DNA of 51,200 nt from an uncultured Pelagibacteraceae bacterium (GTDB taxonomy: Bacteria > Pseudomonadota > Alphaproteobacteria > Pelagibacterales > Pelagibacteraceae), in contig CACEDG010000008.1 of NCBI GenBank assembly GCA_902558225.1, positions 1-51,200 on the forward strand. Reading direction: 5' to 3'. Below are positions 1 through 51,200 of this stretch, one piece after another. The notes under the pieces are model-generated. The model worked only from the letters and a program-made list of their open reading frames with translations. It was not told the DNA's origin and made no database searches. How positions within the stretch are numbered: the first letter of the stretch is position 1; each line of letters begins with the position of its first letter. A program made the position numbers and the translations under genes.

Positions 1-879
1 TTACTCCCTATAATTGGAGCAGTAGGAGGAATGGTAGTACCAGCGTTAATTTATGTTTATGTAAATTTTGGTGATAGTGAAACACTTAATGGATGGGCTA
101 TACCTTCTGCAACAGATATAGCTTTCTCTTTAGGTGTCTTATCATTATTGGGGAAAAGAGTTCCATTATCTTTAAAAGTTTTTCTAACTGCATTAGCTAT
201 TATAGACGATTTGGGTGCAATACTTATTATTGCAATATTTTACTCAGGTGACTTGAGTGTCAAATATCTAAGTTTAATGTTGTTGGCTTTTATAGTTTTA
301 TTGGTAATCAATAAATTTAATATTAGAAAATTTTTACCTTATCTAATAGTTGGTATTTTTTTGTGGGATTTTACTCATAACTCAGGAATACATGCTACAA
401 TAGCTGGTGTCTTATTAGCTATGACAATACCTCATAGAAAAAAAGAAAAAGATTTCTCATTATTAATTAAAATTGAACATGCTATCAGTCCGTATGTTGC
501 TTTTGGAATTATGCCATTGTTTGCATTTGCAAATGCAGGCGTTTCGTTGGAGGGTCTTTCTCTTACAACTTTATTAGATAAAGTACCATTAGGAATCGTA
601 CTGGGACTATTTGTCGGCAAACAACTAGGTGTTTTTGTCTTTTCTTATATATCAATTAAATTAAAAATTGCCCAAATGCCAAGTAATGCTAACTGGTTTA
701 ACTTCTATGGAGTTGGTATTCTTACAGGTATTGGTTTTACTATGAGTCTGTTTGTTGGAAATTTAGCATTTGTTGAAAATATGCAATATATGGATGGAGT
801 TAAAATTGGCGTTTTAACTGGGTCATTATTATCCACTTTAACTGGATACTTTTTAATATTACTTACACCTAATAAATAA
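1..879 (+). CDS. nhaA: Na+/H+ antiporter NhaA, 5' end outside window
   Basis: Inner-membrane antiporter that expels Na+ in exchange for H+, controlling internal pH and sodium, as expected for a marine bacterium. The reading frame is open from base 1, so the start lies upstream; the Met at base 31 is internal. The visible part (292 residues) has the NhaA landmarks: Thr-Asp in SATDIAF (Asp about residue 39 of the visible part) and the paired ion-binding aspartates in IIDDLGA (about 69-70), followed by further membrane helices and the LPLFAFANAGV-like segment (here MPLFAFANAGVSLEG). The C-terminus is complete. The family assignment is secure; only the N-terminal helices are missing. Confidence 0.96.
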   Translation, partial: LLPIIGAVGGMVVPALIYVYVNFGDSETLNGWAIPSATDIAFSLGVLSLLGKRVPLSLKVFLTALAIIDDLGAILIIAIFYSGDLSVKYLSLMLLAFIVLLVINKFNIRKFLPYLIVGIFLWDFTHNSGIHATIAGVLLAMTIPHRKKEKDFSLLIKIEHAISPYVAFGIMPLFAFANAGVSLEGLSLTTLLDKVPLGIVLGLFVGKQLGVFVFSYISIKLKIAQMPSNANWFNFYGVGILTGIGFTMSLFVGNLAFVENMQYMDGVKIGVLTGSLLSTLTGYFLILLTPNK

Positions 880-887
880 TTTATTAA

Positions 888-948
888 ATGAAAAAAAAGA
901 TATTAATATCACTTATAATAATTATGTTTTTTTTTTAAAAATTCAGCA
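888..948 (+). other. Out-of-frame signal peptide for the glutathione peroxidase (T10 run)
   Basis: An ATG at 888 opens a short frame, MKKKILISLIIIMFFF, ending at TAA 936-938 directly after a run of ten T (927-936). If the run had nine T, the frame would read on as KNSA into the ATG at 949. That gives a 181-residue peroxidase with a textbook secretion signal: three lysines, a hydrophobic core and an Ala-Met-Ala cleavage site. The frame arithmetic (547 nt from 888 to 1434, one more than a multiple of three) supports one surplus base. Whether this is a sequencing error, a real mutation or slippage cannot be told from the sequence. Confidence 0.7.
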
Positions 949-1434
949 ATGGCAGATTATGAAAAAATTTTCTTTGATTTTAAAATTGAAAGTATAAACG
1001 GAGAATTGATTCATTTTAATGATTATAAAAATAAAGTGATTTTAGTAGTAAATACAGCAAGCTACTGCGGTTTCACAAAACAATATGAGGAATTACAGGA
1101 ACTTTGGGATACATACAAGTCGCAGGGATTAATTGTACTAGGAATACCATCAAACTCATTTAATCAGGAAAAAACAAATAATTTAGAAATTAAAAAGTTT
1201 TGTGAAGTTAATTTTAATATTAACTTTCCTCTTTCAATAATTACTGAAGTGAAAGGCAAGAATGCTCATGATTTATTTAAATGGGCAGAAAAAAATTATG
1301 GTAAATCAGCTGTTCCTAAATGGAACTTTCATAAGATACTAATCAACAAAGATGGTAAAATAGAGGACACGTTTGTATCTTTTACAAAACCGATGTCAAA
1401 AAAAATAGTTCAAAAAATTGAAGAAATTTTATAG
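949..1434 (+). CDS. Glutathione peroxidase-family thiol peroxidase
   Basis: Reduces hydrogen peroxide and organic hydroperoxides with a thiol donor. The 161 residues are a thioredoxin-fold GPx domain: the peroxidatic residue is Cys40 in NTASYCGFT (cysteine, not selenocysteine), followed by GIPSNSFNQE with the Gln position and PKWNFHK with the conserved Trp and Asn. A second cysteine in KKFCEVNF could act in resolution. ATG 949 gives a cytoplasmic protein, but the upstream bases encode a signal peptide in another frame (see the 888-948 entry), so the native protein may be periplasmic. The stop overlaps the convergent metallo-hydrolase gene by 6 nt. Confident on the family, unsure of the true start. 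Confidence 0.9.
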   Translation: MADYEKIFFDFKIESINGELIHFNDYKNKVILVVNTASYCGFTKQYEELQELWDTYKSQGLIVLGIPSNSFNQEKTNNLEIKKFCEVNFNINFPLSIITEVKGKNAHDLFKWAEKNYGKSAVPKWNFHKILINKDGKIEDTFVSFTKPMSKKIVQKIEEIL

Positions 1435-2199
1435 TTTCAATGTAAGTCCATCATGTGCTGGAACAATATTTTTTGGAAGTTGTTTTTTAAGAATTTTATA
1501 ATCTAAAACTGGTGATAAATTGGTTAATATCGCTTTTTTTGGTTTAAATTTTTTGATAGTCAAAAGTGAAGTTTCAACATTAAAATGTGAAGGATGATAA
1601 TTATACCACAAACAATCAATTATCAAATACTTTAAATTTTTAAAAAATTTTTCATCTTTTTTATAAATTTTATTTACATCACTGATATAGGCAATCTTAT
1701 TATCAATAATAAAACAGTTTGATTTTACCATTCCATGTTCAACTACAATAGACCTAATTTTTACTCTTTTATCTAAGTCTTTTGTATAAGTATTCTTCTC
1801 CAATTTATTCAACTTAAGTGTGGCAGGATATTCATTTGAATAACCCTTAAAAATATAAGAAAAATTTTCTTTTAAATATTTTGAGGTAAACTTATCTGCA
1901 TAAACATTGATAGGTCTCTTATTATTTATATAAAAAGATCTTAAATCATTTATACCGTGTGTTTGATCAGCATGCATATGTGAATATAAAACTTTATCTA
2001 TTTTTTTTATTTTATGTCTTAATAATTGTTGACGTAAATCTGGTGACGTATCCACTAAAATATTTTCATCAGAGGTTTGTATTAGAGCTGAGCATCTAGT
2101 TCTATAATTCTTTTTATTTTTTGGATCACAATTTCCAAAAAAACCGTCTGGTCTTGGTACACCCATTGAACTACCACAGCCAAGAATTATAAATTTCAT
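1429..2199 (-). CDS. PhnP-like MBL-fold metallo-hydrolase
   Basis: Metallo-beta-lactamase-fold hydrolase of the PhnP/phosphodiesterase branch, 256 residues. It opens with FIILGCGSSMGVPRP, typical of that branch. The metal motif is His74-x-His76-x-Asp78-Gln79-x-His81, in HMHADQTHGINDLR. Gln stands where the general HxHxDH motif has His, so metal geometry may differ, though the change may be normal for this subgroup. Later ligand candidates lie in VEHGMV and ISDVN. The gene follows tatD by 4 nt at the end of the metG-tatD run, a common alphaproteobacterial arrangement. The substrate is unknown; a cyclic-phosphodiester or RNA-type phosphodiester is possible from the family. Confidence 0.85.
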   Translation of the reverse strand: MKFIILGCGSSMGVPRPDGFFGNCDPKNKKNYRTRCSALIQTSDENILVDTSPDLRQQLLRHKIKKIDKVLYSHMHADQTHGINDLRSFYINNKRPINVYADKFTSKYLKENFSYIFKGYSNEYPATLKLNKLEKNTYTKDLDKRVKIRSIVVEHGMVKSNCFIIDNKIAYISDVNKIYKKDEKFFKNLKYLIIDCLWYNYHPSHFNVETSLLTIKKFKPKKAILTNLSPVLDYKILKKQLPKNIVPAHDGLTLKL

Positions 2200-2203
2200 A
2201 ATT

Positions 2204-2977
2204 CTAATTAAAAAAAAGTTTATTAAAATTATCTGAAGTAGATTTTATAAGTTCTGATTTACTCACATTCATAACTTCAGCTAGTTTTGTAGCAGTAAAA
2301 TCAATAAAAGAAGGTTCATTTTTTTTTCCTCTATTTGGAACTGGCGCCAAAAAAGGACTGTCTGTTTCAATCATAATTCTATTTAAAGGTATAGTTTTAA
2401 ATGTTTCTCTTAAATCATTCGAATTTTTAAATGTGATTATACCACTTGCAGAAAAATACGAATTTAATGTTAAAAGTTTTTCAGAAAACTCTTTAGACCC
2501 AGTAAAGCAATGCATCAGAATTTTAATGTTATCGTCTTTATATTTATTTAGTATTTCAAAAGTTTCATCTTCAGCACTTCTAGAATGAATAATAAGGGGA
2601 ACATTAGTTTTAACTGCTGCTTTAATATGTTCCTCAAAACTAGTTATTTGTTTTTCTTTTTCACTATTATTGTAATAAAAATCAAGACCAGTTTCTCCTA
2701 TCCCAATTATTTTTTCATTTTCACGCAATTCTTTAATAATTAATTCAGATTTGATTAAATCTTTTGAACTTTCATGTGGATGAATACCAATAGTTCCATA
2801 TATCATTTCATCTTTATTAATTAATTCTTTAACTCTAGAAAAACTTTCAAGTGATGTTGAAATTGTTAGTAGTTTCTTAATACCAACTTTTTTAGATCTT
2901 ATAATGACATTTGATAAGTCACTTAAGAGAGGCTCATAATCAAGATGACAGTGTGAATCAATCATTATTTTTTTCAA
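2204..2977 (-). CDS. tatD: TatD-family metal-dependent deoxyribonuclease
   Basis: TIM-barrel metal-dependent hydrolase of the TatD/YcfH family, linked to 3'-5' DNA or RNA processing and DNA repair. Visible are DSHCHLDY at the N-terminus (first metal pair), GIGETGLDFYY, LIIHSRSA, LMHCFTG and IETDSPFLAP, all in family order. 257 residues is normal. Two starts are possible: MKKIMIDSH at 2977, overlapping metG by 20 nt, or the Met at 2965, overlapping by 8 nt. The second is closer to family N-termini. Despite the name, it is not part of the Tat transporter. Confidence 0.93.
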   Translation of the reverse strand: MKKIMIDSHCHLDYEPLLSDLSNVIIRSKKVGIKKLLTISTSLESFSRVKELINKDEMIYGTIGIHPHESSKDLIKSELIIKELRENEKIIGIGETGLDFYYNNSEKEKQITSFEEHIKAAVKTNVPLIIHSRSAEDETFEILNKYKDDNIKILMHCFTGSKEFSEKLLTLNSYFSASGIITFKNSNDLRETFKTIPLNRIMIETDSPFLAPVPNRGKKNEPSFIDFTATKLAEVMNVSKSELIKSTSDNFNKLFFN

Positions 2978-4499
2978 TTTTTTTAAAAAGAATATTAATC
3001 TTTTCTATTTTACCACCTTTAGATAAAAATTCATTATTTTTAATAGAGTCAAGTTTTATATCTTTGTCAGACAAATTAAAAATTTTTAATGCTTTTAAAG
3101 AAGAATTAGGGATAATTGGGTAAAGTAAATAACTTATTTTTCTAATTATTTCTAAAGATGTATAAATAATAGTATTTAATCTAATTACATCATCTTTTTT
3201 TTTCCATGGTTCTTGATCATTGAAATATTTATTAACTTCAAATAATGAATTTACTATATAGTCTATATAAAAATTAATATTTTGTTCATCAATATTTTTT
3301 CTGATTTTATCTAAATTATCTTTGTATTTATTAAGAATAAATAAATCTTCTTTTTGAAAATTTATATCGCGTGGAATGACTCCATCACAATTTTTGTGTG
3401 CAAAAGCAGTAACTCTTTGACATAGATTTCCGTAATTATTGGCTAAATCACTGTTAATACAATCCTCTAACCTTTCTTGAGAGATATTCCCATCATTTCC
3501 AAAAGAAACTTCCTTGATCAAATAATATCTTAAAGGATCTAATCCATATTCATTAATTATTTCTATAGGATCTAATATATTTCCTTTTGATTTAGACATT
3601 TTTTCCTCACCAGATAAAATCCAACCGTGTCCGTAAACCCTTTTTGGTAAATCTATTTTTGCTGCTAATAAAAAAGCAGGCCAATAAATAGCATGAAACC
3701 TTAAAATATCTTTTCCAATAAGATGAATAGATGCAGGCCAAAATTTTTTATACAAGTTATCATTAAGGTCTGGATAATTTAATGCACTTAGATAATTTGT
3801 TAAAGCATCTAACCATACATAGATAATATGTTTATTATTGTTTGGCACAGGAATGCCCCATGAAAATGTTTTTCTACTTATTGATAAATCTTTCAATCCA
3901 TTTTGAACAAAACTAATTACCTCATTTCTCCTAGACTCTGGCAAAATAAAGTTTGGATTAGATTTATAAAATTCTAAAAGAGGCTTTTCCCATTTTGATA
4001 ACCTAAAAAAATAAGACTCTTCTTCTATCCACTCAACAGGAGATTTTGATGAAATTGAAAATTTTTTTCCATCAACTTCCTCTATTTCATCATCATTATA
4101 AAAAGCCTCGTCTGAAACAGAGTACCAACCAGAATATTTTGATAAATAAATATCATCGTTTTTTTCAAGTTGATCCCAGAGATATTGAACTGTTTTTTTG
4201 TGACGCTCTTCCGTTGTTCTTATAAAATCTGTATTTGATAGATTAAGTGTATTTGATAAATTTTTAAATGTCTTGCTTATTTCATCACAAAATTGCTGTG
4301 GATCTTTATCTGCTTTTTCAGCTGATCTTTGTATCTTTAAACCATGTTCATCTGTGCCAGTCAAAAAGTGAACATCATATCCATCAATTACTTTAAATCT
4401 TGCAAAGAAATCAGCTACTATACTTGAATAAGCATGCCCCATATGAGGTTTTGCAGAAGGATAATAAATTGGTGTTGTTATATAAAAATATTTAGACAT
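2958..4499 (-). CDS. metG: Methionyl-tRNA synthetase
   Basis: Charges tRNA-Met with methionine in the cytoplasm. The 513-residue class I enzyme shows the HIGH-type motif as HMGH at 19-22 and the KMSKS loop as EKMSKSKGN near residue 300. The insert that in other MetGs holds zinc cysteine knuckles reads GWYSVSDEAFY here, with Ser and Asp at the Cys positions, so this is the cysteine-free form, which needs no structural zinc. There is no C-terminal tRNA-binding/dimerisation domain. It overlaps holB upstream by 8 nt and tatD downstream, so translational coupling is likely. Confidence 0.97.
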   Translation of the reverse strand: MSKYFYITTPIYYPSAKPHMGHAYSSIVADFFARFKVIDGYDVHFLTGTDEHGLKIQRSAEKADKDPQQFCDEISKTFKNLSNTLNLSNTDFIRTTEERHKKTVQYLWDQLEKNDDIYLSKYSGWYSVSDEAFYNDDEIEEVDGKKFSISSKSPVEWIEEESYFFRLSKWEKPLLEFYKSNPNFILPESRRNEVISFVQNGLKDLSISRKTFSWGIPVPNNNKHIIYVWLDALTNYLSALNYPDLNDNLYKKFWPASIHLIGKDILRFHAIYWPAFLLAAKIDLPKRVYGHGWILSGEEKMSKSKGNILDPIEIINEYGLDPLRYYLIKEVSFGNDGNISQERLEDCINSDLANNYGNLCQRVTAFAHKNCDGVIPRDINFQKEDLFILNKYKDNLDKIRKNIDEQNINFYIDYIVNSLFEVNKYFNDQEPWKKKDDVIRLNTIIYTSLEIIRKISYLLYPIIPNSSLKALKIFNLSDKDIKLDSIKNNEFLSKGGKIEKINILFKKIEKNND

Positions 4500-5412
4500 T
4501 TAGGATTTTAGAATCAAGCTCCATAAATAAAGATTCTTCATCAAGATTAAGTTTCTTCGTATTTCCAATTTTCTTTGAAAACTTTTTTATAAAATTTGAA
4601 TTTTCAATGTTAATTTTTTTCTTTAATAAAAGCTCAACAAAATCATAAACCATATATCTTATTGGACTTTCTTTTTTATAATAATTTTCCTGAATAATAA
4701 AAGTTAAAAATTTTTCTAGGTTAATTGTCTTAAGATTAATTTTGTTTTCATTTGAAAATTTGACTAAATTGTAAATTTTTCCAGGTGTAAAATAATAATC
4801 TAATAATTCTTTATTAATCAAATCAAAAGTATCAGTATCTATAAGCTTGTTAGCAATTGAATAACTCTCTTTATTTGTCAAATCTATTTTGAAATTTATA
4901 CATCTTGATTTTAAAGTTGGAATTATTTTTCGATTATTATTAACTAATACAAAAAAGCAGTTTATCGGGGGTTCCTCAAGAATTTTAAGTAATGCATTTG
5001 TTGAATTTAAATTAAAAAATTCAATATTATCAATCAAAATAAATCTTGGTTTAGAGTTAAAAGATGATTTATTCAAATTAGATATCATATTTCTAATTTG
5101 AGCTATATCGATGATTTTTTTTTCACTCATAATATCTATTAAAATAAAGTTTGGATGAGAACTATTTTGAATTAGTTTATATGATTTATTGTCTGAGTTA
5201 ATCTTATTGTTCTTAAAGTCATAAGAATAATCCTCGTCCTTTGATAAAACGTAGTTAATTAAATGAAAAGCAAGTGTGCTTTTACCTATACCTTTATAGC
5301 CGGATAATAAAATCTTATTAGGTAATTTATTCTTATTGAATAAATTAATGAATTCTTGAAAATAAAAATCTAAACCATAAAGATTTGTTTGATTTGAAGG
5401 TTTTAAACTCAT
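4492..5412 (-). CDS. holB: DNA polymerase III delta' subunit
   Basis: Clamp-loader subunit that helps load the beta clamp onto primed DNA. The 306 residues include a P-loop-like LLSGYKGIGKSTLAFHL near residues 36-52, the SHPNF segment, FILIDNIEFFN (Walker-B-like) and NALLKILEEPP, the delta'/RFC hallmark. The cysteine zinc module found in many delta' proteins is absent: no cysteine cluster lies between the P-loop and SHPNF. ATG 5412 lies just beyond the present tmk stop, and would overlap the frame-corrected tmk stop as ATGA. Assignment rests on the motifs and on the tmk-holB-metG order. Confidence 0.92.
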   Translation of the reverse strand: MSLKPSNQTNLYGLDFYFQEFINLFNKNKLPNKILLSGYKGIGKSTLAFHLINYVLSKDEDYSYDFKNNKINSDNKSYKLIQNSSHPNFILIDIMSEKKIIDIAQIRNMISNLNKSSFNSKPRFILIDNIEFFNLNSTNALLKILEEPPINCFFVLVNNNRKIIPTLKSRCINFKIDLTNKESYSIANKLIDTDTFDLINKELLDYYFTPGKIYNLVKFSNENKINLKTINLEKFLTFIIQENYYKKESPIRYMVYDFVELLLKKKINIENSNFIKKFSKKIGNTKKLNLDEESLFMELDSKILNV

Positions 5413-5433
5413 TTTATTATCTCATTAATTTTA

Positions 5434-6027
5434 TCAATTATAATTTTTTTTATTAGTTTTTATATCCAAATTAGAGTCAATAATAAGATATTTATCTTTT
5501 TTCTTTTTAAAAATTTTTAAGTAACCATTTTGTATTTTCTTATAAAATTTATTTTTAAATTGATCATACCTATTCAATTTTTTTCTCTCTTTTAATCTTT
5601 TATTCATATTTTTAGTATTCACAATATTCAAAAAAGTAAAATCTGGTTTAAAGTTTTTAAGTAAAAATTTGTGAATTAATTCTATAATTTTTAAGTCTAT
5701 ACCTTGACCATAATGCTGATAAGCAATTGTAGAATCTAAAAAACGATCTATTAATATAATTTTCTTTTTATAATTTTTTTTATAAATTTCTACGTTTTCA
5801 CTTCTAGCAGCTAAATAAAGTAATAGATCGGTTTTTTTATTAAAATGTGATTTGTTATCTAAGATTAGTTTACGAATTTTTTCAGAATTTTTACTACCTC
5901 CAGGTTCACGTATGAAAACATGTTTTATCTTTTTGGATTTAAGATATTTTGAAATAAAATTAGCGTGTAAAGTTTTTCCACTACTCTCTGTTCCTTCAAA
6001 AACAATAACAGGTTTTTTAAACATCAC
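5434..6027 (-). CDS. tmk: Thymidylate kinase, 3' end shortened by a probable 1-nt insertion
   Basis: Phosphorylates dTMP to dTDP for DNA synthesis. Visible are the P-loop FEGTESSGKT (about 10-19), the REPGGS segment, LLYLAARSENVE, and DRFLDSTIAYQHYGQG for the DRY-type and dTMP-binding region. As written it has 197 residues and ends in KKNYN. At 5444-5451 there is an eight-T run (A8 on the coding strand). With seven A the frame continues IIIDKINEIIK and stops at 5409, sharing ATGA with holB, for 205 residues. So the gene probably carries an extra A, a sequence error, or is corrected by slippage. It overlaps dacA by 11 nt. Confidence 0.93.
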   Translation of the reverse strand: MMFKKPVIVFEGTESSGKTLHANFISKYLKSKKIKHVFIREPGGSKNSEKIRKLILDNKSHFNKKTDLLLYLAARSENVEIYKKNYKKKIILIDRFLDSTIAYQHYGQGIDLKIIELIHKFLLKNFKPDFTFLNIVNTKNMNKRLKERKKLNRYDQFKNKFYKKIQNGYLKIFKKKKDKYLIIDSNLDIKTNKKNYN

Positions 6028-7168
6028 CCCAAATTAGATAATTTATAGATTTCATTAATCTTGAGAAGATGTTAACTTTTTTGACATCTTTTTGAGATAG
6101 CAGATTATATTCACCAATTTGTTCTTGATCGTATATGATTTTTAATTTTGCTAAGATTTGATCTTTTTTTATAGGAGCTTCGATTGGTCCACTATATACA
6201 ACCTTTATCTTAAGTTTTCTTTTCTGTCCTTTTTTAATAATTTTATAAATGTCATTCTTTGTGTAAACATCAACTGTAGACTCTTTTCCTAACCAAACAT
6301 CAACTTTATCTAATGGAACTTTAGATTTTGAAATTTCAACCAAATCAAAATTTGTCAATCCGTATGTCAACAATTTTGAACTCTCTCTGGATCTAGAGGA
6401 CTTTGTTTCAAAACCGCTGCCGACAGCAATCAGGCGCCTACCTTTTCTCTCAATTGATGAAGCTAACGAATATTTTTCTACAGCTAAGTAACCTGTCTTA
6501 ATTCCGTCTGCACCCATATTTTTATATAATAATGGATTTCTGTTACCCTGGGTTATTGGATCTCCTCCCGTTCTATCCCAAGTAAATTCAGTTTCTGCAA
6601 ACCATTTATAATATTCAGGATGATTTTTTATCAAGTAATTTGACATGATCATAATATCTCTAACCGTTGAGTAATTATCTGGATCATTTATTCCTGATGA
6701 ATTTGCAAAATTTGTATTTTCCATACCAATTTCTTTAGCTTTAGAAGTCATCATAATAGCAAACTCTTCCTCGGTACCAGCTATACCTTCGGCTAAAGCG
6801 ATACAAGCATCATTTCCAGAGGCAACAATTATACCTTTCAATAAATCCTCAACAGATACCTCATCTCCAACCATCACAAACATTGATGAATAACCAGCAG
6901 TAGATAATCTCCAAGCTTTTTCAGAAATGATAAATTTTTCGTCTAAATTTAAATCACCAGATTTTATCAAATCAAAAGCAATTATACTTGTCATAATTTT
7001 TGTCATTGATGCAGGATAAATAGATCTATCTGGTTCCTTTTCATATAAAATTTCTCCAGACAGATAATCTTGTAAAATTGCTGTTCTTGCTTTTATTTCA
7101 ATATTGGCATTACTACCTAATATAAAAAAAATTTGGGTAATAAAAGCAATTATAAATATTCTAAGCAT
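6017..7168 (-). CDS. dacA: D-alanyl-D-alanine carboxypeptidase (PBP5/6 type)
   Basis: Low-molecular-weight penicillin-binding protein that trims the terminal D-Ala from peptidoglycan stem peptides in the periplasm. An N-terminal hydrophobic signal runs from about residue 2 to 18, with a cleavage region near SNA. The three serine-enzyme motifs are present in order: SMTK at 54-57 (nucleophile Ser54), SGN in ASGNDACIA, and KTG in GIKTGYLAVE. A C-terminal beta-rich domain follows, as in PBP5. Length is 383 residues. It sits downstream of mltB and the RlpA-like lipoprotein, a murein-remodelling group, and overlaps tmk at its 3' end. Confidence 0.95.
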   Translation of the reverse strand: MLRIFIIAFITQIFFILGSNANIEIKARTAILQDYLSGEILYEKEPDRSIYPASMTKIMTSIIAFDLIKSGDLNLDEKFIISEKAWRLSTAGYSSMFVMVGDEVSVEDLLKGIIVASGNDACIALAEGIAGTEEEFAIMMTSKAKEIGMENTNFANSSGINDPDNYSTVRDIMIMSNYLIKNHPEYYKWFAETEFTWDRTGGDPITQGNRNPLLYKNMGADGIKTGYLAVEKYSLASSIERKGRRLIAVGSGFETKSSRSRESSKLLTYGLTNFDLVEISKSKVPLDKVDVWLGKESTVDVYTKNDIYKIIKKGQKRKLKIKVVYSGPIEAPIKKDQILAKLKIIYDQEQIGEYNLLSQKDVKKVNIFSRLMKSINYLIWGDV

Positions 7169-7910
7169 TTTTTAATATTTCTAAGTTTTCAAAATTTAAA
7201 GTACTCATTTTTTCAAATGAATTTTTCAGACTTTTTATATCATTAAAAGGACCTATTAATACCCTATATTTTGTGTTTGATAATTTTTTAATAGTTAGAT
7301 TTTTAATCGAGGCCTCAACTTTAATTCTATCTACCATAATTTTTGCAGTATCTAGATAATAAAAATCAGCAACCTTAATTGAATAATTAAAAGTTTTTTC
7401 ATTTTTTTGTTTCTTTTTTTTTGACTCATTTAAATTTAAATCATTTATTTGTATTCCGTCTACAGGAGCTTTTTCAGCAACAGACCTTTCTTCTTCAAAC
7501 ATTTTAGCTTTTTTAGCAACAAAAGTTGAATTTTTTGGAACTAACATTATTTCAATAAAAGGTTCATTTAAATTCAACTCTAATTCATCAGCTATTCTTT
7601 TACTTAATATTGAATTATAAAAATTTGAAAATTTTACTTTATTAGATTTGACTTCAGCAATAAGAAATTTTCCATTGTTTGGATTAGAGATTTTTACAAT
7701 AGATCTTTTCTTTAAAGATTGATGAAAAATATTTAATGATCTTTCCTCTAATTTTTTTATATTATTCAATTCAGATGTATAAATAAGAGCAAAACCTGAA
7801 TTAGTATATCTTTCTTGAAATTCTATATTTAAATTTTTTGATTGTGGTAATTGTTTACAACTTAAGAGAGTAACTGAAAGAAAAAATATTATTATATAAT
7901 TATAATTCAT
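7161..7910 (-). CDS. rlpA: RlpA-like lipoprotein with C-terminal SPOR domain
   Basis: Predicted outer-membrane or periplasmic lipoprotein of 249 residues. The signal ends in a lipobox, LLSC, with Cys near residue 18. Residues about 37-125 resemble the double-psi beta-barrel of RlpA (SIVKISNPNNGKFLIAEV, then SKRIADELEL), but the NDRGP-type catalytic segment of active RlpA transglycosylases is not visible, so enzymatic activity is doubtful. A Lys/Glu-rich linker leads to a C-terminal SPOR-like fold (YSIKVADFYYLDTAKIM to RVLIGPFNDI), which would bind denuded septal glycan. Its place between mltB and dacA supports a cell-wall role. The call is from fold-like patterns and synteny. Confidence 0.72.
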   Translation of the reverse strand: MNYNYIIIFFLSVTLLSCKQLPQSKNLNIEFQERYTNSGFALIYTSELNNIKKLEERSLNIFHQSLKKRSIVKISNPNNGKFLIAEVKSNKVKFSNFYNSILSKRIADELELNLNEPFIEIMLVPKNSTFVAKKAKMFEEERSVAEKAPVDGIQINDLNLNESKKKKQKNEKTFNYSIKVADFYYLDTAKIMVDRIKVEASIKNLTIKKLSNTKYRVLIGPFNDIKSLKNSFEKMSTLNFENLEILKNA

Positions 7911-8901
7911 TTCTAATACTTTCTTTCAAAGTACAAACCGCTAAACCAAATCTAAGTGATCTATTCCATTTGAGAATTATTTCATAATTTTCAAATACAA
8001 TATATGCAGGGTTTAAAGTTTCTGAATTTGGAACAATATCTTTATCAGGAGTAATTATAGCAACTAATAAATTTTCATTAATAAAATCAAAATTATCACG
8101 ATTGGAAATAAATTTTTTGAAATATTTCAATTTTTTTTTATTCTTAAGTTTTTTGGCTGAAACATTTAAATATTTTTTTGGAATATTTTCTTTTAACGAT
8201 ATTTTGTAAAAACAGTGTGAATTACTATTCCACCCCATTTTTTTCAAATAATTTGCTGCTGAGGCGTATGCATCTTTTGGATTTTTCAAATCAATATAAT
8301 TATCACTGTTAAAATCAATCGCATGATTTTTTATTGTAGATGGCATAAACTGAAAAAAACCAAATGCTCCAGCCCAAGATCCGTAAAGTGTTTCATAATC
8401 AATTTGTCCTTCATCGATAAGCTTTAGTAAAATTAAAAGTTCGTTTGTGAAAAAAGCAGATCTTCTCTTATCAAAACTTAAAGTAGACAATGACGAGAGA
8501 ATATCCATCTTACCTACATAAGTACCATAATTTGTCTCAATGCCCATTAAAGAAAGTAGTAATTCCTTTTCAATTGAATATTTCTTTTCTACTTTATTTA
8601 TTAATTCAATATTCTTTTTATAAAATTCTAAACCTTTTTTAACTTTTTTTTTTGATGTTCTCTTAGATACATAAGTTTTTGTATCTTCATAAAATTCTGG
8701 CTGATATCTATCATATTCGATTACTTTTGGTAAAAATTTGACATTATTCATTGTTAAATCAAAAGTTTTTTCTGAAATACCATTTTCTATTGCTAAAATT
8801 CTAAAATTTTTTTTCCACTCTAAAAATTTACTCTGATCATCCGCTAAAAGTTTGGTGAAGGAAAATAGAAATACTAATAAAAAAACTTTAATTTGTTTCA
8901 T
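7900..8901 (-). CDS. mltB: Lytic murein transglycosylase B
   Basis: Cleaves the MurNAc-GlcNAc bond of peptidoglycan to form anhydro-muropeptides. A signal peptide (KVFLLVFLFSFTKLLA) precedes the mature start near DDQSK; no lipobox cysteine is visible, so it is probably soluble and periplasmic. The catalytic region is MGIETNYGTYVGK with Glu near residue 117, followed by ALSTLSFD-like LSSLSTLSFDKRR, GSWAGAFGFFQFMPST and ASAANYLKKMGW, all classic for family 3 lytic transglycosylases. 333 residues. It overlaps rarD at its start and the RlpA-like gene at its end. Confidence 0.94.
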   Translation of the reverse strand: MKQIKVFLLVFLFSFTKLLADDQSKFLEWKKNFRILAIENGISEKTFDLTMNNVKFLPKVIEYDRYQPEFYEDTKTYVSKRTSKKKVKKGLEFYKKNIELINKVEKKYSIEKELLLSLMGIETNYGTYVGKMDILSSLSTLSFDKRRSAFFTNELLILLKLIDEGQIDYETLYGSWAGAFGFFQFMPSTIKNHAIDFNSDNYIDLKNPKDAYASAANYLKKMGWNSNSHCFYKISLKENIPKKYLNVSAKKLKNKKKLKYFKKFISNRDNFDFINENLLVAIITPDKDIVPNSETLNPAYIVFENYEIILKWNRSLRFGLAVCTLKESIRNEL

Positions 8902-9766
8902 ATAGATCTTTCAAATATATAATTACAGCAAACCAAATGATAATAAAACTTAGAAATTTAACCAATGAAAAATCTTCTCCATAATAAAAATAACCTAAAA
9001 TAAACTGTAAAGTCGGTGTAATATAAAAAATCATTCCTGTTGGACCTAATCCAATTAGCTCAACACCTCTTACATATAGGAACAAAGGAATCACGGTCAT
9101 AGGACCTGCCAAAAGTAAATAGAAACTTAACCCAACATTATTAAAGTTAAAATCATTTAAACCATTATGAGCAATTATATAAAATGCAATTACTGCAAAA
9201 GGGAAAATGTACAAACTTTCAATCAGTAGACCAATATCAGTATCGATTTCTATTTTCTTTCTTACTAAATTATAAAATGCCCAGCTAAAAGCCACTATAA
9301 GACCGACCCACGGTAATGATTTGAGATTGAACAAAATTAAAATCATTATTGAAATGAAAACTAAGATAATTGAAAAAATTCTTTTACTATTAAGTTTTTC
9401 TTTAAAAAATATATATCCTAAAAGAACACTAATTATAGGCATAATAAAGTATCCAAAACTTGCATCTATAATTCTCTCTGAAGCAACTGCATAAATCCAA
9501 ATTGACCAATTAATAAAAATTAAAAAACCGGATAGAAATAATGCAATTAATTTTTTTTTATCTTTTATTTCATTAAAAAATTTTTTCCATTTAGATAAAT
9601 AAGTTGTAGTTAATATCAACATTATTGCTGTCCACAAACATCTATGAACAACTAATTCAGTATGACCAATAAAAGATACTGATTCAAAATAAATAACTCC
9701 AATAAATCCCCACCAAAATGAACCTAATGAAGTTAGAATTAAACCTTTGCTAAAGTTATTTTTCAT
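8888..9766 (-). CDS. rarD: RarD family EamA transporter
   Basis: Ten-helix inner-membrane protein of the drug/metabolite transporter superfamily. The start, GLILTSLGSFWWGFIGVIYF, and later segments GPMTVIPLFLYVRG and GLGPTGMIFYITPTLQFILG are typical of the RarD branch. Length is 292 residues, normal for two EamA repeats. The substrate is not known from sequence. It is the first gene of the minus-strand run into mltB, with which it overlaps by 14 nt, so it likely shares a transcript with murein genes without evident functional link. Confidence 0.9.
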   Translation of the reverse strand: MKNNFSKGLILTSLGSFWWGFIGVIYFESVSFIGHTELVVHRCLWTAIMLILTTTYLSKWKKFFNEIKDKKKLIALFLSGFLIFINWSIWIYAVASERIIDASFGYFIMPIISVLLGYIFFKEKLNSKRIFSIILVFISIMILILFNLKSLPWVGLIVAFSWAFYNLVRKKIEIDTDIGLLIESLYIFPFAVIAFYIIAHNGLNDFNFNNVGLSFYLLLAGPMTVIPLFLYVRGVELIGLGPTGMIFYITPTLQFILGYFYYGEDFSLVKFLSFIIIWFAVIIYLKDLYETN

Positions 9767-9850
9767 ATTTATTAAATGATCAAAATATCAAGAGTAATTA
9801 GACTATTTTATAGTTGAATTAAATATTTTTAATTATAAAAGCTTTTACAA

Positions 9851-9940
9851 GGAGAGATGGCTGAGCGGTTGAAAGCACCGGTCTTGAAAACCGGCAAAGG
9901 GGCAACTCTTTCCTGGGTTCGAATCCCAGTCTCTCCGCCA
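9851..9940 (+). tRNA. tRNA-Ser (UGA anticodon)
   Basis: The 90-nt sequence folds as a class II tRNA. The acceptor arm GGAGAGA (9851-9857) pairs with TCTCTCC (9930-9936), with discriminator G and an encoded CCA (9938-9940). The anticodon stem CCGGT/ACCGG encloses CTTGAAA, giving anticodon TGA, which reads UCN codons. A long variable arm follows, as expected for serine, then the GGTTCGAATCC T-arm. It lies alone between rarD and sdhE. AT-rich sequence upstream (TATAAA at 9834-9839) could be its -10, but no good -35 at ideal spacing is seen. Confidence 0.97.
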
Positions 9941-9949
9941 TAAAGTTAC

Positions 9950-10207
9950 TTAATATTTAAAGTTTTTAAATAAATTATTAATCTTATTATCCTCAAAATC
10001 TATATTTGTTTCTAAGCCATTATAAAAATTGTAAAGATTGTTATCATCGATTTCTAAAAGTTTGATTAACTCATCTAAATCTTGGTAGTCTAATTGATCT
10101 AAATACTTTTTTGTAAAAGCACCCAAAAGTTTATCCATTTCTTTTGTGCCGCGATAATTTGATCTGTAAATAATCTTTTTTTTAATTTGTTCTATGTCAA
10201 CAGTCAT
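9950..10207 (-). CDS. sdhE: Succinate dehydrogenase assembly factor SdhE (YgfY family)
   Basis: Small protein that promotes covalent FAD attachment to the succinate dehydrogenase flavoprotein. The 85 residues carry the family hallmark RGTKEMD (RGxxE motif, about residues 19-25) followed by GAFTKKYLDQL and a LIKLLEIDD helix, as in SdhE/SDH5. The adjacency to recG, with only 22 nt between the divergent starts, is a common alphaproteobacterial arrangement. sdhA is not in the window. Confidence 0.9.
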   Translation of the reverse strand: MTVDIEQIKKKIIYRSNYRGTKEMDKLLGAFTKKYLDQLDYQDLDELIKLLEIDDNNLYNFYNGLETNIDFEDNKINNLFKNFKY

Positions 10208-10229
10208 AATAAGAATATAATATCAATTA

Positions 10230-12281
10230 ATGGACATTAAAAGAAATTATAAATACTTATTGTCTGATCTAAGTTCTATTAAAGGAGTTGGGGTTAAAAC
10301 TACAAATTTACTTAAGAAAAAAAAAATAAATACTATCTTTGATCTATTATGGAAATTACCAAAATCTTATATTGATCGAAGTTTATCCTATAAAATTAAA
10401 GACTTAAAAGTAGATGAAACACAGACAATAACCATAGTGCCTCAAAAATATTTATTTCCAAGAATTAGAAATTTACCCAATAGAGTTCTCTGCAATGATG
10501 AGACCGGTGAAATAGAATGTGTTTTTTTTAATAGTTATGAGGGATATATCAAAAAAATATTACCTATTGGGAAAGAAGTTACAATTAGTGGTAAAATTAA
10601 ATTTTTTAGAAATAAATACCAGCTTACAAACCCCAAATATATATCAGAAGACTCATCTTTAATTAAACAAAAACATAATAGTTATTCATTAACCGAAGGG
10701 ATTAGTGAAAAAGTTTATAATAAAATCATGCTACAAGTGATAAATAATTTACCTCAAATTAATGAGTGGCATTCTAAGAAAATATTAAAAAATTTTAATA
10801 ATATAAGTTGGAATGAATCAATTAAAAAGTTACATCAACCAGAAAATATTGGAAAATTTAAAGAAAACTTTTATCAAAGACTTGCTTTTGATGAAATTTT
10901 CTCAACTTTTTTAGTCAATTCTGAAGTTAGAAAAAAAATCAGAAAAATCAAAAAAACAAAAAAAAAAATTGAGACTAAAGAACAAAATAAAATAATATCT
11001 AAATTGGATTTTTCTCTTACAAATGACCAAAAGAAATCATTGAGTGAAATTAATAAAGATTTAGGTTCTGAAAATAAAATGTTTAGATTACTTCAAGGTG
11101 ATGTTGGAAGTGGAAAAACAATAGTATCTTTATTATCTGCTTTTAATACCATCAATTCGGGCTTTCAAGTAGCGGTGATGGCACCTACAGAAATATTAGC
11201 AAGACAACATTTTCTACTAGCTAAGAAAATATTTCCTAAAAACATAAGTATTGAATTACTCTCTGGTAAATCTATATATAGAGATAAAAAAGATATATTA
11301 AATCGTTTATTAAAAAAACAAATTGATATAATTTTTGGAACTCATGCTTTATTTCAAAAAAAAGTTGAATTTAAAAAACTCGGATTAATAGTAATTGATG
11401 AACAACATAAATTTGGTGTAAATCAAAGAAAAAAATTATCTGATAAGGCTGGGAAAGATTGTGATGTTCTTTTAATGACAGCAACCCCAATACCGCGTAC
11501 TTTAACTATGACAATTTACGGAGATATGGATCTTTCAATCATTCGTGAAAAACCAAATATTCGTAAACCAGTAAAAACCTATAGTAAACTTGAAAATAAG
11601 ATTGATGATATAGTTAAGTTTGTAAATAAAGAAATCAAATTAGGTAATCAAATCTTTTGGGTTTGTCCATTAATTGAGGAGTCTAAAAAGATTGATCACT
11701 CTTCAGCAGTAAAGAAATTTGAGTTTTTAAAAAAATTATTTCCTAAACAAGTTTATTTACTTCACGGAAAAACCACTATTGAGGAAAAAGAAACAATCTT
11801 GAATAAGTTTTTAAAGAATGATTTTAAAATTTTAGTCTCAACTACAATTATTGAGGTTGGTATCGATTTCCCAAATGCAAATGTAATAATAATTGAAAAT
11901 GCAAATAAATTTGGTTTATCTCAATTACATCAACTCAGAGGCAGAGTTGGAAGAGGTAATAAAGAGTCGTCGTGCATATTAATGTTTAAATCAAATTTAA
12001 GTGAAAATGCAAAAAAAAGAATCAATATACTAAAGAATTCTGATGATGGATTTAAAATATCAGAAGAAGATATGAAATTAAGAGGGTTTGGTGATATTCT
12101 AGGTTTTAAACAAAGTGGAATTAAAAACTTTAAATTGGCCGATCCAATTCATAACCATAATCTGTTCATTTTAGCTGAACAAGAAATTAAAAGAATTGAA
12201 AGTGAAAATGAAGACATAAGCAGATTTAAACCGTTAATAAAATTATATGATCGAGCAGATATTATAAATGATATTGCTTAA
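10230..12281 (+). CDS. recG: ATP-dependent DNA helicase RecG
   Basis: Branch-migration helicase that reverses stalled forks and processes recombination intermediates. The 683 residues show an N-terminal wedge domain with an OB-fold (TGEIECVFFNSYEGYI), then helicase motifs: GDVGSGKT (Walker A, about 288-295), APTEILARQH, DEQHKFGV (motif II), TATPIPRT, and motif VI QLRGRVGRGNKESSC. The C-terminus LRGFGDILGFKQSG is RecG-specific. The coding sequence holds an A10 run (10317-10326) and an A11 run (10958-10968) that are both in frame. The 3' end overlaps the convergent DUF502 gene by 4 nt. Confidence 0.97.
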   Translation: MDIKRNYKYLLSDLSSIKGVGVKTTNLLKKKKINTIFDLLWKLPKSYIDRSLSYKIKDLKVDETQTITIVPQKYLFPRIRNLPNRVLCNDETGEIECVFFNSYEGYIKKILPIGKEVTISGKIKFFRNKYQLTNPKYISEDSSLIKQKHNSYSLTEGISEKVYNKIMLQVINNLPQINEWHSKKILKNFNNISWNESIKKLHQPENIGKFKENFYQRLAFDEIFSTFLVNSEVRKKIRKIKKTKKKIETKEQNKIISKLDFSLTNDQKKSLSEINKDLGSENKMFRLLQGDVGSGKTIVSLLSAFNTINSGFQVAVMAPTEILARQHFLLAKKIFPKNISIELLSGKSIYRDKKDILNRLLKKQIDIIFGTHALFQKKVEFKKLGLIVIDEQHKFGVNQRKKLSDKAGKDCDVLLMTATPIPRTLTMTIYGDMDLSIIREKPNIRKPVKTYSKLENKIDDIVKFVNKEIKLGNQIFWVCPLIEESKKIDHSSAVKKFEFLKKLFPKQVYLLHGKTTIEEKETILNKFLKNDFKILVSTTIIEVGIDFPNANVIIIENANKFGLSQLHQLRGRVGRGNKESSCILMFKSNLSENAKKRINILKNSDDGFKISEEDMKLRGFGDILGFKQSGIKNFKLADPIHNHNLFILAEQEIKRIESENEDISRFKPLIKLYDRADIINDIA

Positions 12282-12898
12282 TTCTTACCTGTAGACGTTC
12301 CAGCTGACACAATAAACTTAGATGCTTCTTCAAATGTCATGTTAAGATAAATAACTTCATCTATTGGAAACATAAGTAAAAAACCACTTGTAGGATTAGG
12401 TGTGGTTGGAACAAAAACATTGATCAATTTTTTATTAGTTTTTTCAGCCATTTCACTTTTATTTTCTTTAGTCGCGAAACCAACAGCCCAAACACCTTTT
12501 CTAGGATACTCTATTAAAACAACACTTTTTTTGCCACTATCATCTTTATTAGAAAATGTTTCAGTCATTTGAACTATTGCTGAATAAATTGTTCTTAAAA
12601 CTGGAATTCTTTTAAATAAATCATCAATTAGCTTGAGTATTCGTTTACCTAAAAAGGATAATGATAAGCCGCCAACGATAGTGATAAATATTACTGAAAT
12701 TAGAATTTCTATGCCTGGAATCGCATATGGTAAATAGTTATTAGGGTTTATATTTTCAGGAATTATTTTTGATGAAATACCAATGATAAATTTTGTTAAA
12801 TATAAAGTGAAACCTATTGGAATTAATACAACTACTCCAGTAATGAAATAGTTTCTTAAAATTAATGTGAGTGATTTTTTTTTTTTGTTTTTTGCCAT
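12278..12898 (-). CDS. DUF502 family membrane protein
   Basis: Predicted inner-membrane protein of unknown function, 206 residues. A lysine-rich start is followed by two strong membrane segments: one at about residues 15-37 (FITGVVVLIPIGFTLYLT) and one around 58-82 (GIEILISVIFITIVGGLSLS). The hydrophilic remainder (RIPVLRTIYSAIVQMTETF, VVLIEYPRKGVWAVGF, VFVPTTPNPTSGFL) matches the characteristic DUF502 pattern. Placement next to recG and an M48 protease gives no clear functional hint. Confidence 0.85.
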   Translation of the reverse strand: MAKNKKKKSLTLILRNYFITGVVVLIPIGFTLYLTKFIIGISSKIIPENINPNNYLPYAIPGIEILISVIFITIVGGLSLSFLGKRILKLIDDLFKRIPVLRTIYSAIVQMTETFSNKDDSGKKSVVLIEYPRKGVWAVGFATKENKSEMAEKTNKKLINVFVPTTPNPTSGFLLMFPIDEVIYLNMTFEEASKFIVSAGTSTGKN

Positions 12899-13009
12899 AT
12901 TTTATTTAAAACTTGAATAGATTACAAAAAAAATTGCCAATATGAAAAGGAATAATAAAATTTTATTATTTAGATTCATTAGAAAATATAATATCAATGT
13001 TATTAGAAA

Positions 13010-13837
13010 ATGAATAGAAGAAAATTTTTATCATATGTTGGTTGTGGTTGTTGTGGCTTTATACTAAATTCTTGTGCTACTGCTCCTATAACCGAAAGAC
13101 GCCAGTTAAAGATAATCCCTGAGTCAAAGTTAAATGCTCAAGCAGCTGCAATATTTGAAAAAGTTAAAGAGAGAGAAAAAATGAGTGATGATAAGAAATC
13201 ACTTAATGAAATTAAAGAAATAGGTAAAAGAATGGAAAATTCTATAAGTGAGTATTTTTATCAAGCTAAATTAGATGATCCAACTATTAACTTTGATTGG
13301 GAGTATATATTGATTGATAATAAGAAAGTAAGAAATGCTTGGTGTATGCCAGGTGGAAAAATTGCGGTATATACAGGAATTTTTGATGTAACAAAAAATA
13401 CTAACGGTTTAGCATCCGTAATGGGACACGAAATTGCACATGCTGTTGCAAAACATTCTGTAGAAAGAGCAAGCAGAGGAGCGCTATTAAATACCGGAAC
13501 ACAATTACTAGATATTTTTACTGGTGGAAAATTATCACAAGTAAATAGAGCTACTGGTATGAATACAGTTGGGCTACTATCACAACTTGGAATAATGAAC
13601 CCATTTAATAGAAAGCAGGAGAGCGAAGCAGACTATTTGGGTATGATATTTTCATCTTTATCTGGCTATGACATAAGAGAAACACCAAAAATTTGGGAAA
13701 GGATGAAAGAGTTTAATAAAGGAAAATCGCCACCCGAGTTTATGAGTACGCATCCATCTGCTGAAAATAGAATTAAAAAGATAAATGAATGGATGTCGGA
13801 AATTACACTAGAATATCCACCTATTATTAAATCATAA
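13010..13837 (+). CDS. M48-family metalloprotease, predicted Tat-exported lipoprotein
   Basis: Zinc-dependent endopeptidase of the Ste24/BepA/LoiP type, likely acting in envelope protein quality control. The HExxH motif is in GHEIAHAVAKHS (about residues 142-153), with the third-ligand region RKQESEADYLG (about 203-213). The N-terminus reads MNRRKFLSYVGCGCCGF, a twin-arginine-like motif, and continues to LNSC, a lipobox, so export by Tat followed by lipidation is inferred; three extra cysteines lie in the signal core. 275 residues. It is monocistronic and ends just before tRNA-Lys on the other strand. tatABC are encoded elsewhere in the window. Confidence 0.88.
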   Translation: MNRRKFLSYVGCGCCGFILNSCATAPITERRQLKIIPESKLNAQAAAIFEKVKEREKMSDDKKSLNEIKEIGKRMENSISEYFYQAKLDDPTINFDWEYILIDNKKVRNAWCMPGGKIAVYTGIFDVTKNTNGLASVMGHEIAHAVAKHSVERASRGALLNTGTQLLDIFTGGKLSQVNRATGMNTVGLLSQLGIMNPFNRKQESEADYLGMIFSSLSGYDIRETPKIWERMKEFNKGKSPPEFMSTHPSAENRIKKINEWMSEITLEYPPIIKS

Positions 13838-13845
13838 TAAAGAAA

Positions 13846-13921
<76 letters not shown>

Positions 13922-13945
13922 TAATTCATCAAATGAATGAAGTTG

Positions 13946-13973
13946 TGTATACAGAATTATTTTAATATTTCAA
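13946..13973 (-). promoter_or_regulatory. Predicted sigma-70-type promoter of tRNA-Lys
   Basis: On the minus strand, TTGAAA (13968-13973) and TATACA (13946-13951) are separated by 16 bp, a good match to -35 and -10 boxes. The tRNA begins about 25 bp downstream of the -10. The leader contains a short perfect inverted repeat, ATTCAT-CAA-ATGAAT (13924-13938). In such AT-rich DNA a chance match is possible. Confidence 0.5.
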
Positions 13974-13999
13974 ATAAGATTTTGTGAGACAAATTGTTT

Positions 14000-15115
14000 T
14001 TATTGCAACTTATCTATGTATTTATCGTGAAATTCCTCAAATGTGCCTTTATTTATATTATCTCTTATTGCTGACATCAATTCTTGGTAAAAATTTATAT
14101 TGTGAAGTGTTAATAGCATTGAGCCCAAAATTTCATTAGTATTAAATAAGTGATTAAGATAATTTTTCGAATATTTGTTTAAATCAAAATTTTTACAATT
14201 ACTATCGAGAGGAGAGTTGTCATTTTGATATTTATTATTTTTAATATTTACTCTTCCATTCCAGGTGAAAGCAAGACCAGTTCTCCCTGATCTACTAGGT
14301 AAAACACAGTCAAACATATCTACACCTCTTTTCACAGCCCCCAAGATATCTGCTGGAGTTCCTACTCCCATAAGATAATGTGGCTTATCTGGTGGTAATT
14401 CATTTTTGATACCATCTAATACGTCAAACATCTCACTTTGTGTCTCTCCAACAGCTAAACCACCAATAGCATATCCATCAAAACTTATTTTCAATAATTC
14501 TTTTAAAGAATGAATTCTAAGATCTTTGAATAAACCTCCTTGAATTATACCAAAAAGTCCTTTGTGTGGGTTTTTTCCAAAAGATCTTTTTGATCTTTTG
14601 GCCCAATCTAATGACAATTCCATAGACTTTTTAATCAAATTGTAGTCTTTAGTGTTTTTTGGACACTCATCCATAATCATTACAATATCTGAATTTAAAG
14701 CTAATTGAATTTTGATGCTTTCTTCAGGACTTAAACAAAATTTTTTTCCATCAACATGTGAATTGAAAATTGCACCTTTTTCTCGATCAATTTTATTTAA
14801 TTTTGATAAAGACATAACTTGAAAACCTCCTGAATCAGTTAAAATTGGTAAACTACAATTCATAAATTCATGTAAACCACCAATATTTTTAATTCTATCT
14901 GCTCCAGGACGGATCATTAAATGATATGTGTTTCCTAAAATTATTTCTGAACCAGTTTTTTTTATATCATTTATTGTGCAAGCTTTTACAGTAGCTTGAG
15001 TTCCAACTGGCATGAATGCAGGAGTATGTATATTGCCCCTATGTGTCTCTATTATTCCAGTTCTTGAAAAATTATCTTTTTTTAAAACTTTAAAGGCAAA
15101 TTTTTTTAATGCCAT
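14000..15115 (-). CDS. tgt: Queuine tRNA-ribosyltransferase with incomplete zinc site
   Basis: Exchanges guanine-34 for preQ1 in tRNAs with GUN anticodons during queuosine synthesis. The 371 residues show PVGTQATVKA, the substrate region DSGGFQVMSL, GGLAVGE and GVGTPADIL, and the nucleophile Asp in FDCVLPSRSGR. In bacterial Tgt the zinc is held by CxCxxC plus His. Here only Cys307 and His338 (LHNINFY) remain; positions 309 and 312 are Asn and Leu. The 31-residue Cys-His spacing fits the E. coli enzyme, so the alignment is sound. Zinc binding is therefore questionable. The gene ends the ssb-gyrA-coaD-ppi-tgt run. Confidence 0.95.
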   Translation of the reverse strand: MALKKFAFKVLKKDNFSRTGIIETHRGNIHTPAFMPVGTQATVKACTINDIKKTGSEIILGNTYHLMIRPGADRIKNIGGLHEFMNCSLPILTDSGGFQVMSLSKLNKIDREKGAIFNSHVDGKKFCLSPEESIKIQLALNSDIVMIMDECPKNTKDYNLIKKSMELSLDWAKRSKRSFGKNPHKGLFGIIQGGLFKDLRIHSLKELLKISFDGYAIGGLAVGETQSEMFDVLDGIKNELPPDKPHYLMGVGTPADILGAVKRGVDMFDCVLPSRSGRTGLAFTWNGRVNIKNNKYQNDNSPLDSNCKNFDLNKYSKNYLNHLFNTNEILGSMLLTLHNINFYQELMSAIRDNINKGTFEEFHDKYIDKLQ

Positions 15116-15122
15116 TTCTTAA

Positions 15123-15683
15123 TTAGAGAGATTTAAAACTTATAATTTTATCAGGATCAGAAACTGCACCATTATTATTTTCATCGCCTCTCTTAATCTT
15201 ATCAACAAATTCCATTCCTTCTATAACTTTTCCAAATACAGTATATTGTCTATCTAAAAAGGGAGCTGGTTTAAAACATATAAAAAATTGACTATTAGCA
15301 CTATTTGGATCAGAGGATCTTGCCATTGATAATGTGCCTCTATCATGTGGAAGGCTATTAAATTCTTGTTTTAAATCAGGAAGTTCTGAACCACCCATAC
15401 CAGCCATTCTTAAATTAAATTCACTTGAATCAGATTTACCAAACTTTACATCTCCTGTTTGCGCCATAAATCCATCAATAACTCTGTGAAAAACCACATT
15501 GTCATATTTTCCTGAATTGGCTAATTCTTTTATTCTTTTAACATGGTTAGGTGCCACATCCTCGAATAATTCTATTTTTACATCTCCATTTTTTAATTTT
15601 AAAATCATAATGTTCTCCTCTGATAATGATTGATTGGTTATTAAAAAAAATAATATTATTATGTTAATTAATACTTTATTCAT
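15123..15683 (-). CDS. Peptidyl-prolyl cis-trans isomerase, cyclophilin type, exported
   Basis: Catalyses proline isomerisation during protein folding. The cyclophilin core reads VVFHRVIDGFMAQTGD (catalytic Arg in FHRV), SLPHDRGTLSMARSSDPNSANSQFFI and DRQYTVFGKVIEGMEFVDK, with the usual residues. The N-terminus [21 protein letters not shown] is a signal peptide, so the protein acts in the periplasm (PpiA-like). 186 residues. It overlaps coaD by 8 nt and precedes tgt by 7 nt. Confidence 0.93.
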   Translation of the reverse strand: MNKVLINIIILFFLITNQSLSEENIMILKLKNGDVKIELFEDVAPNHVKRIKELANSGKYDNVVFHRVIDGFMAQTGDVKFGKSDSSEFNLRMAGMGGSELPDLKQEFNSLPHDRGTLSMARSSDPNSANSQFFICFKPAPFLDRQYTVFGKVIEGMEFVDKIKRGDENNNGAVSDPDKIISFKSL

Positions 15684-16176
15684 ATTTTTTTTTTAAAGAT
15701 TTAATTGTATTTTTTGTAGTAAATTTTTTTATATCTCCATTTAATTTAACAATTTCTTTAACAAATTTTGAGGATATAATTTGATTTTCTACATCAGACA
15801 TTAAAAATAATGTTTCTATATTATTGTTTAATTTTCTATTCATACCTGCTAATTGAAATTCATATTCAAAGTCAGAAACTGCCCTTAATCCTCTTAAAAT
15901 AATAGATGATTTATATTTTTTACACAAATCAGTAGTTAAAGATGTGAACGAAATAACAATAATTTTTTTTTTATTCAATTTTAAATCACCAAATAAAGCT
16001 TTCTTAACAATATCTATTCTTTCGTTTGATGAGAAAAGATAACTTTTATTTTCAACGTCTGAGACAGCAACAACTATCTTATCAAATAGTTTTAAACCCT
16101 TCTTTATAACGTCAATATGGCCAAATGTTATTGGATCAAATGTACCAGGATAGATTGCAACTTTATTGTTCATCAT
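15676..16176 (-). CDS. coaD: Phosphopantetheine adenylyltransferase
   Basis: Penultimate step of coenzyme A synthesis: transfers AMP to 4'-phosphopantetheine. The nucleotidyltransferase motif [12 protein letters not shown] lies at residues 9-20 (TxGH-type), [20 protein letters not shown] binds substrate, and ISSKFVKEI corresponds to the ISSxxVR segment. 166 residues is standard. The start at 16176 (MMNNK) overlaps the gyrA stop region by 4 nt; the second Met at 16173 is an alternative. Confidence 0.96.
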
Positions 16177-18749
16177 ACCAAGTTATCATCTATTTTAGAT
16201 GCTGAAACAACTTTTTCATCTCCAGATAATTTAAAAATTCTAACTCCTTGTGTGTTTCTACCTGCAGTTCTAATTTCTTTTACCGCTACCCTTATCACTC
16301 TTCCTTTGTTGGTAGATATCAAAATTTCATCACCCTCAAATACTGGAAAGGAGGATGAAATATTACCATTTCTTGGTGAATTAACTATTCCTATTATGCC
16401 TTTTCCACCTCTATTGGTAACACGATAATCCGTATGTAGCGTTTTTTTTCCATAACCATTTTCGGTAATAGATAAAATAAATTTTTCTTTAGCTTTAATT
16501 TCTGATTTTTCGTCTTTAGATTTTCCATTTTTAGTTTTTTTGTCATTATCAATTATTGATAAAGAAACTATTTCATCATTTGGAGCCAATACGATTCCTT
16601 TAATGCCTTTAGATGATCTACCTTTAAAAATTCTAAGTTTTTTTGACTCAAATCTTATACATTTTCCAAATTTAGTACTTAAAATTATATCTTGATCTTC
16701 CTTACAAATTTTAACTCCCACTATTTTATCATTAGTATCGAGTTTCATGGCAATTTTACCTGATGAATTGATTGAAGAAAAATCATCCAAACTGTTTTTT
16801 CTTATTTTACCTTGAGAAGTTGCAAACACGATTTGATAGTTTTTTAACTCAGACTCATTTTCAGGGTAAGGCATAATTGAGCTTATAGATTGGTGATTTT
16901 TTAATGGTAGAATATTGAATAAGGACTTACCTTTAGATGCGGCAGACCCTTCGGGTATTTTCCATGCTTTAACTCTATAGACTAATCCCTCTGTAGAAAA
17001 AAATAAAACTGATGTGTGTGTGTTAACTGATAAGGTTTGAACTACCGAGTCCTCATTTCGTGTTGTAATACCAGTCTTACCCTTTCCTCCTCTTTTTTGT
17101 GTTTTTACTTTGTTTAAAGAGCCTCGTTTAATATATCCTTGCAAAGTTACAGTGATTAAGACAGATTCTTTTTGAATAGTTTCTTCAATATCATAGTTCA
17201 AAACAGCATCAATAATTTTGGTTCTCCTAGGCGATGAATATTTATCTTTAATATTTTTAAGTTCCTCACTTATTACTTTTAATAATTCTTTTTTTGAAGA
17301 AATAATTTTTTTAAATCTAGAAATTTGCTCTGCTAATTTTTTAATTTCAATTTCGATTTCATTAATTCCTAAAGCTGTTAATTTTTGCAATCTTAATTCT
17401 AAAATTGCATTTACTTGAGTTTCTGATAAAGAATACAAACCTTTTATTTTTTTATTCTCAGTTAAAGAAATCATTTTTTGTGATTTATTTATTTTCCATT
17501 TAGTTTTTAAAATTTGTTTTTTTGCATCCTCCGGATTTTTAGAACTTCTGATAAGTTTAATAATTTTATCCAAATTTTCTACTGATACAGACAATCCAAT
17601 TAATACGTGGGCTCTCTCTTCTGCTTTTTGTAAATCAAATTTGGTTTTTTTGATTACTACATCTTCTCTAAAACTTAAAAAATTTGATAAAAAATCTTTT
17701 AAGTTACAAGTTTCAGGTTTTCCATTAACAATTGCTAAAGTATTAAAGCCGAATGAACTTTCTATTTGAGTATTTTTATATAATTGTCTTTTTACAGTTT
17801 CTGGTTCTACACCATTTCTTAAGTCTATAGAAACTCTTATACCCTCTCTATTAGACTCATCTCTTATATCTTTAATACCCTCAATTTTTTTTTCTCTAAC
17901 CAATTGAGCAATTCTTTCATTCAATACTGATTTATTAACTTGATAAGGTATCGATGTAATTACAAGTCTTTCTCTTCCGTTTTTTAAACTTTCTATTGAA
18001 ATTTCTCCCCTTATCTTAAATGATCCTCTTCCTTTGTTATAACCTTGTTTAATAATATCTTTTCCAATAATAACACCACCAGTAGGAAAATCAGGTCCTG
18101 GAATATGTTTCATTAAATCTTTTATTTTAATCTCTTTATTTTCTATCAAAGCTAAAGTTCCGTCTATTACTTCACCTAAGTTATGCGGCGGAATACTTGT
18201 TGCCATACCAACCGCTATTCCCCCTGCTCCATTAACTAATAAATTTGGAAATTGTGCTGGTAAAACTGATGGTTCTTTTTCAGTTTCATCATAATTACTT
18301 TTAAAATTGATCGTATTTTTTTCAATATCATCAATTAAAAATTGAGATACTTTTGAAAGCCTGGTTTCAGTGTATCTCATAGCAGCAGCTGGATCACCAT
18401 CTATAGAACCAAAATTTCCTTGTCCATCTACAAGTGGTAAACTCATTGAAAAATCCTGCACCATTCTTACTAGAGCATCGTAAACAGATTGATCGCCATG
18501 TGGATGATATTTACCTATTACATCTCCAACAATTCTAGCTGATTTTCTAAATTGTTTTGACCAATCATATCCTCCTTTATACATAGCATATAAAATTCTT
18601 CTATGGACTGGTTTTAAACCATCTCTTATGTCTGGAAGAGCCCTACTTACAATAACACTCATTGCATATGAAAGATAAGATGAGCTCATCTCATCATGCA
18701 TTGATATCAATTTTATATTTTTATCTTTTGGAGTTTCGGTTTTTTGCAT
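16173..18749 (-). CDS. gyrA: DNA gyrase subunit A
   Basis: Type II topoisomerase subunit that introduces negative supercoils together with GyrB. The 858 residues include the winged-helix/QRDR region, the catalytic Tyr in [12 protein letters not shown], the coiled-coil tower, and a C-terminal beta-pinwheel beginning at the GyrA-box-like [12 protein letters not shown]. In the quinolone-resistance region the text is [10 protein letters not shown]: Gln87 stands at the place of E. coli Ser83, while the residue equivalent to Asp87 is Asp91. Natural change at the Ser position can lower fluoroquinolone sensitivity. It lies 5 nt after ssb. Confidence 0.98.
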
Positions 18750-18754
18750 AGAAA

Positions 18755-19213
18755 TTAAAAAGGAATTTCATCATCCATGTCGTTGGATATTTGAGAAACT
18801 TCTTCATTATTACCCATAGAAGATTGAGAATTATCATTTGAAATTCCTCCACCTGAATTACCTCCACCTAACATCGTAAGTGAAGAATTGTATCCTTGAA
18901 TAATAATTTCAGTTGAATACTTATCTTGACCAGATTGTTCATCTTTCCATTTTCGTGTTGTTAATTGTCCCTCAATATAAATTTGAGCTCCTTTTTTTAA
19001 ATATTGTTGAACTACATTTACCAACCCCTCATTAAATACAACTACACGGTGCCATTCAGTTTTTTCTTTTTTCTCACCTGTATTTTTATCTTTCCATGAT
19101 TGACTAGTTGCAAGGCTAAGTCTTGCAACACTTTTACCATTAACCATTTGTTTTATTTCAGGATCTGCGCCCAAACGACCTATTAAAAGTACTTTATTCA
19201 AACTTCCAGCCAT
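18755..19213 (-). CDS. ssb: Single-stranded DNA-binding protein
   Basis: Coats single-stranded DNA and recruits replication and repair enzymes. The 152 residues hold the OB-fold ([54 protein letters not shown]), a Gly/Ser/Asn-rich linker and the acidic tip MDDEIPF that docks partner proteins. It is divergent from uvrA across 91 nt, a conserved uvrA-ssb arrangement in proteobacteria, and heads a minus-strand run with gyrA. No LexA-like box is seen in the shared upstream region. Confidence 0.97.
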
Positions 19214-19304
19214 AATATTTTATTAATTGTTTAATTTGTTAATTAGTTTTATATCACAATTTTACTCTGAATATTAATATTATTAAGTCAAAGCAACAAA
19301 AAAT

Positions 19305-22160
19305 ATGATTAAAAAGATACTTATTAAGGGGGCTAAAGAACATAATCTTAAGAATATTTCTTTGGAAATTCCAAAAGATAAATTTGTTGTGATAACTGGT
19401 TTGTCTGGATCAGGAAAGTCGTCATTGGCTTTTGATACAGTTTACGCTGAAGGTCAACGAAGATATGTAGAAAGTCTCTCAGCATATGCAAGACAATTTT
19501 TGGATAAAATGAAAAAACCAAATGTTGATCTTATAGAAGGATTAAGTCCTGCTATATCAATTGAGCAAAAAAATACATCAAAAAATCCAAGATCAACAGT
19601 TGCGACTGTCACTGAAATTTACGACTACATGAGAGTGTTGTACGCAAGAGCAGGTACACCATATTCACCATTTACAGGTAAGCCAATTAAGTCACAAACA
19701 ATCAGTCAAATTGTAGATAGAATTAAAGAGCTGCCAAAAAAAGCTACTATATACCTTTATTCTCCAGTCGTAAGAGGACGTAAGGGTGAATATAAAAAAG
19801 AAATTTTAGGATACAAAAAAAGAGGTTTTAGAAAGATTAAGATTGATAATATATTGTATGATATAGAAAAAATACCTGAATTAAATAAAAAGTTAAAACA
19901 TGATATTTCGATATTAGTTGACAGAATAGTGCTTAATTCATCTTTGGGTAATAGATTAGCAGAAAGTATCGAAACTTCGATAAATTTATCAAATGGTCTT
20001 TTGTTTGTTGAATACGAAGATGAAACATTGCCAAAAAAATTTAGAAAATTAGAGAAATTAATTTTTTCAACTAAATTTGCATGTCCTGAAAGTGGATTTA
20101 CAATTGAGGAAATAGAGCCTAGATTATTTTCTTTCAATAGTCCTTTTGGAGCTTGTGAGGAGTGTGAAGGTATAGGTGTGAAACTTAATGTTGATCCAAA
20201 CTTAGTTATACCAAATGAAAAAAAAAGTATAAGTGATGGTGCAATAGAACCATGGGCGAAAACAACAACATTGTATTATGCACAAACTTTGGCGTCATTG
20301 GCTAAGCATTACAGTTTTTCTCTTGATGAAAAGTGGTCAAAATTACCAAAAAAAATAAAAGATATCATACTTTACGGCTCTGATGATGAAGAAATAAAAT
20401 TTACCTATGATGATGGATATGAAAAATATTCGCATAAAAAAACATTTGAGGGCGTTATTAATAACTTAGAAAGAAGATATCTTGAGACCGATAGTGATTG
20501 GAAAAGAGAAGAAATATCTCAATATCAATCAGATACAAAATGTGAACGTTGTAATGGTCATAGATTAAAAGATGAAGCCCTTTGTGTAAAAATTGATGGC
20601 TTACACATTAGTGAGGTGACTGAAAAGTCAATTTTAGATGCAGCTAATTGGTTTGAAAATTTGAAGGATAATCTAGATAAAAGACAATTAAAAATTGCTG
20701 AACATATTTTAAAAGAAATAAATGAGAGGCTTAATTTTTTATTAAATGTTGGATTAGACTACCTTACGCTTTCCAGAGAGTCAGGCACATTATCGGGAGG
20801 TGAAGCACAAAGAATAAGATTAGCATCACAAATAGGTTCTGGTCTGACAGGAGTTTTATATGTTTTAGATGAACCTTCTATAGGACTTCATCAAAAAGAT
20901 AATGTAAAATTAATTAATGCCTTAAAAAGATTAAGAGATCTCGGTAATACAGTAATAGTGGTTGAGCATGACACTGAGACTATGGAGAATGCAGACCATA
21001 TTATCGATCTTGGACCAGAAGCAGGTAACAATGGAGGTCAAGTGGTTGCTCAAGGAACCTTTAAAGAAATTACTCAGAATAAAGATAGTATTACAGGTAA
21101 ATATCTTTCAAAAAAATTTAAAATTGAAATTCCAAAGAAAAGAAGACTAGCAAAAAATGGAAGGTTCATAGAAATCACAGGTGCTACAGGAAATAATTTG
21201 GATAATGTAAATCTTAAAATTCCATTAGGAAGTTTAACTTGTGTTACGGGTGTTTCAGGAAGTGGTAAATCAACTTTAGTGCTACAAACTCTTTATAACG
21301 CTTTAAACTTAACTTTAAATAATAACAAGTCTAGAAAAATTCCAAAACCTTTTAAAGGATTTAAAGGCACTGAATTAGTTGATAAGATAATTGATATTGA
21401 TCAATCGCCGATTGGAAGAACTCCCAGATCAAATCCTGCCACATATACTGGTGCCTTTGGTCCAATTAGAGACTGGTTTACAAGTTTACCAGAGTCAAAA
21501 TCTAGAGGCTATAAGCCTGGTAGATTCTCATTTAATGTAAAAGGTGGGAGATGTGAAGCATGTGAGGGTGATGGTGTTATTACTTATGAAATGCATTTCT
21601 TACCAGATGTTTATATCCAATGTGATGAATGTAAGGGTACAAGATATAATCGTGAAACTTTAGAAATTAAATTTAAAGATAAAAGTATTGCTGACGTATT
21701 AAATATGACAGTCGATGAAGGTTGTGAATATTTTGAAAATATCTCTAATATTAAAACAAAGTTACTAACATTAAAAAAAGTTGGTTTGGGTTACATAAAA
21801 ATAGGTCAACAGGCAACAACATTATCAGGAGGTGAAGCCCAAAGAATCAAACTAGCTAAAGAATTATCCAAAAGATCTACAGGTAGAACAATGTATATCC
21901 TTGATGAACCAACCACAGGTTTGCATCAGCATGATATCAAAAAATTACTTGAAATACTTCATACCTTTGTAGCTTTAGGTAATACAGTTGTTGTTATCGA
22001 ACATAATTTAGATGTTATAAAAACGGCTGATTATATTGTCGATATGGGTCCTGAAGGTGGTGTTAAAGGCGGTAAAATTATCGCAGAGGGAAAACCAGAG
22101 GAAATTTGCGCAATTGATAAAAGTTATACAGGAAAATTTTTAAGGCCACTTCTAAAATAA
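19305..22160 (+). CDS. uvrA: Excinuclease ABC subunit A
   Basis: DNA-damage recognition ATPase of nucleotide excision repair. The 951 residues hold two ABC modules: Walker [13 protein letters not shown] near residue 32 and [12 protein letters not shown] in the C-half, with signatures [12 protein letters not shown] and [12 protein letters not shown]. The second zinc module is complete (CEAC...CDEC). The first reads Cys260-Pro-Glu-Ser263 ... Cys284-x-x-Cys287, so one of the four usual Cys ligands is Ser. This may be a lineage feature. Transcribed away from ssb; a PuuD-like gene follows 45 nt downstream. Confidence 0.98.
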
Positions 22161-22205
22161 TAAAAAAATATTGTTATATTAAAAATTAATTAGTATATTC
22201 ATTTA

Positions 22206-22808
22206 ATGGGCAATCTACTATCATCTTTGTCAAAAACTATTCATACGTCTTTAGCTATAGCAATAATTTTATTTTTAGGACTATTTTATCAAAATGACGG
22301 TTTTAGTTTTGATAGACTTTTTTGGAGTTGGCTAGCTAGATTTGTACATGTTGTGGTTGGCATTATGTGGATCGGTTTACTTTGGTATTTTAATTTTGTT
22401 CAAATCCCAAATATGGCTAAAATTCCAGATGAACAGAAGCCAGCAATAGGAAAAGTGATTGCACCAGCAGCCTTATTTTATTTCAGATGGGCAGCTGCTT
22501 TTACAGTTATATCAGGTCTTATATTAGCTTGGCTTAACGGATACCTTCATGATGCAATGACACTAAGCATAGGCTCAGCTATTCCAAAACATACTGCGAT
22601 AGGAATTGGTATGTGGCTTGGTTTAATTATGGCTTTCAATGTTTGGTTTGTTATTTGGCCTAATCAAAAAAGGGCATTAGGAATTGTTGAATGTGATTCA
22701 GATATAAAAGCCAAATCTGCAAGAACTGCCATGATATTTTCAAGAACTAATACTTTATTATCAGTGCCAATGCTTTTGACAATGGTCGCTGCACAAAATT
22801 TATATTAG
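22206..22808 (+). CDS. PuuD-like (urate hydroxylase N-terminal domain) membrane protein
   Basis: Predicted inner-membrane protein of 200 residues with about four to five helices. The pattern FVHVVVGIMWIGLLWYFNFVQIP, FFRW-like YFRWAAAFTVISGL and MWLGLIMAFNVWFVIWPNQKRALG matches the membrane domain of PuuD-type urate hydroxylases (DUF989). The C-terminal cytochrome-like domain of full PuuD is absent, so urate oxidation should not be assumed. Histidines in the first helices (FVHVV, PKHTAIG) could bind haem. No purine genes lie nearby. It converges on secF with a 4-nt overlap. Confidence 0.75.
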   Translation: MGNLLSSLSKTIHTSLAIAIILFLGLFYQNDGFSFDRLFWSWLARFVHVVVGIMWIGLLWYFNFVQIPNMAKIPDEQKPAIGKVIAPAALFYFRWAAAFTVISGLILAWLNGYLHDAMTLSIGSAIPKHTAIGIGMWLGLIMAFNVWFVIWPNQKRALGIVECDSDIKAKSARTAMIFSRTNTLLSVPMLLTMVAAQNLY

Positions 22809-23692
22809 TTTTTACTTTCTTCTCTCAATACAGTTTTTTGCGAAACATTCAATCTAACTAAAATAGGATTTGCAATATATATGGACGAATAAGTTCCAAA
22901 AATAACTCCAAAGATCATTGCTAATGAAAAACCTTTTAAAATTTCACCACCAAAAAAGAATATTGATAACAAGGCTAATAAAGTTGTGATTGAGGTAATT
23001 AAAGTTCTAGATAAAGTTTCATTTATAGACGTATTGGTTAATTCAAAAATTTTTATATCTGAATATTTTCTGAGATTTTCTCTTACTCTATCATATATTA
23101 CAACAGTATCATTCATGGAATAACCAACTATGGTTAATACCGCTGCAACAATTGACAAATTTATTTCTAACCCTAGTAATGAAAATAAACCTAAAGTGAC
23201 TATAACATCATGAAATAATGCTAAAATTGCACCAAGACTAAACTGCCATTCAAATCTAATCCAGATATAAATCAGCATGAGAGTTAAGGCTACAGATATT
23301 GCTATAACACCTGATTTCAACAACTCTGAACTTACTTTAGGACCAACTTTTTCAACTCTTCTAAAGCTAAAATTATTTCCAAAAGATTTATCTAAACTTA
23401 GTTTGATTTCCTCTATTACGTTTTTGTTACTGTTGTTTTCAAACTTGATTAAAAAATCTGTTTTATTCCCAAAATTTTTTACCGAAACATCTCCTAAATT
23501 CATTTGACTTAAATTATCTCTTAATGATGAGGTGGTAATTTTTTGATCGTTTGATCTTAACTCAATCAATGTTCCACCCTTAAAATCAATACCAAAATTA
23601 AGTCCTTTAAAAATCAATAATAATAGAGAAATAGTAACCAAAGAAATTGAAAGTATATTAAAACGATTATAATATTTATTAAACGCTATCAT
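22805..23692 (-). CDS. secF: Protein translocase subunit SecF
   Basis: With SecD forms the proton-driven accessory complex that helps SecYEG export proteins. The 295 residues have the SecF signature GIDFKGGTLIELR near the N-terminus, a periplasmic loop, and the RND-like block of five helices with SIVAAVLTIVGYSMNDTVVIYDRVREN, the conserved SecF segment. Its start abuts the secD stop without a gap, so the two are co-translated. Complete length. Confidence 0.97.
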   Translation of the reverse strand: MIAFNKYYNRFNILSISLVTISLLLLIFKGLNFGIDFKGGTLIELRSNDQKITTSSLRDNLSQMNLGDVSVKNFGNKTDFLIKFENNSNKNVIEEIKLSLDKSFGNNFSFRRVEKVGPKVSSELLKSGVIAISVALTLMLIYIWIRFEWQFSLGAILALFHDVIVTLGLFSLLGLEINLSIVAAVLTIVGYSMNDTVVIYDRVRENLRKYSDIKIFELTNTSINETLSRTLITSITTLLALLSIFFFGGEILKGFSLAMIFGVIFGTYSSIYIANPILVRLNVSQKTVLREESKN

Positions 23693-25246
23693 TTAAATCA
23701 AATTTCCCTTCTCTTTATTCTTTGAGACATATAAAGCAGTTAATAATCTTGCAATAAAATAGACTGAAAATAGTGTTGTAAAAATTCCTATACCTAATGT
23801 TAAAGAAAATCCTTTAATCGGCCCAGATCCCATAAAAAACAATATTATCGCGGCTAATAAAGTCGTTATATTTGCATCTAAAATTGCAGTTCTAGATTTT
23901 GTGTATCCGCTATCGAATGCTATAAGATTATTTCTTTCACTTTTTAATTCTTCTTTAATTCTCTCAAAAATTAAAACATTTGCATCAACCGCCATACCAA
24001 CGGTTAAAATTATACCAGCTATTCCAGGAAGAGTTAATGTTGCCTCAAAAATTGTTAAAATACCAACCAAAAAAAGTAAATTTAAAATTAATGCTAAATT
24101 AGTGATCAGACCAAATATTTTATATTTTACAAAGATAAAAAGAATAACAAGAAAAAAACCAATTATTAAAGCAATTAAACCTGCATTAATTGAGTCTTGT
24201 CCTAAATCTGGACCAACAGTTCTCTCCTCGATTATATTCAAGGGTGCAGGTAATGCACCAGATCGAAGTAAAAGTGCTAAATCTGTTGCCGATTGAAAAG
24301 TAAATCCACCACTAATTTGTCCTGAACCACTTGCAATTGTATCTCTTATAACTGGGGCGCTTATAATTTTGCCATCTAAAACTATAGCCAATTGTTTTCC
24401 AATACCTGTTGATGTTGCCTTACCAAATCTTTTTGCACCTACCCTATCAAGTGTAAAAGTTACAACAGTTTCATTAGTTTCACTATCCATCCTCGGTTGA
24501 GCATCTAAAAGATTTTCACCGCTTAGAATTATTCTTTTACTTACCATTGCTTCTTCAGACTCATCCTCATATTCCAATTTTTCAGCTCCAAAAGAGTCCT
24601 CAGTGTTATTCGTAACAAACCTAAAAGTTAGGTTTGCAGTTTTACCTAGTAAAGATTTTATTCTCATGGGATCGTCTAATCCTGGTAATTCAACTAAAAT
24701 TCTATCGTTACCTCTCTTCAGAATATTTGGTTCATTTGTACCTATTTCGTCAATTCTTCGCCTTACTATTTCTAAAGCTTGATCTTGAGAAGATGTTTTA
24801 AGTTCGATTAGACCTTGTCTTGAATAATTTACAATAAAAAAATTATTTTCCTCAAAAATTTCTAGTTGATGAGACTTAAATCTTGGATAGTAAGGATTTA
24901 ACTCACTTTCTTCATCTGTAAAAGTTTCTAAAATAAATTGCTTATTTTTCTGATCGGTTGAAAATAAAATTTTTTGATTATTTAACTTTATATTATTTAT
25001 TCTTATATTTTTATCTTTAAAATAATTTCTTAAACTTATTGTAAAATTTTGTAATTTTTGTTCTATTACAGGGGTATTATCAATTTCTAAAAGAAGATAA
25101 GATCCTCCCTGTAAATCTAAACCTAAATTAATCTTTTTATTAAGTAATGAATTGCTAAATTTTAAAATATTTGAAGATGCTATAAAAATAAATAACAAAG
25201 AAATAGATATAATAAAAATTATTCTAAATTTTGAAAAATATAACAC
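23693..25246 (-). CDS. secD: Protein translocase subunit SecD
   Basis: Partner of SecF in the Sec export machinery. The 517 residues show one N-terminal helix, GLDLQGGSYLLLEID (the SecD counterpart of the DFKGG motif), a large periplasmic part with RRRIDEIGTNEPNI, and six C-terminal helices including GIAGIILTVGMAVDANVLIFERIKEEL with the functional Asp. It lies between yajC (16 nt upstream) and secF, the standard operon order. Confidence 0.97.
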   Translation of the reverse strand: MLYFSKFRIIFIISISLLFIFIASSNILKFSNSLLNKKINLGLDLQGGSYLLLEIDNTPVIEQKLQNFTISLRNYFKDKNIRINNIKLNNQKILFSTDQKNKQFILETFTDEESELNPYYPRFKSHQLEIFEENNFFIVNYSRQGLIELKTSSQDQALEIVRRRIDEIGTNEPNILKRGNDRILVELPGLDDPMRIKSLLGKTANLTFRFVTNNTEDSFGAEKLEYEDESEEAMVSKRIILSGENLLDAQPRMDSETNETVVTFTLDRVGAKRFGKATSTGIGKQLAIVLDGKIISAPVIRDTIASGSGQISGGFTFQSATDLALLLRSGALPAPLNIIEERTVGPDLGQDSINAGLIALIIGFFLVILFIFVKYKIFGLITNLALILNLLFLVGILTIFEATLTLPGIAGIILTVGMAVDANVLIFERIKEELKSERNNLIAFDSGYTKSRTAILDANITTLLAAIILFFMGSGPIKGFSLTLGIGIFTTLFSVYFIARLLTALYVSKNKEKGNLI

Positions 25247-25262
25247 TTTAATATTATGAAAG

Positions 25263-25550
25263 TTATTTCTTAACTTCTTGAGAATTCATTAGGCTTTGAA
25301 TACCAGTGCCCCTTATAACTTCTACAGTTACATTGTCTGCAATTTCAACTTCCACCTTGTCATTATCTACAACTCTTGTGATAACTCCCGTTATCCCTCC
25401 TGAAGTAACAACTTTGTCTCCTTTTTTCAAATTCTCCACCATAGCTTTGTGTTCTTTAACCTTTTTTTGTTGAGGCCTTATTAAGAAAAAGTAAAAAATA
25501 ACAAAAATTAGTATAAGAGGTATAAATTGACCTATTCCTGAACTTTCCAT
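25263..25550 (-). CDS. yajC: Sec translocase accessory protein YajC
   Basis: Small single-pass membrane protein that associates with SecDF and SecYEG. The 95 residues have one helix (FIPLILIFVIFYFFLIRPQQKK, with the RPQ end typical of YajC) followed by a small soluble beta domain (LKKGDKVVTSGGITGVITRV). It heads the yajC-secD-secF group. A 54-nt gap separates it from serS, and an AAGGAG-like site is present just before the ATG. Confidence 0.95.
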   Translation of the reverse strand: MESSGIGQFIPLILIFVIFYFFLIRPQQKKVKEHKAMVENLKKGDKVVTSGGITGVITRVVDNDKVEVEIADNVTVEVIRGTGIQSLMNSQEVKK

Positions 25551-25604
25551 AAAACTCCTTAATTAAAATTGAATTTTTATACCATCTATTGAATTAAAAC
25601 AACT

Positions 25605-26864
25605 TTAATTCAATGAGATTTTTTCAAGATTATTCATATAAGGTCTCAAAACTTTTGGAACTGTAACTGACCCATCTTTTTGCTGATAATTTTCTAGAAT
25701 AGCAATCAGAGTTCTGCCAATAGCTAATCCACTTCCATTTAAGGTTCCAACATAAAGCGTTTCCTTTTTTGAATTTTTGTATCTCGATTTCATTCGCACA
25801 GCTTGAAATGTAGAGCAAGATGAACAGGATGAAATTTCACGATATTTATTTTCTGATGGAAGCCAAACTTCAATATCATAAGTTTTCTCAGCACTAAAAC
25901 CCATATCACCACTACATAGAATCATTTTTCTATAAGGTAATTCCAATAAATCTAATATACCTGTTGCACAAGTTGTCATTCTTTCTAATTCCTCATGACA
26001 CTTTTCTTGTTCAACTATACTTACCAATTCAACTTTATAAAATTGATGTTGTCTAATCATTCCCTTTGTATCTTTGCCATAACTACCTGCTTCTTTTCTG
26101 AAGCATGGTGTTGAAGCAACGAATCTCATGGGTAAAGAGCTATTTTCTACTATCTTGTCCTTAACAATATTAGTTAGTATCACCTCAGCAGTTGGGATTA
26201 AAAATTTTCTATCTGATCCTTTTTCAAGTTTTACCTCAAATTGATCATTTTCAAATTTAGGAAGTTGGCCTGTACCATACATTGTATTATCAGATGCTAG
26301 TAATGGTGGTGAAATTTCTAAATATCCATTTTTTAAGATATGAGTATCCAACATAAAATTTGATAAGGCTCGCTCTAGTAAAGCTAATCTATTTTTAACA
26401 AAAACAAATCTTGCACCAGTTGTTTTAGTTGCAAGATCAAAATCTAACATTTTTAAATTTTCACCTATTTCATAATGAGACTTAGGTTCAAATTCAAAAT
26501 TAGGTATTTTGCCAAATTTTCCAATTTCAATATTATCGTTCTCATCTTTTCCGATCGGAACATCTGGATGGGGAACGTTAGGTAAATTAGATAGAATATT
26601 ATCCAAATTTTCTTTTACTAATTTTTGTTTCTTTGTTATTTCATCAATTTCTGAGGAAATTTCCTTGGATTTTTCAAACAAAGATTTGTCTTTGGACTTA
26701 GAAATTTCTTTTTTTTCTTTCTCTAAGGTTTCTTTTTTTAAGATTAGTTCTCTATTTTCAACATCTAAATTTTGTATTTCATCTAAATCAATTTTTATGG
26801 TTCTTTTTTCAATGGCTAACTTGAAGGCTTTAAAATCTTTTCTTATTTCTTTTATATTATGCAT
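25605..26864 (-). CDS. serS: Seryl-tRNA synthetase
   Basis: Charges tRNA-Ser (one such tRNA lies at 9851). The 419-residue class II enzyme begins with the long antiparallel coiled-coil arm (about residues 25-105, rich in Lys/Glu) that contacts the tRNA variable arm, followed by the catalytic core: TAEVILTNI, motif 2 in RFVASTPCFRKEAGSYGKDTKG, and motif 3 LNGSGLAIGRTLIAILEN. Its 5' end overlaps tatC by 8 nt. Confidence 0.97.
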   Translation of the reverse strand: MHNIKEIRKDFKAFKLAIEKRTIKIDLDEIQNLDVENRELILKKETLEKEKKEISKSKDKSLFEKSKEISSEIDEITKKQKLVKENLDNILSNLPNVPHPDVPIGKDENDNIEIGKFGKIPNFEFEPKSHYEIGENLKMLDFDLATKTTGARFVFVKNRLALLERALSNFMLDTHILKNGYLEISPPLLASDNTMYGTGQLPKFENDQFEVKLEKGSDRKFLIPTAEVILTNIVKDKIVENSSLPMRFVASTPCFRKEAGSYGKDTKGMIRQHQFYKVELVSIVEQEKCHEELERMTTCATGILDLLELPYRKMILCSGDMGFSAEKTYDIEVWLPSENKYREISSCSSCSTFQAVRMKSRYKNSKKETLYVGTLNGSGLAIGRTLIAILENYQQKDGSVTVPKVLRPYMNNLEKISLN

Positions 26865-27627
26865 CAGAATTTTTTATATTTTTATTTTCAATAAACTTTA
26901 CTGAAAATATAGATAATTCATATAATATTAATAATGGAATTGCTAAACCAATTTGAGTAATTGGATCAGGTGGTGTTAGTAATGCTGCTGCTGTAAATAT
27001 AATTACTACAACATATTTTCTTCTTTTTTTTAAAAACTCGGAGTCAACTATGCCTATTCTTGCTAGCAAACTAAGAACAACAGGTAATTGAAAGCTGATT
27101 CCAAATGCAAAAATGAGTTTCATTACTAAAGATAAATATTCATTCACTTTTGCCTCTAGTTGTATGGGTAGATTTGTTGACAAACCACTACTTTCAAATG
27201 ATAAAAAAAATTTAATCGCTAATGGCATTATTAAATAATAAACTAAAATTCCTCCGAGAAAAAAAAGTATAGGAGTTAAAACTAGGTAGGGTAAAATTGC
27301 ATTTTTTTCATGTTTGTAAAGTCCAGGTGCAATAAATTTCCAAATCTGCATTAAAATAAATGGGCATGTTACAAAAAAAGCTGTAAAAAAAGAAACTTTT
27401 AAATAAGTTAAAAAAGTTTCTTGTAATGCTGTAAAAATCAATCTTCTATCAACACCATCGTTTTTTACCGCTTGGGCATAAGGATCTACTAAAAAACCAT
27501 ATAAATGCTCTGCAAAAAAATAACATCCAATGAAAAATATTATTAAGAAAATAAAACTGTGTATCAATCTTTTTCTTAATTCAGCAATATGACTTATGAA
27601 GCCACTTTCATTTTCATTATGACTCAT
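26857..27627 (-). CDS. tatC: Twin-arginine translocase subunit TatC
   Basis: Main receptor of the Tat pathway, which exports folded, often cofactor-bearing proteins. The 256 residues have six predicted helices, the family start HIAELRKRLIHS, the YPEFLW-like acidic region and the conserved FLSFESS and FGISFQLPVVL segments. It overlaps tatB by 11 nt and serS by 8 nt. A likely client in this window is the M48 protease at 13010. Confidence 0.96.
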   Translation of the reverse strand: MSHNENESGFISHIAELRKRLIHSFIFLIIFFIGCYFFAEHLYGFLVDPYAQAVKNDGVDRRLIFTALQETFLTYLKVSFFTAFFVTCPFILMQIWKFIAPGLYKHEKNAILPYLVLTPILFFLGGILVYYLIMPLAIKFFLSFESSGLSTNLPIQLEAKVNEYLSLVMKLIFAFGISFQLPVVLSLLARIGIVDSEFLKKRRKYVVVIIFTAAALLTPPDPITQIGLAIPLLILYELSIFSVKFIENKNIKNSDA

Positions 27628-27829
27628 CTTTATTTTTCTCTTTTTTTTCTATTTGATTATCATCAACTTCGATATTTGAGACTTCGTTTTGAATATTGTT
27701 GATATATTTTTTTGCTGTGCCAATCCATGATCCAACTTTTTTTAACATTATAGGAAAATCTTTTGGACCAAGTACGACAATTGCAATGGCAACAACAATT
27801 AAAATCTCAAACCAACCAATTGTAGGCAT
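27617..27829 (-). CDS. tatB: Twin-arginine translocase subunit TatB
   Basis: Forms the substrate-receptor complex with TatC. The protein is short, 70 residues: an N-terminal helix (IGWFEILIVVAIAIVVLGPKDFP, with the Glu in the helix as in TatB), an amphipathic helix (IMLKKVGSWIGTAKKYINNIQNEV) and a short charged tail. Many TatBs have longer tails; this fits the streamlined genome. The position between tatA and tatC decides the assignment as TatB over a second TatA. Confidence 0.9.
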   Translation of the reverse strand: MPTIGWFEILIVVAIAIVVLGPKDFPIMLKKVGSWIGTAKKYINNIQNEVSNIEVDDNQIEKKEKNKDES

Positions 27830-27834
27830 GTGAT

Positions 27835-28035
27835 TTATTCTTTTTTATTAGTATCTTGATTTTCGTCGGAAATATTTTTGGGTTCATTATCTTCATTCAC
27901 ATCTGAAGCCATACCCTTTTTAAAACTTTTTATCCCTTTAGCGACATCACCCATTAAACTAGAGATTTTACCTCTACCGAAGAGTAAAACTACAAGTATT
28001 ACAACAATCGCTATTTGCCAAATTCCAATGCTCAT
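27835..28035 (-). CDS. tatA: Twin-arginine translocase subunit TatA
   Basis: Oligomerises to form the Tat translocation pathway. 66 residues: a short N-terminal membrane helix ([19 protein letters not shown]), then the FGRGKI hinge and an amphipathic helix ([16 protein letters not shown]), followed by an acidic tail. It starts the tatA-tatB-tatC-serS group. The 68 nt upstream, after scpB, may hold a promoter, but none is clear. Confidence 0.94.
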
Positions 28036-28103
28036 ATAAAACTTATATCCTTTTTATTAATGATTTAAAAGTACCTTTTTATTAACTTTCTAATATTTCA
28101 AAT

Positions 28104-28805
28104 CTATTTTTTATCTTCTGTATCAAGAGTGCTGCTAAGCATTTCATCAATATTTGAATAAATATTCTCTTTTTTTTCTTCCTGTTTCTCTTTATAAAAT
28201 TTTCCAGTTCCAAATACTGCGTTGTCAATATTTGTACTATCAATCAGTCCAGCAGCACCTAACTCATCAACGGTTGGTAAATCAGATAGTTTCTGGAGGT
28301 TAAAATGACTTAAAAAATCGTCTGTCGTTTTATATTGAATTGGTCTTCCCGGTACATCCTTCCTTCCACCTGGCTTTACCCAATTGAGTTCCATTAAAAT
28401 TTCTAGAGTATTAGTACCAAAAGCTACTCCCCTAATCTCCTCTATTTCAGCTCTAGTAACTGGTTGATGGTAAACTATAATTGCAAGTGTCTCTATTGCT
28501 GCTTTAGATAATTTCTTTTCAACTGTTTTTTCTTGGATCATTAATTTTGATAGATGTGGTGAAGTTCTAAAAGACCATTTTTTAGAAATACATACTAAGT
28601 TTATACCACGACTTGAATATTCTGTTTGTAGCTTCATTAATACTTTTTCAACATCAATTTTTTTTGATATCTTGTTACTAATAGTCTCGATATCTAAAGG
28701 CTCAGCAGCAGCAAAAACTATTGCTTCAATCTCTTTCTCTACAGAGGATAATTTACTAGGAAATTCTATTATATTATTTTTTTTTTTTATCTTTTTTTTA
28801 ATCAT
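28104..28805 (-). CDS. scpB: Segregation and condensation protein B
   Basis: Winged-helix partner of SMC-ScpA in chromosome condensation. The 233 residues contain two winged-helix units: [21 protein letters not shown] at the start and [25 protein letters not shown]-like [20 protein letters not shown], the family hallmark, followed by [20 protein letters not shown]. The C-terminal tail after about residue 185 is charged. Its ATG overlaps the scpA stop as ATGA. Confidence 0.95.
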   Translation of the reverse strand: [233 protein letters not shown]

Positions 28806-29542
28806 TTATTTTCCTTGATATAAATATCATCAAACAATTTCGATTGTTTAATTTTTAGATTACCTTCTTTGACAAGCTCCAAAGATCCAGCAAATATTCC
28901 AGCTTGACCAGTTTTTTTATATTTTGAGCTGTGTTTGAAATTTTTTGGAATTAAATCATCAAGTTTTTTCCAATCCACTAATTTTCCAAAAAAATTTCTA
29001 ATTGTTTTGATACCTTCTTCTGTTGTAAAAACTGGTAACTTTGGAATATTTATTTTTTGAAAATCTTTGGTCATAATTATACTTGAATAAGTCTTTAATA
29101 ATTCAAATAAATTGATTGAATATTCACTGTTATAAATAGGACTTATCCCTGATTTGCTTCCTCTAGTTCTTATTTCTTTACCCAGTCTTTTTCTTTTAAG
29201 CATTTGTTCAGATAATAGTCTAATAAGTTCAAGTTTTTTTAATTGCAATTTGAGCTTTTCTGCGACCTCATGAATTTTGAATTCTTCCTCTGGTGTCCCA
29301 GGTAATAATAATTTTGATTTTAAATAAGCTAACCATGTTGCCATAAGTAAGTACTCAGATGCAATTTCTAAGTTCAATTCTTTATTGTTTGTTATATAAT
29401 CATGAAACTGATCAGCTAATTTTGTAATTGATATATCCTCTAAATTTACTTTTTGTGCTTTGGCTAGATCTAATAGAACTTCTAACGAGCCATTATAATT
29501 TTCTATTTCAACTTTAAATAGAGATGAATCACTTTCTATCAT
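28802..29542 (-). CDS. scpA: Segregation and condensation protein A
   Basis: Kleisin subunit that bridges SMC heads. The 246 residues show the ScpA N-terminal region (YNGSLEVLLDLAKAQKVNLEDISI), then ASEYLLMATWLAYLKSKLLLP, the conserved kleisin core, and a C-terminal winged helix. It sits between nagZ and scpB, a common alphaproteobacterial order (argS-nagZ-scpA-scpB-tatA). Confidence 0.94.
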   Translation of the reverse strand: MIESDSSLFKVEIENYNGSLEVLLDLAKAQKVNLEDISITKLADQFHDYITNNKELNLEIASEYLLMATWLAYLKSKLLLPGTPEEEFKIHEVAEKLKLQLKKLELIRLLSEQMLKRKRLGKEIRTRGSKSGISPIYNSEYSINLFELLKTYSSIIMTKDFQKINIPKLPVFTTEEGIKTIRNFFGKLVDWKKLDDLIPKNFKHSSKYKKTGQAGIFAGSLELVKEGNLKIKQSKLFDDIYIKENK

Positions 29543-29551
29543 TCAATGATA

Positions 29552-30499
29552 TTAGCTTATTATTTTATAAAATTGTGATGTTTTTTTAAAGATAAATTGA
29601 TTGATTATTGGAGATTCTTTTCCAACAATTTCCATTTCTTTTAAATTTCCATTACAATGTAATACTAAATTACAACCTGCGTTAAACGCTTTAAATGCAT
29701 TTTCCTTAAGATTACCCTTTAAGCTTTTCATCGATAAGTCATCTGAGATTAATATATTTCTAAATCCAATTTTATTCCTAATTAATTTAATTAATTTTTT
29801 AGAATGTGTAACAGGATTTTTTTCATCGATTTTTTTAAAAATTATATGTGCTGTCATTGCAAATAAAGTTTTTTTATTTTTAAAACTCTTAAAGTCATTT
29901 TTAGCCAGATATTTATTATCTTTATTGATTAGTGGAGTAAAATTATGGCTATCAACACTAGCAAGACCATGGCCAGGTATATGTTTAATTACAGTGCCAA
30001 TTTTATTTTTGTGAAAAAAATTAATACAAAAATCACCAATTTTAGATACTATTTTTGGATCTTTAGAAAATGATCTATCACCAATGATGTTAGATGCTCC
30101 TTTTACTCTCAAATCTAGTACAGGTGAAGTATTTAAGTTAACTCCAATCAATTTTAATAAATAAGATGTTTTATCAATGAATAATCTATAATAAATCTCA
30201 AATTCTTTATAATTTTTAACATATAGTTGACCAAAAAATTCAGATGTTAAATTATCAAAGGATATAATATTTCTTAATCGATTTACTCTTCCACCTTCCT
30301 GATCAATTAATATTGGGTAATTTTTATCATTAAATATTTTTCTTATTGAAGAGGTTAATTTAAATGTTTGATTAATATTCTTTATATTTCTTGTAAAAAG
30401 TATTACACCCCAGGGTTTAAATTTTCTTAAAAAAATTTTTTCTTTGTTATTTAGTTTTGTGGATTTAATCCCTACTATAAAAGATCTTCTATTCTTCAT
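29552..30499 (-). CDS. nagZ: Beta-N-acetylhexosaminidase NagZ (GH3)
   Basis: Removes N-acetylglucosamine from anhydro-muropeptides in cell-wall recycling. The 315-residue TIM-barrel has PILIDQEGGRVNRL, KHIPGHGLASVDSH (the His-Asp acid/base loop of NagZ) and ILISDDLSMKSL with the nucleophile Asp. It complements mltB and dacA as a murein-turnover function. It overlaps the upstream small gene by 11 nt. Confidence 0.95.
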   Translation of the reverse strand: MKNRRSFIVGIKSTKLNNKEKIFLRKFKPWGVILFTRNIKNINQTFKLTSSIRKIFNDKNYPILIDQEGGRVNRLRNIISFDNLTSEFFGQLYVKNYKEFEIYYRLFIDKTSYLLKLIGVNLNTSPVLDLRVKGASNIIGDRSFSKDPKIVSKIGDFCINFFHKNKIGTVIKHIPGHGLASVDSHNFTPLINKDNKYLAKNDFKSFKNKKTLFAMTAHIIFKKIDEKNPVTHSKKLIKLIRNKIGFRNILISDDLSMKSLKGNLKENAFKAFNAGCNLVLHCNGNLKEMEIVGKESPIINQFIFKKTSQFYKIIS

Positions 30500-30752
30500 T
30501 AGAATTTAGCAATTTCCAGAAATTAAAACGCTTTTTTGTGTTATTTGATTTTTCAACATACTCTATAATATTTTTAGTATCGTCCTCTAAAATAGGTAAT
30601 TTTTTTGAAAATTTATCAATCTTATTATCAATGTTACTCAACGCTCGATATGAATTTTTCTTATTTGTATCTGAAAAATAAAATTTACCTGTTAAAAATA
30701 TGAATAAAAAAATTACAAATGTAAAAAAAAAGTATTTTATTTCTTTAATCAT
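30489..30752 (-). CDS. Small single-pass membrane protein between argS and nagZ
   Basis: 87 residues with no recognised domain. One strong helix (about residues 7-25, YFFFTFVIFLFIFLTGKFYF) is followed by a hydrophilic, Lys/Asp/Asn-rich stretch of about 60 residues. In many alphaproteobacteria the argS-nagZ gap holds a SPOR-domain protein with an N-terminal membrane helix. This gene keeps the place and the topology but shows no SPOR fold and leaves no spare sequence, so it may be a reduced relic or an unrelated small protein. The start overlaps the argS stop by 1 nt. Confidence 0.75.
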   Translation of the reverse strand: MIKEIKYFFFTFVIFLFIFLTGKFYFSDTNKKNSYRALSNIDNKIDKFSKKLPILEDDTKNIIEYVEKSNNTKKRFNFWKLLNSNEE

Positions 30753-32482
30753 TACATTTTCTCAGGAACATTTACACCTACAATATCCATACCAGATTTG
30801 ACTACATTTGAAATAACTTTGAGGAAAATCAACTTATCATCATTGATTTTTTTCTCATCATTAATGAATCTTTTTTGTGGATTGTCTTTACCCAAATTCC
30901 AATATGAGTGAAACAAAGAAGCCAACTCAAACAAATATGTTGGAATTCTGTGAGGTTCTAGCTTTGCACTAGAAAGCTCTACACATTTTGGCCACTCAGA
31001 AATTTTTTTTATTACTTTTATTTCAGCATCAGAGTATTCAAAATCAAATTTTTTAATTTTTACATCATCAATTAAATTCATATCAAGGTGTCTAAAAACT
31101 GATGCAATTCTAGCATAACAATATTGAACATAATAAAGCGGATTGTCTTTAGATTTTTCTACCACACTATCAAAATCAAAATCTAATTCTACATCACTAC
31201 TTCTATTTAACATTATAAATCTTGTTGCGTCCTTTCCAACCTCACTGATTAAATCTTCGACTGTAATATAATCCCCTTTTCTTTTAGACATTTTAAAAGG
31301 TTTTTTATCTTTAATAAGTTTAACTAATTGACTTACCTTACAAATAAGTTTTTCTTTTGACTTTGATAAAGCCTCTACTGAAGAAGAAATTCTTTTAATA
31401 TAACCAGCATGATCTGCTCCCAAAATATTTATTAAACAATCATAATTTCTATCAAGTTTATTTTTATGATATGCAACATCACTTGCAAAATATGTCCAAG
31501 TGCCATCAGATTTTTGTAGTGCTCTATCTTTATCATCTCCAAAATCTGTTGATTTAAAAAGTAATTGTTCTCGTTCAATCCACTTATCGTTGTCTTCGCT
31601 AGCAGGTGCTTTTATTTTACCCTCATAGACAAATTTACTTTTTCTAAGATAATCTATTACTTTTTCTACCTCTTGATTTAAAACTAATTTCTTTTCACTT
31701 ATGAAATTATCATGGTTTATACCAAGATTATTAAGATTTTTTTTTATAAGTTTAAGCGCCTCATCTATAGAAAGAGAGGTTAATTCATCTGAAATATTAT
31801 CAAAATTACTAAAGTCCATTTTTTTATTAGATGAAATAATATTATTGGCAAAATCTTTTAAATAATCACCTGGATATAAATCTTCATCATTTGGAAAAGG
31901 TTCACCAAACTTAATCTCTTTAATTCTTAAATAAACAGATTTAGTAAAATTTATTATTTGGTTACCATAATCATTTACGTAGTACTCTTTTGTCACTTTA
32001 TGATTATTAAATAATAAAACATTAGCAATTACGTCACCTAATATTGCACCTCGACAGTGACCTACGTGTAATGGGCCTGTTGGATTAGCTGAAACAAATT
32101 CAATAAGATAACTTTTTTTCTTCTCTTTGATATTTTTTCCAAATGTTTTTGAATTCTCAATAATTTTTTGAATAAAATTTGTCCAAAATATTGACTTAAA
32201 TTTAATATTTATAAAACCAGGTTTTACAATTGAAATTTCACTAATTAATGGATCTTTTTTTTTAAGAGTGTCAGCAATAGTTTGAGCTATTTCTATTGGA
32301 TTTTTTTTATTTATTTTTGACAAAACCATCCCCACATTAGTTGAAAGATCGCAGTTAAATTTTTCTGGGGGAATTTCTGTATTTATTCCATCTAACTTTT
32401 CAGGTAGTAAGATTATACCTTCGTCAGCTAAGTCTAATAAAATATTTTTTATTTTATCTAAATATTGATCAAAAATATTCAT
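30752..32482 (-). CDS. argS: Arginyl-tRNA synthetase
   Basis: Charges tRNA-Arg. The 576-residue class I enzyme has an N-terminal Add1-like domain, the HIGH motif in VSANPTGPLHVGHCRGAILGD (HVGH), and FKMSKRKGDYITVEDL as the KMSKS-equivalent, followed by the DALR anticodon-binding helices (YVQYCYARIASVFRH). It overlaps the dgt stop by 4 nt (ATGA) and is followed by the small membrane gene and nagZ. Confidence 0.97.
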   Translation of the reverse strand: MNIFDQYLDKIKNILLDLADEGIILLPEKLDGINTEIPPEKFNCDLSTNVGMVLSKINKKNPIEIAQTIADTLKKKDPLISEISIVKPGFINIKFKSIFWTNFIQKIIENSKTFGKNIKEKKKSYLIEFVSANPTGPLHVGHCRGAILGDVIANVLLFNNHKVTKEYYVNDYGNQIINFTKSVYLRIKEIKFGEPFPNDEDLYPGDYLKDFANNIISSNKKMDFSNFDNISDELTSLSIDEALKLIKKNLNNLGINHDNFISEKKLVLNQEVEKVIDYLRKSKFVYEGKIKAPASEDNDKWIEREQLLFKSTDFGDDKDRALQKSDGTWTYFASDVAYHKNKLDRNYDCLINILGADHAGYIKRISSSVEALSKSKEKLICKVSQLVKLIKDKKPFKMSKRKGDYITVEDLISEVGKDATRFIMLNRSSDVELDFDFDSVVEKSKDNPLYYVQYCYARIASVFRHLDMNLIDDVKIKKFDFEYSDAEIKVIKKISEWPKCVELSSAKLEPHRIPTYLFELASLFHSYWNLGKDNPQKRFINDEKKINDDKLIFLKVISNVVKSGMDIVGVNVPEKM

Positions 32483-33597
32483 TTAATATTGTTATAAAGA
32501 TTTATAGCGTATCTATCGGTCATTCCAGAGATAAAATCTGATATAGCTCTATATTTGTTTGGAGATAATGCTTCTTTGGAAAGGAATTTTTTAGGATTAT
32601 TGATTATTTTTTTATATAATTTTTTGATAATAATCTTACCTTTATCGTTTTTTGCTAGCACATTTTTATTATTATACATTTTAGTTCTCAAAAATGATTT
32701 AATTTCGCTTTCAGAATTTTTAATTTTTTCAGAAAAATCTACCAAAATAACATTTGTTTCACCTATATCTTTAAATTTACTAATTTTATTCTTTTTCAGA
32801 TTATTCATCGTATTGGCAATTAAATCTTTTATCATGATGTCAATTGAGTCTCTTATTATTTGATAAGTAATTACCTTATAATTTCTTTTATTAATCTTAT
32901 TTTTATATTTTCTGTAAATATTTTTAAAAAAATTTATTTCAATTAACTCATCTAATTTAAATAAATTTGCTTTAATTCCATCTTGAATATCATGGTTATT
33001 ATAAGCAACATCATCTGAAATAGCTGAAATTTGAGCCTCAAGTGGTGGATATGTATCAAAATCTATCATGTTTTTAAATTTTTTAATACCAATTAGCTTA
33101 TCCACTATATCTAATTCTGCGACTGGACCATTATGCTTTAATAGACCCTCTAAAGTCTCAATTGTAAGGTTTAATCCATCAAATTTTAAATATTTATTTT
33201 CCAAGAACATAACAATTCTTAAGGTTTGTAAATTATGATCGAATCCACCGTGCGAGCTCATACAATCATTCAGTGCATCCTCACCTGCATGACCAAAAGG
33301 TGTATGTCCTAAATCATGAGCAAGACTAAGTGTTTCAGCCAAATCCTCATTTAAATTAAGATAACGAGCAATTGATCTTGCTATTTGAGCAACCTCCATT
33401 GAGTGAGTTATCCTTGTTCTATAATGATCTCCTTCAGTATTAACGAACACTTGGGTTTTGTGTTTTAATCTTCTAAATGATGCACTGTGAATAATACGAT
33501 CCCTATCTCTTTGAAATGGGGATCTATATTTTGATAAAGATTCCTTAAATATCCTTCCTTTACTTTTGAAAATTCCAAGCTTTGAGTATTTTTTCAT
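32479..33597 (-). CDS. dgt: dGTPase-like HD-domain triphosphohydrolase
   Basis: HD-superfamily enzyme expected to hydrolyse dNTPs (dGTP by family) to nucleoside and triphosphate. The 372 residues open with SPFQRDRDRIIHSASFRRLKHKTQVF, the family start, then the metal motif RTRITHSMEV, LAHDLGHTPFGHAGEDAL (HD pair) and AQISAISDDVAYNNHDIQDG. It is first in the long minus-strand run towards argS and diverges from the ErpA-like gene across 50 nt. The substrate range cannot be set from sequence. Confidence 0.93.
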   Translation of the reverse strand: MKKYSKLGIFKSKGRIFKESLSKYRSPFQRDRDRIIHSASFRRLKHKTQVFVNTEGDHYRTRITHSMEVAQIARSIARYLNLNEDLAETLSLAHDLGHTPFGHAGEDALNDCMSSHGGFDHNLQTLRIVMFLENKYLKFDGLNLTIETLEGLLKHNGPVAELDIVDKLIGIKKFKNMIDFDTYPPLEAQISAISDDVAYNNHDIQDGIKANLFKLDELIEINFFKNIYRKYKNKINKRNYKVITYQIIRDSIDIMIKDLIANTMNNLKKNKISKFKDIGETNVILVDFSEKIKNSESEIKSFLRTKMYNNKNVLAKNDKGKIIIKKLYKKIINNPKKFLSKEALSPNKYRAISDFISGMTDRYAINLYNNIK

Positions 33598-33647
33598 CCT
33601 TTAAATTAAAATTTTAAGTATTATATTACTAATACCAGTGATCATTT

Positions 33648-33965
33648 ATGATTAAAGAAATTAAATTTACTGATAAAGCACTAAAACAGATCGATGTTTT
33701 GTTATCTAGAAAAGAAAAGGGGTCTTTTTTTAGAATCGCTATAAAAGGGGGTGGATGCTCAGGTTTTCAATATGAATTTTCTTTTGAAAAAGAAAAATCA
33801 AAAGATGACCTGAATTTCGAAAATATTTTGATTGATAAAACCTCAGCAGATCTATTAAAGGGGTCTGAAATTGATTATGTTTCAGAATTAATTGGTGAAC
33901 AATTCAAAATAACAAATCCACAAACTAAGTCATCTTGCGGTTGTGGTGTTTCTTTTTCTCTTTAA
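33648..33965 (+). CDS. erpA: Iron-sulfur cluster insertion protein (ErpA/IscA/HesB family)
   Basis: A-type carrier that receives and delivers [2Fe-2S] or [4Fe-4S] clusters to apoproteins. The 105 residues have the three conserved cysteines: GGGCSGFQYEF, and the C-terminal SSCGCGVSF pair. ErpA and IscA are hard to separate by sequence; ErpA is preferred because no isc genes are adjacent. Its stop TAA shares one base with the xthA ATG, so the genes are coupled. Confidence 0.9.
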   Translation: MIKEIKFTDKALKQIDVLLSRKEKGSFFRIAIKGGGCSGFQYEFSFEKEKSKDDLNFENILIDKTSADLLKGSEIDYVSELIGEQFKITNPQTKSSCGCGVSFSL

Positions 33966-34741
33966 TGATAATTTCTTCATGGAATGTAAATTCTGTGAGG
34001 GCTCGTATAGAAAATATTAAGAGTTATCTTCTTAAATATAAACCAGAAATTCTCATGATGCAGGAAATCAAGACAGAAGATATAAATTTTCCTTTCGACG
34101 ATTTTTCAGCAATGGACTACGAAAGTCATGTATACGGTCAAAAAAGTTACAACGGTGTTGCAATTATCTCTAAGGGAAAACTGAAAAATATCAGAACAGA
34201 CTTGATTAAAGATAAATTAAAACAATCAAGAATTATTTCAGCTGAATTTGAATATAAAAAGAAAAATATTCAATTAATAAATATTTATACTCCAAATGGA
34301 AATCCTGTAGATACGGATAAATATAAATACAAGAAACAATGGTTAGATAGTTTAATCAAACAATTAAAGAGTTTAAGTAAAAAAAATTCAAATATTATTC
34401 TTGCTGGAGATTTTAATATTATTCCTGCTCCAGAGGACGTTTATAATCCTAAAAGCTTTGAAAATGATGCGCTTTTTAGATTAGAAATAAGAAAAAAATT
34501 AAGAGAAATGATTAACCTTGGTTTTAATGATGTTTATAGACATTTTAATGAGACTAAGGAAGGATATACCTTTTGGGACTATATGAGAGGTGCTTGGCAA
34601 AAAAATAATGGGATGCGAATTGATCACTTCTTAGTTTCAAATTCTTTGATTGATCAGGTTAAAGGTATTAATATCAATAAAGATCCAAGAGGTCGCGAAA
34701 AACCATCAGACCATACACCAATTGAAATAACTTTAGCTTAA
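33965..34741 (+). CDS. xthA: Exodeoxyribonuclease III
   Basis: AP endonuclease and 3'-5' exonuclease of base-excision repair. The 258 residues begin MIISSWNVNSVRAR, the normal family start; an in-frame ATG at 33935 lies inside the erpA-like gene and would add ten unrelated residues, so ATG 33965 is chosen. Motifs: LMMQEIKTED (catalytic Glu), YGVAIISK-like YNGVAIISKG, LAGDFNIIPAPEDVYN (Asp/Asn pair) and PSDHTPIEI with the final Asp-His. It converges on the Ldh-family gene with a 9-nt overlap. Confidence 0.96.
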   Translation: MIISSWNVNSVRARIENIKSYLLKYKPEILMMQEIKTEDINFPFDDFSAMDYESHVYGQKSYNGVAIISKGKLKNIRTDLIKDKLKQSRIISAEFEYKKKNIQLINIYTPNGNPVDTDKYKYKKQWLDSLIKQLKSLSKKNSNIILAGDFNIIPAPEDVYNPKSFENDALFRLEIRKKLREMINLGFNDVYRHFNETKEGYTFWDYMRGAWQKNNGMRIDHFLVSNSLIDQVKGININKDPRGREKPSDHTPIEITLA

Positions 34742-35746
34742 AGACCTTATTTTATTTACCAACTCTTTGTTAATATTTCTAGGACCCTTATCTAATCTAT
34801 TTTTATGTCTTCTTTCACCGGGAAGTCTAACACCATCAAAAGATTTCATCTTTTCAAAAAATTCATCTGCATGTTTTTGCCAATTAGTTCCTGATGTTTT
34901 ATCTGGTGAAATAGCTATAATAAATTCTCCTCCACTTGGCGGGCCGCCATCATTGTTATCTTTTGCTGCTGTCTCAAAACTAAAATTATCACCAACTAAA
35001 GCTCCAGCCATTAACTCTACCATCATTGCTATTGCCGAACCTTTATAACCACCAAAAGGAAGTAACACACCTCCATCAGCTATTGCTCCTGGGTCAGTTG
35101 TCTCTTTACCATCTTTAGTTAAACCTGTACCAAGTGGAACTTTGTGCCCTTCTCTTTTTGCAACTTGTACTTCACCCATTGCTATCGAAGCAGTTGCCAT
35201 ATCATAAACGACAGGAGTTTTTCCGGGTCGCGGCCATGCAAATGAAATAGGATTTGTACCAAATAATGGCTTGATCGCTCCAGCAGGCGCTACCGCAGGT
35301 TTGTAGGATGTGCAGGCAAAGGCAACTAAACCTTCTTCAGCCAATTTTTCTGTCTCTGGCCACATCGCTGCCATGTGATGTGAATTGTTAATTGCAAGTA
35401 CAGCAACACCATTTTCTTTTGCAGCTTTAGCTAATTCAGGTAAACCTTTATTTAAAACTACAGGGGCTAAACAATTATTCCCTAGAACTTTTATTACTGA
35501 TGATGAAATCTTTTTTACTTCAGGTTTTCCTTTACCATTAATTTTTCCGCTTTTTAAACCACTCACATATGCAGGTAACCTAAACAAACCATGAGATAAA
35601 GATCCGTCTCTTTCAGCATTTCTAATTAAATCTGACAGAATTGAAGCTGTTTCTTCATCACACCCATTAGCTAGTAAGGTCTTTCTAGCTAAATCAAATA
35701 TTTCATCTAATGTAAGGGGAACTGTACTCATCCCATTATTAGACAT
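34733..35746 (-). CDS. Ldh-family (malate/L-lactate/ureidoglycolate-type) NAD(P)H oxidoreductase
   Basis: Oxidoreductase of the COG2055 family, unrelated to classical lactate dehydrogenases, acting on 2-oxo/2-hydroxy acids or cyclic imino acids such as piperideine-2-carboxylate. The 337 residues carry the catalytic SHGLFRLP (SHGxxR), NNSHHMAAMWPE, GTNPISFAWPRPG, MATASIAMGEV and FGGYKGSAIAMM. The start may be Met1 or Met6 (MSTVPL). It is the last gene of the znuA-COG0523-WD40 run, 23 nt after the small cysteine-motif gene, so it may be co-transcribed under zinc control. The actual substrate is unknown. Confidence 0.88.
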   Translation of the reverse strand: MSNNGMSTVPLTLDEIFDLARKTLLANGCDEETASILSDLIRNAERDGSLSHGLFRLPAYVSGLKSGKINGKGKPEVKKISSSVIKVLGNNCLAPVVLNKGLPELAKAAKENGVAVLAINNSHHMAAMWPETEKLAEEGLVAFACTSYKPAVAPAGAIKPLFGTNPISFAWPRPGKTPVVYDMATASIAMGEVQVAKREGHKVPLGTGLTKDGKETTDPGAIADGGVLLPFGGYKGSAIAMMVELMAGALVGDNFSFETAAKDNNDGGPPSGGEFIIAISPDKTSGTNWQKHADEFFEKMKSFDGVRLPGERRHKNRLDKGPRNINKELVNKIRSLS

Positions 35747-35769
35747 TATTTATAACTAAAGATCAATTT

Positions 35770-36012
35770 TTATTCTAAATCATTAACGTCATTTTCACTT
35801 ATTTCATCTATAGGTTTATGGATTTTCCAGTTTTGGGTAGATCCATCTATTGATCTAGCAGTTACTACTGTTTCTGTCGGAGGACAATCAGGTTCATGAC
35901 AATTTAATTCAGCAATGCTTAAAATTGTACTTTCTGGTATTTCATATTTTTTTATAAAATAATTTTTTAAATCCTGAATTGTTTCTAAATTTGGTTTTTT
36001 TTTATTAAACAT
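35770..36012 (-). CDS. Small conserved CHEPDCPP-motif protein in zinc operon
   Basis: 80 residues without assigned function. The centre reads AELNCHEPDCPPTETVVTA: two cysteines four residues apart with a His next to the first, a possible metal or redox site. It is followed by WKIHKPIDEISENDV. The first half is a predicted helix pair (IQDLKNYFIKKYEIPE). I recall similar short proteins in alphaproteobacteria sometimes labelled nitrate reductase, for which nothing in the sequence speaks. It sits 3 nt after the WD40 gene, downstream of znuA and the COG0523 GTPase, so a role in zinc handling is inferred from context only. Confidence 0.8.
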   Translation of the reverse strand: MFNKKKPNLETIQDLKNYFIKKYEIPESTILSIAELNCHEPDCPPTETVVTARSIDGSTQNWKIHKPIDEISENDVNDLE

Positions 36013-36015
36013 TTT

Positions 36016-37050
36016 TTATTGATCCCAAATTGAAGTCCATAAAGTATTTCCATTCATGTCACCAATAAATATATTTGATTTATCATGAGTCATTGCGATT
36101 GCACTAACTTCAGAACCTGTGAAACTTCTAATTATTATAGTGTTATTTTCATTTTCAATTTGAGATAAAAAAACAGAACCATCACTCAAACCAGCAAAAA
36201 TTGCTTTTTCATCAGGAAATGGTTCGATAAATGTAACTTGTTTATTTCCTATATAAGGAAGACAAATAGGTTTACGTCCCATTGGTCCTTCACCGTCAAA
36301 GGGCCAACATATTGCATCTATCGCTCCTGATGTTGCCAAGTAACTTGTGTCACTAATGAATGCAAAACTTTTAACTTTTGAGCCATATCCTGACATAGCA
36401 AAATCAAGCTTATCTTTTAAACGCCAGCATCGAAGTACATTTTCTTGCATAGACGTTACCAAGTATTTACCATCTGGGCTAAAACTCACTTTGTTGTGAG
36501 AACCTTTCCAATCTAATTTTGTTGATTTCCATTTATTACTGTAATCTTTTTTCCAAATTGTAACACCTCCGTATCTAGATACAGCTAACCGTCTTCCTTT
36601 AGCATCAAATGCTAAACCTCCAATCGTACTATCATGATTTAAAGATTTTGGTTCTTTTTTATTTTTATCCCAATAATAAACTACCTTACCTGAGGAACAG
36701 ACTAGGTTTCCATTATATGCTGCAACGTGGTCTACCCATCGTGAACCAAAGTTTGTAATTTCATTAATTTCTCCATTAAGTGAAATTTTTAAAAAATAAC
36801 CATCATCACCACCAGTTAAAATACTATCACCATCCTTTGACATGCAAAGTATAACACCCTTATGAGCCTTTAAAGTTTTGTGTTTTTCTCCAGAACTGAA
36901 AATTCTTACAGTACCATCACCAAAACCAGCAGCTATATTATTACCAATTGAAACCGCGCAGGTAACTGGAACTCCAATTTCTAACTGAATTCCTCTTTGT
37001 TCAAATTTAGTTTTATCTAGCTCTGGAAATTGATTTAAATCAGTTGTCAT
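36016..37050 (-). CDS. WD40-repeat protein of the zinc operon
   Basis: 344 residues forming a probable seven-bladed beta-propeller. Repeats are visible as units ending near a Trp or Phe: AAGFGDGTVRIFSSG, LTGGDDGYFLKI, LVCSSGKVVYYWDK, LAVSRYGGVTIWKK, LVTSMQENVLRCWRL, LATSGAIDAICWPF and IFAGLSDGSVFL. There is no signal peptide or membrane segment, so it is cytoplasmic. Its ATG overlaps the COG0523 stop by 4 nt. WD40 proteins are usually scaffolds; a partner role for the GTPase or the small Cys protein next door is inferred, not shown. Confidence 0.85.
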   Translation of the reverse strand: MTTDLNQFPELDKTKFEQRGIQLEIGVPVTCAVSIGNNIAAGFGDGTVRIFSSGEKHKTLKAHKGVILCMSKDGDSILTGGDDGYFLKISLNGEINEITNFGSRWVDHVAAYNGNLVCSSGKVVYYWDKNKKEPKSLNHDSTIGGLAFDAKGRRLAVSRYGGVTIWKKDYSNKWKSTKLDWKGSHNKVSFSPDGKYLVTSMQENVLRCWRLKDKLDFAMSGYGSKVKSFAFISDTSYLATSGAIDAICWPFDGEGPMGRKPICLPYIGNKQVTFIEPFPDEKAIFAGLSDGSVFLSQIENENNTIIIRSFTGSEVSAIAMTHDKSNIFIGDMNGNTLWTSIWDQ

Positions 37051-38021
37051 TCTGATTTACAGGCTTCAAATCCCTCTTTTAAATTCATTGTATCTAAGTT
37101 ACGTCCAATAAAAACTAGTCTAGAACTACGTTCTTTATTTTCGGGCCATTTTCCCATAGGAGAAGCATCCATCAACATATGAACGCCTTGAAATACATAT
37201 CGATCATTTTCATCTTTAAAATCAAGTATTCCTTTAGTTCTCATAATATCTTGACCTTTTGTCTGTAAAAGTTTTCCAAACCAGTTTTGAAATTTTTCCA
37301 TATCAAGGGGTGTATTAGATACGAATGATAAACTTTTAACATCATCATCATGTTCATGGTCATGATCTGACTCAAGAAAATCTGGTTCTACCTCTAAAAT
37401 ACGTTTTAAACTAAAAGCATCAAGATTAAGAATTTCCTTAAGTGGTGCTCCACATTTTGTAGTTTTAATAATTTTTGCAAAAGGATTAATTTTACGAATT
37501 CTCTTTGTCACTACCTCTATATTCTCATCTTTCACAAGATCTATTTTATTTAGTAATATTACATCACCAAAAGCAATTTGTTCCTCAGCTTCGTGATGAT
37601 CCTCAATTTGTGAGCTTAAATGAACTGCATCTGCAACTGTAACAATTGCATCTAGCTTTGTTTTATTTGCTACATCTTGATCTACAAAGAAGGTTTGAGC
37701 CACAGGAGCTGGATCTGCTAAACCAGTTGTTTCAACTATAATTGCATCAAGTTTATCAGCTCGCTTCATTAACCCACTAAGTATTCTAATTAGGTCACCT
37801 CTGACTGTGCAGCATATACAGCCATTGTTCATTTCAAAAACTTCCTCGTCAGCATCCACTACAAGGTCATTATCAATACCTTGTTCACCAAATTCATTTA
37901 CAATAACGGCGTACTTCTTGCCGTGCTGTTCTGTAAGAATTCTATTAAGAAGTGTAGTTTTTCCAGCACCAAGAAAACCTGTTAATACAGTGACCGGAAC
38001 CTGTCTATCGGTTTCTTCCAT
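37047..38021 (-). CDS. COG0523-family GTPase, putative zinc metallochaperone
   Basis: G3E-type GTPase of the CobW/YjiA/ZNG1 group. The 324 residues show Walker A GFLGAGKTTLLNRIL (about 14-28), the metal-binding CxCC motif in NNGCICCTVRGDL (about 66-78), ETTGLADPAP and NKIDLV (the G4 motif). A His/Asp stretch, DHDHEHDDD near residue 220, is likely to bind zinc, and a CobW C-terminal domain follows (VFQGVHMLMDASP, RLVFIGRNLD). Position 8 nt after znuA and under the same Zur-box promoter argues for zinc delivery to client proteins under zinc limitation, not cobalamin synthesis. Confidence 0.9.
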   Translation of the reverse strand: MEETDRQVPVTVLTGFLGAGKTTLLNRILTEQHGKKYAVIVNEFGEQGIDNDLVVDADEEVFEMNNGCICCTVRGDLIRILSGLMKRADKLDAIIVETTGLADPAPVAQTFFVDQDVANKTKLDAIVTVADAVHLSSQIEDHHEAEEQIAFGDVILLNKIDLVKDENIEVVTKRIRKINPFAKIIKTTKCGAPLKEILNLDAFSLKRILEVEPDFLESDHDHEHDDDVKSLSFVSNTPLDMEKFQNWFGKLLQTKGQDIMRTKGILDFKDENDRYVFQGVHMLMDASPMGKWPENKERSSRLVFIGRNLDTMNLKEGFEACKSE

Positions 38022-38029
38022 TAATTAAA

Positions 38030-39085
38030 TTAACATCCTTTAAAAGATTTTGACATGTTGCCAATTAAATCAAAATATAAATCTTTACCAGGGTTAAGAG
38101 TAGCTCCCAATGGATCAATGACCCCTGTTGCAACATTGGTATCTTTTGCTACAGCTTTGATAATATCAGGATTAAATTGAGGCTCTGAGAAAATACAACT
38201 TACTTTATCATGCTCAATTACTTCTCTAATTTCATCTAATTGTTCAGCACCAGGCATTACGTCTGTATTAACTGTAAATGCACCTAAAATGTTAATTCCG
38301 AATCTTTTTTCAAAGTATTGATATGCATCATGAAAAACTATTGATTTAAAATCTTTATTTAATTCCGATTTTACTTTTTTAGTAAGTTTATCTAAATCTT
38401 TATGGGCCTTTTTTAAATTTTCTTTATATTTAGCCTCATTTTTTGAGTCATTCTCAATTAAATGTTCTGCCATTTCACTTAAAATTACTTTTGCATTCAT
38501 TGGATCTAACCAAATGTGAGGATCATGTTCACCATGTGCGTGGCCTTCATGTCCATGATCATCGTGACCATCTTTTTTATGATCATCATCATGTCCATGT
38601 TCGTCATGACCATGTTCTTTCTCTTTTTTGTCATGATCGTGATCATCATGATCGTCCTCTTTCTTTGCATGATCATCGTGATCGTCTTCTTTATGACCAT
38701 GATCGTCATGACCTTCAAAAATATTTCTTTCTCTAAACTTTAGTTTAGTTATCCCTTTAATTTCCATTAATTCAATTTTTTCAGCTTTTTTTGCAATTGA
38801 TTTTAATGGTTTCTCTAAAAAACTTTCTATGTCTTCACCTACCCAAAATATGATATCCGCATTTTGTATCATTTTTGCGTGAGATGGCTTTAGTGCAAAT
38901 CCATGTGGTGAAGCATAACCATCAACTATCAAATCAGGTTTACCAACGCCATCCATTAAATAGCTTGCAAGTGAATGAATTGGTTTTATTGATGCTACTA
39001 CCTTAATTTCAGCATTAGCAGGTGTAAAAATTGTTAAGAGTGATAAAAGTGGTAATAATATTGGTAGTTTCTTAATGTATGTCAT
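38030..39085 (-). CDS. znuA: Zinc ABC transporter, periplasmic binding protein ZnuA
   Basis: Captures Zn2+ in the periplasm for ZnuBC. Start chosen at 39085 (MTYIKKLPILL...): it gives a clean signal peptide cut after ANA; the longer open frame would run into the divergent operators. The 351-residue protein has the cluster A-I fold with metal histidines in ASPHGFALKPSHAKM, FHDAYQYF and a C-terminal Asp/Glu region. A very long His/Asp/Glu-rich loop of about 65 residues (about 123-188, some 20 His) precedes HDPHIWLDP. Two Zur-type palindromes lie just upstream. A COG0523 GTPase follows after 8 nt. Confidence 0.95.
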   Translation of the reverse strand: MTYIKKLPILLPLLSLLTIFTPANAEIKVVASIKPIHSLASYLMDGVGKPDLIVDGYASPHGFALKPSHAKMIQNADIIFWVGEDIESFLEKPLKSIAKKAEKIELMEIKGITKLKFRERNIFEGHDDHGHKEDDHDDHAKKEDDHDDHDHDKKEKEHGHDEHGHDDDHKKDGHDDHGHEGHAHGEHDPHIWLDPMNAKVILSEMAEHLIENDSKNEAKYKENLKKAHKDLDKLTKKVKSELNKDFKSIVFHDAYQYFEKRFGINILGAFTVNTDVMPGAEQLDEIREVIEHDKVSCIFSEPQFNPDIIKAVAKDTNVATGVIDPLGATLNPGKDLYFDLIGNMSKSFKGC

Positions 39086-39102
39086 ATGTTGTATATTTGA
39101 AT

Positions 39103-39117
39103 TGTTATAATATAACA
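39103..39117. promoter_or_regulatory. Zur operator 1 (perfect 15-bp palindrome)
   Basis: TGTTATA-A-TATAACA is a perfect 7-1-7 inverted repeat, matching the form of Zur boxes known in alphaproteobacteria. It overlaps TATAAT on the plus strand (39106-39111) and a TATATT/TATTAT-like -10 on the minus strand, so a bound repressor could block both znuA and znuCB-zur. The zur gene itself is the fourth gene away in the divergent operon group. Confidence 0.85.
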
Positions 39118-39120
39118 CTA

Positions 39121-39135
39121 TGTAATAATATAACA
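39121..39135. promoter_or_regulatory. Zur operator 2 (near-perfect 15-bp palindrome)
   Basis: TGTAATA-A-TATAACA differs from operator 1 at one base in the left arm. Its centre (39128) is 18 bp from that of operator 1 (39110), nearly two helical turns, so dimers could bind side by side. It ends 20 bp before the chosen znuC start. Confidence 0.8.
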
Positions 39136-39155
39136 TATTTATGTCAAGGAATAAT

Positions 39156-39902
39156 ATGAGCACAAATCAGAATGTACTAGTTAAATTAAATGAGGCTGGC
39201 TTTAGTTTAGACAACAAATGGCTCGTAAAAGGAGTATCACTACAAGTTGAAAAAGGAAAAATTGTTACTCTTATTGGTCCAAATGGATCAGGAAAAAGCA
39301 CAACAGCTAAAATTGCTTTAGGTATTTATAAAAAAATTGATGGCACTGTTGAAAAATACACAAATAAGGTTGGTTATGTTCCACAAAAAATTTCAATTGA
39401 TTGGACATTACCACTAAGAGTAAATGATTTCATGGTGTTAACAGAAAATCTTAATAAAGAAACAATAGATGAAGCTTTGTCATTAACTGGTGTTATTCAT
39501 CTTAAAGATAAAAATTTAGGAGACTTATCTGGTGGTGAATTTCAAAGAGTATTACTTGCAAGAGCTATTTCAAAAAAACCTGAGTTATTGGTATTAGATG
39601 AGCCAGTACAAGGAGTTGATTACACTGGAGAAATAGCTTTATACAAACTTATTAAAAAAATTACAGATGAATTAAATTGTGGAATCTTATTGATATCACA
39701 TGATTTACATACTGTAATGAGTGCAACAGACCATGTTGTTTGTTTAAACGGTCATGTATGTTGTTCAGGATCGCCGATGGATGTTGCAAAAAATAACGAA
39801 TACAAAGCTTTATTTGGTGAACAAGCTTCTGAAATACTATCAAGATATGAACATAGGCATGACCATATTCATACTGATGAAGGTGAAATAAAAAAAAATT
39901 AA
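39156..39902 (+). CDS. znuC: Zinc ABC transporter, ATP-binding protein ZnuC
   Basis: ATPase of the ZnuABC importer. Start chosen at ATG 39156, because AAGGA (39146-39150) sits five bases upstream; an in-frame ATG at 39141 has no such site and lies only 5 nt from operator 2. The 248 residues have Walker A GPNGSGKSTTAK, signature LSGGEFQRVLLARA, Walker B LLVLDEP and the switch His in LLISHDLH. The C-terminal tail is His-rich (RYEHRHDHIHTDEG), which is common in ZnuC. The stop is directly followed by the znuB ATG. Confidence 0.95.
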   Translation: MSTNQNVLVKLNEAGFSLDNKWLVKGVSLQVEKGKIVTLIGPNGSGKSTTAKIALGIYKKIDGTVEKYTNKVGYVPQKISIDWTLPLRVNDFMVLTENLNKETIDEALSLTGVIHLKDKNLGDLSGGEFQRVLLARAISKKPELLVLDEPVQGVDYTGEIALYKLIKKITDELNCGILLISHDLHTVMSATDHVVCLNGHVCCSGSPMDVAKNNEYKALFGEQASEILSRYEHRHDHIHTDEGEIKKN

Positions 39903-40706
39903 ATGTTTGATGATTTCTTTATAAGAGCATTGGTAGCTGGAATTGGAGTTGCTTTTGTAACAGGGCCTCTTGGTTGTTTTGTAATTTGGAGGAGGTTATC
40001 TTATTTTGGTGATACTTTAGCTCATTCTGCATTATTAGGGGTAACATTAGCCTTTACAATGGAATTCAATATTGCATTATCAGTTTTCATAATTTCCTCT
40101 TTAATAGCTTTAACTTTAATACAACTTCAAAAAAAAACTAATTTACCAGGTGATGCCTTGCTGGGTCTTCTAGCTCACTCATCTTTGGCTGTTGGACTTG
40201 TGGTAATAGGTTTTTTAACATTTATTAGATTTGATATAATGGGATTGTTATTTGGAGATATATTGGCTGTTACAGTTGATGATCTTTTAATAATATGGAT
40301 AGGAGGAGCGTTAATTCTTCTTATTCTAAAATTAATATGGAAACCTTTATTTGCATCAACAGTAAATTATGAATTAGCTGAAGCAGAAGGCTTAAATCCT
40401 GAGAGAGCTAAAGCTATATTTACAATCTTAATGGCAGCTATAATTGCAATATCAATCAAAATGGTTGGATTATTATTAATAACAGGAATGTTAATTATAC
40501 CGGCAGCAATGGCTAGAAATATTTCAACTAGTCCACAAAGTATGGTGATCTATTCAATTATAGGCGGATTGTTGGCTGTTATTTTAGGATTATTTTCATC
40601 ATTAGAGTTTAATACATCATCAGGACCTTCAATTATAAGTGCAGCCTTATTATTGTTCATTCTTTCTTTATTTAGAATTAAACAATCTATTAAATTGAAA
40701 AACTAG
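39903..40706 (+). CDS. znuB: Zinc ABC transporter, permease ZnuB
   Basis: Membrane channel of the zinc importer. 267 residues with about eight helices, starting with FFIRALVAGIGVAFVTGPLGCFVIWRRLSYFGDTLAHSALLG, the standard ZnuB/MntB opening. EAEGLNPERAK and LLITGMLIIPAAMARN mark the conserved cytoplasmic coupling region and helix. No gap separates it from znuC; zur follows after 15 nt. Confidence 0.95.
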   Translation: MFDDFFIRALVAGIGVAFVTGPLGCFVIWRRLSYFGDTLAHSALLGVTLAFTMEFNIALSVFIISSLIALTLIQLQKKTNLPGDALLGLLAHSSLAVGLVVIGFLTFIRFDIMGLLFGDILAVTVDDLLIIWIGGALILLILKLIWKPLFASTVNYELAEAEGLNPERAKAIFTILMAAIIAISIKMVGLLLITGMLIIPAAMARNISTSPQSMVIYSIIGGLLAVILGLFSSLEFNTSSGPSIISAALLLFILSLFRIKQSIKLKN

Positions 40707-40721
40707 TGAGGAATCAGTAAA

Positions 40722-41129
40722 GTGAGTAAAATGCATAAAGAACATAATCTAACTAAAAATCAGCAAATCATTTTTGATATAATTGATAGATCACCTGAGC
40801 CACTTAAAGCATATTCAATACTATTTAATGTTCAAAAAAAAGGTATCAAGGCTCCATTACAAGTTTATCGAGCACTAGATAAGTTAGTTGAAATAGGAAA
40901 AATACATAAAATTGAAAGTAGAAATGCTTTTATTGCATGTCAAAATTCAAGTTGTCAGGTGTCAAAAGCTACTGCTTTTTCAATATGCGAAAGTTGCGAA
41001 AAAGTAACAGAAATTAATAATTCCAGCCTTTCAAAATATCTATCAAATTTTAAAGACAAAGCTGGTATGAAATATAGTAAATATAATCTTGAATTTTTTG
41101 GTTTATGCAAAAAATGTATAACCAAATAA
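40722..41129 (+). CDS. zur: Fur-family zinc-responsive repressor Zur
   Basis: Represses zinc-uptake genes when zinc is sufficient. The 135 residues have an N-terminal winged helix (PLKAYSILFNVQKKGIKAPLQVYRALDKLVEIGKIHKIES, the Zur-type recognition region) and a C-terminal metal/dimer domain with CESC and CKKC, the structural zinc pairs of Zur, plus an extra CQNSSCQ pair. GTG 40722 is the likely start, with GAGGA at 40708-40712; ATG 40731 is possible. Membership of the znuCB operon and the two palindromes at 39103-39135 make Zur, not Fur, the call. Confidence 0.93.
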   Translation: MSKMHKEHNLTKNQQIIFDIIDRSPEPLKAYSILFNVQKKGIKAPLQVYRALDKLVEIGKIHKIESRNAFIACQNSSCQVSKATAFSICESCEKVTEINNSSLSKYLSNFKDKAGMKYSKYNLEFFGLCKKCITK

Positions 41130-41142
41130 ATTTGAATTATTG

Positions 41143-41481
41143 ATGATATTTTTTACCTTAAAGATCATACTCGCAGCAATAATAATAGCATTCGCCAGTT
41201 GGCTTTCAGGGCAAAATCCAAAGCTTGCAGGTTTTATTATCGCCTTACCTCTTGTATCACTCATAGCTATAGCTTTTTCTTACTACGAGCATAATGATAT
41301 AGAAAAAACAGTTCTTTTTACTAAGAGCATACTAATAGCGATACCTGTAAGTTATTTATTTTTTTTACCCTTCTTTTTTGCAAAATCATTTAATATGAAT
41401 TTCTTCCTAATTTATGGCACAGGCTTAGGATTTTTAATTGTAGGTTTCTTTATTCATAAATATATAACAAATTTTCTCTAA
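41143..41481 (+). CDS. Four-helix membrane protein, DUF3147-like
   Basis: 112 residues, almost wholly hydrophobic, with four predicted helices and short loops. The second begins LAGFIIALPLVSLIAIAFSYYEH, resembling the DUF3147 family, but I hold this loosely. ATG 41143 is used; a TTG three bases earlier is less likely. It follows zur by 13 nt and may share its transcript, yet nothing in the sequence links it to zinc. Function unknown. Confidence 0.7.
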   Translation: MIFFTLKIILAAIIIAFASWLSGQNPKLAGFIIALPLVSLIAIAFSYYEHNDIEKTVLFTKSILIAIPVSYLFFLPFFFAKSFNMNFFLIYGTGLGFLIVGFFIHKYITNFL

Positions 41482-41503
41482 TACTGTTACATCTTAATAA
41501 ATT

Positions 41504-41522
41504 TGTAACATTAATGTAATAA
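41504..41522 (+). promoter_or_regulatory. Possible Pho box upstream of the arsC-aquaporin operon
   Basis: TGTAACA-TTAA-TGTAATA is a direct repeat of seven-base units with an 11-bp period, the spacing of PhoB half-sites; a further TGTTACAT lies at 41485-41492. A good ribosome site and the first gene follow within 40 bp. phoB itself is at 48017-48700. The half-sites differ from the E. coli consensus CTGTCAT, so this is an inference from spacing and context. An internal ACATTAATGT palindrome is an alternative reading. Confidence 0.45.
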
Positions 41523-41541
41523 TTAATAAGTAGGAGAAAAT

Positions 41542-41763
41542 ATGTTTATAAAAAAATATCTAAAGTGGATTAGTACATTCTTAGTTTTAGTAGGAATACT
41601 TCTTACAAATTTAAATATATATCCTTTAAATATATATTTTCATGGATTAGGAGTTGTTGGATGGACTATCGCTGGATTTATTAGCAAAGATAAAGCGATA
41701 TTAACTAACTTTGGATTACAAATTCCATTGTTTGTAATTGGTATTTATAAAGTTATTTTTTAA
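41542..41763 (+). CDS. Small membrane protein heading the arsC-aquaporin operon
   Basis: 73 residues with two to three hydrophobic helices (WISTFLVLVGILLTNLNIYP, GLGVVGWTIAGFISKD, FGLQIPLFVIGIYKVIF). No family recognised with confidence. An AGGAG site stands a few bases before the ATG, and the stop is directly followed by the arsC ATG, so it is surely co-translated. Context suggests an arsenate- or phosphate-stress role, but only by association. Confidence 0.75.
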   Translation: MFIKKYLKWISTFLVLVGILLTNLNIYPLNIYFHGLGVVGWTIAGFISKDKAILTNFGLQIPLFVIGIYKVIF

Positions 41764-42195
41764 ATGAAGAATGTATTATTTGTATGCACAGGTAATTCAG
41801 CAAGAAGTATTATTGCTGAAAGTATAATAAATAACGAGTATGACGATATGTATAAAGGTTTTAGTGCTGGGAGTAATCCAACAGGAAAAATTAATGAAGA
41901 TGTGAAGAATTATTTATTATCAAAACATTATGATCTTTCAAATTATAGATCTAAAAATTTTAATGAGTTTGTTAATAATCATATTAAAATGGATTACGTG
42001 ATTACAGTTTGTAATAATGCCAATAACGAAGTCTGCCCTATTTGGCCAAATAAAGATCAAATAATTCATTGGGATATAGAGGATCCTGTTAAATTACTTA
42101 ATGAAACAAATGACTTAAATAAAAAAGATGAAATAATTGAAAAAGTTTTTAACCATATCAATAAAAATATAAAGGAACTACTTAATGAAAAATAA
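41764..42195 (+). CDS. arsC: Arsenate reductase, low-molecular-weight phosphatase type
   Basis: Reduces arsenate to arsenite using a thiol cascade. The P-loop CTGNSARS (Cys8, Arg14) at the N-terminus is the CX5R motif of the LMW tyrosine phosphatase fold, and VCNNANNEVCPIWP gives the further redox cysteines expected of thioredoxin-linked ArsC; HWDIEDP holds the general-acid Asp region. 143 residues. A plain LMW protein phosphatase is the alternative, but the second cysteine pair and the following aquaporin favour ArsC. It overlaps the aquaporin gene by 11 nt. Confidence 0.87.
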   Translation: MKNVLFVCTGNSARSIIAESIINNEYDDMYKGFSAGSNPTGKINEDVKNYLLSKHYDLSNYRSKNFNEFVNNHIKMDYVITVCNNANNEVCPIWPNKDQIIHWDIEDPVKLLNETNDLNKKDEIIEKVFNHINKNIKELLNEK

Positions 42196-42844
42196 AAGTC
42201 GTTATTTTCTTGCTGAACTATTAGGCAGTTGTTTTTTGGTAATGATTATTGTTGGTTCAGGTTTAATGGCTGAAAACTTAACCAATGACGTTGCTGTGAT
42301 GTTAATAGCGAATACTATAGCAACAGGAGCGGGTTTATTTGTGCTTATTACAGTATTTGCTGATGTATCAGGAGCTCACTTTAATCCATTTGTAAGTATC
42401 GCAATGGCAATAACAGGCAAATTAAAAAGGAAACTATTACCCTACTATATCATTGCTCAATTGGTTGGTTGCTTGATTGGTGTTGGTTTAGCTAATTTCT
42501 TTTTTGAACATGAAATTTATGAATTATCTACTAAATCAAGAGATGGAATTTATATACTAACATCTGAAGTGATAGCAACATTAGGGCTTATAATAATAAT
42601 TTTTGGTTCAATGAAGTCAGGTAAAATTACTGTTGCAGCTAGTGTTGGGCTTTATATTACTGCAGGTTATTGGTTTACTTCTTCAACTTCTTTTGCAAAT
42701 CCAGCTGTTGCAATTGCTAGAACATTTACAGAGTCTTTTACTGGTATTAGTTATTTAAATACTCCTTATTATATTTTAGCTGAGCTTGTTGGAATGTTAA
42801 TTGCTGTACTTATTGTTAAAAAGTTATTTTCAGAAAAAAATTGA
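42185..42844 (+). CDS. MIP-family aquaporin/aquaglyceroporin, NPF variant
   Basis: Six-helix channel of 219 residues. The two pore half-helices carry SGAHFNPFVS (Asn-Pro-Phe at 67-69 instead of Asn-Pro-Ala) and FANPAVAIARTFT with a normal NPA and the filter Arg. A channel next to arsC recalls the AqpS-type arrangement of Sinorhizobium, in which arsenite leaves the cell through the aquaglyceroporin; that role is inferred here. Water or glycerol transport is the alternative. It overlaps arsC by 11 nt and the NUDIX gene by 4 nt. Confidence 0.87.
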   Translation: MKNKSRYFLAELLGSCFLVMIIVGSGLMAENLTNDVAVMLIANTIATGAGLFVLITVFADVSGAHFNPFVSIAMAITGKLKRKLLPYYIIAQLVGCLIGVGLANFFFEHEIYELSTKSRDGIYILTSEVIATLGLIIIIFGSMKSGKITVAASVGLYITAGYWFTSSTSFANPAVAIARTFTESFTGISYLNTPYYILAELVGMLIAVLIVKKLFSEKN

Positions 42845-43332
42845 AAAATATAAAACTTACCAATCGAATAAGTTTAATTAACAAAAAATTTAAAAAAAAA
42901 GAGTTTTATCATTATCTTAAAACTTCTAATCTTTCATTAGTAATACCTAAGATTAAAGACAAATATGTAGTAGTTTCCCAAAAAAGAGTTCCAATTAATA
43001 AAATTAACTACGAGTTTCCTTCTGGCATAGTGGAAAAAAAGGAAACAACTCTCCAATCAGCATATAAGGAATTAAGAGAAGAAACAGGATATAGATCAAG
43101 ATCAAAATTGAGTAAAATAATAACTTTTTATAATGAACCTGGAAGACTAACTACTAAAATTACTGGTTATTACACAGAAGACTTAATTAAAATTTCGAAA
43201 CCAGAACAAGGTATTAGAATTCATCTTTTTAATCAAAGAGAGATATTTAAATTAATATTAAATCAAAAATTCAATAATAGTTCTCATATAGCAATGTTTT
43301 TTTATTTAATAACAGTTCTTAAAAAACTATAA
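42841..43332 (+). CDS. NUDIX hydrolase, ADP-ribose-pyrophosphatase-like
   Basis: Cleaves a nucleoside diphosphate linked to another moiety. The NUDIX box reads GIVEKKETTLQSAYKELREETGY (split here: G-x5-E-x7-K-E-L-R-E-E-T-G-Y), with Lys at the usual first Arg position. YEFPSG before it and YNEPGRLTTKITGYY after it are like ADP-ribose pyrophosphatases. The start is TTG 42841, overlapping the aquaporin stop by 4 nt; no better ATG lies near. 163 residues. Substrate unknown, and its presence behind arsC-aquaporin is unexplained. Confidence 0.8.
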   Translation: MKNIKLTNRISLINKKFKKKEFYHYLKTSNLSLVIPKIKDKYVVVSQKRVPINKINYEFPSGIVEKKETTLQSAYKELREETGYRSRSKLSKIITFYNEPGRLTTKITGYYTEDLIKISKPEQGIRIHLFNQREIFKLILNQKFNNSSHIAMFFYLITVLKKL

Positions 43333-43411
43333 ACTAAAGGTTGTATCAAAATATCTTTTTTATTTAAGGATTATATGATTAAATCAAATATTAAATAATT
43401 TGGAGGCAGTA

Positions 43412-43621
43412 ATGAGAAAAAAACTAAAAAAAAATGAAAAGAAAAAAACAAAGATATTAAAATCAATAGACAATCTTAAAAATAAAATTACAGCAAAAGA
43501 AAAAAAATTATCAAGCCTTAATATTAAAATTGCTGGTCTAGAAAAAAAGGTTGCAGAAAAAAAAGCAAAAAAGCTTGCTAAGAAAAATGCAGAGCAGTCT
43601 CCTGCATCTATAAATAATTAA
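43412..43621 (+). CDS. Small lysine-rich coiled-coil protein
   Basis: 69 residues, 23 of them lysine, no family recognised. From about residue 18 to 55 leucine, isoleucine and valine recur in a heptad-like pattern (ILKSIDNLKNKI, LSSLNIKIAGLEKKV), suggesting a coiled coil; the tail is short and polar (AEQSPASINN). ATG 43412 is chosen over the TTG at 43400 because GGAGG (43402-43406) sits five bases before it. A nucleic-acid-binding or histone-H1-like role is conceivable from composition only. It stands apart from the NUDIX gene by about 80 nt and has its own strong ribosome site. Confidence 0.75.
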   Translation: MRKKLKKNEKKKTKILKSIDNLKNKITAKEKKLSSLNIKIAGLEKKVAEKKAKKLAKKNAEQSPASINN

Positions 43622-43632
43622 TTCCAAATCGT

Positions 43633-43666
43633 CTTTCTCCCTTCTCATTTAAGAGAAGGAAGAAAG
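43633..43666. other. 14-bp hairpin downstream of the lysine-rich gene
   Basis: The arm 43633-43646 pairs with 43653-43666 over 14 bp with one C-A mismatch and a 6-base loop (ATTTAA). It starts 12 bases after the stop codon. No T-run follows on either strand, so a standard intrinsic terminator is not certain; a transcript-stabilising 3' stem is possible. Confidence 0.6.
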
Positions 43667-43842
43667 TAGTTAATCAACAAAATTTAAACAGGGGAAGAAA
43701 TAATGAATATTTAAACTTTGATAGTGCTTTATACATAAACTAAATTACAAAATTATTTACTTATTGTTAAAGTTAAATGAATTTAAATTAAAATAATGTT
43801 ACAAAAAAATATCACTCAATTAAAAATAGAATTAAATTTAAT
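43667..43842. other. Intergenic stretch between the hairpin and ppx
   Basis: About 175 bases, very AT-rich, with no open frame of note. An AGGGGAAG site is followed by ATG-AAT-ATT-TAA, a three-codon frame that is probably chance. Part of it is the 3' flank of ppx, whose stop is at 43843. No clear T-tracted terminator seen. Confidence 0.5.
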
Positions 43843-45354
43843 TTATCTTGAATTATTTGAGTAAATTACTCTTGGTTCTAAAAATAATTCTCTGGCAAGA
43901 GCTTTAAATCTTTTAGTAACTTGTTTTGAGATTATTTCTTGATGTTGTGATGGAATTTTTAAAAATACAGCATTACCTCTTTTATACAATTTAAACTCTT
44001 CAAGAAATATCGTAGATATCGAGGTCAATGATTGTGAAAATCTCAATGCTGCTCCAACTTGTTTGCTTGAAAAAATTTCATTATTATTTAAAAAAGTTAG
44101 ATACTCCATCTTTGGATTATACTTGATACTACAGTACCGCCAATAACATGACAAAGCTAATTGTATTCTTTCTTTATGAGTCAATCTAAGTAAAGGAGTA
44201 TTTATTGTTTCTTGAAATACCAATTCAGCTTTTTGAAATGCTCCTAATCCCCAATCCATATGACTTAATACACATGCCAGATATAATAATTTCTTATTAA
44301 AATGTTCATTGCCTTCAAAAACTGGCTGAATAAAATCATAATATTTTTTATAGTTCGATCCTAGATCACCTCTTTTTTTTGCAATATGCTCAAGTGCTTT
44401 ATGAAAAATTTCTGATTCTTTTACATCTTTAAAATAGTCAATTGATAAAGAACCTTCACGCAAACCGCTTATAGAACAAATTATATTTCTTGGATTTGTA
44501 ACTCTCATAATTTCATCAAGTATAATGCAACTATAAGGTAAATACGCTGTTCTAGATTTTGAAATATACTCAACTGTTTTAAGTTTAGATTTATTAAAAG
44601 ATGAAATTTTTTCAACAAACTTAGATAAAACATTGTTATCAATACTATATTGATGAATTATATGTACCGGATGATTATTTTGAAAAAGATGTAATTTAAA
44701 TAATGCTCGCCAGGTACCTCCAACTAAATATAGATTATTAAATTTCTTTTTTGAAAGCCATTTTTCTTCTCTTAATAATTTTTTGATATATTTTGCTAAA
44801 TTTCTTTTTTTAACTATAGGATTATTTAATAATCTTAAAACTCCAATAGGTAATGAGGTTTTATTAGTAACTATATTATTTTCAACTCGAGCTAATTCTA
44901 AACTTCCACCTCCAAGATCAGCAACTAATCCATTGACATTTTCAAAGCCTATTTTTACTCCCTCAGCTGAGCATTCAGCTTCTTCTTCACCAGATAATAT
45001 ATTAATCTTAGTTTTAAAAAGTTTTTCAACTTCATTAATAAATGGTTTTGTATCAGTCGCTTCTCTTAAAACTGCTGTTGCAATGATTTTAAGATTTGTG
45101 ATTTTTGAAACATTTAAAATTTCAGAGAATCTTTTTAAAACTTTTAAAGCATATTCGGTACCAGATCTGTGAAGTTTTTTGGATTTATCTAAATTTTTTC
45201 CAAGTTCACAAACTGCTTTTTCATTAAAAAAAGGCACACGAGAAGAACTGAAATCTTCATAAATTAGCATTCTTATAGAGTTTGATCCAATGTCTATTAT
45301 AGCTAATTTTGCCTGATTTAATTTTAAACTATTTTTACTTTTAATTACTTCCAC
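43843..45354 (-). CDS. ppx: Exopolyphosphatase / Ppx-GppA family
   Basis: Degrades polyphosphate from its ends to orthophosphate; the family also includes pppGpp phosphatases. The 503 residues have the ASKHA phosphate-binding motifs AIIDIGSNSIRMLIYE and VADLGGGSLELARV, SLPIGVLRLL, and a C-terminal HD-like helical domain. It overlaps the ppk 3' end by 14 nt, so synthesis and degradation of polyphosphate are co-expressed; this pairing favours Ppx over GppA. Confidence 0.93.
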   Translation of the reverse strand: MEVIKSKNSLKLNQAKLAIIDIGSNSIRMLIYEDFSSSRVPFFNEKAVCELGKNLDKSKKLHRSGTEYALKVLKRFSEILNVSKITNLKIIATAVLREATDTKPFINEVEKLFKTKINILSGEEEAECSAEGVKIGFENVNGLVADLGGGSLELARVENNIVTNKTSLPIGVLRLLNNPIVKKRNLAKYIKKLLREEKWLSKKKFNNLYLVGGTWRALFKLHLFQNNHPVHIIHQYSIDNNVLSKFVEKISSFNKSKLKTVEYISKSRTAYLPYSCIILDEIMRVTNPRNIICSISGLREGSLSIDYFKDVKESEIFHKALEHIAKKRGDLGSNYKKYYDFIQPVFEGNEHFNKKLLYLACVLSHMDWGLGAFQKAELVFQETINTPLLRLTHKERIQLALSCYWRYCSIKYNPKMEYLTFLNNNEIFSSKQVGAALRFSQSLTSISTIFLEEFKLYKRGNAVFLKIPSQHQEIISKQVTKRFKALARELFLEPRVIYSNNSR

Positions 45355-47497
45355 TTTTAATCAATCTTAAGTGCAGTTGTTTAGGCTGCATTCTTAGTTT
45401 AGCTTTACCTCTTCCAGATAAGCTCGGATTATTCATAAAATATTCATGAGCTGAAAAGGAATCGCTCTTACTATATTTAATTTTTTTATAATTACCATCA
45501 GCTTTAAGTTCCCAGCTATGATTAGTATCAAGATAATTTGCCAACATTATTTGATCTAAGATCTGTTCATGAACAGTCTCATTTTCAATTGGGACTAGAA
45601 GTTCTACCCTTCGATTTAAATTTCTCGGCATTAAATCAGCTGACGAAATATATACTTTTGCATTTCTATTAGGCATTTTTTTTGTACCATTACTAAAGCA
45701 GTAAATTCTAGAATGCTCTAAAAATCTTCCTATGATACTTTTTACAAATATGTTTTCTGATCTATCTTTTACTCCTGGTCTTAAACAACAAACACCCCTT
45801 ACAAATAAATGAATTTTTACACCAGCATTCGAAGCTTCATAAAATTTATCAATAATTTCTGGATCTACTAAAGAGTTCATTTTTGCCCAAATAGCTGCAA
45901 ATTTTCCATTTTTAGAATTTTTAATTTCAGCATCAATATTTTCATTTAAGGTTTGCCTCATATTTACTGGCGAAATAGAAATTTTATTTAAATTTTTTGG
46001 TTTTGCGTATCCTGTTACATAATTGAAAAACTTTTCAACATCTGATGCCATTTTCTTATCACAACTAAATAAAGACAAATCAGTATAAATTTTAGCATTT
46101 ACTGGATGATAATTGCCAGTTCCTAAATGAAAATAAGTTTGTATTTTACCCTGTTCTCTTCTTAAAACTAATGATGATTTTGCATGAGTTTTATATTTAG
46201 CAAAACCATAAACAATTTGAACACCTACTTTTTCTAAACTTCTTGATAGTTGAATATTAGCTTCCTCATCAAATCTAGCTTTAATTTCAATTAAAGCGGT
46301 AACTGTTTTTCCGTTTTCTGCAGCTGTTATTAAAGCTTTAACAATAGGTGAGTCTAGAGTTGTTCTATATAGAGTTTGTTTTATAGCTATAACTTTTTTA
46401 TCATTTGCTGCTTGGTTTAAAAATTCAATTACTGAGTCAAATGTTTCAAAAGGATGATGAACAACTAAATCTTTCTTTTTAATAGTTTCAAAAAAATTAT
46501 CATTATATTCTTTTAATCTTTCAACTTCTCTAGGTGTAAAATGTTTAAATCTTAATTTTGGATTTTTTACTTTACATATTTGATCTATATCTTGAATTCC
46601 AACAAGGCCAGCAACATCATAAATATAGTCAGGATTTATATCTAATTTATTAGTTATAAATCTTATCAATTCGTTATCACTATTTTCAAGAACCTCTAAA
46701 CGAACAATATCACCCGTTCTACGTCTTTTTAAAGCCAATTCAAAAGATCTAACCAAATCTTCTGCTTCCTCTTGAATCTCTACATCGCTGTCTCTTATTA
46801 CTCTAAAAATCATTTTCTTTTCTAAATCATGATCTGGAAAAATTTCATTAGCAAAAAAACTTATTACATCATCTAGAATCACAAATTTCTTATGATTTTT
46901 TGAAGACTCAATTTCAATAAATCTAGATAATGCTTTTGGTATTACTATTATTGAGTTTAAAATCCTTTTTTTATTTTTTTTTCTTAACTTCATTACAATT
47001 GCTCTTCCTTGATTGATTATAAATGGAAATGGATGTGCAGGATCAATTGCTGATGGTGTTAATAAAGGGTAAATCTCTTCTTTAAATATTTCTAAAAGTT
47101 TTTTTTTATCCTTAGTATTTAAATTAACTGGTTTAACTAAATTGATATTATTTTTTTTTAATTCCATAATCAGTTGAATAAAAATTTTGTTCTGTTTTTT
47201 TAATAGATTCTTAGTTTCAAGCACTACCTCATCCATTTGCTCTTCAGGTGTCAAACCATCAGAGCTTAGTGAGTCAACTTCTTGTTTTATTTGACTATAT
47301 AACCCAGCTACACGGACCATAAAAAATTCATCTAGATTAGACCCAGCAATTGATAAAAACTTTACTCTTTCATAAAGAGGATTTTCGATATTTTGCGCCT
47401 CTAAAAGTACTCTATCGTTGAATTTTAACCAAGAAAGCTCTCTATTTATATATTTAGATTTCAACTCTTCTTTATGTTGTTTTTTTAATGCAGTCAT
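45341..47497 (-). CDS. ppk1: Polyphosphate kinase 1
   Basis: Reversibly makes polyphosphate from ATP. The 718 residues show the PPK1 start YINRELSWLKFNDRVLLEA, SNLDEFFMVRVAGL, the phospholipase-D-like catalytic half with the autophosphorylated His in YKTHAKSSLVLRRE, YFHLGTGNYHPVNAK, and FLEHSRIYCFSNG with the second His. Complete. The divergent histidine-phosphatase gene starts only 13 bp upstream, so the promoter must overlap that gene or lie inside it. Confidence 0.96.
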   Translation of the reverse strand: MTALKKQHKEELKSKYINRELSWLKFNDRVLLEAQNIENPLYERVKFLSIAGSNLDEFFMVRVAGLYSQIKQEVDSLSSDGLTPEEQMDEVVLETKNLLKKQNKIFIQLIMELKKNNINLVKPVNLNTKDKKKLLEIFKEEIYPLLTPSAIDPAHPFPFIINQGRAIVMKLRKKNKKRILNSIIVIPKALSRFIEIESSKNHKKFVILDDVISFFANEIFPDHDLEKKMIFRVIRDSDVEIQEEAEDLVRSFELALKRRRTGDIVRLEVLENSDNELIRFITNKLDINPDYIYDVAGLVGIQDIDQICKVKNPKLRFKHFTPREVERLKEYNDNFFETIKKKDLVVHHPFETFDSVIEFLNQAANDKKVIAIKQTLYRTTLDSPIVKALITAAENGKTVTALIEIKARFDEEANIQLSRSLEKVGVQIVYGFAKYKTHAKSSLVLRREQGKIQTYFHLGTGNYHPVNAKIYTDLSLFSCDKKMASDVEKFFNYVTGYAKPKNLNKISISPVNMRQTLNENIDAEIKNSKNGKFAAIWAKMNSLVDPEIIDKFYEASNAGVKIHLFVRGVCCLRPGVKDRSENIFVKSIIGRFLEHSRIYCFSNGTKKMPNRNAKVYISSADLMPRNLNRRVELLVPIENETVHEQILDQIMLANYLDTNHSWELKADGNYKKIKYSKSDSFSAHEYFMNNPSLSGRGKAKLRMQPKQLHLRLIKSGSN

Positions 47498-47510
47498 ATA
47501 TTTAGATTTT

Positions 47511-48035
47511 ATGTATCAATTATACGTCATGAGACACGCAAAATCTAGTTGGGATGATTTAAGTATTAATGATTTTGATAGACCACTTACTAAAAGAGGC
47601 AAGAAAAATGCAAAAATGATTTGTGAATTTTTTGTTAAAAAAAAATTTGAATTTGATTATGCATTAATTTCATCATCAAAAAGAACAAAAAAAACTTTTC
47701 AAATTTTATCCAAGAAAATTAATAAGCCAAAAAAAGTTAATTTTTCAAAAGATTTATATTTAGTTGATGAGAATGCAATTGTAAAAAAAATTAAAGAAAT
47801 ATCCAGTGAATATAAATCAATTTTGATTATAAACCATGAACCATCAGTGAAAAATTTAGTACGAAATCTTACAAAAAATCATAATACGAATAATTTTAAA
47901 CTAATGAATTATAAATTCCCAACAGCAGCATTTGCAAAAATTGAGTTTGATATTAAATCCTGGAATGAAGTTGAGAAAAAGGGAGTATTAAAAAAATTTA
48001 TAAGACCCAAAGATCTTCAAGATTCTAAAGAATAA
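47511..48035 (+). CDS. sixA: SixA-type histidine phosphatase
   Basis: Histidine-phosphatase-superfamily protein of 174 residues. The start YQLYVMRHAKSSWDD holds the RHxKSSW motif of the SixA branch (RHG-type), then FDRPLTKRGKKNA, ISSSKRTKKTF, and INHEPSV with the second catalytic His. ATG 47511 is chosen: the frame is open further upstream into ppk, but those residues are unlike the family. SixA dephosphorylates His-phosphotransfer domains in E. coli; the target here is unknown. It converges on phoB with a 19-nt overlap. Confidence 0.88.
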   Translation: MYQLYVMRHAKSSWDDLSINDFDRPLTKRGKKNAKMICEFFVKKKFEFDYALISSSKRTKKTFQILSKKINKPKKVNFSKDLYLVDENAIVKKIKEISSEYKSILIINHEPSVKNLVRNLTKNHNTNNFKLMNYKFPTAAFAKIEFDIKSWNEVEKKGVLKKFIRPKDLQDSKE

Positions 48036-48700
48036 CCAGCTGATCTTACTGTTCTAATTAAAGGTTTTGTATTTTGTATGTTAATTGCTTGTCTTAATCT
48101 TCTAATATGAACATCAACTGTTCTAGACTCAACATATATATTTTCTCCCCAAACATTGTTTAAGAGTTGTTCTCTTGAATAAACTCTTTTTGGATTTTTG
48201 ATAAAAAAATCTAAGAGTTTAAATTCAGTTGGACCCAAAGTAATTTCTTTATCTTTTCTATAAACTCTTTTTGTAATCCGATCTATTTTTAAATCAGTAA
48301 ATTCTACAATGTCTGATGATGATTGAGGTTTAGATCTTCTCAATAAAGATTTAATTCTAGCATTCAATTCTTTTTGACTAAAAGGTTTAGTTACATAATC
48401 ATCTGCACCTGTATCAAATGCTTTTAATTTGTCTTCTTCCTCCCCTTTTGCAGTTAACATAATGACAGGAATATCATTAAACTTATTATCTTTTTTTAAG
48501 TTTTTACAAATTTCAACACCAGATAATTCTGGTAACATCCAATCCATTAATATTAAATCTGGCTGTTTTAATTTTATTTGTTTAAGAGCATCTTCTCCAT
48601 TTTCTGAATGACTGACTTTATAACCTTCTTTTTCAAGATTGTACTTTAACAAACTAACAATTGATGCTTCATCTTCAGCTATGAAAACATGAGCTGACAT
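48017..48700 (-). CDS. phoB: Phosphate regulon response regulator PhoB
   Basis: OmpR-type response regulator that activates phosphate-starvation genes. The 227 residues have a receiver domain with acidic pocket (FIAEDEASI), phospho-acceptor Asp in LILMDWMLPELSG, LTAKGEE and TKPFSQKEL, and a C-terminal winged helix with GPTEFKLLDFF, SREQLLNNVW and VDVHIRRLRQAI. Its place behind pstA-pstB-phoU identifies it as PhoB. The cognate phoR is not in this window on this side. Confidence 0.94.
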   Translation of the reverse strand: MSAHVFIAEDEASIVSLLKYNLEKEGYKVSHSENGEDALKQIKLKQPDLILMDWMLPELSGVEICKNLKKDNKFNDIPVIMLTAKGEEEDKLKAFDTGADDYVTKPFSQKELNARIKSLLRRSKPQSSSDIVEFTDLKIDRITKRVYRKDKEITLGPTEFKLLDFFIKNPKRVYSREQLLNNVWGENIYVESRTVDVHIRRLRQAINIQNTKPLIRTVRSAGYSLES

Positions 48701-48703
48701 AAA

Positions 48704-49411
48704 TCATTTTTCTCCGGTTACAATTGGCTCTGTTCCCTTGGGTCTATCACCTTCTAAATATTCGCCTTTAACTAAATAATAAACTTGTTCTGCAACATTT
48801 GTAGTATGATCACCAATACGCTCTATGTTTTTAGTTACAAACAATAAATGGGTTCCATCTTCTAAATTTTTTTCATTTTCTTTAAGATATTTTATAACTT
48901 CTTGCATACAAAGATTTGTTAGATCATCTATTTGCTCATCACCTTCCCAAACATTTACTGCCATTGGCGCAGATCTTTCTAGATAAGCATCTAATGTTGA
49001 TTTTAATTGTTTTTGAACATTGGTAGATACTCTATTCAATGAGTCTACCAAGTTCTTTGGAAGATTTTCGTTAAGCAAAAGTGTTCTCTTGGATATATTT
49101 TTTGCTAAATCACCTATTCTTTCTAAATCTGAAGACATTTTCAAAGCCGTTACTGTCTCTCTTAAATCAATTGCCATAGGTTGTCTTAAAGCAATTAAAT
49201 TCACAACTTGCTGTTCAATTAAAGTCTCATATTTATCTATTTTTTCATCTTCTTGAATAACAGCTTCTGCAATATTATTATCTCTTGTTGTAATGGCTTG
49301 AATTGCTTTACCTAAAGAATCTTCACATGCACTTCCCATTTTAATTATATTAGCATTAAGATTTTTTAGTTCTTCTTCGTAAGATTTGACTGTATGTGGT
49401 GCTTCAGACAT
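48704..49411 (-). CDS. phoU: Phosphate signalling protein PhoU
   Basis: Negative regulator linking the Pst transporter to PhoR/PhoB. The 235 residues form two repeated three-helix units, each with the E(D)xxxD metal-binding signature seen as DLERIGDLAKNI and NIERIGDHTTNVAE. It shares one base (TAATG) with the pstB stop and lies 3 nt before phoB, so translation is coupled. Confidence 0.96.
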   Translation of the reverse strand: MSEAPHTVKSYEEELKNLNANIIKMGSACEDSLGKAIQAITTRDNNIAEAVIQEDEKIDKYETLIEQQVVNLIALRQPMAIDLRETVTALKMSSDLERIGDLAKNISKRTLLLNENLPKNLVDSLNRVSTNVQKQLKSTLDAYLERSAPMAVNVWEGDEQIDDLTNLCMQEVIKYLKENEKNLEDGTHLLFVTKNIERIGDHTTNVAEQVYYLVKGEYLEGDRPKGTEPIVTGEK

Positions 49412-50166
49412 TATCCAAACCTCCCTGTTATATAATCTTGCGTTTTTTTATTATCTGGATTCTTGAATATTTTATCAGTAGATCCATGTTCAATCAATTG
49501 ACCTAAATGAAAAAAACCTGTATTTTGAGAAACACGTGCTGCTTGAGCCATAGAATGAGTTACAATTATTATTGTGTGCTCTTTTTTTAACTCATCAATC
49601 AATTCTTCAATTTGTGCTGTTGCTATTGGATCTAATGCTGAACAAGGTTCATCCATTAATATAACTTCAGGTCTTACAGAAATCGCTCTAGCAATACAAA
49701 GTCTTTGCTGTTGTCCTCCAGATAATCCAGTTCCAGGTTCATGCAACCTATCTTTTACCTCTTCCCATAGTGCAGCCTTTTTCAAACTAGTTTCAACAAT
49801 TTCATCCATTTCTTGTTTTGATTGAGCCATACCATGAATTGTTGGACCGTAAGACACATTTTCATATAAAGTTTTTGGGAAAGGATTGGGTTTTTGAAAA
49901 ACCATACCAATTTTTTCTCTTAGTCTTACGACATCACAACTTTTATCATTGATATTAAAATCATTAATTAAAATTTCTCCTTTAACACTACAGATATCAA
50001 TTACATCATTCATTCTATTAAGACATCTTAGGAAAGTTGATTTACCACAACCAGATGGACCAATTAATGCCGTTACTTGATTTTCCTCAATATCTAAACT
50101 TATATTAAAGAGCGCTTGTTTTTTTCCATAAAAAACATCAACATCTTTTGCTTTAATCTTTATCAT
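49411..50166 (-). CDS. pstB: Phosphate ABC transporter, ATP-binding protein PstB
   Basis: ATPase of the high-affinity phosphate importer. Start chosen at 50166 (MIKIKAKDV): a GGAG site stands a few bases upstream and it begins just after the pstA stop; an in-frame ATG at 50187 would overlap pstA by 20 nt. The 251 residues have Walker [33 protein letters not shown] typical of PstB, signature [14 protein letters not shown] and Walker [14 protein letters not shown]. Confidence 0.97.
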
Positions 50167-50167
50167 T

Positions 50168-51200
50168 TTAACTCCATTTTTTCTCAAACTTATGTCTTAT
50201 TATTTGGGCAAATAAATTCATTATTATTAAAAAGCCAAGTAAGACCATTATACATGCCGAAACTTTTTCTACAAATCCCCTTTCAGCACTTTCAGCCCAA
50301 ATATAAATTTGAACTGGTAAGCTTGCAGCAGGATCCATGGGTGATCCAGGTATCGTGTTAACAAAAGCAACCATTCCAATTAAAATTAAGGGTGCAGTTT
50401 CTCCTAAAGCTTGAGCTAAACCAATTATTGTTCCTGATAACGTGCCAGGCATAGAAAGAGGGACTGTATGATGCATTGTGGTTTGCATTCGACTTGCTCC
50501 CATAGCAAGTGCTGCCTCTCTTATACTTGGAGGAACTGCTTTTAAAGATGCTCTAGCAGCTATAATTATTGTTGGTAAAGTCATTAAGGACAAAGTGATA
50601 CCTCCAACTAATGGGGTAGACCTTGGTAAATGAAATATAGCCAATAAAACTCCTAACCCTAATAGACCAAAAACTATAGATGGAACCGCTGCTAAGTTGT
50701 TTATATTAACTTCAATAAAATCAGTAAATCTATTTTTAGGGGCAAATTCTTCAAGATAGATTGCAGCTAGAACCGCAACAGGAAAAGCTATCATTAAACA
50801 AACAAGTATAGAAAAAATTGAGCCCATAAATGAACTTGCTATTCCAGCTAGCTCAGCTTCTCTTGAGTCAGCATTTGTAAAAAAACTTATATTAAATTTA
50901 CTTTCAACCTTACCATTTGCAACAAGTTGATCAAAAATTTTTAATTGATAATCGCTTACTCTTCTTTGGTCTTCAGGTAAATCTCTTGGATAATTTCCTT
51001 TAAAGACTTGGTCTAAATCATCTGAAGCAGTTAGATAAACTTCCTTTGTTTTTCCTATTAAATTAGGGTCATTTAAAAGTTCATTTTTAATTTCTTTTTC
51101 AAAAAAATAAGACACCATTCTCTTCAATTCATTTTCTTGATCTTCATTGGCGTTTGGATCTAAATCAGCCATTGATTTTAATGCTATATCGTAATAATCA
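50168..51200 (-). CDS. pstA: Phosphate ABC transporter, permease PstA, 5' end outside window
   Basis: Membrane subunit of the phosphate importer. The frame is open to the window end: the codons before the Met at 51172 read DYYDIALKS, so that Met is internal and the gene continues beyond 51200. A long hydrophilic N-terminal part (about 110 residues visible) precedes the first C-terminal helix, as in the DUF3333-bearing PstA of alphaproteobacteria. The permease core follows, with [13 protein letters not shown] and the EAA-like loop [22 protein letters not shown]. pstC and pstS are expected upstream. Confidence 0.95.

Follow-up and report, generated by a model that had tools for sequence, protein, structure and literature searches.

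The COG0523 GTPases of subfamily 5 (Haas 2009), to which most eukaryotic COG0523 proteins are also assigned, have been reported in clusters with WD40 and znuABC genes, several of them with upstream Zur sites (PMC2770081). ZNG1, the eukaryotic zinc transferase for MetAP1, is a COG0523 protein with a CxCC motif that is used in zinc shortage (PMC10642216), and ZigA (NF038288) is a further zinc-linked COG0523 protein. A propeller protein is known from zinc islands as well: the zinc metallochaperone AztD, which is predominantly periplasmic or extracellular, often has CobW-family neighbours (PMC6689063). Zinc depletion or chelation in Paracoccus denitrificans up-regulates pden1338, a COG0523 gene, together with the genes of two hypothetical proteins, pden1339 and pden1340, by 8-13-fold (PMC5387054). 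For SAR11, Hogle et al. 2016 (PMC4771312) described a znuABC-Fur locus with conserved znu synteny and a Fur-family gene, in a text that uses neither of the terms COG0523 and cobW.

The window, i.e. the whole analysed stretch of 51,200 nucleotides from an uncultured Pelagibacteraceae bacterium, carries a comparable locus (Table 1). Genes, gaps and Zur-like palindromes were all found as in the preliminary description, and the spacing from znuA through the Ldh_2 gene is exactly 8, -4, 3 and 23 nt. The ATG at 39085 was taken as the start of znuA, and an upstream GTG was set aside. While ZnuA is above its NCBI equivalog cut-off, ZnuB, ZnuC and Zur score below theirs; these three names are therefore based on the best-scoring family together with the genetic context. 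The reading of the region as a zinc-limitation island is supported.

Table 1. Features of the znu locus in the window. Scores are in bits.
Feature	Position	Strand	Evidence	Remark
Ldh_2-family oxidoreductase	34733-35746	-	PF02615; PDB 1wtj, 5e-83	cassette neighbour, non-member
CHEP, 80 aa, CHEPDCPP	35770-36012	-	translation; alignment	putative undescribed small COG0523-associated family
WD40 beta-propeller protein, 344 aa	36016-37050	-	PF00400 63.2, cut-off 27
COG0523/CobW G3E GTPase, 324 aa	37047-38021	-	PF02492 203.4, cut-off 20.7; PF07683 89.9, cut-off 22
ZnuA zinc-binding protein	38030-39085	-	NF007091 287.9, equivalog cut-off 268	His-rich loop; operon head
Zur-like palindrome pair	39104-39134		pattern matches	divergent znuA/znuC promoter region
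ZnuC ATPase	39141-39902 (or ATG 39156)	+	NF007090 best family, 266.4, equivalog cut-off 306
ZnuB permease	39903-40706	+	PF00950 223, above cut-off; NF007089 231.4, equivalog cut-off 284
Zur, Fur-family regulator	40722-41129	+	PF01475 31.8, cut-off 23.1; NF008646 best, 67.2, equivalog cut-off 167

The GTPase contains a Walker A motif (GFLGAGKTT), GCICC and an HDHEHDDD linker, and both its cobW and its CobW_C domain exceed the Pfam cut-offs, which places it in COG0523/CobW. By sequence the nearest solved structure is YjiA; against the E. coli YjiA-type model NF008578 the protein scores 237.7 (cut-off 361). The preliminary description had referred to zinc-delivering COG0523 proteins of the ZNG1/ZigA type. 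The window copy stays far below the ZigA cut-off (196.3 vs 600), whereas all three ZigA-type partners of CHEP submitted from other loci exceed it (611-617), so that the ZigA label applies to GTPases preceding CHEP elsewhere. The likeness to ZNG1 lies in the COG0523 family and the CxCC motif; the window GTPase begins only a few residues ahead of its G domain. With WD40 and znuABC genes and a Zur site, the latter by palindrome only, the neighbourhood corresponds to that of subfamily 5; in a tree composed without subfamily 5 or eukaryotic references the protein groups with other WD40-linked GTPases. Among 143 Pelagibacteraceae genomes 17 encode the GTPase, every one of them ZnuA-positive, and ZnuA occurs in 112 (hypergeometric P 0.012). 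Because the link between COG0523, WD40 and znuABC is prior art (PMC2770081), the module, at first called uncharacterised, is only partly new, namely in its CHEP part. The passages on subfamily 5 mention neither a small partner protein, nor cassette exchange, nor a connection of CHEP to other clades.

The WD40 protein is a propeller both by its Pfam score and by its AF2 model (pLDDT 85.9), for which 1935 PDB matches were obtained at E <= 0.001; the best 50 of these are WD40-type or designed propellers, or complexes containing them. Unlike the predominantly extracytoplasmic AztD, its N-terminus (MTTDLNQFPELDK) has no signal peptide apparent by eye. The AztD model is absent among its NCBIfam matches, the presence of that model in the library being unconfirmed. 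A zinc site on the propeller was considered and rejected: no cysteine is conserved, and the conserved H63, H185, D82 and D83 (a numbering not anchored to the first residue of the window protein and possibly shifted by one or more) resemble structural positions of WD40 repeats.

The new element of the locus, as judged from the profile searches, is the 80-aa CHEP, which lies outside the Pfam and NCBIfam families. No family of either collection was found for the window protein; eleven members compared with Pfam gave only two single-member, chance-level matches (best E 0.11), and PDB sequences gave no family match (best E 0.066). The motif is E-x2-C-x2-P-x-C-P-x2-E-T with the core E35, C38, P41, C43, P44, E47 and T48; C38, C43, E35 and E47 are invariant across the eleven aligned members. 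Among the closest 80 of 246 relatives the C-terminal tail holds two or more histidines in 39, one in 10 and none in 31, and the window protein likewise lacks the histidine tail. Its AF2 model (pLDDT 82.8) consists of a helix, three strands and a helix. Compared with the PDB it retrieved nothing below E 0.001, and a second structure comparison reached at best Z 4.8. The latter included about ten rows of ribosome-hibernation factors (Z 3.4-4.4), and NCBIfam NF047431 is a COG0523-like GTPase named for recruiting such a factor. We do not claim a hibernation-factor-like fold, as such low Z values are ordinary and CHEP appears acidic by eye. Existing records label the protein "hypothetical" or "nitrate reductase", the second label finding no support in this analysis. 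No mention of a small CHEP-type protein was found in literature listings or in the passages covered of PMC2770081, PMC6689063, PMC4771312, PMC5387054, PMC7029138, PMC10642216, PMC12183173, PMC3223725 and PMC8469502.

Both palindromes proposed for the operon head are present between the divergent znuA and znuC genes, an exact one at 39104-39116 (GTTATAATATAAC) and a second at 39122-39134 with one mismatch. Their number is within chance: with at most one mismatch the window gives six matches, the expectation is 4.26, and 24 of 100 shuffled sequences reach at least the same count. The case for them is therefore one of position: they occupy the divergent spacer, and an exact palindrome is kept there in 16 of 18 relatives measured. 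Two further exact 14-mers in the same genome, at a pdxJ/acpS junction and within a mur gene (names from translations by eye), look like chance rather than additional Zur targets, the reversed control pattern likewise giving two matches. For the window GTPase itself no own box was found (best candidate with four mismatches). At other loci, seven CHEP operons (L072, L131, L157, L163, L164, L166 and L179), several of them standing alone, are headed by a Zur-like palindrome with 0-1 mismatch, which 0-4% of dinucleotide shuffles equal.

In genome_contigs 246 relatives of CHEP were confirmed. The order GTPase-WD40-CHEP is kept in all of the closest 80, with ZnuA also in view in 74. A survey across the Alphaproteobacteria comprised 28 CHEP loci with both cysteines: COG0523 adjoins CHEP in 18 (nine with and nine without WD40 in between), one CHEP belongs to a Znu island whose COG0523 gene is some 5 kb distant, five adjoin WD40 alone and four have neither. 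With COG0523 beside or near CHEP in 19 of 28 loci and WD40 alone in five more, the family does not mostly occur away from these genes. The same was found on plasmids, where COG0523 or WD40 is adjacent at 13 of 19 CHEP places and neither at six. The converse is less strict, WD40-linked GTPases being mostly without CHEP (present in 5/29 class loci). The trio extends to distant Alphaproteobacteria with a GTPase identity as low as 58% (L025), CHEP follows GTPases from three separate clades of the tree, and azt zinc-transporter genes adjoin it at some other loci. Four CHEP-like proteins about 1.5 kb or less from a GTPase gene (L135-L138) are without both cysteines, and the cysteine loop is thus dispensable in places. 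In viral_contigs, 27 pattern matches for CHEP and four for the GTPase included no relative of either, so that this search gave no sign of the cassette being carried by phages.

Judged by third-codon positions, SAR11 strains exchange GTPase, WD40 and CHEP as one recombining block. The median identity to the window over 38 loci is 87% for the GTPase, 89% for WD40 and 91% for CHEP, against 58% for both ZnuA and Ldh2 and 55-65% for neighbours overall; as these loci were ranked by CHEP similarity, the comparison is biased towards high cassette identity. The block excludes znuA and most of Ldh2. The Ldh_2 enzyme, by its sequence probably an imino-acid reductase of the delta1-piperideine-2-carboxylate type, had been counted as part of the unit, and this we reject. 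The loci tested were the best 20 from the 112 ZnuA-positive Pelagibacteraceae genomes, window included; in 16 of the other 19 Ldh2 adjoins znuA and the cassette is absent, two have the cassette, and one has neither the cassette nor an adjoining Ldh2. Thus cassette-free SAR11 loci usually run from znuA directly into Ldh_2. In the cassette-bearing L027 and L042 Ldh2 is on the far side of zur, and it was not found at the cassette-bearing locus L030.

The tie of WD40 and CHEP to the GTPase, suspected from the single locus, is borne out by the 80 closest loci, the tight operons, the boxes at other CHEP operons and the block recombination. We propose, with a probability of about 0.55, that the three genes form one cassette which allocates zinc inside the cell, CHEP acting as relay or adaptor partner and WD40 as scaffold. 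When Zur loses zinc, the cassette would be switched on along with ZnuABC. The GTPase would hold zinc at its GCICC site, and CHEP would be its dedicated small partner, whose E-x2-C-x4-C-x3-E loop may take zinc from the GTPase, give zinc to it or dock it to a client. In many SAR11 copies the C-terminal histidine tail might assist this loop. The propeller would gather GTPase, CHEP and clients. The "client repair" also suggested before found no support in this analysis.

CHEP might instead carry no metal and regulate the GTPase, by promoting nucleotide exchange, by activating GTP hydrolysis or by covering the CxCC site like a lid, its cysteine pair being structural or redox-active. The relatives lacking both cysteines near a COG0523 gene and the three unlike GTPase clades, which would fit a general G-domain partner, speak for this, but the invariance of both cysteines and both glutamates in the aligned members and the tail histidines in 49 of 80 SAR11-type copies make it rather unlikely. 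That WD40 and CHEP are clients receiving zinc from the GTPase would agree with the tight operons and with COG0523 proteins serving specific clients, as ZNG1 serves MetAP1 (PMC10642216). We consider it improbable, since WD40 has no conserved cysteine, no enzymatic fold was recognised when the CHEP model was compared with PDB structures, and CHEP occurs after GTPases without WD40 and after WD40 without a GTPase, which is odd for a client.

The metal itself could be another scarce one, cobalt or manganese, handled through the same Zur-controlled island; cobalt members exist within COG0523, and Hogle et al. 2016 caution that the specificity of SAR11 ZnuA is untested (PMC4771312). Against this stand the ZnuA score above the zinc ZnuA cut-off, the Zur-like boxes at CHEP operons, and the ZigA partners and azt genes adjoining CHEP elsewhere, and we give the idea little credence. 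Neighbourhoods common to close SAR11 genomes can also reflect descent, the genes behind znuA then being chance neighbours or hitchhikers without common function. This explanation appears highly improbable in view of the trio in distant Alphaproteobacteria, the boxes heading other CHEP operons and a recombining block that omits znuA and most of Ldh2.

Beyond the proposed zinc-allocating cassette, CHEP may act as co-chaperone to zinc COG0523 GTPases in general, a small metal-binding adaptor and the missing partner for receiving or passing on zinc. We put this forward tentatively; it would serve at least three GTPase clades, the WD40-linked one, ZigA and a third found mostly in plasmid-borne azt islands. 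CHEP, a small, conserved and unnamed companion of three unlike clades, often with Zur-like boxes, offers a direct handle on the open question of how bacterial COG0523 GTPases reach their clients. SAR11 is among the most abundant bacterial groups of the ocean. Its trio behind the zinc importer probably distributes zinc, when scarce, among the proteins needing it, and because the cassette is swapped as a block while most SAR11 strains retain the importer, our data suggest that zinc allocation, beyond uptake, is under selection in these bacteria.

The layout of the zinc island in the preliminary description, with its genes, their order and their gaps, was upheld by translations and domain searches. 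On the minus strand znuA is followed by the genes for a COG0523 GTPase, a WD40 protein, an 80-residue protein with the Cys-pair motif CHEPDCPP (CHEP) and an oxidoreductase (Ldh_2), with gaps of 8, -4, 3 and 23 nt, while znuC, znuB and zur are divergent from znuA. The GTPase has one match (E <= 0.001) in its own assembly (871 kb, 74% complete). The same gene order is found in Pelagibacteraceae contigs of the collection searched (genome_contigs), where CHEP identity reaches up to 100%, which points to SAR11 as the host. Beside the island there are an ArsC-like gene and an overlapping (11 nt) aquaporin gene, an arsC-aquaporin pair, and a phosphate block.

Features of the zinc island and its surroundings in the window
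Feature	Position	Strand	Location or content	Evidence
Ldh_2	34733-35746	-	after CHEP	translations, domain searches
CHEP	35770-36012	-	cassette	translations
WD40	36016-37050	-	cassette	translations, domain searches
GTPase	37047-38021	-	cassette	translations, domain searches
znuA	38030-39085	-	head of the run	translations, domain searches
Zur-like palindrome GTTATAATATAAC	39104		znuA-znuC intergenic region	pattern match
Second palindrome, one mismatch	39122		znuA-znuC intergenic region	pattern match
ArsC-like small phosphatase/arsenate reductase gene and aquaporin (MIP) gene	41764-42844		beside the zinc island	names by reading translations
Phosphate block	43843-51172	mostly -	ppx-, ppk-, phoB-, phoU-, pstB-, pstA-like	names by reading translations

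The sections consulted of Haas et al. (2009, PMC2770081) report that WD40-repeat, znuABC and creatinase genes cluster with prokaryotic members of COG0523 subfamily 5, several of which are preceded by Zur sites; the link between GTPase, WD40 and znu genes was therefore already known. Conserved synteny at SAR11 znuA loci is likewise described in the consulted part of PMC4771312. No mention of a CHEP-type small protein was found in the sections of the literature searched.

The CHEP protein of the window has no match in Pfam or NCBIfam. Among 11 members compared with Pfam two gave one chance-level match each (best E 0.11), and the best E against PDB sequences was 0.066. In the alignment of these members M1, E35, C38, P41, C43, P44, E47 and T48 are invariant. 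The tail differs: by hand count at least two His are present in 39 of 80 genome_contigs copies, one in 10 and none in 31, as in the window. The predicted structure (pLDDT 82.8) consists of a helix, three strands and a short helix, and the loop joining strands 1 and 2 carries the Cys pair; structure searches gave no significant fold match. Plasmid records label CHEP "hypothetical protein" or "nitrate reductase" or leave the gene unannotated, and no support for the reductase name was found in the present analyses. Of 387 alphaproteobacterial genomes sampled, 15 have CHEP by a profile search (14/377 of good quality). A phylum-wide draw found it in 18 of 397, all 18 from the same class, the share of the 397 outside this class not being given. 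One cyanobacterial plasmid also encodes CHEP.

Of 246 confirmed loci the 80 closest all have GTPase-WD40-CHEP (ZnuA also in view in 74), but they come mostly from SAR11 single cells and are too closely related to count as independent. A wider survey of two draws, class and phylum-wide, gave 33 CHEP loci outside our own genome, of which five (L135-L138, L172) lack the Cys pair. The 28 Cys-bearing loci comprise nine with GTPase-WD40-CHEP, nine with GTPase-CHEP (among them the decaying L026, whose GTPase gene contains a TAG), five with WD40-CHEP, one (L171) with CHEP in a Znu island and the GTPase about 5 kb away, and four (L023, L133, L167, L169) with neither partner. The decaying copy is a second cassette of genome G148 (L026, 1-1600); its TAG is in frame, WD40 is missing and the CHEP core is shortened. 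In L135-L138, from two alphaproteobacterial families, KPGFP replaces the Cys core and a COG0523 gene of another clade lies within about 1.5 kb.

Two protein searches of plasmids gave 19 distinct CHEP places, all inspected (8 with 6 kb, 11 with 3.5 kb per side). CHEP is directly behind a COG0523 gene in 12 (once with WD40 between), behind WD40 in one and without either partner in six. Azt zinc-transporter genes are in view at seven of the 12 COG0523-linked places, and a 4-nt overlap with the GTPase gene also occurs at seven. Five of the six partnerless proteins have a CGLPGCPP core in common and seem to be a single group of rhizobial paralogues; the remaining one, from Calothrix, has metal-transport genes nearby. 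The CGLPGCPP genes (L242, L249, L250, L241, L245) have no GTPase or WD40 gene within 3.5 kb, and in the annotated records L241 and L245 they lie between alcohol dehydrogenase and amidohydrolase genes, with an RraA-family gene nearby.

A maximum-likelihood tree built from 68 COG0523 rows divides the CHEP-linked GTPases into three groups: a WD40-linked one (47 rows including the window, support 89/91, not starred), the ZigA group (6 rows, 100/100) and a third one of 7 rows (100/99); the deep joins are unsure because of long branches. The GTPases of L134, L157 and L164 pass the cut-off of NCBI's ZigA family, a scored set that leaves out L162 of the same group; the window GTPase is below it. L170 and L180 have tandem GTPase pairs with one CHEP; both members were marked in the tree, and the second GTPase of L161 was missed by the distance rule. 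A class-wide GTPase search gave 50 positive genomes out of 289. Since WD40 is behind the GTPase in 22 but CHEP in only 5 of 29 fetched class loci besides our own (1.5 kb per side), WD40 seems to have partnered the WD40-linked clade first, and CHEP to be a later, more widely shared partner.

An exact palindrome is present between znuA and znuC in 16 of 18 loci measured, these being the ones of 80 with ZnuA and ZnuC matches within 400 bases (the filter dropped the other 62). L072, L131, L157, L163, L164, L166 and L179 have palindromes with 0-1 mismatch upstream of the GTPase, at 41-137 bp from the P-loop codons; these were equalled in 0-4% of dinucleotide shuffles. One is also present before the first of the two tandem GTPases in L170 and, at a distance of 279 bp, before the GTPase linked to CHEP in L174. 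Two-mismatch palindromes occur in L134 (3.5% of shuffles as good), L162 (6%) and L177 (2%). Chance level is not exceeded in L074 (44% of dinucleotide shuffles as good) or L178, nor before the second of the tandem GTPases in L170 and L180 or the GTPase of L161 that is linked to CHEP. The survey excludes L073 and L020, whose upstream DNA is too short, and L176, which the P-loop pattern did not match. No box directly precedes the GTPase where it is behind znuA (window, L019, L022, L025, L156, L165, L173) or zur (L021, L132), as expected for an inner operon gene; the region before zur has an exact palindrome in L132 and none was found in L021. We infer that Zur binds these boxes.

Of 143 Pelagibacteraceae genomes (completeness at least 90%, our own being added), 112 have ZnuA; 17 have the GTPase, and each of these also has ZnuA (P 0.012). 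Without the cassette, Ldh_2 is directly behind znuA in 16 of 19 SAR11 loci surveyed. Its best solved relative is delta1-piperideine-2-carboxylate reductase (1wtj, 5e-83), and its role is probably in imino-acid metabolism. In 38 relatives (L034-L071) median third-position identity to the window is 87 for GTPase, 89 for WD40 and 91 for CHEP, whereas thirteen neighbour genes have medians of 55-65, a contrast favoured by the ranking of these loci by CHEP similarity; in 35 of the 38 every cassette gene reaches 81 or more. The pattern is a mosaic in which single loci also have high identity in some more distant neighbours, with ppx and NUDIX at 84-98 in L034, L036 and L037 and ZnuA at 84 in L045. 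Two observations are independent of the ranking. In L030, found via WD40, ppx and NUDIX are at 99-100 and the cassette at 56-58, so silent sites in the cassette can vary freely, and there is a diverged allele. In genome G1028 the GTPase is 100% identical (rounded) and ZnuA 83% (ZnuA and GTPase searches). In 100-base blocks L035 has 98-100% DNA identity to the window from about 38,000 to about 35,500, against 70-93% toward znuA and 86-95% toward Ldh_2; here the exchange extends from where znuA ends to a point in the first part of Ldh_2. Recombination thus moves GTPase, WD40 and CHEP as a single unit, an argument for a shared function that goes beyond gene order.

Compared with window 33900-41200, L042 and L065 have the CHEP-to-zur block inverted, with a break at about 35,740; it is flanked by Ldh_2 and, in L042, by the gene at window 41542. 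At zinc-island edges L027, L031, L032 and L033 have genes beginning MKIEYYFSVLSPF (DsbA-like by eye), and L027 and L033 also a peroxiredoxin-like gene (MKIS.GDKLEEITLP, by eye).

The gene arrangement, the Zur-like boxes, the linkage and the block exchange are observed; the mode of action proposed from them is as follows. When zinc drops, Zur would most likely release and ZnuABC and the cassette would be expressed. By analogy to the COG0523 family, the GTPase would take up zinc on GCICC and release it under GTP control. More tentatively, CHEP might be a relay, as ion shuttle or by docking of the GTPase, and WD40 a scaffold keeping the assembly close to clients. The WD40 model is a propeller (pLDDT 85.9) whose best structural matches include designed eight-bladed and ODA16 propellers (TM-score by query 0.74-0.79), and its alignment has no conserved Cys, which fits a scaffold.

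The arrangement is real and widely conserved. Half of it is already published; the other half is new within the reach of the searches, namely the link of CHEP to three COG0523 clades and the exchange of the cassette as a block in SAR11. Both of these can be tested and are moderately surprising.
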